This document shows, piece after piece, positions 1 to 64,000 of a stretch of DNA of 64,000 nucleotides. Source of the stretch: Xestospongia bergquistia (Eukaryota; Porifera; Demospongiae; Haplosclerida; Petrosiidae); assembly GCA_963965975.1 (NCBI GenBank), contig OZ014417.1, positions 6,057,821 through 6,121,820 on the forward strand, written 5' to 3'. The translations under genes and the position numbers were made by a program. The notes beneath the pieces were generated by a model. That model saw nothing but the letters and a program-made list of their open reading frames with translations. It was not told where the DNA came from and did not search any database. Position 1 is the first letter of the stretch; every line of letters starts with the position of its first letter.

Positions 1-636
1 ATAATTGCTTATTATGTTTATGACTTAAAGTTATACCTGTCTCCTTAGTATTATGTGAAGATTCTCCCATACCAGCAATAGTAACTGCAGAGACATTAAC
101 TTCATATGAAGTGTAAGGATCTATAAATAGTATATAATTTAAGAAAAATTCAATTTAAGATGTAACTAACTCTGGTTATGTATTAGGTGATGTAAGTTTT
201 CTTCAGCCTCAAGTATAACTGATTGATTTTCTATCAATCTCCTAATACTGATGTAGTAGTATAAAATAACTCCATTTGACAACAATGGTGGTTCCCATGA
301 AATGTTGACAGATGAATTAGATACAAAATTGATAGTCAAATGATGTATAATGTCAGGCTCTATAATTCACATATGAAAGACCATGACATCATTTCTTATT
401 AAAATATCTATCTGTTTTGTATTTATATTCACACATCTATAAATCTAACCTGTCTGTTCAGTTGTATTGTATACATAGTTTGACTGAGGTCCTTCTCCTC
501 CACCAGTTGTAGCTGAGATACTTATTCCTACTAGTTGATGAGGTGTCAGTCCCTCCAGGAGGTAAACTGTCAACTGACTATCTACATTTCTAGTAGATAT
601 CTCACTGCTATTAGTATAGTAGATATACATACACTG

Positions 637-1086
637 TATAAATAAATAAGTGATTTCCAACCAAACTTTTAGGTAAAATCTACTGCAACTCAGGCAACCC
701 ATTCAATGGATTATATTCACAGACATAAATACTAGTAATTGTAATCCATATATTTCTATGTAATTTTCAACTATTAAATTGTTTTTTTTCTTTTAGGATG
801 TTAACTTCACCTCCAGTCATCTAAGTAGTTTTCAACAATGGACTAAATAAATTTATATATACTACATGGTAAAATCACCTCCAATTGATTTTATAATCTT
901 TAGCTATAAATGAGTGAAAACTGACTATCGTGATTGTGTAATAATTACTATGTGTCATAATGAATATATGTTGTTAACTGTCATAATTATTAACACAACA
1001 AATTGTTTTTAACAAAATGGGGCACAATTAATTTTATAGAACATTTTTAGTTCACTTCAGTTTGGTAATGTCTGATGTAATAGCTA
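637..1086. other. Unexplained insert within the FN3-2 exon of copy A
   Basis: About 450 AT-rich bases separate the two halves of the FN3-2 exon, next to the palindrome. I see no open frame, no clear terminal repeat partner and no similarity to other parts of the window. It could be a mobile element or filler from a repair event. Confidence 0.4.
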
Positions 1087-1150
1087 GATACCTAATGGTA
1101 TCATTAGTCACTATACTATAGTATAGTGACTAATGATACCATTAGGTATC
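1087..1150. repeat. Perfect 64-bp palindrome inside a broken FN3 exon
   Basis: Every base from 1087 to 1150 pairs with its mirror around 1118/1119. The right half is FN3-2 exon sequence of copy A read on the minus strand, and the left half is the same 32 bases inverted. It marks the point where the exon is interrupted. Confidence 0.95.
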
Positions 1151-2875
1151 ATGGAGGCTCCCAATGAATTAGAAGAGTTGAAGAATTAACAACACTAACT
1201 GTAACATTAACTGGAGAGTCATTAGGAGCTAAATTGGAAGGCTTTAACCTAATTAAATAATAGTGGTCTTGTCACTTACCATCTTGTAATGTAGTAAAAT
1301 TAATACATTTTGTTTTTCCTGTTCCATTAGTTGTCCACTGAGGTGTGACACAGGATATATAAGAAGTATATGGTTTTAAGAATAGTACAATGATATTCAA
1401 TGTCTGTGTGGTGTCACATGTAATTATAATGTTAGTGTTTTATATATTACACATCACTATGTAACCATCAAAACTTCCATATTGCATGTATTGAAATGGA
1501 GGATTCCATGTTATAATGCACATTGTGCTAGAAAGTTGTGAAAAGATCATGTCTTGGATAGCTCCTGTGTAGAAAGTAGCAATTTCAATAGAATAACCTT
1601 TGTAGAACATAATATATATGCTTCATTTGATGTGATCAGTGAAGATCCAATAACATAAGCCTATAAATGAATGCTTCTATATAAGTGAATTGGTGGTTAA
1701 TTTTTTAAATAGCATATTGAGTTATTGACAACAAGTATGCTTTGTGCATGATTTTATACATTATATATATAGACAATGAATTCTGTCAGTAACAAGGACT
1801 GTAGATGCATCACAGGAGCAGTAGTATGATCCATTAGTATTAGTACAATGAAATTGACATGAGTTTTGTGAGCATTCATTGATATCTATTGTCAATAAAA
1901 CAATAGCAGTATATTTATTGTTATTATCATAATTATTGATAATTTCAAGCTGCTAATATGTTATATCAATATAAACAATACCTGTTAAGTAGTCATTGCC
2001 TGTCCATCCACTGACACATGTACGAGCTGTACATTGTTTGTTTGTGCCACATGATGAATTACAAATTGCTGTGTTATTTTTAGATTATATAACGAGTTTA
2101 AATAGATATGTAACCATACCTTTTAAACAGTCATTATCACTCCATCCACTGAGACATGTACAAGTGTCAGGTACTGTACACTGTTTGTTAGTGCCACATG
2201 GTGAATTACAAATGGCTATATAATTAAGATTTTAATACCTATTTAATCAATGAGTATTACATACGTGTTAAGCAGTCACTGCCTGTCCATCCACTAACAC
2301 ATGTACAAGTATTAGGAGCTGAGCACTCCATGTTAGTGCCACATATGGAATTACAAATTGCTATAAATTGTAGTACCATATAATAATGTTCTGCACATCA
2401 GTAACATATATCATACATAGGCAGTTAAGTAAAGAACCATAGCCTGAACAACATCGCTTTTGCTGACTGTAAGTTGTATGATAAAGTGTTATACTCTGGC
2501 TTCTATTAAAAGTAAAAAATTGTTCCTATAATTTACATGTATTACTATCTTGTAAAATAATGATAGTATTTGTATTTTTTGTTATTGCTTGAAATTAAAA
2601 TAATACTTCAATACTATAGGACATTAGTAGTAAATAACAAATATTTATTATAAATTCTAACCCATCTCGACAGCAGCCAAAAATCCAGCATGAGGTGCAA
2701 GTAGCACGATACCCAACAGATGATGTTATGGTAAACACACTTACATAGTAGGAATAAGATGAAACAGCAAAACAACTAATTGAGATAGATTATGATTATA
2801 CAGAACTTAATACACAAAGTTTTACCCAATCGTCAAAACTATAATAAAAAACAGAACAATCAAAAGCCTTGCCAT

Positions 2876-5435
2876 TTTGAACAGATTAATTTCAGCACTG
2901 ACTTGAATTTTTTAAAAAGCTACTTTATTACTTATCCTAATAATAATATATCTGTTTTAATTATGTTTTGGTATTGTGATTGTATAGAATAGAATATGTT
3001 GGTAATATTGCAATAATGCATGCAGTTTACTAATACATAATGACAGTTAGTGTATACAATAATTAATAGGTATTGCCTATACACTAGTCTGGCAAGGCCA
3101 AATGTTTTCAAAAGGAAAAAGGGGCTAGTAAGTTCATCTTATAAGCCAGCTAAAGTTGATTTTTATTTGCTATTTTCTTAGGAGTGTTTTACTTATATAT
3201 GGCTATATATTTATTCCAATAGATAAGACTTATGCAGAAAGGTTGAAATGTTTGGACTATTAGGAACATTACCTGGCTAGCTAAGTAGTGATGGTCAAAC
3301 AATTCTCTTAATTCTTAATGTGAGTGTGTAAGCTAATGGACAAAATTGACATTTATTATTTATGTCAATTTCTAATTTAATATATCACAATAGTTACCAC
3401 TTACTAATATAAATTATATTTCTGAGAAATGTAACTTCAATAAAAGTTCCTGTTATAAACAAGGAAAGTAATGTTGTTGAAATAATTGTAGACTATGATA
3501 ATAGTATTATTACATGTGAGATGTGACCAACTAACATCGGGACACCTCTACCATCAGAGTGACCTTTTTAGTGGTTAATTTATACTTGAGTAAGTTTTTA
3601 ATATTTGTTGTTAATGGCTTTCATATTAGTGAATGTTTTTTTTAATATTAAAAGAATTACATCGTTGAAGAAGCAGATTTAAAATATTTAGAAGATTTTT
3701 GCTCTGTATAATGTTACACTTTACCAAAATGTAGCAGGATATTCAGTTGTCATTGCATACCTTGTCTTGAATATTTGAAGTAATAATTAGTTAATGTAGT
3801 GCTGCATCAAGCTAAGAGGTATTGTTAGACTTGTTTGTAAGCTTACATGGTGTTTTGTTGATATGTGAAACTGTTATGGATTAGTTTTATTTCTATACAC
3901 TATCTACTTCTCTAAATTGACATTCTCCTTAAACAGTCGAAATTTAAAAACAATTTTAATTTTTGAAAAGATCTCCCACTAAAACATCATTTTAAATTTA
4001 AGTAAACCCAATGCCACTATATTGATGATCATGTAAATACCTTATCTAAAATCATGCTCTAATGTATCAATAACTGCCAATTCTGGGTGTAATGGTATGC
4101 AGTATCTGTTTCAAGATATACTATATAGAATAATTGATAGAAAATGGACAAACACACAATGAACACATGACTATCATGCTAATGTAAAAAGTATTAATAA
4201 ATACATATAAATTATTAACTAGTATTAATTATTATGTTCTGTTAATTATAAATTATATGATCTCCATGAAATAGTATATTCACAGTAGAGTATCAAGTCA
4301 GTACAGTCATTACCAATAGTACCTTTATAAGTTTAAGCATAGCACATATGTAGTATACACTACTGCATGTTTACTCAGTAGTTCTGCTATTGTTATATCA
4401 TGTGCAGTTTAGTGAAAAGCAGACTCACTTATAATAGAAACTTGCCACTGAACTGATAATGAATCATATTAAAAAACCGATCTGTTTATCAGTGATGTGT
4501 ACACTTTAGGGCCATATTGTAATGTAATAATAATATAGTAGATTACACTACATACCCTTAGAAGTGCTTTATCACCTGATCGGTTTACATAATTAAATAA
4601 AGAGGGAAGACCTATTCTGTATTCTATAGTGACATCTCTTGATAGTAGTAGTACAGATAACATAATGACAGCCCTTGTAGACAAGCCCAGTACCATAATT
4701 ATAATTTGACCAATGAGATAGACATTAACCATGATGTTTTCTTGTTACAATTAAAGTCAGGACATGATTCTAATCAATATATTGTAGAAATGACCACTGT
4801 ATGATGTTGTTTTGTATGTAGTATCTCTTATATGCAACACATGCATATGTAATGCCAATAATCAGGATGTCTTTTGTTATGCATGATTACAGTCAGTACT
4901 CTCAAAGTAACACTTGTAGAAATTAACAATGAATTAACTTAGGACATGAGTTTACATAACATATGACTGTTGATGTGTGAAAGGGATTTGAGTATCATGT
5001 ACTAAGATAATGTATGTATTAATTTCCAGTATGTGATAATGTGTGATGAACCTGAAAATAGAAATAGACTTTCATTGCTCAGCCTCCATCCATTTGAGAA
5101 CTCAATTAAGTTGTATGAGGTTTAAAGTTTTTATAAGCCATAAGTTACTCATGTTTCTTTTTTGTGTTTTTTATGTTCCCTTTAGATGTTATTGATGTGT
5201 TTCTCATTGTAGGACAGTTTGCAAGAAGCAAGCTAATTTATAGTTAATATAATTATTAATATTTTATGTTTGTATTATAAAATTGTATATATTTATTAGT
5301 GTTATAAAAGTAATGGATTTGTATTTTAGTTATTGTTATTGTTATTGTAAAGCATTTATAATAATTACTGTTTTAGCTATTAATTGTTCACTAAAACTTT
5401 AAGAATTTTAGTTTTAATTTATAGTAATAGGTTTT
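2876..5435. other. Intergenic DNA, no supported gene
   Basis: AT-rich sequence between copy A and the MITE cluster. At about 3084-3125 it carries a lone end resembling the terminal repeat of the Mutator-like elements at 16063 and 46675 (both contain AGTCT..CAAGGCCA). A minus-strand open frame at 4469-4732 is listed separately. Nothing else was recognised. Confidence 0.5.
4469..4732 (-). other. Open frame with hydrophobic N terminus, possible first exon
   Basis: An 87-codon frame begins with a hydrophobic stretch (MVNVYLIGQIIIMVLG) that could be a signal peptide or membrane anchor. A plausible splice donor (AAGGGTATGT) lies near 4560, which would end the exon about 58 codons in. No downstream exon and no family similarity was recognised. 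It may be chance in AT-rich DNA. Confidence 0.2.
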
Positions 5436-6560
5436 TACTTTTTGTTATTATAAATCAATAAACCAAAGAAGATAATAAAGAAGATAATAAATTTACTGTA
5501 TTGAGCTGAATGAAGTGAAACAAGCACTGCAAGCTGTCTCTTAGAATGTAGCAAAGCGACATGTTTTCGGTTAGGGTGGGGATATAAGATTTTAGTTGTT
5601 AAATATTCCATCGAAAGATGGAAAATAGAATTGGAATTGGGAAAACTTATAAAAAATTAAATTTAAAAGTTCAAAGTAGAATATGAAATTTCAAAGTAAA
5701 AATAGATGGCCGCCTTCGGCTTCCGTAGGAAGCCTCAGACTGACATTCCAATTCTGATTTCGAATTTCAATAGAACGGCCTTATACGGAGTTTTAATGTC
5801 CATTCTCGGCTTCTCTAAAATAATTGAACTACAATATACAACCAAAGTCAGGGACCCAACATAACTGGAAACATCTCGCTGATGCTCGATTCTAAGAGAC
5901 GGCTTGTGGTACTTGTGCTCTGTGTTTTATAAAGTAACAAGAAAAACCTAGAAATTTCTAAATTGAAATTAGGAATGAGAACAACTTACGAAATGAGAAC
6001 AACTTACAGAAGCCGCAGATGGACATTCCAATTCCTATTTCTTATTTCTTCCCCTAACGTTGGCGCATTTAAAAATCCCAATTAATGACCAGTTAATGAA
6101 TTGCAATTTCTAATTGTTATTTCAATTTTTGGCATTTGTGGCATTCTAGGCTTTTCTTGTTACTTAATAAAACGCGAAGAGCGAGTACCATGAGGCATCT
6201 CTTAGAATCGAGCGCCAGTGAGATGTTTCCAGTTGGATTGGGTCCCTGATTTTAGTTGTATATTGTAGGTCTATTATTTATGGAAGCCGAGAACGGACAT
6301 TAAAACTCCGTATAATCTTGTTTAATTGAAATTGGAAATAGGAATTGGAATGTCCGTCTGAGGCTTCCGTATCAACTAGATCGTTAATTGGAATTTTAAA
6401 TACGCCAAGGTTTGCAAAAGAAATAAGAAAAAGAATTGGAATGTCCGTCTGCTGCTTCCGTATCTGAGGCTTCAGTAGTAGAGGCTTCCGTACGACTATT
6501 TCTAATTTCAATCAAACGGGGTTATACGGTAAAGGAATGTTCAATCTCGGCTTGGTGATT
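5436..6560. mobile_element. Cluster of nested MITEs of the ACGGAAGCC family
   Basis: At least three partial or whole copies lie next to each other. A short-subfamily copy ends at about 5725 with ..GGCTTCCGT. An inverted, truncated long-subfamily copy runs about 5726-5993. A full long-subfamily copy is at about 6006-6370 (365 bp, similar in length to the one at 14861). A further inverted fragment follows to about 6560. All share ends close to ACGGAAGCC..AGACGGACATTCC and an internal CTCTTAGAAT..GAG motif. No transposase is encoded, so these are non-autonomous. Confidence 0.75.
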
Positions 6561-6856
6561 TTATTTTACGCTAATTTTAATTGTACTCTCCTCAATCATT
6601 CAAAAGAGATGCATCAATTACAACAACATTAAATAATTTATCCAAGTATAATTTGTAAGTTATCCATTCTCATATTTGAAATATATAGTTACAGAATAAA
6701 CTTTGTTAAATATAACTGCCAAATGCAGTACTCTATAATAGATCTTTGGCCAGCATACAGAATTTTGATACTTGTAGAAGATGTTGTATACAAGGGCATA
6801 ATGGATATGGTTGTTCTGACAAAAAATATTAAAATAAAACTCAAATTGAGCTTGTC

Positions 6857-7090
6857 TTGCCATGTTATGTAAAACATTACTTCAAATCATTCCTATTTCT
6901 GGGGTTGAATGGCTCATATAGTCAATCTGTGATTCCCCCCTTAGAGTACTACAAAGATCAGCTTGTAGAAATAGAGAAATTACTGTCAATATTCCAATCT
7001 CAAGACCAAGGTTTTCTTATTAGTAATTACAATGCTCATTTTATTGATTTAGGTAGCTATCAAACTTTGGGGACTATCGACACACAATGA
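6857..7090 (+). pseudogene. Possible non-LTR retrotransposon endonuclease fragment
   Basis: The frame contains a YKDQLVEIEKLLSIF stretch, a glycine, and then SNYNAHF. This resembles the region around the DFNAH catalytic motif of LINE-type apurinic endonucleases. The usual aspartate of DFNAH is Asn here. The frame closes soon after and no reverse transcriptase is visible nearby, so it would be a dead fragment. The call rests on a short motif. Confidence 0.35.
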
Positions 7091-7798
7091 TTTTAAAAGG
7101 TCTTACTGGTTGTCAAAACCATTTTGCAATTTTTATCAGAGATTTCATATAGGGATTACATTTTATTGATAAATTACAAATTAACTTGATGGCTACCCAA
7201 CTCACTCAAATGTGCATTGTTATCATTCATATGAATTCATATCATTCCCTCTTCAGGTTTCAGGCTGATACAATGCTATATCAACACTTGACATTAAAGA
7301 GTGGAAAAGGAATACCCTTTATTATTAAAACTACTTAATTATTATGTTCAAATTGAGAGATATGAGAATATCACTATCAATCTGAAACTATCTGTGCCTA
7401 TTAAGTATGAATTGTTTCACAGTGAATGGCAATAAATGTGATCTAAAGTAGTATAGGTATAGGTAAGTCTTTCAGCTGGCGATGCAACCTTGTTATTGAA
7501 GTATGGTACGAACAATGGTAGGTAAGAGATTATGAAACCAGATGTTAATCTTTTAGATATTGACTAACTCTTTCTTACATTCCTTTGCTTTGTATGAACT
7601 TGCATATATATATCAGATTAGACTATATAATATCATCTACCACCAGTATCCAGACATTACTTACTGTGTGTACAAGAATTGACTTTGACTGTAAGAGTTA
7701 ATTATAACAAAACACATTCAGCACAAAAAGATAATAATGCTGGCATTTGCACACAATTCTTGTGGTTTATATTTAATTATGAGTTACTTTTAGTCAGC
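7091..7798. other. Intergenic, nothing recognised
   Basis: AT-rich sequence without a supported gene, repeat or element. Confidence 0.4.
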
Positions 7799-9830
7799 TA
7801 ATCTTGTTATGAAGGTATTGAAGGAGGTCCTTGCTTCTTAAGTATAGCCATAATTCCATGTCATTTCAAAATGTTCTGTATCTATGTTTACTATAGTATA
7901 CATGTATAGTGTATATCATCATTATATATGGCTGGCTTGCCTTGGTTTCTTAGGAAGGGGAATAGAAGAAGTTGGTTTCCTTTGTGCAGTTGTGCCTTTA
8001 CCATAACAATATTTGTATGGCTTTTCAAAATATTCTATATCTGAGGTTCCATGTTCCATGGCATTTCAAAATGATCTACATCTGAGGTTCCATGTTTACT
8101 ATAGTATACATGTACAGTATACATAATAATTGTATATGACTGGTTTACCTTAACAGGGTGAACAGGAGGAATTGGTTCTTTTCAAGATTCTGAAGAGTAC
8201 TACTTACATAATAAGATTGATAAGGACAGCACAAGAGATTTTTCCTAGCCTTTTTTGTAGCAGTGCCATAAATATAATCATAAACAAGAGATTTGCACTT
8301 CGATAATCATCCATCTCATCATAGATCATATTATCCATCTCGTAATAGATCATATCTCGTACATCATGTGCATTTGTTATGAAAAGGTCACTAAACAATT
8401 ATTACTATTGCATGAAAATTTTGGTCCACTGGCAGAACTTGTAATCACTGTAATATCAATTTGAGACTCAGTATTTTCCTCAAAAACTATAACACTTCAT
8501 AAAATTTAAATTGAATAAAACTTTGTGATGAATCATGTGTGATTACCTGTTGGGGAAATAGCAATCTTATCACCTACAGTGAAGTGTTCATTGAGGTTTG
8601 TTTAAGTTTTCGAATGTACATTATCACTTTCATTTCCTTGCATTTCGTAACCTCTATATATATACACATAATAATAAAATCATAATTTAAAATAAGTTTA
8701 CATTATGTATACAACAAACCTTGGTTTTAAATTGCCATTTCTTTTTGATTCTATTTAAATGAAAATACGAACTGATATTATTGTAAAAGAAACAGAAAGA
8801 AAAAATGAGGAACCACCAGCAGAACCAATTGCACTGAAGAGAATCACTTTTCTTTTTGTTAATTTCAATACTTAATGTGGAATAGTGCTAGCAAGTACTG
8901 TCATTTGAGAGAAAATAAACTGATATCACTGTTAAAACCTATAAAATATTTGCTATTGAATTTTGTGATAGAGTCAATAGATGTTATGCTGTGAAATTAG
9001 ATATAGCAGATAATCTTGCTCTAATTTGTATTGTATGCTCATTGTCACACTGTAAAGTGTTATGTAAGTCACATTGTAAAAATTAATGTTTTATTCAATT
9101 CTATGTAGTATACCAAAGTAGTGAACTCCATTTATAGCAAGTACAGTTAACATTTCACAGGAACAGAGGTATGACCCATTAGTAATAGCACAGAGATGGT
9201 GACGTATTTTTTGTGAGCACTCATTAATATCTAGTGTCATTTAAACAATTAATATAATAATACAACATTGAACAAATATGTTATTACCTGATAAACAGTT
9301 GTAACCATCCCATCCACTACCACAAGTACAGGTGTTTGGAGCTGTATATTTCATGTTAGTTTGACATTGAGTATCACAATTAAGATAAAACAGTATAATA
9401 GGTTCAATTAAACATATTCATACGTTTTAAACTCATTTCCTGTCCATCGACTAACACATATACAAGTATCAGGAGCTGTACATTGTTTGTTAGTACCACA
9501 TGGTAAACTATAAATTGCTGTGTTGTTATAAGACTGTATAATGAGTTCAAATGGATATATGTAACCATACCTGTTAAACAGTCACCTCTTGTCCATCCAC
9601 TGACACATGTACAAGTGTTAAGAGCCAAGCATTCCATGTTAATGGCACATGAAGAATTGCAAATTGCTACATATAGTTTTTGTGAAAATCATAATATATA
9701 TTCTGCATACATAAATAGCAAATATAACTATCATGGACAGTTTTGTATAGGGCAATAACCTGAACAACATTGTATTTTAAGATTGTAAGTCACTTTATAT
9801 TGTGTCATAGTGTGAGCTGTATAATTTATT
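7799..9830 (-). pseudogene. Copy B2: internally deleted receptor-like pseudogene
   Basis: Order on the minus strand: EMI second-half remnant (about 9737-9830, keeps CCSGY), EGF exons 9571-9666, about 9425-9519 and about 9290-9378, calcium-binding EGF about 9112-9229, then directly the juxtamembrane/membrane exon (about 8720-9080), a short cytoplasmic exon near 8600-8680, a Tyr-rich exon (about 8287-8398) and degenerate Pro-rich tail exons (7799-8190). The signal exon and all four FN3 domains are missing. The second EGF has lost its first and last cysteines. The Tyr-rich exon contains YYEM and YDEM, which fit the YxxM pattern bound by PI3-kinase SH2 domains. No such exon is visible in C or D. 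Intactness of the tail could not be judged. Confidence 0.7.
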
Positions 9831-10289
9831 ATAATATAAACATGTAGTTGTTATTCTTGTATGTATTTTTTTTTAAATAATTGTCTTTTTGTTTCAAACT
9901 GAATTTAAATAATTAGTAACAACAGCAATACTGCCATGCATACGTCACTGTAAAAATTGTTTGTTGATTGAAATGATTAATGAGTCACTTGATCTGCATC
10001 TCAGGTTTTTCTTGGTTAAATGATGCCTAAAAACACATTTGCAGCATATATTGTATTGACTATTACTTACTAAAATTCCATGGTGACTACTGCTGGCTCT
10101 AGTTAAATAGTTATTTTGTCAATGGTTAAACACAATCTTCAACTCTTCAACCCCCACACATACTTTCCCATCTGATTACATGTTGTTTCAATTCCCAAAT
10201 CCTTTGACCTAATTTTGTAGATGTTGGTGCTCTAGCATTAAAATGACAATATAGAGTTCCTTGTAATAATTAATATTACTCATGGTATT
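9831..10289. other. Spacer between pseudogenes B2 and B1
   Basis: AT-rich sequence; a degenerate tail exon of B1 could be hidden here, but I could not identify one. Confidence 0.3.
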
Positions 10290-13200
10290 GAGGAACATCT
10301 ATTATGTCATAGTTCAAATCATCCATTACTTCATAATCATTTCATCCATTTGGTCATAAATCATATCTATCAAATCATGTGCATTTCTTTGAAATAGCAC
10401 TAAACAAGTACTCATTACATGACAGATTTACAAACATCAGTGTACTGATAGTTTTTTTAGTCATTGCAATGTCATTTGGATACTTATAACAGTCTCAAGA
10501 ATCTACTACACTAAAAAAGGTCATATAAAACAAGTATTGTTGACGAATCATATTTCATTACCTATTAGGAGAAATATCAATCTTATAATCAAGGCCCAGC
10601 TTATTATTAAGTGTTCTTTCAGTATGTGAATTAAAATGATATTCACCATCTTTTTTCCTTGCATTTCACAAACCCGTTTATACATAGTAATAACATCATC
10701 ATTATAATATATTGTAAGTTATGTATATAACAAACTTTGCTTTTAAATGACCATTTCTTTTTGATTTAAATTTTTGGCGAATACAAACTGATATTGATAC
10801 ACAACAAACACAAAGAAACAATGACAAACCACCAGCAGAACCCGTTGCACTGAATAGAATTTAGTTTTTTTCTTTAGTTTAACTGCTTGATGTTTGATTT
10901 GGGCTAGCACTAGAAAGTACTGTAGTTTCGTCATTTGATAGATACTAAACTGATGTCACTGTTAACACCTGTCCATCAAATATTAATTCTAAAGTATCTC
11001 TTGTCCAATTTTGTAATAATAAATTTTCTTGTTGTAATAGCTGAATAAAACTGAAAGTAAACTCTTTGAGATTACTCAAGTCATAATTAGAGTGTTGAAT
11101 AAAGTCTGTTATTGTTCAATAACTTCAGACTATATATCAGATAACACTTTACAATGTGATAGTGAACATACAATACAAATGAGAGCAAGATTATTTGCTA
11201 TATCTATTTACACAACATCAGAATTATTGACTATATTATAGTCAATAATTCTGATGTTGTGTAAATAGATATAACAAATAATCTTGCTCTCATTTGTATT
11301 GTATGCTCATTGTCACATTGTAAAATGTTATCTGATATATAGTCTGAAGTTAATGAACAATAACAGACTTTATTCAACACTCTAATTATGACTTGAGTAA
11401 TCTCATTGAGTTTACTTTCATTTTTATTTAGCTATTATAATAAAAAAATTGTCTTATAATATTGTTATTGTTATATAACTTACTATCCACAGATAACAGT
11501 TATCCAATCCATTGATATACATAACAATCAGTTTGTTGTCATATACTTTAAGGAAATAAAATAAAATTGGTTATCATCTACTAAAATAGACTAACCAGGA
11601 ATTAATATATTTTGAGATTCCAAACCATGTCCTTCTTTATTTTTTGCTGATATTGACAAACAATATTTTGAGAGTGGATCTACCTTAATTGAAGTATTAA
11701 GAGTATGTATTAACCACAACACAATGATCTATTGATTTGATCAGATTAAAGGAATATCCTATCACAATTCCATGTTATACCTGTTTCTTGAGTAAAAAAT
11801 ATTTCACATAAACGTTTTCCTACACCAGCAATAGTAACTATACAAACATTAACTTCATGTGGAGTATAAGGATCTAAAGAGCATTATGTATAATTCACTA
11901 CAAAATACAGTTAAAGCTGTAACTAACTCAACATCATTAAAGGATGCAATTTTTTGTAGGTTCAACTGATAAAAATAATTAAAAGTTTTGATTACTGTCA
12001 ATTACAAACTCCTAATATTGATTCTTTAGTGCAATATTATTCCATTTGATAGTAATGGTGGCTCCCATAAAATGTTGACTGATGATTTTGAAAGTACAAT
12101 GACAGTGAATAAATTTATAATTATTCCTTCATTTGCGGAAGGCCAATACATTATACATATGTTTATTAAATTATATCTAGTATACCTAGATGATGTCTTC
12201 CATTAGTAGCAAGCACAGTTGATGTATTACAGGAGATACATCAGTTTAATTTTTAACCCATTTCACAATGACACTGCAATATAAACCTTACATAAAGAAG
12301 ATATCTTTATTTAATATTGTATTACAATATATTACATTTTACATGTAATTAAAACTTTGTAAAAATAAAGATGATATAGGGATAGAAATATAAAAAAGAA
12401 GGTAGAGATGACTAAATAAATCTTTACAAAATCATTACTTAAGTAGAAAATTAGCACTCAATCTTACAAGATTTTACTCAATTTGACCAGTACATCCAAG
12501 ACTGTATAGCAGTATCTGTATCATCACAATTGTGCTACATGCTTTTTATTCAAACCTGGACACATGCCACTGTAAGATTATAATTCCAGTAGCATTTAAC
12601 ATTGAAGTGTAGTTAACTTCTTTTACTTTTAAGATTTAGTTATATACATTATATATAGGGATTATTGTAAAGATTTTTGTAGTCATTAATACTTACCTTA
12701 AATTCTTTTCTTTCTGATACTGTCATCTCTCACTATTAAAAAATGTTTTTCTTCTTTTTTGTACAAATATTTTTGTCATAATAATTATATGTAATCAAAA
12801 TTGTTTGACTTATGGTGAGTAGACTCCTCATTTGGCCAAGTGTGTCATTTCAACTAACGCTTGCTGGTGGTGGCTAACAATTGTCCCAAAATATTATATG
12901 TGTACATATTATATATACCACAGATCCAGCATTGATTATACTGTGCACCTAAAACAGTATGAAGGCGAAAATTAACTTTTATGTTAATTTTAAAAGATGA
13001 ATTTAAAACAAAGCTTCCTAATTTACAGCATGTATGACTTATGATAAACTGGACTTTAGTAACATCTTTAGGCAAAGAAGAGTCAAACACTGAGTAGATT
13101 CAAACAACAAACAGAAAACTAAAATCATAAACATTACAACATAAATGTATTGATTTTGAATTGGAGTATTTGCTTTATATGCTGTATGAATAACCACAAT

Positions 13201-13542
13201 ATAGATAACATCTGGAGACTATTTTTTCCTGGCCCAGTCCCACATATTGATTATAAACACTACCATATTAAATAATAGTATATAAGAAAGCCATGCAAAT
13301 ATACAAAGTTATTATTCATCATTCTAACCCATCTCAATAAATATGTCCCTACCAGCCACATAAGGTGTAAGTAGCACGATATCTAACATATGATGTTACA
13401 CAAATACATAGTATGAACAAGATGCTACAGCATGACAACTGCATATGATAAGACAGATTACAATAATACAGTGTTACAATAAAGCTAACACTTCTATCAA
13501 AACTGTATAGCAAAGCAATACTACAATCAATAGCCTCATCAT
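10290..13542 (-). pseudogene. Copy B1: receptor-like pseudogene with an inverted duplication in the membrane exon
   Basis: Minus-strand exons: signal peptide 13490-13542 (starts MMRLLIVVLLCYTVLI), EMI first half 13329-13438 (frame lost, early TAA), a calcium-binding EGF remnant about 12186-12290, FN3-3 about 11960-12110 and 11782-11873, FN3-4 (5' part missing) about 11597-11750, a short exon about 11493-11554, the juxtamembrane/membrane exon 10740-11442, a cytoplasmic exon near 10640-10680, and a Tyr-rich exon about 10320-10385 containing YDQM. No EGF repeats and no FN3-1 or FN3-2 were found. The membrane exon is interrupted by an inverted copy of its own first half (separate entry). The lesions make a functional product very unlikely. 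Confidence 0.7.
11031..11442. repeat. Large near-perfect palindrome, arms about 205 bp
   Basis: The left arm 11031-11235 is the reverse complement of the right arm 11237-11442 with only a few mismatches and a one-base centre. The right arm is the first half of the juxtamembrane exon of B1 in its proper minus orientation. The left arm is the same piece inverted, after which the exon resumes at about 11025. Both arms share changes not seen in genes C and D, for example near the centre, so the inverted copy was made from this locus. Confidence 0.9.
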
Positions 13543-14860
13543 TTTAGAGTTTGACCACTGACTACAAAATATATGTAATTCACTTTAAAACTGATTGGTT
13601 GATTTAAGTCATTAGGTGCAACAATGTATGTTTGAGAACATTCTCAACTGTGGTGACACCTCAAGTGATCAATATGATGACAAAAACATTATCAAGGGGA
13701 CCCTGGACTTGATATGATAAAGGCTCAATTACCTTCGCAACATTCACTGGGATGCACTCGTCTAGTCCTCTGACCCCATGAACATAATATTATAGTTTGC
13801 TACTGACTTTCTTCCCCCTCAGCAGTTCAGATCAAAAGATAGTTGTATTTGTCTGAGTTTTGATATGATGCTTGAGAGAGATGTAGCAATCCTATCTTAC
13901 ATATTATCTTCTAACTTACTAATGCCGTCAATGCTTGATTATATTCTGGTTCATAAAATATTTAAATTCATGGTTAGTAGAATCAGGGACATTATTTGAC
14001 AATTTGATCTGGAATTCCAAAAATTTCCTTCAGTTTCTTAACACTAAAATAATATATCACTATAGTAAATGCTATTATATATGACAAAACTTATAAAGTC
14101 ATTATTACTGCTTTCAATCTGCAGACTATACTATCTTCATACCTAGGCATTCAGTGATAAAACATTTGGGTATATGAGGCTACTATTATACATATCATTT
14201 AGTGTGACCTGAGGAAATAGTTATTCAGTCATACTTATTACATTACTTAAAATTTGCCTTATTAACAAACGACATTTTTATACCTGTCTTGATACTCCCT
14301 ATACATAAAATAGACCAGATCTAATTTAAAATACAATACTGATCAAGTCTATTGTTCTTCCTTTGTCTGTCAACTTTCTTTGATTATTATGCAAGCCTTT
14401 TGTGCTTTTCAGTAGTTTTTAAACTTTGAAAATTCATTTGGCAAGCCTCTGTATGAATTACAAGTGTAGGTACCATTTGTCCCTTTAAATTAAAGTTACT
14501 CCAATTACACTTAAAGAAACCTCAAGTTCGTGACTTAGCAAATACAATTTTAATTGCATCTTTGTTAGTTAAATTTATGAAAATTTTAATATCATGATAC
14601 AATTTTGTGAACTCAAAATAAATAAATTGTCATTATTATTAGACTAATGTTCAACAGTAGCAAAATTCTTATGAAAACATTCAAGGAGAAGTTACTGGGT
14701 TTTATTAATGAAAGCCAGTAGTTTATCATTGAATATTAGTTGCGATCCATGGTATATTAATTTAATCTATATTTGCAACAACATAGATAATTCAACACTT
14801 TTTACAAGGATTTGTGAAAAAAAATCATGAAAAATAAAAATAAAGAATTATCTGCCTCTT
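13543..14860. other. Intergenic DNA with an old relative of the gene C/D 3' flank
   Basis: No gene is supported. The part at about 14331-14600 is visibly related to 31236-31420 and 60310-60500, the DNA about 2 kb downstream of genes C and D. A short stretch near 13585-13620 resembles the terminal repeat of the MITE at 25103. Confidence 0.45.
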
Positions 14861-15224
14861 ACGGAAGCCGCAGACGGACATTCAATTCCTATTTCTTATT
14901 TCTTCCGCGAACGTTGGCGCATTTAAAAATCCCAATTAACGACCAGTTAATGAATTCCAATTTCTAATTCTTATTTCAATTTTTGGCATGTGTGGTATTC
15001 TAAGCTTTTCTTGTTACTTAATAAAACGCGGAGAGCGAGTACTACGAGCTGTCTTTTAGAATCGAGAGCCAGCGAGATGTTTCCAGTTGGGTTGGGTCCC
15101 TGATTTTGGTTGTATATTTGTAGGTCTATTATTTAGAAAAAACGAGAACGGACATTCAAACTCCGTATAACCCCGTTTAATTGAAATTTGAAATAGGAAT
15201 TGAATGTCCGTCTGAGGCTTCCGT
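14861..15224 (+). mobile_element. Intact-looking MITE, ACGGAAGCC family, long subfamily
   Basis: A 364-bp unit with terminal inverted repeats: left ACGGAAGCCGCAGACGGACA, right (reverse complement) ACGGAAGCCTCAGACGGACA. It has no coding capacity. It is nearly the same length as the copy at 6006-6370. I could not see a convincing target-site duplication. The superfamily is undecided. Confidence 0.8.
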
Positions 15225-16062
15225 AGGACTCTATAGTTTTTGCTCATTTCCCTAACCTGTTTACTGACTGTGCTGTCAACATAGATGCAGCTTATCATGA
15301 GTCAATATCTAGTGAAGATATATTAAAGTTTTGTATAGTTATTACAATCATTCTTATATTTATTAAAAACATATAAAGTAATAAACTGATTTATTAATAA
15401 ATATACCTGGTTTGTATATCGAAACAACTTTTATCAGACGCCAATGCCGTTATGCAAGTAAATAAGCTTACTTAATGAATTTGTTTATTAATAAAATGGT
15501 TTTTCTTTTTTACTAACAAAAAGAACGTACGACAATCAAACAAATGACCAAAGCAAATAAAAAGTAAACTCACTAAGTAAATGTGAAAGAAAAAAGGGAA
15601 ATAATAAACATTTATCGTTTCGATCTATTTTGCTTATGCAAAATTGTTGTATCCTTTTGTTAGCAAAAGAAACAGACGGTTAATTTGTATTAATAATTAT
15701 TAAATTAATGTTTTATTAACTAAAGTTACGCACGCGCAGAACGGCACCAGCGTCGTAATAAAAGTTGCGACTATATGTGTTAACACAACTTAGTAGTTTA
15801 CTACCTACTTCTTTGTTGTTAAATTGAAGACTTGAAACTATCTGCTATCCAGGCGTACCAACTGTGGGTTGTGTGTGCACTATTCTCCGTAACAGTTGTA
15901 AGTTGGTCTGCACTATATTTAATTTCAACCATTGATTTGTAATAGTAATAACAAATATTTAAATTTTAATTTGAAATCTTTGAAATACAAAGATATAATT
16001 ATATCTGCATTACTTTAAGTTTGCTTTAAATTTTGTAACACCACTGTTATCTGGCGTGTCCA

Positions 16063-17254
16063 TAGTCTCGCAAGGCCAAACCTTTTGCTTAGAAAGGAAG
16101 GGTCTGATCTATCACGCACAGTTGCCTCCTTCCCAAAGCATTCCTGGGGAAACCATAGTTTGGTCAACAGTTACTTGAGCAAACAACTATACGTTTACGT
16201 AGAAAGTAATGTGTTAATTACTGCTAACAAAGTTTCACCTGTTTCTTCTGGACTTGAAATTCTGGAAGCTGCTGTTGTCCTATTCGTTGTTTTTAGGTCT
16301 TTGTATCTATTTTATGTGAAAATAATCTCCCAAGACAGTAACATTTTTTCCTGCTTGCTGCTATGATGATTTGGTCCTTGGGTTCATACTGGAAAAGTGA
16401 GATTATCTCCAGAAAATCAGGTAAAAAGTTTCTTGAAATATCATCTATTCTATCCAGAAACCACTACTTTTGTCAAAAGTGCAGCAATTCCCCCTCAGTT
16501 TAAGAAGTTACGTCAGTTTCTTCTTGACAATGTTTCCAATGACCAGTACTAGCTTCAACATTACCAGTAATAACAAATCCACATGAATCAGAGTGATAGG
16601 ATTAGAAATCTAAAAGTTGAAAAAAGCTTTCTACGTGAGAAAGATGATACTATGCCATTAGCAAAACGTCTCTGTCATTATAGTTCACCTCCTGAAGTTT
16701 ATACGAGTTATGTATAATTTTATGTTTGTAGTTTGTTAGTGTGTGATAAACAATAATATCTCTATTATCATGTGTCAATGCTTTCGTTTCCTTCAGGTTG
16801 ACATACAATATCAGAAGAGTTTCATAAGCTACTCAAAATAAAAAAAGACCTTGGAAAAGTCATTGCCAGAATAAGTAGATTGATATTGCTCAAAAATAAT
16901 CTTATTATCATAAAACGACTCACTGCTAAATTACATACATTACTATAATCAAAAATATCTTCTCTTTGCTCTGAACATATAACATGTATACATTCCATAC
17001 AGCTAGTAAAGCTTATATAACCTTTATCTTCCTAGATCTGGACTAAGTCTGTCGTATTCCGACTTAGCTAACACTTCTTGGACAACCTAGTGGTCATCTT
17101 TTCAACATACTGATTAACGTGGTTCACTATGTTTACATTAACACACGTAATTTTTACATGTACAAACCACCGTTAAATGATGTTACAAAGTTAATAAAAG
17201 TCTTTTTCGACACCTGTACTATGCGTGGTTGCTAGACCTGGCCTTGCAAGACTA
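16063..17254. mobile_element. Mutator-like DNA element with 9-bp target duplication
   Basis: The left end TAGTCTCGCAAGGCC and the right end (reverse complement) TAGTCTTGCAAGGCC form terminal inverted repeats. The 9 bases GCGTGTCCA flank both sides exactly (16054-16062 and 17255-17263), a length typical of Mutator-like elements. A 93-codon open frame at 16085-16366 and exon-like stretches near 16400-16690 are present, but no transposase motif was recognised, so it is probably non-autonomous or decayed. The same element at the same relative place in copy 2 shows that it was there before the segmental duplication. Confidence 0.7.
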
Positions 17255-20200
17255 GCGTGTCCAAGAATTGCTACGTTTCCCTACATCGTTTACTGATTTT
17301 GTCTTTTCATATCAATATGACTATCAGTTGCATACTACACAGACTACATGGCCATCAGTAGTTTATTTTAACTCGTATATTCCATATTATGTAAAATAGT
17401 AATAATGATATAGATGGAAATCGGGAGATGAGAATAAACCTATTGGTAACAAAATAAAAAAGGATTAAGAACAAGCATTGGGCATGGTTAACTTTATATG
17501 CAAATATTTAGTTACTTGCTATGAACTTGTAAGTATTCTTTTTTCTGAATTTCTAGCATTAAAATATACACGATTAGTGTCAATTGAGTCATTATTTTTG
17601 TAATAGTACGTAGTTTGCTGTGCCTACGTACTGAGTGCCACCCTTTTTGCTAATCTCTAAATAAATTTGTTGATCAATAACATTATTATATAAACAGATT
17701 GTAACACAATCGCATTAACAAAATACAAATATAATTGCACAAATAATTATGATTATAATGCTAAATATAAAAAAAGTTAAGTTATACACTTTTCCATTTT
17801 GCATATCCTCCCTCTATAACTTCCTGAACAAAATAAAAAAGTTACAATGGATATAGTAATAACTACATGAACAATATGTTAACTGACAAACATTAGCTGT
17901 CTTTATTTTATCTTTTATTAGCTGAACATGTCAGTCTTAAAATATTAAATTCTATGTTGAAATTAAATTACTTGATGATATTGTAACTTAAAGAGTATAA
18001 GTATTGTCTACTTTATTATTGATGCTATACGTCTGTAAATTAATATGTCAACAGGAGGTTAAAACAAGTGGCAGGACCCTATGCCTTGCTAGAACAATCA
18101 CATTGTTGTCGAAGTAGATTGGTTGTTAATCTGATACATTGTCACTTGTAATTTGGTTGCAATTCATGTCTATAAAATACATTAAAGTGATAAATTAACT
18201 GCATTAACTATTAATTAATATTAAACTGCACAGCCATGCAGTGTATTCTCAAAAAGTCTACATGTTAAGTATAGTCAATGAGTAGATGTTAGTAAGGATG
18301 AGAGTATGACTTTTATTATTTTAAAGCAAAATATGTCCATTTTAAGTGACTATACATGGATTGGTTAGATCAACCAATTTGTAGTTATAGTGAATTTAAC
18401 AAGTCAATAAAACGTTTTCCCTAATATGAAGAAATGGCAAATGTGGAAGTTACATCATTCTTCACAAGAAGTAATAAATTGCAACAATACAATCTAACTA
18501 TTTAGCTCTCTTTTTATAATAAACAATTTGAATATGCCTTTTCTAAATGAATGTTTTTAATTTAATGGTTTAGATATATTACTATATGCCTTTAATGGCT
18601 TAATGTTTTTAGGTGTTTGCTTTTGTGTAAAGTAAATATATCTATAACTTGTTAGGTTTATTTTGTTAATGGTGTAGAGTTGGTTTAGTTAATTGAACGT
18701 AGTGTGAATTCACATAATTTAAAGGTTGTTTTTGATAACAGAATGAATTAAGGAATACAGATAGTGTTTTTTATATTTTTCATTCTATACTACCATAACA
18801 ATTGACATGTTAACAGGATTAAAAACAAGTGACATGCCCTACACAGTCTGTTTTTGACCACACCATCATTACAACACATTCCTGTTTAACTGATTAATGT
18901 CACTTAAATTTTTATTGCACACATGCCTACAAAATCATTAAAATAATTATATTAACAGTTGAAGTGAATTCAACATGTAAATAAAATTATTTTTTCTAAA
19001 ACGAAGTGATGGCTAACAAGGCAGTTGTATCATCATGCACAAGTAATAATAAATTGAACAGTAATTATATTATAACTATTTAGATCTATTAGATCTGTTG
19101 AGAAACAATTTCATTCTGACTTTTTTAAATGGAGTGTTTAAATAAATTTGTGGCTTAGATATCAAACTAGATGTTTACAATGGCATATCTTTTAAGATAT
19201 TTTTTTGTTTAACGTGAATAATTATGTCTTTAATCTGTTAAGCTTATCTTGCTAATGGTGTAGAGTTTACTTAGTGCAATAAACATAAATGTAGGCTCGC
19301 ACTTTACAGTATGGATTACACATTTGACAAATAAATGAAGATTGCCATTTAATTGTATCTCAACAGTCTTGTACTTTTGGAAGTAAGTAAAGACAATTTC
19401 CTGCTATAATTTTCAGCTTAAAACAGAATCAATAACATATGAGCGATAACCCAGTAATTTTATACCCAGCTACTATGCATAGAATTTCTTTGTTGCACTA
19501 CAAGAATAGTTAATACAAGTTCTGAGCTACTTGTTGTTATTGCTCATTTACTTAGTTATTAATAACTACATTTATATCATAATGGAAAAATTTCTAAAAA
19601 TAAAGCTAATTTAGGGATGGATAATATCAGTCCAATAAAAAGAATGAAAATAAGAGAGTAGGGATGGCAATTGCGTTATTATCGCTATGAAATAGGTGTT
19701 GTCAATAACTCTACATTTATGCAATTAGGTAGTTATGTAATAAGTTAATCTGTATGTGTTGATTACTGTATATGTAATTAAAACCTAGGTGTTAAATAGT
19801 ATTAATTAGAGTATTAAATTTTAAGCTCACCTATTTTAGTCCTTCCTTTGAGCTATATTTATGCCTGTTGCTATTTATGTTGTGATCCTTTGTACTTCCA
19901 ATTGAACTTTTGGAAAAACCTTATGAGCCCAGTCTCCAATTCTCGAGTCTTCACTGAAAGTGTGCTTTTTTAAAGGTTTTTCAGACTTTCAAAGCTTTTT
20001 CTTCTTTTGACGCTCCTTTTGGCAGGATTCATAAGAAGTAAAGAAGTTTTGCTACCGTCCACTATAGTTTGGTGGCTACCAGTGCTGTGTTCGCCGAGTA
20101 AAGCAGTTCAAAGCCAGGTAACGAGCACACAAACTACAGTAACCGTCGCTATATTTGCTCACACAATTAAAAATTGAGCAAGCAACTAAAAAAATTCTAA

Positions 20201-21850
20201 CAAATAAAGTTAATATTGGGATGGGTAATGTCAGTCCAATACAAATAGGGATGTCAATTGCATCATCATTCCTATGAAATAGATCTATCATATAGAGTAG
20301 CATAAACAGGAAGGTAACTATCTAAATTAGTTATATGAGTGATTGCATTCTGTGCCTGTGACGTTATGTAGGTGTAAAGCAATTGCAATTCCAACTATTT
20401 TGTTTGTATTTTTTGTATTGGACTGATATTAACTTTCCATAAATTTACTTATTTTTAGAAGATATTTGTAGCAATTTACTCAATCATGGTAGATGCTATT
20501 ACATGGTAATATTCAATACTAGTACTCATGCAGATTGAGTACTAAGGATATTATATTGTTCATAACCTCCTCCCTAAACATTCGTAAAGTGTAGGTTAGC
20601 ATCTGTTTTACAATTTTACAAATGACACTTAAGAGTTTTGTATTCTTACATGATCAGTTGACTTTTATTATATAACCACACTAAAGAGCATCAGAGCTAC
20701 TAAAGAGAGTTGTTTTTCTCATCTGTTATTGATTGTGTCTATGTTAAGAAACAAGGGATGTTCATAATTACTTTATCATATAATGATGACAAGTAAGTTG
20801 ATCACCAGTTTTACATAATTAATTAAATTACAATGAAATATAATACAAAATTTAAAACATATAGAAATATTACTGACTTTTATCAAATATAAGTTATAAG
20901 TTTCCTTTTTATAAGATGCCCCACTATGACAAAAAAATTTTCTACGTCAATCTATTACATCTAAGAGAAAAATAAAGAATCATGAGATAAGAATGTAGTT
21001 AAATTATTAAATGAATGGAAATCAAGGGTATAGATATCCATTTCTATTTTGTAATTTCCTGCTCTACTTTTAATTTATATATCTCACCAATCAATTCTTT
21101 TATCACATCGTTTAGCAACATACTAAGCCGAAATAACAAATATATAATAGTATTAATAGGGAATTCTTAGACTTTAGTATATCTTCAAACATATTCTGTA
21201 TTAACACACCCAGAATTAGCAGTTATGTTAATTGACAATATTATGATTGTCAGAGAACTTACTTGAATGGTCATCAATATAGAGGTACTGGGTTTACTTA
21301 TATTTAACATGATGTATGAATTGAAGATCTTTTTCTAAAATGAAAAGTTGTTTTTCAATATCATCTGTTTAAGTAAGATGTATGGAAATAAAATTAACTC
21401 AGAACAGTTTCACATCAATAGAACTGCATGAAAATAAATAAACAAATCAAATAGTAGATCTTAGCTTGATGTCTACCACAACATTACAAAACGTTCAAGT
21501 ATAATCAGTATTGCAAGCAATGATAACATAGCAATAACCAACTAACCTGTCACATTCAGGTGAGTGTAACATTATACACAACAAACATCTACTAAACATT
21601 GGGCAAGCTGTTTCTTTAATGACAACTTGAAATTTCTTACTTCTAAATCATTGAACTCTACACATACACAGTTAAATTAAACATAAACATGTGTGTTTAG
21701 AGATTAAGTTTTGGGTTGTACATTGTACTAAAATGTAGAAATTTTATATTGCGTACAGCCATCCTCTATATTTCAAGAATGTGTTAAATATCTAATGGCA
21801 TCATTTGTGTATTTGTTTTAATTTAGAGATAAAAACACCTGATTTATTAA
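17255..21850. other. Upstream DNA of gene C, no supported gene
   Basis: AT-rich and largely matched by 48015-52226. A minus-strand frame at 20076-20303 has a hydrophobic segment and recurs at 50581-50787. A diverged relative of its middle part lies near 19600-19760, so a local duplication exists. The plus-strand frame at 50296-50496 is broken in this copy. No family was recognised and conservation here only reflects the recent duplication. Near 21014-21070 is a possible fossil of the short MITE subfamily, also seen at 42094 and 51390. Confidence 0.4.
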
Positions 21851-21853
21851 AAC

Positions 21854-21861
21854 TATATAAA
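21854..21861 (+). promoter_or_regulatory. Candidate TATA box of gene C
   Basis: TATATAAA lies 35 bases upstream of the ATG, in a block of about 200 bp that is conserved before the start of C, D and fragment E. An AG preceded by a T-rich run lies between it and the ATG (ttttacag), so this could instead be the end of a 5' UTR intron. Confidence 0.35.
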
Positions 21862-21895
21862 ATTTTAATTTTACAGTTAGTGTTGAAACTCTAAA

Positions 21896-24800
21896 ATGAA
21901 GAAGCTTGTGATTGTTTTGTTTTGTTATACACTTTTGATGGATAGGTAAGCTTTATTATGCGACTGTATTATTGTAATATGTTTTATCATATACAGTTGT
22001 CATGCTGTATCATCTTGCTCACAATATGTAGCTGTCTCTTCTGTAAGATCATTTGTTGGATACTATGTAACTTACAACTCATGTGTTGTTAGGAAAAGAA
22101 GTAATTGTCAAAGCAGGTTAGTATGATACTTTCTATTAAATATTTTTATATATTTATAATTAATATTTTTTTAATAATACATATGACATCATACATTCCT
22201 AACATTATTTCTATTAATTAGATTATTCTTGACAGTGGTTAAAAAATCTTATATATATTTAGCAACAAAACTTAGTTAAAAAAATAATTTATATGCTTAT
22301 CTTCTTAGATATACATGCAAATAATACAGCAATAACAAATACATATTTATACTATAATATAGTACTCATTCTATGACAAAATATAAAGTGACTTACAATC
22401 TTCAACTGCAATGTTGTTCAGGTTATGGTCCTATGGCTGCTGGACCAAACTGTCTACGTAAGTTATACTTACTATTGACATACACAGAACATTATAATAT
22501 CATAATTTAGCAATTTGCAATCCAACATGTAGCACTAACATGGAATGCTCAGCTCCTGACACTTGTACATGTGTCAGTGGATGGAAAGGCAGTAACTGCT
22601 TAACACGTATGGTTACATTTTCTTGTGGACACATAATTATTGTTTCCTGTCAACACAGCAATTTGCAGTTCAACATGTGGCACTAACAAACAATGTACAG
22701 CTCCTGACACTTGTACATGTCTCAGTGGATGGAAAGGCAGTAACTGCTTAACACGTATGGTTACATTTTCTTGTGGACACATTATTGCTTCCTCTCATCA
22801 CAGCAATTTGCAGTTCAACATGTGGCACTAACAAACAATGTACAGCTCCTGACACTTGTACATGTGTCAGTGGATGGAAAGGCAGTAACTGCTTAACACG
22901 TATGGTTACATTTTCTTGTGGACACATAATTATTGTTTCCTGTCAACACAGCAATTTGCAGTTCAACATGTGGCACTAACAAACAATGTACAGCTCCTGA
23001 CACTTGTACATGTCTCAGTGGATGGAAAGGCAGTAACTGCTTAACACGTATGGCTACATTTTCTTGTAGACACATTATTGCTTCTTCTCATCACAGCAAT
23101 TTGCAGTTCAACATGTGGCACTAACAAACAATGTACAGCTCCTGACACTTGTACATGTCTCAGTGGATGGAAAGGCAGTAACTGCTTAACACGTATGGCT
23201 ACATTTTCTTGTGGACACATTATTGCTTCTTCTCATCACAGCAATTTGCAGTTCAACATGTGGCACTAACAAACAATGTACAGCTCCTGACACTTGTACA
23301 TGTGTCAGTGGATGGAAAGGCAGTAACTGCTTAACACGTATGGTTACATTCTCTTGTGGACACATTATTGCTTCTTCTCATCACAGCAATTTGTAGTTCA
23401 ACATGTGGCACTAACAAACAATGTACAGCTCCTGACACTTGTACATGTGTCAGTGGATGGAAAGGCAGTAACTGCTTAACACGTATGGTTACATTTTCTT
23501 GTGGACACATTATTGCTTCCTCTCATCACAGCAATTTGCAGTTCAACATGTGGCACTAACAAACAATGTACAGCTCCTGACACTTGTACATGTGTCAGTG
23601 GATGGAAAGGCAGTAACTGCTTAACACGTATGGCTACATTTTCTTGTAGACACATTATTGCTTCTTCTCATCACAGCAATATGCAGTTCAACATGTGGCA
23701 CTAACAAACAATGTACAGCTCCTGACACTTGTACATGTGTCAGTGGATGGAAAGGCAGTAACTGCTTAACACGTATGGTTACATTTTCTTGTGGACACAT
23801 TATTGCTTCTTCTCATCACAGCAATTTGCAGTTCAACATGTGGCACTAACAAACAATGTACAGCTCCTGAAACTTGTACATGTGTCAGTGGATGGAAAGG
23901 CAGTAACTGCTTAACACGTATGGCTACATTTTCTTGTAGACACATTATTGCTTCTTCTCATCGCAGCAATTTGCAGTTCAACATGTGGCACTAACAAACA
24001 ATGTACAGCTCCTGACACTTGTACATGTGTCAGTGGATGGAAAGGCAGTAACTGCTTAACACGTATGGTTACATTTTCTTGTGGACACATTATTGCTTCC
24101 TCTCATCACAGCAATTTGCAGTTCAACATGTGGCACTAACAAACAATGTACAGCTCCTGACACTTGTACATGTGTCAGTGGATGGAAAGGCAGTAACTGC
24201 TTAACACGTATGGTTACATTTTCTTGTGGACACATTATTGCTTCTTCTCATCACAGCAATTTGCAGTTCAACATGTGGCACTAACAAACAATGTACAGCT
24301 CCTGAAACTTGTACATGTGTCAGTGGATGGAAAGGCAGTAACTGCTTAACACGTATGGCTACATTTTCTTGTAGACACATTATTGCTTCTTCTCATCGCA
24401 GCAATTTGCAGTTCAACATGTGGCACTAACAAACAATGTACAGCTCCTGACACTTGTACATGTGTCAGTGGATGGAAAGGCAGTAACTGCTTAACACGTA
24501 TAGTTACATTTTCTTGTGGACACATTATTGCTTCCTCTCATCACAGCAATTTGCAGTTCAACTTGTGGTACTAACAAACAATGTACAGCTCCTGACACTT
24601 GTACATGTGTCAGTGGATGGACAGGCAGTGACTGCTTGACATGTATGGTTACATTTTCTTGTAGACACATTGCAATTATTAATTACTCTCAACACAGCAC
24701 TTTGCAGTTCAACATGTGGCACTAACAAGCAATGTACAGCTCCTGACACTTGTACATGTGTCAATGGATGGACAGGCAATGACTGTTTAACAGGTATTGT

Positions 24801-27800
24801 TTTTATAATATTGATATGATGAATTACCTACTTGCAATTGTCAATAAGCATCAAATATACTGCTAATTTTTATTAATAGATATCAATGAATGTTCACAAA
24901 ACATATGTCAAATTCAGTGTACTAATACTAAAGGATCATACATCTGCTCCTGTGATACATCAAGTGTCCTTGCTACTGATGGAATTCATTGCTTAGGTAG
25001 ATAACAAAGGTCTATGATAAAAAACATCGTCAAAAACTTAAATTGTGATAAGCATATTAGTCTTCCAATAACTCTCTTTGTGTATCCATAAAGGGTTTTG
25101 TACACTGTAAAAAATGATTGGTTGATTTAACCATTATTTGGTTATACAGGTTGCAATTACAAACTTATTTTTGTTAGAAAAGTAAGCATAATACTGTTTT
25201 CATTACTAATGCCCTACTGTTTATGTAGCTACATAACCATTAATTAAATAATACATTAGTAATCAAAGTAGTATTACTTAGTTACTTATTACATATGCAA
25301 CCCACATAACCATGTATTGGTTAAATTAACTAATCAATTTTTACAGTGTAATGATCACATAAGGCATGTAAATTATGTTCTACAATAGAGTACATAATTA
25401 AAAAAGTATTGTATTACTAACACTTTTTTCTGCATAGGAGCTATTCAAGACATGACCTTTTCACAACTCACCAGTACACACTGCATAATAACATGGAATC
25501 CTCCATTTCAATACATGCAATATGGAAGTTTTTATGGTTACATAGTGATGTGTAATATATCAAATACTAACACTACAATAGCATCAGACATCACTCAGAA
25601 ATTGAATGTGTCTGTATTATTGCTAAAACCTTTTACTTCATATTTTTGCTGTGTCACACCTCAATGGACAAATAATGGAAAAGGAAAAACACAGTGTGTT
25701 AGATTTACTACATTACAAGATGGTAAATGACAGACTAACTATTATTAATTAAGTTATAACTTACCAATTTAGCTCCTAATGATTCTCCAGTAAATGTTAC
25801 AGTCAGTGTTGTTAATTCTTCATCTCTTCAAATTCTGTGGAAGCCTCCATTGATACCTAATGGTGTCATTACTGACTATACTCTGTATATCAACTATACT
25901 AATGGTAGTGAGATATCTACTAGAACTATAGATAGTCAGTTCACATTATATCTACTGGAGGGACTGACACCCTATCAACAAGTAGGAGTAAGTCTCTCAG
26001 CTACAAATAGTGGAGGAGAAGGACCTCAGTCAGACTATGTCTACAATATAACTGAACAGTCAGGTTAGATTGATGGGTGGATTAATATACATACAAAAAG
26101 AATAGATAGATGAAAAGTGCTTATAAAAATATTTATTTCATATGGTGAATTATAGAGCCAGGCACCATACATCATTTGACTCTCAATGTGCTATCTAATT
26201 CATCTGTCAACATTTCATGGAAACCACCATTGTTGTCAAATGGAATTATTTTATACTACTACATCAGTATTAGGAGTTTGACAGAAAATCAATTTGTCAT
26301 ATTTAATCCTGAAGAAAACGTATACACAATAAACAATCTGAGTTGGTTACATCATCAATTATATTTGTTATAATTTATATACTATTTATAGTTCCTTATA
26401 CTCCATATGAAGTTAATGTCTCTGCAGTTACTATTGCTGGTATAGGAAAACCTTTGCATAAAATATTTTTTACTAAAGAGACGGGTAAATAAAGAAACAA
26501 GCTTATAAATAATAATTATAATATTATTATGAAATTAAGTCATACTGTTTACAAATTGTTTATTATTATGTAGTCCCCAGAGTGGCTCCAAACATTGAGG
26601 TAGCACAGAGAGTTTCCTCAACTGAAATAATCATAAAAATAAAACCACTAACACTAGAAGAGGGGAGAGGAATTTTGACAGGATATTCCTTTAATCTGAC
26701 CAAATCAATAGATCATTGTGTTGTGGTTGACATGAACAAATTATTAATAGATACTGTTAATACTTCAATTAAAGTAGGAAATCTGGATCCACTCTCAAAA
26801 TATTGTTTGTCAGTGTCAGCACAAACTAAAGAAGGACATGGTTTGGAATCTCAAAATATATTAATTCCTGGTTAGTTTAGTTATAAGTATAACTAAAAAT
26901 TTTACATCATAGCCTTGAAGTGTATGACAGCAAACAGATTGTTATGTATATCAATGGATTGGATAACTGTTATCTGTGGATAGTAAGTTATATAATAATA
27001 ACAAATATTATAATACAGTTTATTATTATAATAGCTAAATAAAACTGAAAGTAAACTCACTGAGATTACTCAAGTCATAATTACAGTATTGAATAATGTC
27101 TGTTATTGTTCAATAACTTCAGACTACATATCAGATAACACTTTACAATGTGACAATGAACATACAATACAATTGATTGCAAGATTATCTGCTATATCTA
27201 ATTTCACAACATCACAACTATTGACTATATTACAAAATTGGACAAGAGTTTCTTCAGAAATAGTAGTTGATGGGCAGGCATTAACAGTGATATCAGTTTA
27301 TTTTCTGTCAAATAATTCAATGCCAATACTCACTAGTGGCACTACAAAAGACAAAGTGATTTTATTCAGTACAATTGGTTCTGCTGGTGGCTTGTCATTT
27401 TTTCTTTGTCTTTGTTGCATAATAATATCAGTTTGTATTTTTAAGAACTTTAAATCAAACAGAAATTACGAATTAAAACCAAGGTTTGTCTTTCAAAACA
27501 AGTTAAAACAATGACGATGTCATTACAATATATACAGAGGACATAAAATGAAAGGAAGAGATGATGACAATGAACATTATTACTATTTTGTAGAAGAAAC
27601 AAAGCTTCATGATGAACAGTACTTTGTACATGATAACAATGATATTTCTCCAAATAGGTAATCAGATATTTATCACAAAATGATATTTAATATGGAGTTT
27701 TAAAAGTTTTGTAGATTCTAAAGCCTGTTATGATGACATAATACTAACTGAAAATTCCAAAAAAAAGTATGTAGGATATTGTATGTGATCATGATGTGAG

Positions 27801-29227
27801 TAAATTGCGGTGTACCTGTTTTCAATATTTTGAGTAATATTACTAGCAATTGCATTGCATATTGTCATTTGTTAGGCCACTAATCCCTACAAAATTAAGT
27901 CAAGGAAAAGTAAAGGATAGCAGTTGTACAAGTACAGCTACTAGTGTTTTTGATTCTCCTACTATTACTTGTACAGAAATAAGGCAAGTAAATAAACTCT
28001 CATGTTGTCCTTACAAATGTTAAATGCCATGGTATAATTATAGTATACTTCAGAGTACCCAAAAGAAACCAACTCCTACTGTTCCTTCTCCTAAGAAAGC
28101 AAGGTAAACCAGTCATATATAATGATGACAACACTGTACATATATGCTATAGTAAACATGGAGCCTCAGATGTAAAAAATTGTGAAATGTCATACAATTA
28201 TAGTTATGGCAAAGGAATGACTTCGCAAAGGAAACCAAATCCTCCAGTTCCTCCTCCTAAGAAAGCAAGGTAAACCAGTCATATATAATGATGACAACAC
28301 TGTACATATATGCTATAGTAAACATCGAGCCTCAGATGTAGAAAATTGTGAAATGTCATACAATTATAGTTATGGCAAAGGAATGACTTCGCAAAGGAAA
28401 CCAAATCCTCCAGTTCCTCCTCCTAAGAAAGCAAGGTAAACCAGTCATATACAATGATGATATATATTGTGCACATATAACTATAATAAACATGGAGCCT
28501 CAAATATAAAAAACTTTGAAATGTCATACAATTATAGTTATGGCAAAGGAATGACTTCGCAAAGGAAACCAAATCCTCCAGTTCCTCCTCCTAAGAAAGC
28601 AAGGTAAACCAGTCATATACAATGATGATATATATGGTGCACATATAATTATAATAAACATGGAGCCGCAAATATAGAAAACTTTGAAATGTCATATAAT
28701 TGTAGTTATGGCAAAGGAATGCATGCACAAAAGCAACCAATTCCTCCTGTTCATCCTCCTAAGAAAGCAAGGTAAACCATGTAATAATGATGACATACAC
28801 TGTACATGGAGCCTTCGACATAAAACATTTTGATATTCATTACACTTATAGTTATGGCAAAGGAATGACTTCAGAAAGAAAACCAATTCCTCCTGTTCCT
28901 CCTCCTAAGAAAGCAAGGTAAACCAGTCATATATAATGATGATATATATTGTACACATATACCATAGTAAACATGAATTCTCAGATGTAGAACATGTTGA
29001 AATGTCATACAATTATGGTTATGGCAAAGGAATGCATGCACAAACAAAAGCACTTCCTCCTATTCCACCTCCTAAGAAAACAAGGTAAATTAATCATATG
29101 CAATGATGACATATACTGTATAATATACTGTAGCAAACATGGAGCCTCAGATGTTGAACATTTTGAAATGTCACATAATCATAGTTATGGCAAAAACATG
29201 TCTGCACAAAAGCAAGGAGTACCTTAG
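21896..29227 (+). CDS. Gene C: EMI, 16 EGF, calcium-binding EGF, 4 FN3, single-pass receptor-like protein
   Basis: Predicted exons: 21896-21945 (signal peptide), 21997-22116 and 22363-22457 (EMI, ends LQLQCCSGYGP), sixteen 96-bp EGF exons from 22511 to 24793, 24880-24996 (DINEC-type EGF), 25438-25722 (FN3-1), 25773-26063 (FN3-2), 26156-26341 and 26392-26484 (FN3-3), 26574-26870 (FN3-4), 26921-26982, 27035-27483 (juxtamembrane domain and membrane helix), 27538-27657, 27707-27766, 27876-27987, 28054-28103, then repeated tail exons to the TAG at 29225. All junctions are GT-AG, phases agree, and the sum (4566 nt) is an exact multiple of three. Many Asn-X-Ser/Thr sites lie in the FN3 region. The tail holds a YDDI motif and repeated PxxPxK motifs but no kinase. 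I infer a cell-surface adhesion, scavenger or recognition receptor signalling through SH3/SH2 adaptors. The ligand is unknown. Some small exons (26921, 27707 and the tail) are less certain. Confidence 0.85.
22511..24793 (+). repeat. Tandem array of 16 EGF exons with minimal introns (gene C)
   Basis: Each unit is a 96-bp exon plus a short intron, 145 bp in most units (49-bp intron) and 148 bp where the intron is 52 bp. Exon starts: 22511, 22659, 22804, 22952, 23097, then every 145 bp to 24547, and 24698. Each exon is phase 1-1 and encodes 32 residues with six cysteines (C-x3-C-x5-C-x5-C-x-C-x8-C). Introns are as similar to each other as exons are. The block 23822-24256 is repeated at 24257-24691, a three-unit (435-bp) higher-order repeat. 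The last unit and the first differ most. Confidence 0.92.
25103..25348. mobile_element. 246-bp MITE with TA target duplication, absent from gene D
   Basis: Terminal inverted repeats of about 50 bp begin CACTGTAAAAA on both ends. TA flanks each side (25101-25102, 25349-25350). The matching intron of gene D has the empty site with a single TA at about 54743. It has no coding capacity. TA duplication fits Tc1/mariner-type or similar transposition. Confidence 0.88.
28054..29227 (+). repeat. Tandem tail exons with Pro-rich motifs (gene C)
   Basis: After a leading short exon (28054-28103) come exons 28153-28269, 28319-28435, about 28538-28603, 28706-28771, 28852-28917, 28968-29084 and the terminal 29134-29227. 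Full units are 117 bp (39 codons, phase 2-2), typically with a 49-bp intron, and carry a Tyr-rich part (SYNYSYGKGM) followed by PPVPPPKKAR, which fits the class II SH3 ligand pattern PxxPx(K/R). In three units the normal acceptor AG is lost, but an internal acceptor TATAG or TGTAG before TTATGGC keeps the frame and gives a 66-bp short form. Confidence 0.75.
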
Positions 29228-32200
29228 GTTCTCCCTTTCCTCCAAATATGTCAGGTGACTAAAATTTATTTCTCAATTTGTTATAACTTTAAAAACTGCT
29301 AAATGCTGCAAATTCCATAGCTAAATAACAGTTTTGTCATAACGATAATTACAATGAACTTTAATATTCAATGTCAAAGAAGTGCTAGTAAACTAGCAAT
29401 ATAATTCAGTAGAATTACTGAATATGTGATATGAAGATGTTTTTGTTCTTATTATTGATACATATAATAGTCTCTTCTCTTGCTTCTTTGCTGATGCCAT
29501 GCATGTAAGACGTGTGGCTCATTTATTGTCATTTTTAGGTTGTGGCTATCTTAGGCTTGTTTACAGGTATGCATTTCAATGACAACAGCAATTGTTCATT
29601 AGCTTTGACATCTGCAGAAATCATACACTGATGTCTATGATAATAGGTAGAAAGATCTAAAGATCTGCTTGCACCTTTCTATTGAACTAGACATGAAATG
29701 TGCTATTTATTTATCCTAACTGGTTTGACATACAGCAATAATTATTAGCATTTACTACATGAGTAATACAACAATCAATGTAGCTGATCAATCTTTAATA
29801 ATTGTTGTATAAAAGTTAGTTTTATTATCTACTTTCAAATATGAAGCTAGTCTGCTTGAGTCCTAAGTACCTCAAACTATATTAGTAATATCCTGGGATT
29901 AAATTCCATTGGATGGCTGCATTTAAGTAATCCAGTATACATATATACCACAAATCATCTTGGGACTATCCTGAAATTACCACACCATGAATGCATAGGG
30001 CAATGTGTCCAAAACAGTATACTTAGTCCATCGTTGTACTATAGTGGCTTAAGAACACATTGGTCCATTGTGTCTGAGTGCCTCAGCATACCTTGATACT
30101 ATCCAGGGATAAACGCACCATAGATGGATGTGGGCCATTGTGTCTGGGATTCTCAGGAAATTCTGGTACTATAGCACGATATCCACACCCATATCCTTGG
30201 CATTCTTATACTATATAAAACCACAGTATAGATCCATGAGCCCATTATGTTCAGGAAAATAACACGGATGCATTAGATATTAATGTGGTCATCTGGGTTA
30301 GTAAGGGATATCCTGAGATACTTATGACACCAGAAATACTCAGATACAATTGGTTTGTGCATCCATGGTGTGGTCATCCCAGGAGAGTGCCAGGATATCC
30401 CAAGGAACTTAGGACACCCAGAAAACAAAGGATACTCACACCATTGACTTTTGTTACCATTACTTGATAGAGTGAGGCAACTCTAAATACTAAATAATAT
30501 TAGAGAAATGTCTATCACCATATCATATATGGAAGAGATAATATTTTGTTATATATTTTAAAAGACCTGATTTGTTTAGTGATTGCTTACATGATTGATG
30601 TAAGTGATATAAAATTGTTAGTGTTAAATATTGAGTAAAGTCTAAATGTGACCGGATAATGACAAGATGTCATTAAACATTATGATTCTATAAAATAAAG
30701 ACACCTGCATGGTGACTTCCTAGTGGGTGTCTTTAGTCTTTTCAGCCTCAATTGATTTGAATCAAATAAATTAACTATAACTACTAACATGTTAAGTGTT
30801 AACATTCATATGCTGTTTCGTATTGAGTTAGAGATATACCAAATTCCATCAACTTTTGGCATCATCACTAGGGCCTTCTATTTTTCAAACTCACACATAT
30901 GTCTACTAATATATTCCATATAGATATTACAAACACACAATTAACAACTGACTTTTTGGCTCCTCTTTGTAAATTAATCTCCACTAACTGTCCTAATCCT
31001 GCTTCCTGCAATATTTTAAATCCTACAATTGCTCCTTGCTTATTACCCCTTGATTAAAATTTCTTTTAATGCAACAGTGCATTTAGATATAATACTTTGT
31101 CAGGTAGTAATAGTGAAAATGATGCTAGTCCTTGCCCTGATCTTTGTGGCTGTAGTCCTTAAAGTACTATGGGGAATCTTTTTCAATTTCTAAAGAGGTG
31201 TGAAGTAACTTATAGCATCATACCCATAAAGTCTTACTGATAAAGGTCTATTTTTCCTTCTTTGTCTGCAAAGTGTCAATGAAGTATTGTCTGAGTACCA
31301 TCTTGTGCTTAAAATTAAAGTTTACTTCTAATTACACTTATGAATTCTTAATTAAATTGTGACTTGATCTCTAATACAATTTTTGTTACATCCTGGTTAG
31401 TTTAATCCATGAATGTCTAAAATGAACTAAAATAAAATATCTATCATAATACTACTAACTAAATTCCATTGAAGCTTGTCTTCCTCAACATGTATTTTAT
31501 ACAGTTTTCTCACAACTTTCTAAAAAAGCAACATAAAAATAACTCACTCAAATAATGAATTGTTTTACTTTAACTTCTGGAAAAATCTTTGTGTTGAACA
31601 TTTTAGAACAATTTGAATCACATGGGGTATTTTCAAATACTTTCTTCAACATCCAACTATTTTTCTGCATAAATGATTGGCCAGCAAGTGATGCATTCTA
31701 CTGGATGTTAATGGAAGTATTACACAAACAAAGCAAGAAAACAAAACAATCTGTTTTTTTATTAATACTTGTATGTCTATCTGTCTGTCAGTTTGTATAA
31801 TATTATGTAAAAAATAATATATATAAATGATATATATTTTTATTGGATCAGTTTCAGAACCAATATATGGAAACATGGCTGAATGAGGACACCCTAGCCA
31901 ATTACATCACATATCACTTTACACACAATTGAAGAATATGCCTACATTGACAGTGATACTATCCACAGTCTATATGTGTAGTATCTAATACCTGTAGATA
32001 TAGTAATATGAGATATCATTGAATAGAATGATGTGTTTATGAGTAGTGTGATAAACAGACACAAATAAATCAAGCAGTAAGAATAAAGTTAACTGACCTG
32101 TACTCTATAGAAAATTACAATCTGTAACATTGATAGAACATTTTACAACATTTTATGGAGTAGACTCTTACAAATATTCCACAGACTAGTGCCAGTATAT

Positions 32201-32832
32201 TAAGCTCAGTTCATTCCTTGCGTCATAAAAGGAGTGAGATTTTGCCTAACCAATTGTAAAACTCAGTATAAATCAGTGACACTCAGAAAGAAAACACAAC
32301 ATTAATTATAACACAGTCTTACAAATTCTTCATTATCGAGGAGTTAGAACATAAACCTAATAATAATATTCTATACCAGTGACACTTGTGAACTAGAAAC
32401 ATATCACTTTTGTAAGGTAGAATGAGAGACACTCAATCCTTCATTGATTCCTGCAGTATCATATCAGTATTTAAATTTTGGCAGCAAAGTGTACATGTTC
32501 ATGTGAGTTGTAGTATACTGACTCAGTATACTACCGGTAGAGTTGTAGTATACTGAGTTAGTACATTCTATTATTCAAAAGCGAAGAATTTTTGTTATTA
32601 AATTATTATTAATTTCTTAATTCTAATTCCTTACGGAGTATCTGTACAGTTGCATATCTACAGATGAGGATCTCTCAAGTATTTGTATAGAACTCAAGTA
32701 CAAAGGAAAATATAACTCTACTTCTTATTGATGATCCATCTACTACTCTCTGAAGTACATTATTTAGACTGTATTGATGCTTTGAGAAAGGGATAAATTA
32801 AGTGGTATATATTCTCTCTAACCTATTAATAT
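29228..32832. other. 3' flank of gene C
   Basis: No supported gene. AATAAA-like signals exist but none is clearly the poly(A) site. The stretch 29890-30440 is built of degenerate, partly inverted short repeats with a higher GC content. On the minus strand, about 30830-31060 can be read without stops for roughly 60 codons (contains AIVGFKILQEAGLGQLVEIN), possibly an exon remnant of another gene. A plus-strand frame at 31555-31800 recurs at 60629 with an in-frame 12-bp deletion. A 25-bp palindrome lies near 32510-32534. Confidence 0.4.
29890..30440. repeat. Degenerate short-repeat block
   Basis: Phrases such as ACTATCC.GGGATAAA, CACCATGGATG and GTGTCTGAGT..CTCAG recur in loose direct and inverted order. 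The block is present in both duplication copies (about 58930-59510 in copy 2). It may be an old tandem or fold-back repeat. Confidence 0.5.
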
Positions 32833-36833
<4,001 letters not shown>

Positions 36834-37102
36834 TTAATTATGTGCTAAGGATTTATAAATACTACAATAAATATAATAGATACTAAAAAAGATTTATACA
36901 TGCATATGGGAAATTTATAAGTGATGTTACAGATTTATAAAGACTGTAAAATTCAAGAATTTTTTTTATAAAATTCTAATATCATTTATAAATTCCCATG
37001 TGCATTTATCAATCTCTTTTCGTATTCATTGTATTTACTGTAGTATTTATAAATCTCTGTTCGAATTTGTTATATTTATCATAGTAGTTACCACATAATT
37101 AA
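36834..37102. mobile_element. Fold-back MITE
   Basis: The two halves are reverse complements over much of their length. The ends are TTAATTATGTG and CACATAATTAA, and inside GGATTTATAAATACTAC pairs with GTAGTATTTATAAATC near 37050. No coding capacity. TTAA at both ends would suit piggyBac-type insertion, but AT-rich chance is possible. Confidence 0.65.
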
Positions 37103-37483
37103 CACAGCACACACTGTCACACAGTCAGCAAAGTGAGGTAATATATTATAATACACACACAGAGAGACAGTTGTAGAAGCATGCATGTATAAACACAAGA
37201 CACAGTAAAACAAAGTGAGGCATTGCTGGTGTATGTGTAGTGTATGTATAATGTATGTATGTGTATGTATCTTGTTATCAGGATTGTGTGTGTGTTTGTG
37301 GTTTCTTGCTATTATGGGTAGGTAAGTATGAGTGTTTGTGGTTTCTTGATATCAGGATTGTGTGTGTGTTTATGGTTTCTTGTTATCAGGAGTAGATAAA
37401 TATAATTATATATAAATAATATAGTACATGATATAGTACCTGAAAAATGCAATGAAGTCTGAATATTGAGTAACATTTCAGGG
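37103..37483. other. Spacer with simple GT-rich repeats
   Basis: Contains short repeats of GTATGT and two copies of a phrase with TGTTTGTGGTTTCTTG. The 3' end of the piggyBac element should lie here or further left, but I could not place it. Confidence 0.35.
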
Positions 37484-38849
37484 TTGATTGTAGTGAAGTT
37501 TAGTATGGTAAATCTCAAAACATTTGTGTAGATGTAAAGGTGTTTTGCATATCTTACATCGTACTTGAGTTTGTGATTTCTTTTTACCTCTAGCCCTACA
37601 TACTTCACATTGCAAACGGCCACTTGATGGAGTTGTTTTGGGGATTCGTTTCGAGAAAAGTCTCTCAGTCATTCTCAGTGGTATTTCTCGATTTACACAA
37701 AACCATTTTTCAGGTCGAGGAGTGTGTCCTTCAAGAAGTTCTTTCGCTACTGCTACCCAAAAGTCTAAGTGAGTCATTTGTTTCTCAGCAGCTATATTAT
37801 ATAGTATCCATGCATTCACGATATTCAGGTCTATTAGATGAAAGAAGACTCGTTTCCACCATTTCAGTGTCCTATTTCAATACTACAATAATCTGTGAGT
37901 GCTATATAATTGGCTAACCTATGTGAATAGCCATAAGACTGTAACATTTGATCACTAAGATCAACCCCACCCATGTATTGATTATAGTCATCTATCATCA
38001 CAGTTTAGTTATTTCTTCAATACCAGTGTGAGCACTTCTTGTTCACCTCTGTTTGACTAACATATCATCATTGTGAAATGTAGACAATATACTAACCATT
38101 CTATTGTCCATCCACTGCAGGCATATAATTTCTCCATCATTAATTGTTTCACTATATACTTCAACTATAAGCTAAGTTACAGTTATGCATTTTACATTGT
38201 ATTCTATGGACCTTTTCCTGGCTTTTCTGACTTGAAGTTATCAGATAGACCCCTTCTGTCACACCTAACTGTGCCACAGCATTCAAAGCCATGCCTGTGA
38301 AGGTCTGAGAAGAGTGTGGGAGAGGTATAAAAATTGTCCACATAAATATGGAACCCTTTGTTATTTAGGTCAGAGAGTAGAGACATCACACGTTATGAGC
38401 TAGGCATTGCTCAGAAGATGCATTTCGTTCTTTTCCCATATATAAGGTGTATTATGTATGTATATGTCATGTTAATCTTACCTGTGTATAGGTGGAAATT
38501 CCACACATAACCAGTACGGGAGTCAGCAGCCACCCAGACTTTGATCCCCCACTTAGTCAGCTTCTTTAACATATACTAAATCCAGCTAAGTTTCCCTTTG
38601 AACCCTATCATACTCTCATCCACAGATAATTTTTTAGGTGTGTAGGTTTTTTTGAAAGCTCCAACAATGAGATCCAGTAGAGGGCGAATTTTATACAACT
38701 TATTGTAGTTGTTGGTACATCGTTCTGGCACTTTAGTTGAAAGCATTTAGGTGCAAATATTTCATTAATAACTCAAATCTTCGGCTAGACAAAATTGCTG
38801 TGAATGACTCATTGTAAAATGGCCACTTCGTACTCCAGTAAGATCTAAT

Positions 38850-39090
38850 TATATGTACTTTGAATAATAGTACTTTGTGTATTTCTAATTACAAATGCTT
38901 AAAAGTTATTTCACACTGATAAAAAGAGCTAATAAAATTCATAGTCATTTAGCTAATAATCTGTGCTTTGAATAATAGTACTTTGTGTATTTCTAATTAC
39001 AAATGCTTAAAAGTTATTTCACACTGACAAAAAGAGCTAATAAGATTTATAGTCATTTAGCTAAAGAGCTAATAAGATTCATAGTCATTT
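38850..39090. repeat. Tandem duplication inside the piggyBac remnant
   Basis: A unit of about 110 bp containing GTACTTTGTGTATTTC occurs twice with few differences, followed by two copies of a 31-bp sub-piece (AAGAGCTAATAAGAT..TTTAGCTA). Confidence 0.85.
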
Positions 39091-39146
39091 AGCTAGTAAA
39101 GGTAATAACCTGTACTTTACAATGAAAGCTTTCACATTCATATTCT

Positions 39147-39240
39147 TTGGTAACAATATTCATTCTCTGGTAATAATTTATATAAAAATTGAATATAATT
39201 TTAATAATTATATAATAAACATTATTACCAGAGAATGAAT
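39147..39240. repeat. Hairpin
   Basis: TATTCATTCTCTGGTAATAA is repeated as its reverse complement about 50 bases later, making a hairpin with an AT-rich loop. Confidence 0.85.
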
Positions 39241-40109
39241 ATAATTAGCCTTTTTATATAATTACCTCAAAGTTGGATAACCAACAACACCCATTGTTAT
39301 AATTATTGCCAAGAAAGGATTAACTTCATTTCTGGCCATAGGGTTTTTTCTCTAGTCGTTACCACGTGCATGACGATGCATATTGAGGTATTCCTCAGAT
39401 GATGCAAACTCTTGTTCAGCAAATCGGACTGTCTCAGTAAAAATGAGGTCTTTCACTTCAGAAGTAAAAAAAAACTGATTGAAAACTCCAAAAGTGTGTG
39501 CATGGTGCTATCAGTGATGCCTGGTACAGCAGTAAATACATGTACTATAAAAGATTATTATTATTTACAATTTCTGTGTAATAACTATATATTATATAAG
39601 TACCTACCAGGTTTACAAGTAGGATGTGTTTGGTCTCGTTGTTGATGACAAGGACCTATAAGTACTTGCTCAGGAGTAACAGTACTGATAGGTATAACTG
39701 CTGAGAACATTTCAGCTAAAGTAGGTGTAGGCATAGTAGGAAGTGAGTACATGGGGTAGAAGAATGGAATGGGGGGAGCTGGTGTTGGCAGAGTATTAGC
39801 ATCAGGTATAGGAATATTGTGGCTAATGGAATGTTCATTATCTGAATCGGGTGGGGCTAGTACTTGCAAGGTGATATCATCAGGTACAGAAGTGTAGTTC
39901 ACTCGGGATCAGCAGGTAACCGCTCGTTTCTTCTGTTAGATTGAGCCATGGCCAGTTAAATCGAATACAGTAATATGCTTTCACAACTTTAGCTCGCGTT
40001 TTACAAAAAAAAGTTGCTTGGCAGGTGTTCATAGTGGCAGATGCAAATTTGCATCTGCGCCAGAGTTCGAACCGCCCGGGTGGATGCATCCTCGTGCGTC
40101 AAGGGTTAA

Positions 40110-40360
40110 AATAGGGGTGCACAGACCGCGCGCTACGCGCAAACTTTTTAACCCTGATAAAATTCATAACTAGTTATTAATCATAAGTTCACCCTTTTAA
40201 TTGTAAGGTGTGGCTGCAAGAATTTGCTATGAATATACTTAAAGTAATAATTATGTACCACAGGGTGTGACTGAATGATTGACTATGAATATTATTATAG
40301 AATAATAAGGAGGGGTGCATGTGCACCCCCCTAGATCCTCCAGTGGCCTTTTTAAAAGCA
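40110..40360. other. Junction DNA between piggyBac and fragment F
   Basis: Contains a locally GC-rich stretch (GACCGCGCGCTACGCGC) and a short palindrome of the GGGTGCATGTGCACCC type near 40313. No gene. Confidence 0.4.
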
Positions 40361-41140
40361 TTCCTTTGTATTACATAATATATATGCTTCATTCAATGTG
40401 AATGTTATTGATCTATTAACTAAGCTTATATATAAATGCTCAAAATATAAGTGAATTGGGGGCTAATTTTGTTTAGAACATATTGAGTTGTTGACAGCAA
40501 TTATACCTCTTTATTAATTTATGCATAATCTACTTAGATAATCAATTCCACCAGTGGTAAGAACATTTGATGTATCACAGGAGCAGTAGTATGATCCAAT
40601 AGTATTAGTAAACTGAACTTGACACTTAACATGAGTTTTGTAGGCATTCATTGATTTCTATTGTCAACAAGATAATAGCAGTAAATTTCTTGTTATTATC
40701 ACATTCATTATTACAAATTGCTAATATATTACATCAATATAAACAATACCTATTCAAAAGTCACTGCCTGTCTATCCATTGACACATACGGAAGCTGAAG
40801 GTGGACATCCAATTCTACTTCGTACTTTCGTACTCTGCTTTGAAGTTTTCTGAAAATATCCAATTCTACTTTGCAGTTCTCCAAAAATATTCCAATTCCT
40901 TTTCTATTTTCTATCCTTTGATGGAATATTTAACAACTAAAATCCTATATCCAACCCTAACTGGAAATATGTCGCTTCACTCCATTCTAAGAGACATCTC
41001 ACAGTGCTCGCTTCACTTCATTAAGTGATGGAAAATAGAATTGGAAATTGAATATCCGCCTTTGGCTTCCATAGACACATGTACAATTATCAGAGGCTAA
41101 ACATTTTTTATTAGTACCACATGGTAAATTGCAAATTTTA
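40360..41140 (-). pseudogene. Fragment F: EGF exons of a receptor-like copy, split by a MITE
   Basis: On the minus strand an EGF exon occupies 41074-41140 and about 40750-40787, split by the MITE at 40788-41073. A calcium-binding EGF exon lies at about 40549-40664. The following intron (40360-40540) matches that of copy A (about 1600-1760), so F is closest to A. No EMI, FN3 or membrane exon was found. Confidence 0.75.
40788..41073 (-). mobile_element. MITE, ACGGAAGCC family, short subfamily, with target duplication
   Basis: A 286-bp element with ends ACGGAAGCTGAAGGTGGACA and (reverse complement) TATGGAAGCCAAAGGCGGAT. GACACAT occurs at 40781-40787 and again at 41074-41080, while the intact EGF exons have it once, so it is a 7-bp target-site duplication (8 if one mismatch is allowed). 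No coding capacity. Confidence 0.85.
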
Positions 41141-42372
41141 TGAAAGTGTAATGCAACTGTACCAACGAACAGTATCGTGTTCTCAGCTTTAACTTAACAG
41201 AAAGCATATCGTAAATAACAAAATACAGAACTTAAATAGACCAAAGTACAATAGACAAAGTAAGGTAACTACATAACAAAGAAGTGCAAAGTAAATATGA
41301 CAAGATCTAATTAACACACATACACTACTTAACAAGTCATTCAGCAAGACAAATACTGATTAACAGGACATTCAGTAGGACAATCAACAAGGTGAAGTCT
41401 TGAGTGAACTCTGTTACAAAAGTAATTTTTTATTACTGGAATTGTTACTTTATTACTTTAATTGTTATTTTATTTGTTGCTTATATTGTTGTTGGTGAAG
41501 TTACGTCTGCTACAGAGAAGTCTGTAACACTTCACTGTTTAATGAAGTTAATGACTATCCACAGTATTCAGTACAGCTTTAGTATAAGTTTAAGTAATTA
41601 TAGTATTTGATACATCATTAGACAAAGAGTGCAATTTCTAGTATCATTACTTCAAGACATCTAATTACCCATGTAATTATCATCAGTTAAATTATCATTA
41701 CAATATCCTTGTAAGACACATTTGATATACAAACTAGATATTTTCCTACATATTTGTTATCAAAAAGAAGATTCAGAAAGATCATCTATCAATCTGTACT
41801 GACTGTGAATTGTGAGGCGTATTAGTTTAATACTCTCTCAACAATTGTAATTTGATCAATTGGCAGGCTGCTTTATATGATTAATTAAAATAGATTGAAA
41901 TAAATAGACAATTTAAAGTACATAGATATATTAAAAAATGAATAAAGAAACATGTGTGTTCAGAGTTTAAATTTTATTAAATATAATATGATTTTGCATC
42001 TGTCCCATTATTACAAAGCAAATTTCTAATTTAATCAATCAAATATAAAAATATGAGATAATACCAAGACAATTGAATTATCATTGTATGGAAGCCAAAG
42101 CAGATATCCTTTTTTACTATCCAATTTCCTTTTCTAGAATTTAATTTATATATCTTGTTCTTTAATTACATGAACTACTCATAAAACTCTGTGTATAAAA
42201 AACATGTGTGTTCAGAGTTTAAATTTAGGGCTGTAGATAGTGTCTGCAATGTAGGGATTGTATATTGTGTACAGCCATCCCCTATATTTCAAGAATTTCT
42301 AAAATCCTTATTGACATCATTTGAGTTTTTTTTCATTTAGAGAAGTAAAAACATCTGTTTTTTTTAATTAAG
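41141..42372. other. DNA between fragment F and gene E
   Basis: No supported gene. The last 200 bp or so is related to the sequence before the ATG of C and D. A stretch at 42094-42150 resembles an end of the short MITE subfamily. Confidence 0.4.
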
Positions 42373-42380
42373 TATATAAA
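42373..42380 (+). promoter_or_regulatory. Candidate TATA box of fragment E
   Basis: TATATAAA 36 bases before the ATG, in the same place as in C and D. Confidence 0.3.
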
Positions 42381-42415
42381 GTTTTAATTTTTACAGTAAG
42401 TAATTACACTCTAGA

Positions 42416-43063
42416 ATGATGAGGTTCTTCATTGTTTTGTTTTGTTATACAGTTTTGATCGATAGGTAAGTTTTATTGTGACACTATATTATTGTAATAT
42501 GTCTTATCATATACAGTTGTCATGCTGTATCATCTTGCTCACAATGTGTATCTGTGTCTTCTGTAACATCATATCTTGGGTTAGTATAACAACTTCTATT
42601 AAATATTTTTTATGAATTTATAATTAAATTTTGCATTTAATAATACATATGACATCATACAACCCAAAATAAGGTAACAATATTTTCTATAAATTAGATC
42701 ATTTTTGACATTGGTTAAAAACTTTTAAATATATTTAGCAGCAAAATTAGTTCAATGTATATACTTATTGTCTTAGATAATATATACTAATAATACAACA
42801 ATAACAAATACATGTTTATATTATAATATAAAAGTTATATGATAATATAATATAAAGTCACTAATAGTCTTCAACTACAATGTTGTTCAGGTTATGGTCT
42901 TTAACAAACCTATCTATGTAAGTTTTACTTGTTATTTATGTACACAAAACATAATGTCACAAATTAGCAATTTGCAGTTCCCATTGTAGTACTAACATGG
43001 AATGCTCAGCTCCTAATACTTGTACATGTGTCACTGGATGGAAAGACAGTAACTGCTTAACAT
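42416..43063 (+). pseudogene. Fragment E: 5' end of a receptor-like copy
   Basis: Signal-peptide exon 42416-42465 (starts MMRFFIVLFCYTVLI), EMI first-half exon 42517-42579, shortened by an internal loss of 57 nt that keeps the phase, EMI second-half remnant about 42845-42918 (keeps CCSGYG, but no usable acceptor and in-frame stops), and one EGF exon 42968-43063 (96 bp). The next intron ends at about 43120, where retrotransposon sequence begins. Everything 3' of the first EGF is absent. Confidence 0.8.
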
Positions 43064-43124
43064 GTATGTTAACATTTTAATGTGAAGACATTATAATTAT
43101 TATTTCTTCCCAACATAGGCACAA

Positions 43125-45550
43125 AAGTACCTGTCTGCAGGTTGTCGAATTCATTGTGGGAAATGACAGCCGTAGTGGGATGTGGTTGTTAATCTATAAC
43201 GTAAGAGAAAAGTGGATAAATGATCTTTCTTCCTTCTCAGATGCTTTCATAGATCTATTAAAAGTTTGGCCAAAATGTTCAATAACTCCGTTAGAGGAAG
43301 GATAGTATGGTGAGGTACGAGTATGATGAATACAATTCTTTTAACAAAAAAAAGCAAATTCTTGAGAACTGACTACGATTGTCTGTTAATTAGGTAAACC
43401 ATATAAAGAGAAAACATGTTTAAGGCTTTCAATAGTTTTAGTACATGAGGTGGATGACATAGAAAATATTTCAGGCCACTTAGAATGAGCGTCTATAAGA
43501 AGAAAAACATATGGCCTTGAAACAACATGAATTTCCCATAGGAGACAGTTATTCTCAATATTAAATTCATCTTTACAATTATAAAATGGCTTAAGACAAT
43601 TATTAAAATTGGAAGGCCAACCTGATTTAGTATAATTACCTAATACAGGGTCACAACGAGTAGCTTGTTGTAGCTCTGTTGCTGTCACAGGCAATGATTC
43701 AATCTGCTTTATAAAATTGTTAAAAATGGTTTGTTTGATGAAACAACTATGTTAGAGGGTGTTGCTAAGGGTAAATGTGAAAACATGTCTGCATTACTAT
43801 GCCGGCTGGTGGAACAATATTGTACATCATAATGATATCCTGATACCAAAATTGCACATCTCTGGAGCCTAGCAGCTGCTAAAGTGGGTATCCCTTTTTT
43901 GGGACTAAATATAAAGGTTAATAGTTTATGATCAGTTATAATTGTAAAGTGCTGTCCATATAAGAACTTGTGAAACTTTTTGATGCCAAGAATAAGGGAT
44001 AAAGCTTTCTTATCTAGTTGGGAATAATTATGTTCACTTGATAACAATGTACGGGAAACAAAGGCAACAGGTTTTTCTAAACCATTAGGCATGATATGTG
44101 AAATGACAACACTAACACCAAAATTTGATGCATCATCTGCTAGAATAATTGCAGGTCTGGGTTGTAATGAACTAAAACATCAGAATCAACTAAGAGGGAT
44201 TTCACTTTTTCAAAGGCTTTCTGACAGTCATAAGACCACTTCCATTTAACATTACTACATAAAAGTTGATTAAGAGGGTAGTGGACTAAGGCTAGATTAC
44301 AAATAAATTTACTGTACATGTAGTAATTAAGTAAACCAATGAAGGATCATAATTCATGAACATTCCTAGGAGAGGGAGCATTAACAATAGCATCCAGCTT
44401 ACTCTTTTATGTGTGGATTCCCACAGAGTCTACACAATGTCCTAGGTATTCAACTGAGTCTCTAAGTATTCGCATTTGCTGCTTTCCACACGAACTCCAT
44501 ACAATTGTAACTGATGTAACACTGCTTCAAGGTTTTTCAAATGAGCTTCTTGAGTTGTTCCAATTAATAATTAAAATATTATCATTGTAACACAGATAGC
44601 ATCCAACTTACTCTTTGATATGTGGATTCCCACAGTCTACACAATGTCCTAGGTATTCAACTGAGTCTCTGAGAATTCGCATTTGCTGCTTTCCACACGA
44701 ACTCCATACAATTGTAACTGATGTAACACTTCTTCAAGGTTTTTCAAATGAGCCTCTTGAGTTGCTCCAATGATTAAAGTATTATCATTGTAACACAGAA
44801 CATTTGGTATGCCCTCCAGGATAGACTCCATAGTTCGTTGAAACAGGGTAGGAACAGATGACAGTTCAAAAGGAAGGTGGGTAAACCTGAATAGACCTCT
44901 ATGTGTATTAATTGTGACATGCTTGCCAGAATCTTCATCTTTGTTGATATGCTGTTCACAAATTCGATTTCGAAAATTGTTGACCACCAGTGAGAGTAAC
45001 AAATAACTCTTCTGGAGCAGGAAGAGAATGTTGGTCCACAATTACAATCTGATTAACTGTGACCTTATAGTCACTGCATGTTTGAATTTTGCCCCCTTTT
45101 TTGGGACTGGCACAATATAGGAGCTGCCCAATCACTACTTGTAACTTTCTCGAGAATTCCAGCAATGACTAATCTTTCAAGTTCATTATCAATCACTCTC
45201 TTGAGTGCAAATGGAACAGGATGAGGTTCATCATTTTTAATGACCTAAAGTATGAGAGACTTGTTTTGTGAACACACCTAATAAGGGCACTTTTCCTGAG
45301 TATATGTTTTAAGAATAGCTGAAGAGTCAGAGAGGGGTACGTCCGGAAAGAGATGACTCTTTGTTGTTAGTTTTGGAAATTATTGAAACCAATGCCCCTA
45401 ACAGTAACTTTTACAAGAGTCTCTCTCTACCCATGGCAAAAATATGCCGTTCCTGTTTCTCAGGAGGAGTCCTATCACCATTGAGCCAGTTTAAAGTATG
45501 AGTATGTGTAGGAGTAACAGTTGTTGATCGGCCCTGTCCCATTGACCTAC
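43125..45550 (-). pseudogene. Decayed Ty3/Gypsy retrotransposon pol (reverse transcriptase, RNase H, integrase)
   Basis: Read on the minus strand from 45550 down: a segment before RT (about 45160-45245, contains PVPFALKRVIDNELERL), RT fingers (44956-45165, SDYKVTVNQ), RT palm (44649-45041), where the catalytic box reads YNDN instead of YIDD, RNase H (43709-44092, contains FVSRTLLSSEHNYSQLDK and ITDHKLL), integrase core (43386-43694, LLIDAHSKWPE) and its continuation to about 43130 (SSNGVIEHFGQTF). Frameshifts, stops and a tandem duplication interrupt it. No gag, protease or LTR was seen. It is inactive, and it truncates fragment E. Confidence 0.88.
44388..44800. repeat. Tandem duplication of about 210 bp inside the Gypsy remnant
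   Basis: The stretch from AGCATCCAGCTTACTC (about 44390) to ACACAGAT (about 44597) is repeated directly from about 44598, with a small number of differences. Confidence 0.85.
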
Positions 45551-45850
45551 AAATAATGCCAGCAGAGTGGCAAAATGTGATGTATTAACAATAAATATAT
45601 TAAGTATGTTCATTCAATTAATGTAGGGATGTGTGTACATGTGTAGTATTTGCATACTGAGGTCACTATGTAACATAATACACCATACATATAGTGATGG
45701 TATATAATGACTACTTTGTACTAGTACATGTACACATCTCTCCTCTCTATCTCTAGATATCAGGGTAGTTAACCTAGATTTACATAGCAAGCACTCAAAC
45801 CAAATGAAGATCCTACAGACAATAAGTGTACATTACCAGGAGGTAATGAA
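45551..45850. other. Short spacer, nothing recognised
   Basis: No gene or repeat seen between the Gypsy remnant and the MITE fragment. Confidence 0.4.
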
Positions 45851-46065
45851 CTGAAGCCAAGGATAGATATTCCAATTCTTATTATGTACTTCTTTGAAGT
45901 TAATGAATTCCAATTTCTTATTCTATATATATTCCATTCTTTGCACATGCACTAATTTCTAGGCCTTTTTTGTTATTTAATAAAATGCAGAGCACGAGGA
46001 ACATGATTTGTTTCTTGGAATCGAGCATTAGTGAGATGTTTTGAGTTGGGTTTGGTTCCTGATTT
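45851..46065 (+). mobile_element. Truncated MITE, ACGGAAGCC family, long subfamily
   Basis: Matches the first two thirds of the copy at 14861, including the AATAAAA..GCAGAGC and TGGAATCGAGC..GTGAGATG motifs. It stops at the (AAT)n tract that marks the left edge of duplication copy 2. Confidence 0.7.
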
Positions 46066-46068
46066 TAA

Positions 46069-46071
46069 TAA

Positions 46072-46112
<41 letters not shown>
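46069..46112. repeat. (AAT)n microsatellite at the duplication boundary
   Basis: About 14 AAT units directly before the point where similarity to 15490 begins. Confidence 0.95.
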
Positions 46113-46114
<2 letters not shown>

Positions 46115-46674
46115 TGGTTTTTCTTTTTTACTAACAAAAGAATACGTACGACAATCAAACAAATGAGCATTAGCAAATAAAAAGTAAACTCACTAAGTAA
46201 ATGTGAAAGAAAAACGCGAAATAATTAAACGTTTATCGCTGGATCTACTTTTGCTTATACGAACGTGGTTGATCCTTTAAGAAAGACTATTAATTTTTAT
46301 TAATAATTATTAAATTAATTGTTTTATTAACTAAAGTTACGCAGGCGCTGAAACGGCATTGGCGTCGTAATAAAAGTTGTGACTGTATGTGTTAACACAA
46401 CCTGGTAATTTTCTGCCTACTTCTTCGTTGTTAAATTGAAGATTTAAAACTATCTGCTATCCAGTCGTACCAACTGTGGGTAGTGAGTGCACTATTCTCT
46501 GTAACAGTTGTAAGTTAATCAGCAACTATATTTAAATTCAACCATTGATTATAATAGTAATAGCAAATATTTAAAAGTTAATTTGAAATCTTTAAAATAC
46601 AAAGATATAGTAATATCTGCATTACTTTAAGTTTATTTTGAATTTTGTAACACCACTGTTATCTGGCGTGTCCA

Positions 46675-48014
46675 TAGTCTCGCAAGGCCAGACCCTTTGC
46701 TTAGAAAGGAAGGGTTTGGTCTATCACGCATAGTTAATTGCCTTCTTCCCAAAGCATTCATGGGGAAACCATAGTTTGGTCAACAGCTACTTGAGCAAAC
46801 CACTATATGTTTACGTAGGAAATAACGTAAAGTGTTAATTACTGCTAACAAAGTTTCACCTGTTTCTTCTGGATTCAAAATTCAGGAAGCTGCAGTTGTC
46901 CTATTCGTTGTTTTTATTTTTTATTTTATAGCTTAGCTTTCTATTTTATGTGAAAATAATCTCCCAAGACAGTAACTAGTTTTCTTGCTTGCTGCTATGA
47001 TGATGGTGTACAGTCTTGGTCGTCGGGTTCATACGGGTATTAGAAAAGAGAAGAAAAATAGGAGGATTTTTAAAGGAGAATTATCAACTTGTATTTTACT
47101 TTTATGAAGCGATATTATCTCCAGAAAATTAGATTAGCAATTTCTTAAAATATCATCTATTCTATCCAGAAACCACTACTTTTGTCAAAAGTGCAGCAAT
47201 TCCGGGTCAATTTCAGAAGTTACGACAGTTTCTTGTTCACAACGTTTCCAATGACCAGTACTAGGTTCAACATTACCAGTATCAACAATCCACCTGGATC
47301 AGAATGATAAGCTTAGACATCTAAAAGTTGAAAAAAAGCTTTTTACGTGAGAAAGATGATATTTGACCATCAGCAAAACGTCTCTTTGTTTGTCATTCTA
47401 GTTCACCTCCTGGAGTTTACACGAGTTATGTATAAATGTTTCATAATTTATGTTTGTAGTTTGTTAGTGTGTGATAAACAATAATATCTTTATTGTCATG
47501 AGTCAATTCTTTCGTTACCTCCAGGTTGACATACAATATCAGAAACCTAAGAGTTTCATAAGCTACTCAATCTAGAAAAGACCTTGGAAAGGTCGTTGCC
47601 AGAATAAGTAGATTGATATTGCTCAAAAATAATCATATTATAATGAAAAGCCTCACTGCTAAGTTACATACACTATAATCAAAAATATCTTCTCTTTGAA
47701 TTGCTCTGAACATAAAAGTCTACATTCCATACAGCTAGTAAAACTTATACAACCTTTATCTGCTCTAGATCTGGACTAAGTCTGTCATATCCCAACTTAA
47801 CTAACGCTTCTTGGACAACCTAGTGGTTATCTTTTCAACATACTGATTAACGTGGTTCATTATGTTTATATTAACACACTTAATTTTTAAATACACAAAC
47901 CACAATATACATTATATGATGTTACATAGTTACTAAAACTCCTTCCTACACCTGTGCTATGGTGGTAGACCAGACCCTTCTTCTCAAAGCAAAGGGTCTG
48001 GTCTTGCAGGACTA
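46675..48014. mobile_element. Mutator-like element, copy 2
   Basis: Paralogue of 16063-17254. Here the terminal repeats are better preserved, about 49 bp with CCAGACCCTTTGCTT shared by both ends. The left GCGTGTCCA flank is intact and the right one has decayed (GCTCGTACA). No transposase was recognised. Confidence 0.7.
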
Positions 48015-51000
48015 GCTCGTACATACAAATGCTGTTCCACTCTTTCCTACACTGTTTACTGATTTTGTCTTTACATATCAATATGTTTATCATTTGCATA
48101 CTACACAGAATACAAGACCATCAGTAGTTTATTTTAACTCATATATTCCATAAAGCATTGGGTGTGGTTAACACAATAACATCATAACACAATCACATTA
48201 ACAAAATACAAAGATAATGCATACAAATATGATTAGATGGTTAAATATTAAAAAAAATAATTTATACACTTCCATTTTGCATATCCTCCCTCTATAACTT
48301 CCTGAAGAAAATAAAAAAGGTACAATGGATATAGTAATAACTAAATAAACATAGAATAGCACAAATATGTTAACTGACAAAACCTTCTGCTGTCTTTATT
48401 TATCCTATATTAGCCAAACGTGTCAGTCTTAAAAAATTAAATTCCATGTTGAAATTAAATTACTTGATGATAGTGTAACTTAAAGAGTATAGGTAGTTTC
48501 CTCTTTATTATTGATGCTATATATATGTAAAATTGATACATCAATAGGAGGTTAAAACAAGTGGGAGGGTCCTATGTTTTGCTAGAACAATCACATTGTA
48601 GATTGATTGTTAATCTTGTAATGTGGTTGCAATTCATGCATATAAAATATATTAAAGTGATAAATTAACTGCATTCACTATTAACTAATATTTAACTGCA
48701 CAGTCATGCAGTGTATTTTAACGAAGGACTTCTCAAAAAGTCTATATGTTTAGCATAGTCAATGAGTACATGTTTGTAAGGAAAGAGTATGATTTTATTA
48801 TTTTAAAACATAATATGTCCATTTTAAGTGACTATACGTGGAAGTTACATCATTCTTCACAAGCAGTAATAAATTGCAACAATACAATCTAACTATTTAG
48901 CTCTCTTTTTATAATAAACAATTTGAATATGCCTTTTCTAAATGAATGTTTTTAATTTAATGGTTTAGATATATTACTATATGCCTTTAATGGCTTAATG
49001 TTTTTAGGTGTTTGCTTTTGTGTAAAGTAAATATATCTTTAACTTGTTAGGTTTATTTTGTTAATGGTGTAGAGTTGGTTTAGTTAATTGAACATAGTGT
49101 GAATTCACATAATTTAAAGGTCATTTTTGATAACAGAATGAATTAAGGAATACAGATAGTATTCTTTATATTTTCATTCTATACTACCATAACAACTGAT
49201 ATGTTAACAGGATTAAAAACAAGTGACATGCCCTACACAGTCTGCTTTTGACCACATCATCATTACAATACATTTCCTGTTTAACTGATTAATGTTACTT
49301 AAAATTTTATTGTGCACATGTCTACAAAATCATTAAAAAAAATTATATTAACAATTGAAGTGAATTCAACATGTAAATAAAATTATTTTTTCTAAAACGA
49401 AGTGATGGCAAACAAGGCAGTTGTATCATCATGCACAAGTAATAATAAATTGAACAGTAATTATATTATAACTATTTAGATCTATTAGATCTATTGAGAA
49501 ACAATTTCATTCTGACTTTTTTAAATGGAGTGTTTAAATAAATTTGTGGCTTAGATATCAAACTAGATGTTTACAATGGCATATCTTTTAAGATATTTTT
49601 TGTTTAACGTGAATAATTATGTCTTTAATCTGTTAGGCTTATCTTGCTAATGGTGTAGAGTTTATTTAGTTCAATAAACATAAATGTAGGCTTGCACTTT
49701 ACAGTATGGATTACACATTTGACAAATAAATGAAGATTGCCATTTAATTGTATCTCAACAGTCTTGTACTTTTGGAAGTAAGTATAGACGATTTCCTGCT
49801 ATAATTTTCAGCTTAAAACAGGATCAATATCGTATGAGCGATAACCCAGTAACTTTATACTCAGCTACTATGCATAGAATTTCTTTGTTGCACTACAAGA
49901 ACAGTTAATACAAGTTCTGAGCTACTTGTTGTTATTGCTCATTTACTTACTTATTAATAACTACATCTATATAATAATGGAAAAATTTCTAAAAATAAAG
50001 TTAATTTAGGGATGGATAATATCAGTCCAATAAAAAGAATGAAAATAAGAGAGTAGGGATGGCAATTGCATTATTATCACTATGAAATAGGTGTTGTCAA
50101 TAACTCTACATTTATGCAATTAGGTAGTTATGTAATAAGTTAATCTGTATGTGTTGATTACTGTATATGTAATTAAAACCTAGGTGTTAAATAGTATTAA
50201 TCAGAGTATTAAATTTTAAGCTCACCTATTTTAGTCCTTCTTTTGAGCTATATTTATGCCTGTTGCTATTTATGTTGTGATCCTTTGACTTCCAATTGAA
50301 CTTTTGGAAAAACCTTATGAGCTCAGTCTCCAATTCTCGAGTCTTCACTGAAAGTGTGCCTTTTTTAAAGGTTTTTCAGACTTTTAAAGCTTTTTCTTCA
50401 TTTGACGCTCCTTTTGGCAGGATTCATAAGAAGTACAGAGGTTGTGCTACCTTCCACTATAGTTTGGTGGCCACCAGTGCTGTGTTCGCCGAGTAAAGCA
50501 GTTCAAAGCCGGGTAACGAACACACAAACTACAGTAACCGTCGCTATATGTGCTCACACAATGAAAAATTGAACAAGCAACTAAAAAATTCTAACAAATA
50601 AAGTTAATATTGGGATGGGTAATGTCAGTCCAATACAAATAGGGATGTCAATTGCATCATCATTCCTATGAAATAGATTTATCATATAGGTAGCATAAAC
50701 AGGAAGGTAACTATCTAAATTAGTTATATGAGTGATTGCATTCTGTGCCTGTGACGTTATGTAGGTGTAAAGCGATTGCAATTCCAACTATTTTGTTTGT
50801 ATTTTTTGTATTGGACTGATATTAACTTTCCATAAATTTACTTATTTTTAGAAGATATTTGTAGCAATTTACTCAATCATGGTAGATGCTATTACATGGT
50901 AATATTCAATACTAGTACTCATGCAGATTGAGTACTAAGGATATTATATTGTTCATAACCTCCTCCCTAAACATTCGTAAAGTGTAGGTTAGCATCTGTT

Positions 51001-52226
51001 TTACAATTTTACAAATGACACTTAAGAGTTTTGTATTCTTACATGATCAGTTGACTTTTATTATATACCCACACTAAAGAGCATCAGAAAGAGAATTGTT
51101 TTTCTCATCTATTATGGAATGTGTCTATGTTAAGACACAAGGGATGTTCATAATTACTTTATCATATAATGATGACAAGTAAGTTGATCACCAATTTTAC
51201 ATTATTAATTAAATTACAATGAAATATAATAAAACATATAGAAATATTACTGACTTTTATCAAATATAAGTTATAAGTTTCCTTTTATAAGCTGCCCCAC
51301 TATGACAAAACAATTTTCTACTTCAATCTATTACATCTAAGAGAAAAATAAAGAATCATGAGATAAGAATGTAGTTAAATTATTAAATGAATGGAAATCA
51401 AGGGTAGAGATATCCATTTCTATTTTCTAATTTCCTGCTCTACTTTTAATTTATATATCTCACCAATCAATTCTTTTATCACATCGTTTAGCAACATACT
51501 AAGCCGAAATAACAAATATATAATAGTATTAATAGGGAATTCTTAGACTTTAGTATATCTTCAAACATATTCTGTATTAACACACCCAGAATTAGCAGTT
51601 ATGTTAATTGACAATATTATGATTGTCAGAGAACTTACTTGAATGATCATCAATATAGAGGTACTGGGTTTACTTATATTTAACATGATGTATGAATTGA
51701 AGATCTTTTTCTAAAATGAAAAGTTGTTTTTCAATATCATCTGTATAAGTAAGATGTATGGAAATAAAATTAACTCAGAACAGTTTCACATCAATAGAAC
51801 TGCATGAAAATAAACAAACAAATCAAATAGTAGATCTTAGCTTGATGTCTACCACAACATTACAAAACATTCAAGTATAATTGGTATTGCAAGCAATGAT
51901 AACATAGCAATAACTGACTAACCTGTCACATTCAGGTGAGTGTAGCATTATACACAACAAACATCTACCAAACATTGGGCAAGCTGTTTCTTTAATGACA
52001 ACTTGAAATTTCTTACTTCTAAATCATTGAACTCTACACATACACAGTTAAATTAAACATAAACATGTGTGTTTAGAGATTAAGTTTAGGGTTGTACATT
52101 GTACTAAAATGTAGAAATTTTATATTGCGTACAGCCATCCTCTATATTTCAAGAATGTGTTAAATATCTAGACGCATCATTTGTGTATTTGTTTTAATTT
52201 AGAGATAAAAACACCTGATTTATTAA
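48015..52226. other. Upstream DNA of gene D, no supported gene
   Basis: Matches 17255-21850 with several deletions. Minor frames at 50296-50496 (+) and 50581-50787 (-, with a hydrophobic segment) are unassigned. Confidence 0.4.
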
Positions 52227-52229
52227 AAC

Positions 52230-52237
52230 TATATAAA
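52230..52237 (+). promoter_or_regulatory. Candidate TATA box of gene D
   Basis: TATATAAA 35 bases before the ATG, identical in context to gene C and with the same alternative reading as part of a 5' UTR intron end. Confidence 0.35.
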
Positions 52238-52271
52238 ATTTTAATTTTACAGTTAGTGTTGAAACTCTAAA

Positions 52272-55200
52272 ATGAAGAAGCTTGTGATTGTTTTGTTTTG
52301 TTATACACTTTTGATGGATAGGTAAGCTTTATTATGCGACTGTATTATTGCAATATATCTTATCATATACAGTTGTCATGCTGTATCATCTTGCTCACAA
52401 TATGTAGCTGTCTCTTCTGTAAGATCATTTGTTGGATATTATGTAACTTACAACTCATGTGGTGCTAGGAAAAGAAGTAATTGTCAAAGCAGGTTAGTAT
52501 GATACTTTCTATTAAATATTTTTTATATATTTATAATTAAATTTTGCTTTTAAGGATACATATGACATCATACAATCCTAACATTATTTCTATTAACTAG
52601 ATTATTCTTGACAGTGGTTAAAAAATCTTAAATATATTTAGCAACAAAACTTAGTTAAAAACAATACATTTATATGTTTATCTTCTTAGATATACATGCA
52701 AATAATACAGCAATAACAAATACATATTTATACTATAATATAGTACTCATTCTATGACAAAATATAAAGTGACTTACAATACTCAACTGCAATGTTGTTC
52801 AGGTTATGGTCCTATACCAGCCTTGAACTGTCTACGTAAGTTATACTTATTATTGACATACACAGAAAATTATAATATCATAATTTAGCAATTTGCAGTC
52901 CAACATGTGGCACTAACATGGAATGCTCAGCTCCTGACACTTGTACATGTCTCAGTGGATGGAAAGGCAGTAACTGCTCAATACGTATGGTTACATTTTC
53001 TTATGGACACATTATTGCTTCCTCTCATCACAGCAATTTGCAGTTCAACATGTGGCACTAACATGGAATGCTCAGCTCCTGACACTTGTACATGTGTCAT
53101 TGGATGGAAAGGCAGTAACTGCTCAATTCGTATGGTTACATTTTCTTGTGGACACATTATTGCTTCCTCTCATTACAGCAATTTGCAGTTCAACATGTGG
53201 CACTAACAAACAATGTACAGCTCCTGACACTTGTACATGTGTCAGTGGATGGAAAGGCAGTAACTGCTTAGCAGGTATGGTTACATTTTCTTGTGGACAC
53301 ATTATTGCTTCCTCTCATCACAGCAATTTGCAGTTCTACATGTGGCACTAACAAACAATGTACAGCTCCTGACACTTGTACATGTGTCAGTGGATGGAAA
53401 GGCAGTAACTGCTTAATACGTATGGTTACATTTTCTTGTGGACATATTATTGCTTCCTCTCATCACAGCAATTTGTAGTTCAACATGTGGCACTAACAAA
53501 CAATGTACAGCTCCTGACACTTGTACATGTGTCATTGGATGGAAAGGCAGTAACTGCTCAATTCGTATGGTTACATTTTCTTGTGGACACATTATTGCTT
53601 CCTCTCATTACAGCAATTTGCAGTTCAACATGTGGCACTAACAAACAATGTACAGCTCCTGACACTTGTACATGTGTCAGTGGATGGAAAGGCAGTAACT
53701 GCTTAGCAGGTATGGTTACATTTTCTTGTGGACACATTATTGCTTCCTCTCATCACAGCAATTTGTAGTTCAACATGTGGCACTAATAAACAATGTACAG
53801 CTCCTGACACTTGTACATGTGTCAGTGGATGGAAAGGCAGTAACTGCTTAACACGTATGGTTACATTTTCTTGTGGACACATTATTCTCTCATCACAGCA
53901 ATTTGCAGTTCAACATGTGGCACTAACAAACAATGTACAGCTCCTGAAACGTGTACATGTGTCAGTGGATGGAAAGGCAGTAACTGCTTAGCAGGTATGG
54001 TTACATTTTCTTGTGGACACATTATTGCTTCCTCTCATCACAGCAATTTGCAGTTCAACATGTGGCAATAACAAACAATGTACAGCTCCTGACACTTGTA
54101 CATGTGTCAGTGGATGGAAAGGCAGTAACTGCTTAACACGTATGGTTACGTTTTCTTGTGGACACATTATTGCTTCCTCTCATCACAGCAATTTGCAGTT
54201 CAACATGTGGCACTAACAAACAATGTACAGCTCCTGACACTTGTACATGTCTCAGTGGATGGACAGGCAGTGACTGCTTAACATGTATGGTTATATTTTC
54301 TTGTAGACACATTGCAATTATTAATTACTCTCAACACAGCACTTTGCAGTTCAACATGTGGCACTAACAAGCAATGTACAGCTCCTGACACTTGTACATG
54401 TGTCAATGGATGGACAGGCAATGACTGTTTAACAGGTATTGTTTATATAATATTGATATGATGAATTAGCTATTTGCAATTATCAATAAGCATCAAATAT
54501 ACTGCTAATTTTTATTAATAGATATCAACGAATGTTCACAAAACATATGTCAAATTCAGTGTAGTAATACTAAAGGGTCATACATCTGCTCCTGTGATAC
54601 ATCAAGTGTCCTTGCTACTGATGGAATTCATTGCTTAGGTAGATAAAAAAGGTCTATGATAAAAAACATCGTCAAAAACTTAAATTGTGATAAGCATATT
54701 AATCTTCCAATAACTCTCTTTGTGTATCCATAAAAGATTTTGTAATGATGACATAAAGCATGTAAATTATGTTCTACAATAGAGTACATAATTAAAAATT
54801 ATTGTATTAATAACACCTTTTTTCTGCATAGGAGCTATTCAAGACATGACCTTTTCACAACTTACCAGTACACACTGCATAATAACATGGAATCCCCCAT
54901 TTCAGTACATGCAATATGGAAGTTTTTATGGTTACATAGTGATGTGTAATATATCAAATATTAACTCTGTTATAGCAGCAGACATCATTCAGAAATTGAA
55001 TGTCTCTGTATTATTGCTAAAACCATTTACTTCATATTTTTGCTGTGTCACACCTCAATGGACAACTAATGGAAAAGGAAAAACACAGTGTGTTAGATTT
55101 ACTACACTACAAGATGGTAAATGACAGACTAACTATTATTAATTAAGTTATAACCTACCAATTTAGCTCCTAATGATTCTCCAGTAAATGTTACAGTCAA

Positions 55201-58200
55201 TGTTGTTAATTCTTCATCTCTTCAAATTCTGTGGGAGCCTCCATTGATACCTAATGGTGTCATTACTGACTATACTCTGTATATCAACTATACTAATGGT
55301 AGTGAGATATCTACTAGAGCTGTAGATAGTCAGTTCACACTATATCTACTGGAGGGATTGACACCCTATCAACAAGTAGGAGTAAGTCTCTCAGCTACAA
55401 CTAGTGGAGGAGAAGGACCTCAGTCAGACTATGTCTACAATATAACTGAACAGTCAGGTTAGATTGATGGGTGGATTAATATACCTACAAAAAGAATAGA
55501 TAGATGAAAAGTGTTTATTAAAATATTTTTTAATATGGTGAATTATAGAGCCAGGCACCATACATCATTTGACTATCAATGTGCTATCTAATTCATCTGT
55601 CAACATTTCATGGAAACCACCATTGTTGTCAAATGGAATTATTTTATACTACTACATCAGTACTAGGAGTTTGACAGTAAATCAATCTCTCATAATTAAT
55701 GTTGAAGAAAACATGTACACAATAAACAATCTGAGTTGGTTACATCTTCAAATATATTTGTTATAATTTATATACTATTTATAGCTCCTTATACTCCATA
55801 TGAAGTTAATGTTTCTGCAGTAACTATTGCTGGTATAGGAAAACCTTTGCATAAAATATTTTTTACTAAAGAGACAGGTAAATAAAGAAACAAGCATATA
55901 AATAATAATTATAATATTATTATGAAATTAAGTCATACTGTTTACAAATTGTTTACTATTCTGTAGTCCCCAGAGTGGCTCCAAATATTGAGTTAGCACA
56001 GAGAGTTTCCACAACTGAAATAATCATAAAAATAAAACCACTAACACTAGAAGAGGGGAGAGGAATTGTGACAGGATATTCCTTTAATCTGACCAAATCA
56101 ATAGATCATTGTGTTGTGGTTGACATGAACAAATTATTAATACATACTCTTAATACTTCAATTAAAGTAGGAAATCTGGATCCACTCTCAAAATATTGTT
56201 TGTCAGTGTCAGCACAAACTAAAGAAGGACATAGTTTGGAATCTCAAAATATACTAATTCCTAGTTAGTTTATTTTAATATTCAAATTTTACATCATTCC
56301 TTTAAAGTATATGACAACAAACTGATTGTTATGTATATCAATGGATTGGATAACTGTTATCTGTGGATAGTAAGTTATATAATAATAACAAATATTATAA
56401 TACAGTTTATTATTATAATAGCTAAATAACACTGAAAGTAAACTCACTGAGATTACTCAAGTCATAATTACAGTATTGAATAATGTTTGTTATTGTTCAA
56501 TAACTTCAGACTATATATCAGATAACATTTTACAATGTGACAATGAACATACAATACAAATGAGAGCAAGATTATCTGCTATATCTAATTTCACAACATC
56601 ACAACTATTGACTATATTACAAAATTGGACAAGAGTTTCTTCAGAAATAGTAGTTGATGGACAGGTGTTAACAGTGATATCAGTTTATTTTCTGTCAAAT
56701 AATTCAATGCCAATACTCACTAGTGGCACTACAAAAGACAAAGTTATTTTATTCAGTACAATTGGTTCTGCTGGTGGCTTGTCATTTTTTCTTTGTGTTT
56801 GTTGCATAATAATATCAGTTTGTATTTGTAAGAAGTTTAAATCAAACAGAAATTACAAATTAAAACCAAGGTTTGTCTTTTAAAACAAGTTAAAACAATG
56901 ACGATGTCATTACAATATGTACAGAGGACATAAAATGAAAGGAAGAGATGATGACAATGAAGATTATTACTATTTAATAGCAGAAACAAAGCTTCATGAT
57001 GAACAGTACTTTGTACATGATAACAATATTTCTCCAAATAGGTAATCAGATATTTATCACAAAATGATATTTAATATGGAGTTTTCAAAAGTTTTGTAGA
57101 TTCTAAAGCATGTTATGATGACATAATAATAACTGAAAATTGCATAAAAAAGTATGTAGGATATTGTATGTGATCATGATGTCAATAAATTGCAGTGTAC
57201 CTGTTTTCAATATTTTGAGTAATATTACTAGCAATTGCATTGCATATTGTCATTTGTTAGACCACTAATCCCTACAAAATTAAGTCAAGGAAAAGTAAAG
57301 GATAGCAGTTGTACAGCTACTAGCGTTTTTGATTCTCCTACTATTACTGGTACAGAAATAAGGCAAGTAAATAAACTCACATATTGTCCTTAGAAATGTT
57401 AAATGTCATGGTATAATTATAGTATATATCAGAGTACCCCAAACAAACCAACTCCTCCTGTTCCTTCTCCTAAGAAAGCAAGGTAAACCAGTCATATATA
57501 ATGATGTCAACACTGTACATATATGCTATAGTAAACATGGAGCCTCAGATGTAGAAAATTTTGAAATGTCATACAATTATAGTTATGGCAAAGGAATGAC
57601 TTCGCAAAGGAAACCAAATCTTTCAGTTCCTCCTCCTAAGAAGGCAAGGTAAACCAGTCATATACAATGATGATATATATTGTGCACATATAACTATAAT
57701 AAACATGGAGCCTCAAATATAGAAAACTTTGAAATGTCATACAATTGTAGTTATGGCAAAGGGATGCATGCACAAAAGCAACCAATTCCTCCTGTTCATC
57801 CTCCTAAGAAAGCAAAGTAAACCATGTAATAATGATGACATACACTGTACATGGAGCCTTCGACATAAAACATTTTGATGTTCATTACAATTATAGTTAT
57901 GGCAAAGGAATGACTTCAGAAAGGAAACCAATTCCTCCTGTTCCTCCTCCTAAGAAAGCAAGGTAAACCAGTCATATATAATGATGGTATATATTGTACA
58001 TATATACTATAGTAAACGTGAATTCTCAGACATAGAACATGTTGAAATGTCATACAATTATGGTTATGGCAAAGGAATGCATGCACAAACAAAAACACTT
58101 CTTCCTATTCCACCTCCTAAGAAAACAAGGTAAATCAGTCATATGCAATGATGACATATACTGTATAATATACTGTAGCAAACATGGAGCCTCAGATGTT

Positions 58201-58272
58201 GAACATTTTGAAATGCCACATAATCATAGTTATGGCAAAAAAATGTCTGCACAAAAGCAAGGAGTACCTTAG
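52272..58272 (+). CDS. Gene D: EMI, 11 EGF, calcium-binding EGF, 4 FN3, single-pass receptor-like protein
   Basis: Exons: 52272-52321 (signal), 52373-52492 and 52744-52835 (EMI), eleven 96-bp EGF exons from 52889 to 54435, 54522-54638 (DINEC-type EGF), 54832-55116, 55167-55457, 55549-55734, 55785-55877, 55967-56263 (FN3 series), 56308-56369, 56422-56870 (juxtamembrane domain plus helix), 56925-57041, 57092-57151, 57261-57366, 57433-57482, tail exons 57532-57648, 57751-57816, 57897-57962, 58013-58129 and 58179-58272 (TAG). All are GT-AG, and the sum (3891 nt) divides by three. Same design as gene C with five fewer EGF units and a shorter tail. The membrane segment follows VILFSTIGSAGG. That both copies keep an uninterrupted frame across about 30 exons argues that both are functional. 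The role is inferred as a surface receptor or adhesion protein. Confidence 0.85.
52889..54435 (+). repeat. Tandem array of 11 EGF exons with minimal introns (gene D)
   Basis: Exon starts: 52889, 53034, 53179, 53324, 53469, 53614, 53759, 53899, 54044, 54189, 54340. The unit is 145 bp except one 140-bp unit, whose intron (53855-53898) is only 44 bp. Units starting at 53034 and 53469 share variants (CVIGWKG, CTCAATTCG), as do those at 53179 and 53614 (TTAGCAGG end), showing the same 435-bp three-unit period as gene C. Confidence 0.92.
57433..58272 (+). repeat. Tandem tail exons with Pro-rich motifs (gene D)
   Basis: A leading 50-bp exon, two 117-bp units (57532, 58013), two short-form units (57751, 57897) that need the internal acceptor, and the terminal exon. 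PxxPxK-type motifs (for example PPKKAR) recur. Two 117-bp units fewer than expected from gene C account for the shorter array. Confidence 0.72.
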
Positions 58273-61200
58273 GTTATCCCTTTCCTCCAAATATGTCAGG
58301 TGACTAAAATTTATTTCTCAATTTTGTTATAGCTTTAAAAATTGCTAAATGCTGCAAATTCCATGGCTAAATAACAGTTTTGTCATAAAGATAATTACAA
58401 TGAACTTTAATATTCAATGTCAAAGTAGTGCTAGTAAACTATAATAGTAGCAATATAATTCAGTAGAATTACTGATTATGTAATATGAAAATGTTTTTGT
58501 TCTTATTATTGATACATATAATAGTCTCTTCTCTAGCTTCTTCGCTGATGCCATGCATGTAAGACGTGTGGCTCATTTATTGTCCTTTTTAGGTTGTGGC
58601 TATCTTAGGCTTGTTTACTGGTATTCATGAGTATTTCAATGTCAACAGTAATTGTTCATTAGCTTCGACATCTGCAGAAATCATACACTGATGTCTATGA
58701 TAATAGGTAGAAAGATCTAAAGATTTGCTTGCACATTTCTATTGAACTAGACATGAAATGTGCTATTTATTTATCCTAATTGGTTTGACATATAGCAATA
58801 ATTATTAGCATTTACTACATGAGTAATACAACAATCAATGTAGCTGATCAATCTTTAATAATTGTTGGATAAAAGTTAGTTTTATTATCTACTTTCAAAT
58901 ATGAAGCTAGTCTGCTTGAGTCCTAAGTACCTCAAACTATATTAGTAATATCCTGGGATTAGATTCCATTGGATGACTGCATTTAAGTAATCCAGTATAT
59001 ATATACCACAAGTCATCTTGGGACTATCTTGAAATTACCACACCATGAATGTATAGGACCATATGCCCAAAACAGTATACCTAGTCCATCCTTGGACTAT
59101 ACTGGCTTAAGGACACATAGGTTCATTGTGTCTGAGTACCTCAGCATACCTTGTACTATCCAGGGATAAACGCACCATAGATGGATGCGGGCCCATTTTG
59201 TCTGAGATTCCCAGGTGTCTTTGGAATCTCAGGAAATTCTGGTATTATAGCATGATAACCACACCCATATCCTTGGCATTCGTATACTATATAACCACAG
59301 TATAGATCCATGAGCCCATTGTGCTCAAGATAATAACAGGGATGCATTAGATATTAATGTGGTCATCCGGGGTAGTAAGGGATATCCTGAGATACTTATG
59401 ACACCAGAAATACTCAGATACAATTGGTTTGTGCATCCATGGTGTGGTCATCCCAGGAGAGTGCCAGGATATCCCAAAGAACTTAGGACACCCAGAAAAC
59501 GAAGGATACTTACACCATTGACTTTTGTTACCATTACTTGATAGAGTGAGGCAACTCTAAATACTAAATAATATTAGAGAAATTTCTATCACCATATCAT
59601 ATTTGGAAGTGATAATGTTTTGGTATATATTTTAAAAGACCTGATTTGTTTAGTGATTGCTTACATGACTGATGTAAGTGATATAAAATTGTTAGTGTTA
59701 AATATTGAGTAAAGTCTAAATGTGACCGGATAATGAGAAGATGTCATTAAACATTATGATTCTATAAAATAAACACACCTGCATGGTGTTTTTCTAGTGG
59801 GTGTCTTTAGTCTTTTCAGCCTCAATTGATTTAAATCAAATAAATTAAATATAACTACTAACATGTTATGTGTTAACATTCATATGCTGTTTCGTATTGA
59901 GCTAGAGATATACCAAATTCCATCAACTTTTGGCATCATCACTAAGGCCTTCTATTTTTCAAACTCACACATATGTCTACTAATATATTCCATATAGATA
60001 TTACAAACACACAATTAACAACTGACGTTTTGGCTCCTCTTTGTAAATTAATCTCCACTAACTGTCCTAATCCTGCTTCCTGCAATATATTAAATCCTAC
60101 AATTGCTCCTTCCTTATTACCCCTTGATTAAAATTTCTTTTAATACAATAGTGCATTTAAATATAATACTTTGTCACGTAGTAATAGTGAAAATGATGCT
60201 AGTCCTTGCCCTGATCTTTGTGGCTATAGTCCTTAAAGTACTATGGGAATCTTTTTCAATTTCTAAAGAGGTGTGAAGTAACTCATACCATCATAACCAT
60301 AAAGTCTTACTGATAAAGGTCTATTGTTCCTCTTTTGTCTGCAAAGTGTCAATGGAGTATTGTCTGAGTACCATCTTGTGCCTTAAAATTAAAGTTTACT
60401 TCTAATTATACTTATGAATCCTTAATTAAATTGTGACTTGATCTCTAATACAATTTTTGTTACATCCTGGTTAGTTGAATCCATGAATGTCTAAAATGAA
60501 CTAAAATAAAATATCTATCATAATACTACTAACTAAATTACATTGAAACTTGTCTTCCTCAACATGTATTTTATACAGTTTTTTCACAACTTTCTGAAAA
60601 AACAACATAAAAATAATTCACTCAAATAATGAATTGTTTTACTCTAACTTCTGGAGGAATCTTTGTTTTGAACATTTTAGAACAACTTGAATCATATGGT
60701 GTATTTTCAAATACTTTCTTCAACATCCAACTATGTTTCTGCATAAGTGACGCAATCTACTGGATCTTAATGGAGGTATTACATAAACAAAGCAAGAAAA
60801 CAAAACAATCTGTTTTTTATTAATACTTGTATGTCTATCTGTCTGTCAGTTTCTATAATATTATGTAAAAAATAATATATAGTTTTATTGGATCAGTTTC
60901 AGAACCAATAAATGGAAACATGGCTGAATGAGGACATCCTAGCTAATTACATCACATATCAAGTTACACACAATTGAAGAATATGCCTACATTGACTGTG
61001 ATACTATCCACAATCTATATGTGTAGTATCTAATACCTGTAGATATAGTAATATGAGATATCATTGAATAGAATGATGTGTTTATGAGTAGTGTGATAAA
61101 CAGACACAAATAAATCAAGCAGTAAGAATAAAATTGACTGACCTATTATCAATACTCTATAGAAAATTATACAACCTGTAACATTGATAGAACATTTTAC

Positions 61201-61914
61201 AACATTTTATGGAGTAGACTCTTACAAATATTCCACAGACTAGTGCCAGTATATTAAGATCAGTTCATTCCTTGCGTCATAGAAGGAGTGAGGTTTTGGC
61301 TAACCAGTTGTAAAACTCAGTATAAATCAGTGACACTCAGAAAGAAAACACAACATTAATTATAACACAGTCTTACAAATTCTTCATTATCCAGGAATTA
61401 GCACCTAACAATATATTCTATACCAGTGACACTTTTGAACTAGAAACATATCACTTTTGTAAGGTAGAATGAGAGACATTCAATCCTTCATTGATTCTTG
61501 CAGTATCATATCAGTATTTAAATTTTGGCAGCAAAATATACATGTTCGCGTGAGTTGTAGTATACTGACTCAGTATACTACCGGTCAGAGTTGTATACTA
61601 CCGGTCAGAGTTGTAGTATAGTGAGTTAGTACACAAAGGTCAAATTCTATTATTCAAAAGTGAAGAATTTTTGTTATTAAATTATTATTTTCTTAATTCT
61701 AATTCCTTATGGAGTATCTGTATAGTTGCATATCTACAGATGAGGATCTCTCAAGTATTTGTATAGAACTCAAGTATAAAGGAAAATATAACTCTACTTC
61801 TTATTGATGATCCATCTACTACTTTCTGAAGTACATTATTTAGACTGTATTGATGCTTCGAGAAAGGGACAAATTAAGTGGTATATATTCTCTCTAACCT
61901 ATTAATATTAGTTA
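58273..61914. other. 3' flank of gene D
   Basis: Parallel to 29228-32832, including the degenerate repeat block (58930-59510). It has a short local duplication around the ACTACCGGTCAGAGTTG phrase at 61575-61615 that is single in copy 1. No supported gene. Confidence 0.4.
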
Positions 61915-62026
61915 TGTAACACGTGGGAGATCACGTGCGAGTGACGAGGGATCGACAGTGTTGATTGGTGTGTTGTTTTCAATAAAAAGAAGTTGTTATT
62001 CCGTTGACTCTCACACACTTGTTACA
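61915..62026 (+). mobile_element. Short 5' LTR of a Ty3/Gypsy element
   Basis: The 112-bp unit begins TGTAACAC and ends GTTACA, giving the inverted TG..CA ends of an LTR, and it contains AATAAA. A primer-binding-like TTGGTGCAGTGGG follows at once. It sits exactly where similarity to duplication copy 1 stops. Confidence 0.85.
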
Positions 62027-62064
62027 TTGGTGCAGTGGGTAAACTACTTGTCTCTCAGAACACT

Positions 62065-62807
62065 ATGGCAGCTGCTAAACCGGTTATACTTCCTGACACA
62101 TTCAACGGTGATGGGAATTGGGACGATTGGGCTACTACCCATTTTGACAACTGCTCCGTGATCAATGGTTGGGATGCCGCAGCAAAGCTCAAATTCTTAA
62201 AGGTTAGACTAACAGGCAAGCACAGTCGGTTTTTCAGCGTTTACCTGACGATCAGAAAGATACCTTTGCTCACGCTACCACGGCTTTACAGAAATGGTTC
62301 GAACCTGTCTCTAAACGGCAACTGTATGCTACAGAATTATCAACAAGGAGGAAACGGCCCGCAGAGAGTTGGGCAGACCTGGCTGACGATTTGAGGAAGT
62401 TGGCTTCAAAAGCATACCCTGATCTTGCCCGAGAAGGCACCGACCAACTAGCTCTCACACATTACTTGATAAGTCTTACTGATATTCAGACGGCTCTGCA
62501 CATCAAGCAACACTCCCCTGGGACGTTAGAAGAAGCTGTGAGTTTCACGTTACAAGTAGAAGCATCTATGGCCACACCCAGGATTGCAACCATGGGCGTG
62601 GCCAATTGCACTACTCAGGAAGAGAACTCCCAACAGCTTGTCCCGGACAGTTCACAGATTGACAAGCTTCTAGCCCTGGTTCAGAAGTTAGACCAGAGGC
62701 TAAGTACCCTCGAAAACCGCCTTCGGTACATGGTTAATGGAACACAACTTACAGAGCTGCAATTGCAGTGGTCTTCAGGTCGCCCGATCTTTAGTTCAAG
62801 GTGGTGA
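62065..62807 (+). pseudogene. Gag of the Ty3/Gypsy element (frameshifted)
   Basis: Starts MAAAKPVILPDTFNGDGNWD, a Gypsy capsid-type beginning. A one-base shift near 62215 moves the frame, which then runs to the stop at about 62807 with a coiled-coil-like stretch (SQIDKLLALVQKLDQRLSTLEN). No CCHC zinc knuckle is present. The retrotransposon would package its own RNA with this protein, but as written it is broken. Confidence 0.8.
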
Positions 62808-64000
62808 CACATATATGGTTGCTTCCGTCCTCAATTTGAGTGACCAACCAATAACCTTACGTGAGGGCACTAAGGTTGCTGTACTTCATAGTGTGGAAAA
62901 GGATGACATCTATGACTCACCCGTCTCGAATCCCAAAGACACCACTAATTTGAAACCCCGGTTATTATGGGAGATGGTTTTGAAAGCTGAAGGACTATCT
63001 AAAAGGAGCTCACTTCCTTGTACGATTTGATTCTCTCCTATGAAGACATTTTTGCAACCACTCCTAATGAGTTAGGCAGGACCACTCTCATACAACACTC
63101 GATTGATACCGGCACTGCCAAACCAGTACGACAGCAACCCCGCCGACTACCACCTCACCACCGGCAACAATCGCAAGCTTTGATCAAAGATATGCTTCAA
63201 CGAGATATCATTCAAACATCTAGTAACCCCTGGGCATCTCCTATTGTTTTGGTCAAAAAGCAAGATGGCTCCTTTTGATTTTGTATTGACTACTGGAAGG
63301 TAAATTATATCACTAAAAAAGATGCATACCCTTTGCCTCGTGTGGATGACACACTGGATACTCTCTCTGGCTCCAAATGGTCCACTACCCTAGACCTTCT
63401 GAGTGGATATTGGCAAGTACAAATGAACAAACCTGATCAAGAGAAGACAGCCTTCACCACTCAAGAAGGGCTGTTTGAGTTTCGGGTAATGCCGTTCGGG
63501 TTGTCAAATGCACCCGCAACATTCCAACGACTTATGGATTTAGTTCTTGCAGGTATGCAGTGGTCACATTGTTTAGTTTATATCGATGACATTATTGTCT
63601 TTGGGAAGACTTTCCAAGAACATCTTTCCAATCTACAGATGGTTTTTGAACGGATACGTCAAGCAGGTCTTAAAATTAAACCCAGCAAGTGTGATCTTTT
63701 AAAGAAAGAGATACAATTCCTTGGTCATATCGTTTCAGAAAAGGGTATTGCAGCTGATCCAATGAAATCAGAAAAGATTTTCAACTGGCCACCCCCACGC
63801 ACCCGTTGCCAAGTTCAGCAATTCCTTGGGCTGGCAAATTATTATCGTCGTTTTATTCCAAACCCCTTCATTATTTAACTGAAAAGAATGTCTCTTTTAA
63901 GTGGACCACACAATGCCAGACAGCTTTTGACACTTTGTGTGAACAGCTCAGTTCTCCACCAGTTCTAGTTTTTCCAGATTTTTCCAAATCTTTCATCTTA
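62765..64000 (+). pseudogene. Pol of the Ty3/Gypsy element: linker, reverse transcriptase, start of RNase H; runs off the window
   Basis: After gag comes the protease-RT linker (contains VLNLSDQPITLREGTKVAVL) with no aspartic protease before it, so an internal deletion is likely near 62765. RT follows: PVRQQPRRLPPHHR near 63125, SSNPWASPIVLVKKQDGS near 63230, a TGA at about 63277 where an Arg codon is expected (a CGA to TGA change), FGLSNAPATFQRLMDL near 63500, catalytic YIDD at 63579-63590, and the thumb and connection to about 63855. A frame change near 63860 leads into the RNase H-type region (FKWTTQCQTAFDTL). Codon use is less AT-rich than its surroundings. The 3' LTR lies beyond the window. 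Confidence 0.88.

Follow-up and report, generated by a model that had tools for sequence, protein, structure and literature searches.

Arrays in which exons have multiplied together with their introns, and in which the copies evolve in concert, are already known from human LPA KIV-2 and from SmPoMuc of Schistosoma mansoni, as set out in the cited parts of two papers (PMC7613587, PMC2576457). SmPoMuc is a clustered multigene family with tandem repeats, as many as 20, of an exon and its flanking introns. Microsatellites lie between the units, which are about 1 kb long and contain a 27-bp exon, and the repeat number differs between individuals (PMC2576457). In the cited part of that paper, the authors stated that an edge-to-centre gradient is expected of unequal crossing-over, that it is absent there, and that they favoured gene conversion. 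The LPA KIV-2 unit is about 5.5 kb with two exons; these exons are 98-100% alike, and the number of units is very variable in the population (PMC7613587). Concerted evolution of the PIGSFEAST repeats in Drosophila dumpy was attributed to unequal crossing-over in the cited part of that report (PMC2930355). In a sponge, the cited part of PMC10855680 describes gene-level duplication in SRCR clusters, which contain receptor-type genes with two to six domains in sister copies.

Here we describe arrays of this kind in two sister genes, C and D. The window is the whole stretch of DNA that was analysed, 64,000 nucleotides long. Our main reading, to which we give a probability of roughly four in five, is that C and D come from a cluster of related type I receptor genes in which two short exons, each between introns of the same phase, were copied together with their introns, and in which misaligned exchange changes the number of units. 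Exchange between misaligned repeats would add or remove blocks of whole units, often three. In long arrays it would homogenise the central units and leave old units at the edges. Each gain or loss would keep the frame and the standard splice sites, so that protein length could change without breakage.

Gene models and array units

The spliced models of both genes are open on the assembled sequence, with 38 exons and 1523 aa for C and 31 exons and 1298 aa for D (Table 1). The domain order is signal peptide, Cys-rich N-terminus, EGF array, EGF-CA-like domain, four FN3 domains, linker, membrane-proximal domain, transmembrane segment and tail. From this architecture, C and D are putative type I membrane receptors, and a function in reception or recognition may be proposed. 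The same cytoplasmic exon has a GC donor instead of GT in both genes, at 27984 in C and 57363 in D.

Table 1. Positions of gene C, gene D and other elements in the window
Feature	Position	Strand	Basis
Gene C, signal-peptide exon	21896-21945	+	open spliced frame
Gene C, two N-terminal Cys-rich exons	21997-22116, 22363-22457	+	open spliced frame; EMI-like by eye only
Gene C, EGF array: 16 exons of 96 bp, phase 1-1; 15 introns of 49, 52 or 55 bp	22511..24793	+	TRF
Gene C, EGF-CA-like exon, single copy	24880..24996	+	Pfam EGF_CA 22.1 bits, below cut-off of 27
Gene C, four FN3 domains, five exons, single copy	25438..26870	+	Pfam fn3 7.5e-39, 4 stretches; exon order in paralogs
Gene C, linker exon	26921-26982	+	frame fixed from a comparison of 14 family genes
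Gene C, membrane-proximal domain and transmembrane exon	27035-27483	+	family alignment; without Pfam match above cut-off
Gene C, three cytoplasmic exons	27538-27657, 27707-27766, 27876-27983	+	last has GC donor
Gene C, second array: 7 PxxP exons (60, 66 or 117 bp, phase 2-2) and terminal exon with stop	28044..29227	+	TRF, spliced model
Gene D, signal peptide and two N-terminal Cys-rich exons	52272..52835	+	spliced model
Gene D, EGF array: 11 exons of 96 bp, phase 1-1	52889..54435	+	TRF, open spliced model
Gene D, EGF-CA-like, four FN3, linker, membrane-proximal/transmembrane and three cytoplasmic exons	54522..57362	+	spliced model
Gene D, second array: 5 PxxP exons and terminal exon with stop	57423..58272	+	spliced model
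Gene A, family member: 3 EGF units (one shortened), second FN3 matched only in part	1-2870	-	
Gene B, family member, exons out of order or damaged	7940-13545	-	
Family fragment: EGF-CA piece and two weak, damaged EGF matches	40540-41137		
Family fragment: signal peptide, N-terminal exons, single EGF unit	42416-43062		
Retroelement open stretch, reverse transcriptase / RNase H-like, between C and D	43712-45041	-	
Retroelement open stretch, reverse transcriptase / RNase H-like, beyond D	63279-63875	+	

Several domain and gene assignments were examined. No Pfam match to an EMI domain was found at E values up to 5. The membrane-proximal domain is conserved and gave no Pfam match above the cut-off; an AlphaFold model of its exon (mean pLDDT 53.4, pTM 0.40) was too poor to use. 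In one frame, the linker exon of gene D contains a stop and lacks its acceptor, which would make the gene broken. This was ruled out, as the comparison of 14 genes fixes the linker frame and leaves the models open. A kinase receptor was rejected for both genes: in each tail the PxxP exons are followed by a terminal exon with a stop, and no kinase domain was matched in the shortened C model.

Known receptors with EGF modules differ from this plan. MEGF10, PEAR1 and Draper have an EMI domain followed by EGF modules and a transmembrane segment, without FN3. C and D have four FN3 domains and no EMI match in Pfam. Teneurins have type II topology and a beta-propeller/barrel body. In the shortened C protein only the EGF modules match teneurin models, the N-terminal leader is hydrophobic and the transmembrane segment comes late.

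The array unit is a whole exon plus intron, repeated head to tail and in frame, as in arrays of the LPA KIV-2 and SmPoMuc kind. An AG acceptor and a GT donor bound every 96-bp EGF exon in both genes. The spacing between units in C is 145 bp in 12 of 15 cases, 148 bp in two and 151 bp in one. The introns of D are 49-55 bp long except one of 44 bp, whose unit is 140 bp. TRF scores were 4051 for C (95% matches) and 2605 for D (93% matches); at the score of C, chance similarity of the units was ruled out. Each array exon encodes one six-cysteine EGF module. Pfam models for PEAR1-like proteins and teneurins match these modules, as do PDB chains of WIF-1 and teneurin, and the 32-residue EGF consensus is common to different family genes.

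An earlier note on this DNA had counted 16 EGF exons in C and 11 in D and described them as symmetric phase 1-1 exons amplified together with their introns. Its coordinates for C are correct to the base, with 22511 as the start of the first array exon and 24793 as the end of the last. Both numbers were recovered when 96-bp exons with AG/GT ends were counted, the symmetric phase was found in both genes, and the unit structure and the whole-unit block duplications described below support the view that exons and introns multiplied together. A unit of 145 bp is right for most spacings in C and not for the remaining ones in C or the 140-bp unit in D. "Coding minisatellite", the name used in that note, is too loose. 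A classical minisatellite is a short tandem unit without a spliced intron, and the units of C and D, of 140-151 bp, include one.

A clustered family with differing unit numbers

A search of the 146-Mb genome gave at least 42 near-full-length matches to the second FN3 domain with at least 66% identity, one of them with a stop. All listed matches lie on the contig of the window, at 3.47-4.00, 5.32 and 5.66-6.58 Mb. The larger clustered family, together with a second array in the cytoplasmic tail, goes beyond the earlier note. Among intact-looking genes in the stretches examined, the order of single-copy exons is constant; the tandem exons are EGF exons, PxxP exons and one cytoplasmic pair. This pair is present three times in two sister genes (L021:1033-2008 and L024:1699-2659), where it forms a third multiplied part of the tail.

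Unit numbers vary widely. In 13 tabulated genes the EGF count ranges from 3 (gene A) to 36, gene 5920599 has 9 units, and 2.5-kb pieces of six further genes contain about 1 to 8, with one array probably cut. Sister genes have 16 and 11 units (C/D), 15 and 36 (5742203/6039536), and 7 and 7 (5674738/5793390, well supported). Stops, frameshifts or lost splice sites break the arrays of 5693501, 5913573, 6265107 and 6251618.

The earlier note also held that the length of the extracellular stalk can change freely. Gain and loss do keep the frame, and free change is an extrapolation, given the sister pair with equal numbers and the symmetric exons that remain single-copy. In C, the FN3 and EGF-CA exons next to the array also have lengths divisible by three and phase 1-1, yet each is present once, so phase symmetry alone is not the cause of the arrays. 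Once a short unit had been duplicated, exchange could plausibly sustain itself, with selection tolerating or favouring the change in length.

EGF intron lengths have a bias of their own. In all arrays of the stretches examined, 145 of 191 introns have a length of 3n+1, compared with 36 of 3n and 10 of 3n+2; the bias is probably due to descent. Stop-free introns make up 35 of the 36 whose length is divisible by three. In the 36-unit array (L027:2224-6448; contig C7 6040224-6044448), 16 of 35 EGF introns are 45 bp long, a multiple of three, and stop-free in frame, and open frames of up to 348 aa read through the array.

Other observations were made around the family genes. Kinase-domain matches are interspersed with them on contig C7 at 6.34-6.50 Mb, for example at 6337110-6337811 and 6461743-6462456. 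At L033:1-617, a stretch that looks like a CCHC zinc knuckle by eye precedes a damaged EGF fragment, which suggests a retroelement insertion. In the window, G+C reaches 0.446 at 62-64 kb. A 43-mer was also sought in two non-animal collections, genome_contigs and viral_contigs, with 0 matches. Among the literature matches listed, no title was about this receptor family, and the part of PMC3447736 that discusses sponge scavenger receptors gave no match to the family of C and D.

Block turnover and homogenisation

The duplicate that contains C and D spans 18443 to 32843, about 14 kb, and matches at 92-96%. The flanks of the two arrays had been called nearly identical, and this is borne out by identities of 95.8% over 5.6 kb, part of the array included, and 92-93% over downstream blocks of 3.6 and 4.6 kb. 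From FN1 to the transmembrane exon, single-copy exons of C and D differ by 3.8% and introns by 5.2%.

Within the arrays we found long exact repeats. The longest measure 385 bp in C and 258 bp in D, both offset by exactly 3.00 units; unit C10 is identical to C13, and D3 to D6. Between C and D, exact matches reach at most 141 bp in the arrays, and 106 bp where about 3 kb of single-copy sequence was compared. Since no exact C-D match in the arrays is as long as either internal repeat, the block duplications postdate the split of C and D. Gain or loss by whole-unit blocks after that split, as proposed earlier, is supported by these three-unit repeats. In array 6039536 the longest exact internal repeat is 413 bp, with an offset of one unit. 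Similarity at lag 3 had p<0.05 in 6 of 8 arrays tested, where up to nine lags were tried, p values are uncorrected and lags 1 and 2 were also significant in several arrays.

Arrays as repetitive as these are hard to assemble, and collapse or expansion by the assembler could mean that 16 and 11 are not the true numbers. We consider this highly improbable. Distinct variants follow one another in order along the units, edge units agree between paralogs, C and D have open frames, and a long read can span even the largest array, of about 5.2 kb.

To compare units within and between genes, we scored the nearest unit in 14 arrays of at least five units, omitting last units, which have no array intron. 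The nearest unit was in the same array for 129 of 181, compared with a mean of 14.2 and a maximum of 30 in 500 label shuffles. In C this held for 14 of 15 units; the exception was the penultimate unit, C15, which is nearest to D10. It held for 5 of 10 units in D, and for none in the short arrays 5822055 (0/4), 6147282 (0/6) and 5913573 (0/7). Homogenisation of exons and introns is therefore not general: it is found in long arrays, in half of D, and not in these three short ones.

According to the earlier note, introns are as homogenised as exons. This is roughly so and not uniform, as the introns of C vary more than its exons and those of D less. Diversity among C units 2-14 is 1.0% in exons and 4.4% in introns (12 of 13 introns, the 52-bp one omitted), and among D units 2-9 it is 6.1% in exons and 2.1% in introns (7 of 8, the 44-bp one omitted). 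Divergence was calculated from 192 of 195 units, those with exons of exactly 96 bp. Intron divergence within arrays is 0.5 to 2.2 times the synonymous divergence, with 0.066 and 0.054 in C. Array 6540028 had the highest ratio (0.328 and 0.146); its introns of 52 and 55 bp are arranged in a three-unit pattern. All 14 arrays with at least five units had a pN/pS of 0.27-0.83. From these two ratios, the whole unit is copied, under moderate purifying selection on the protein.

These values also bear on the possibility that the arrays are real but were fixed long ago, with unit similarity due mainly to purifying selection on the EGF fold. The consensus shared between genes, the pN/pS values and the sister pair with 7 units each would fit. 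However, introns and synonymous sites are homogenised too, and the exact blocks of 385 and 258 bp span introns and exceed any exact C-D match in the arrays. We regard old, fixed arrays as quite unlikely.

Edges differ from middles. In 13 arrays, the distance from the array consensus was 0.088 for edge units (n=39) and 0.041 for internal units (n=148). The pooled gradient favours unequal exchange, the process put forward in the earlier note, but single arrays show it at significance in only 4 of 13 cases, and one array, a broken one, has a slight reversal. Terminal units resemble the terminal units of other genes: the matching fraction was 0.75 for last units (expected 0.07), 0.38 for penultimate units (0.08) and 0.65 for first units (0.08). 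One of the 13 first units was mislabelled, and without it the fraction is 8.5/12 (0.71). The exons of C16 and D11 are identical.

The homogenising process could instead be gene conversion within and between genes. Some exons of C show zero differences from exons of gene 6197586, and array exons of these two genes differ by 4.5% on average compared with 8.2% for single-copy exons. Conversion alone would not necessarily produce whole-unit block offsets or changes in number, though, and a gradient from edge to middle, as in the pooled arrays, is what unequal exchange should leave. For most units the nearest unit is in the same array. In the listed pairs of C or D with other genes, differences amount to 0.13-0.17 in array introns (0.36 with 6540028) and 0.12-0.23 in other introns. 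To explain the array introns, strong conversion between genes need not be invoked, although C and 6197586 resemble each other more in array exons than in single-copy exons. Much of the observed pattern could also arise by slippage or gene conversion; conversion in place of unequal crossing-over is in our judgement unlikely. We infer that the misaligned exchange takes the form of unequal crossing-over, and it may continue within the species.

The cytoplasmic array and comparison with known systems

The second exon-plus-intron array lies in the cytoplasmic tail of genes that carry the EGF array. Its exons encode PxxP motifs, and the tail is rich in Tyr and PxxP. The full form of the exon is 117 bp and is preceded by an intron of 49-50 bp. 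The PPVPPPKK core of the tail repeats resembles a class II SH3 ligand motif and is a candidate for that role.

A second in-frame AG lies inside the 117-bp exons of C at 28153 and 28319. This, with the uniform phase 1-1 and AG/GT ends that would let any subset of EGF exons in C and D be joined, could suggest that protein length varies mostly through alternative splicing. Splicing does not explain the differences in unit number in the DNA itself, and we hold it to be a very unlikely main source of variety.

EGF and PxxP numbers were compared in 13 genes. The Spearman correlation was 0.57 (p=0.041). After correction for relatedness, with polytomies resolved arbitrarily and PxxP numbers tabulated by hand, the link was not significant (r=0.41, p=0.17, 12 contrasts). 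The link between the two numbers is weak. Under unequal exchange, the number of EGF units may tune the reach of the stalk outside the cell and the number of PxxP units the count of SH3-type ligands inside. In a further reading, individuals would differ in both numbers, and one recombination process would tune reach and signalling valency together, possibly for sorting self from non-self or for sorting microbes. The weak link between the two numbers lowers the odds of such hypervariable receptors, which we consider quite unlikely. If they were real, dozens of clustered receptors would be tuned by a single recombination process.

The locus offers a compact case in which a domain array grows by in-phase units of a single exon and a 49-bp intron, and does so in many neighbouring sister genes. 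The series of 3 to 36 units can be used to measure the rate of protein-length change and the units that escape homogenisation. With the second array in the tail, one can ask whether both ends of the receptor change together; the present answer is weak.

The EGF modules are of the same six-cysteine type, in tandem, as those of PEAR1-like proteins, teneurins and WIF-1, judging by the Pfam and PDB matches. In contrast to these proteins, C adds an EGF-CA-like domain, four FN3 domains, an unmatched membrane-proximal domain and a PxxP tail, and has no Pfam EMI. Sponge SRCR clusters, in the cited part of their description, are likewise clustered with differing domain numbers; the domain is another one, and exon-plus-intron arrays are absent from that part (PMC10855680). 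In dumpy, as far as the cited part goes, coding repeats also occur in an EGF-rich protein, but within one large exon (PMC2930355). LPA KIV-2 resembles the sponge array in that a folded extracellular domain has multiplied with its introns. It is a lipoprotein gene with a two-exon unit, whereas the sponge unit is one exon and a 49-bp intron in a family of membrane proteins known from one assembly (PMC7613587, cited part). SmPoMuc, as portrayed in the cited part of PMC2576457, shares with the sponge receptors the tandem exon and intron, the clustered genes, a number that differs per gene and concerted evolution. Compared with it, the sponge unit is about 145 bp and encodes a whole EGF domain, a pooled edge gradient is present, and each gene has two arrays. 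C and D are set apart by the small unit, a folded domain per exon, arrays on both sides of the membrane and many clustered sister genes.
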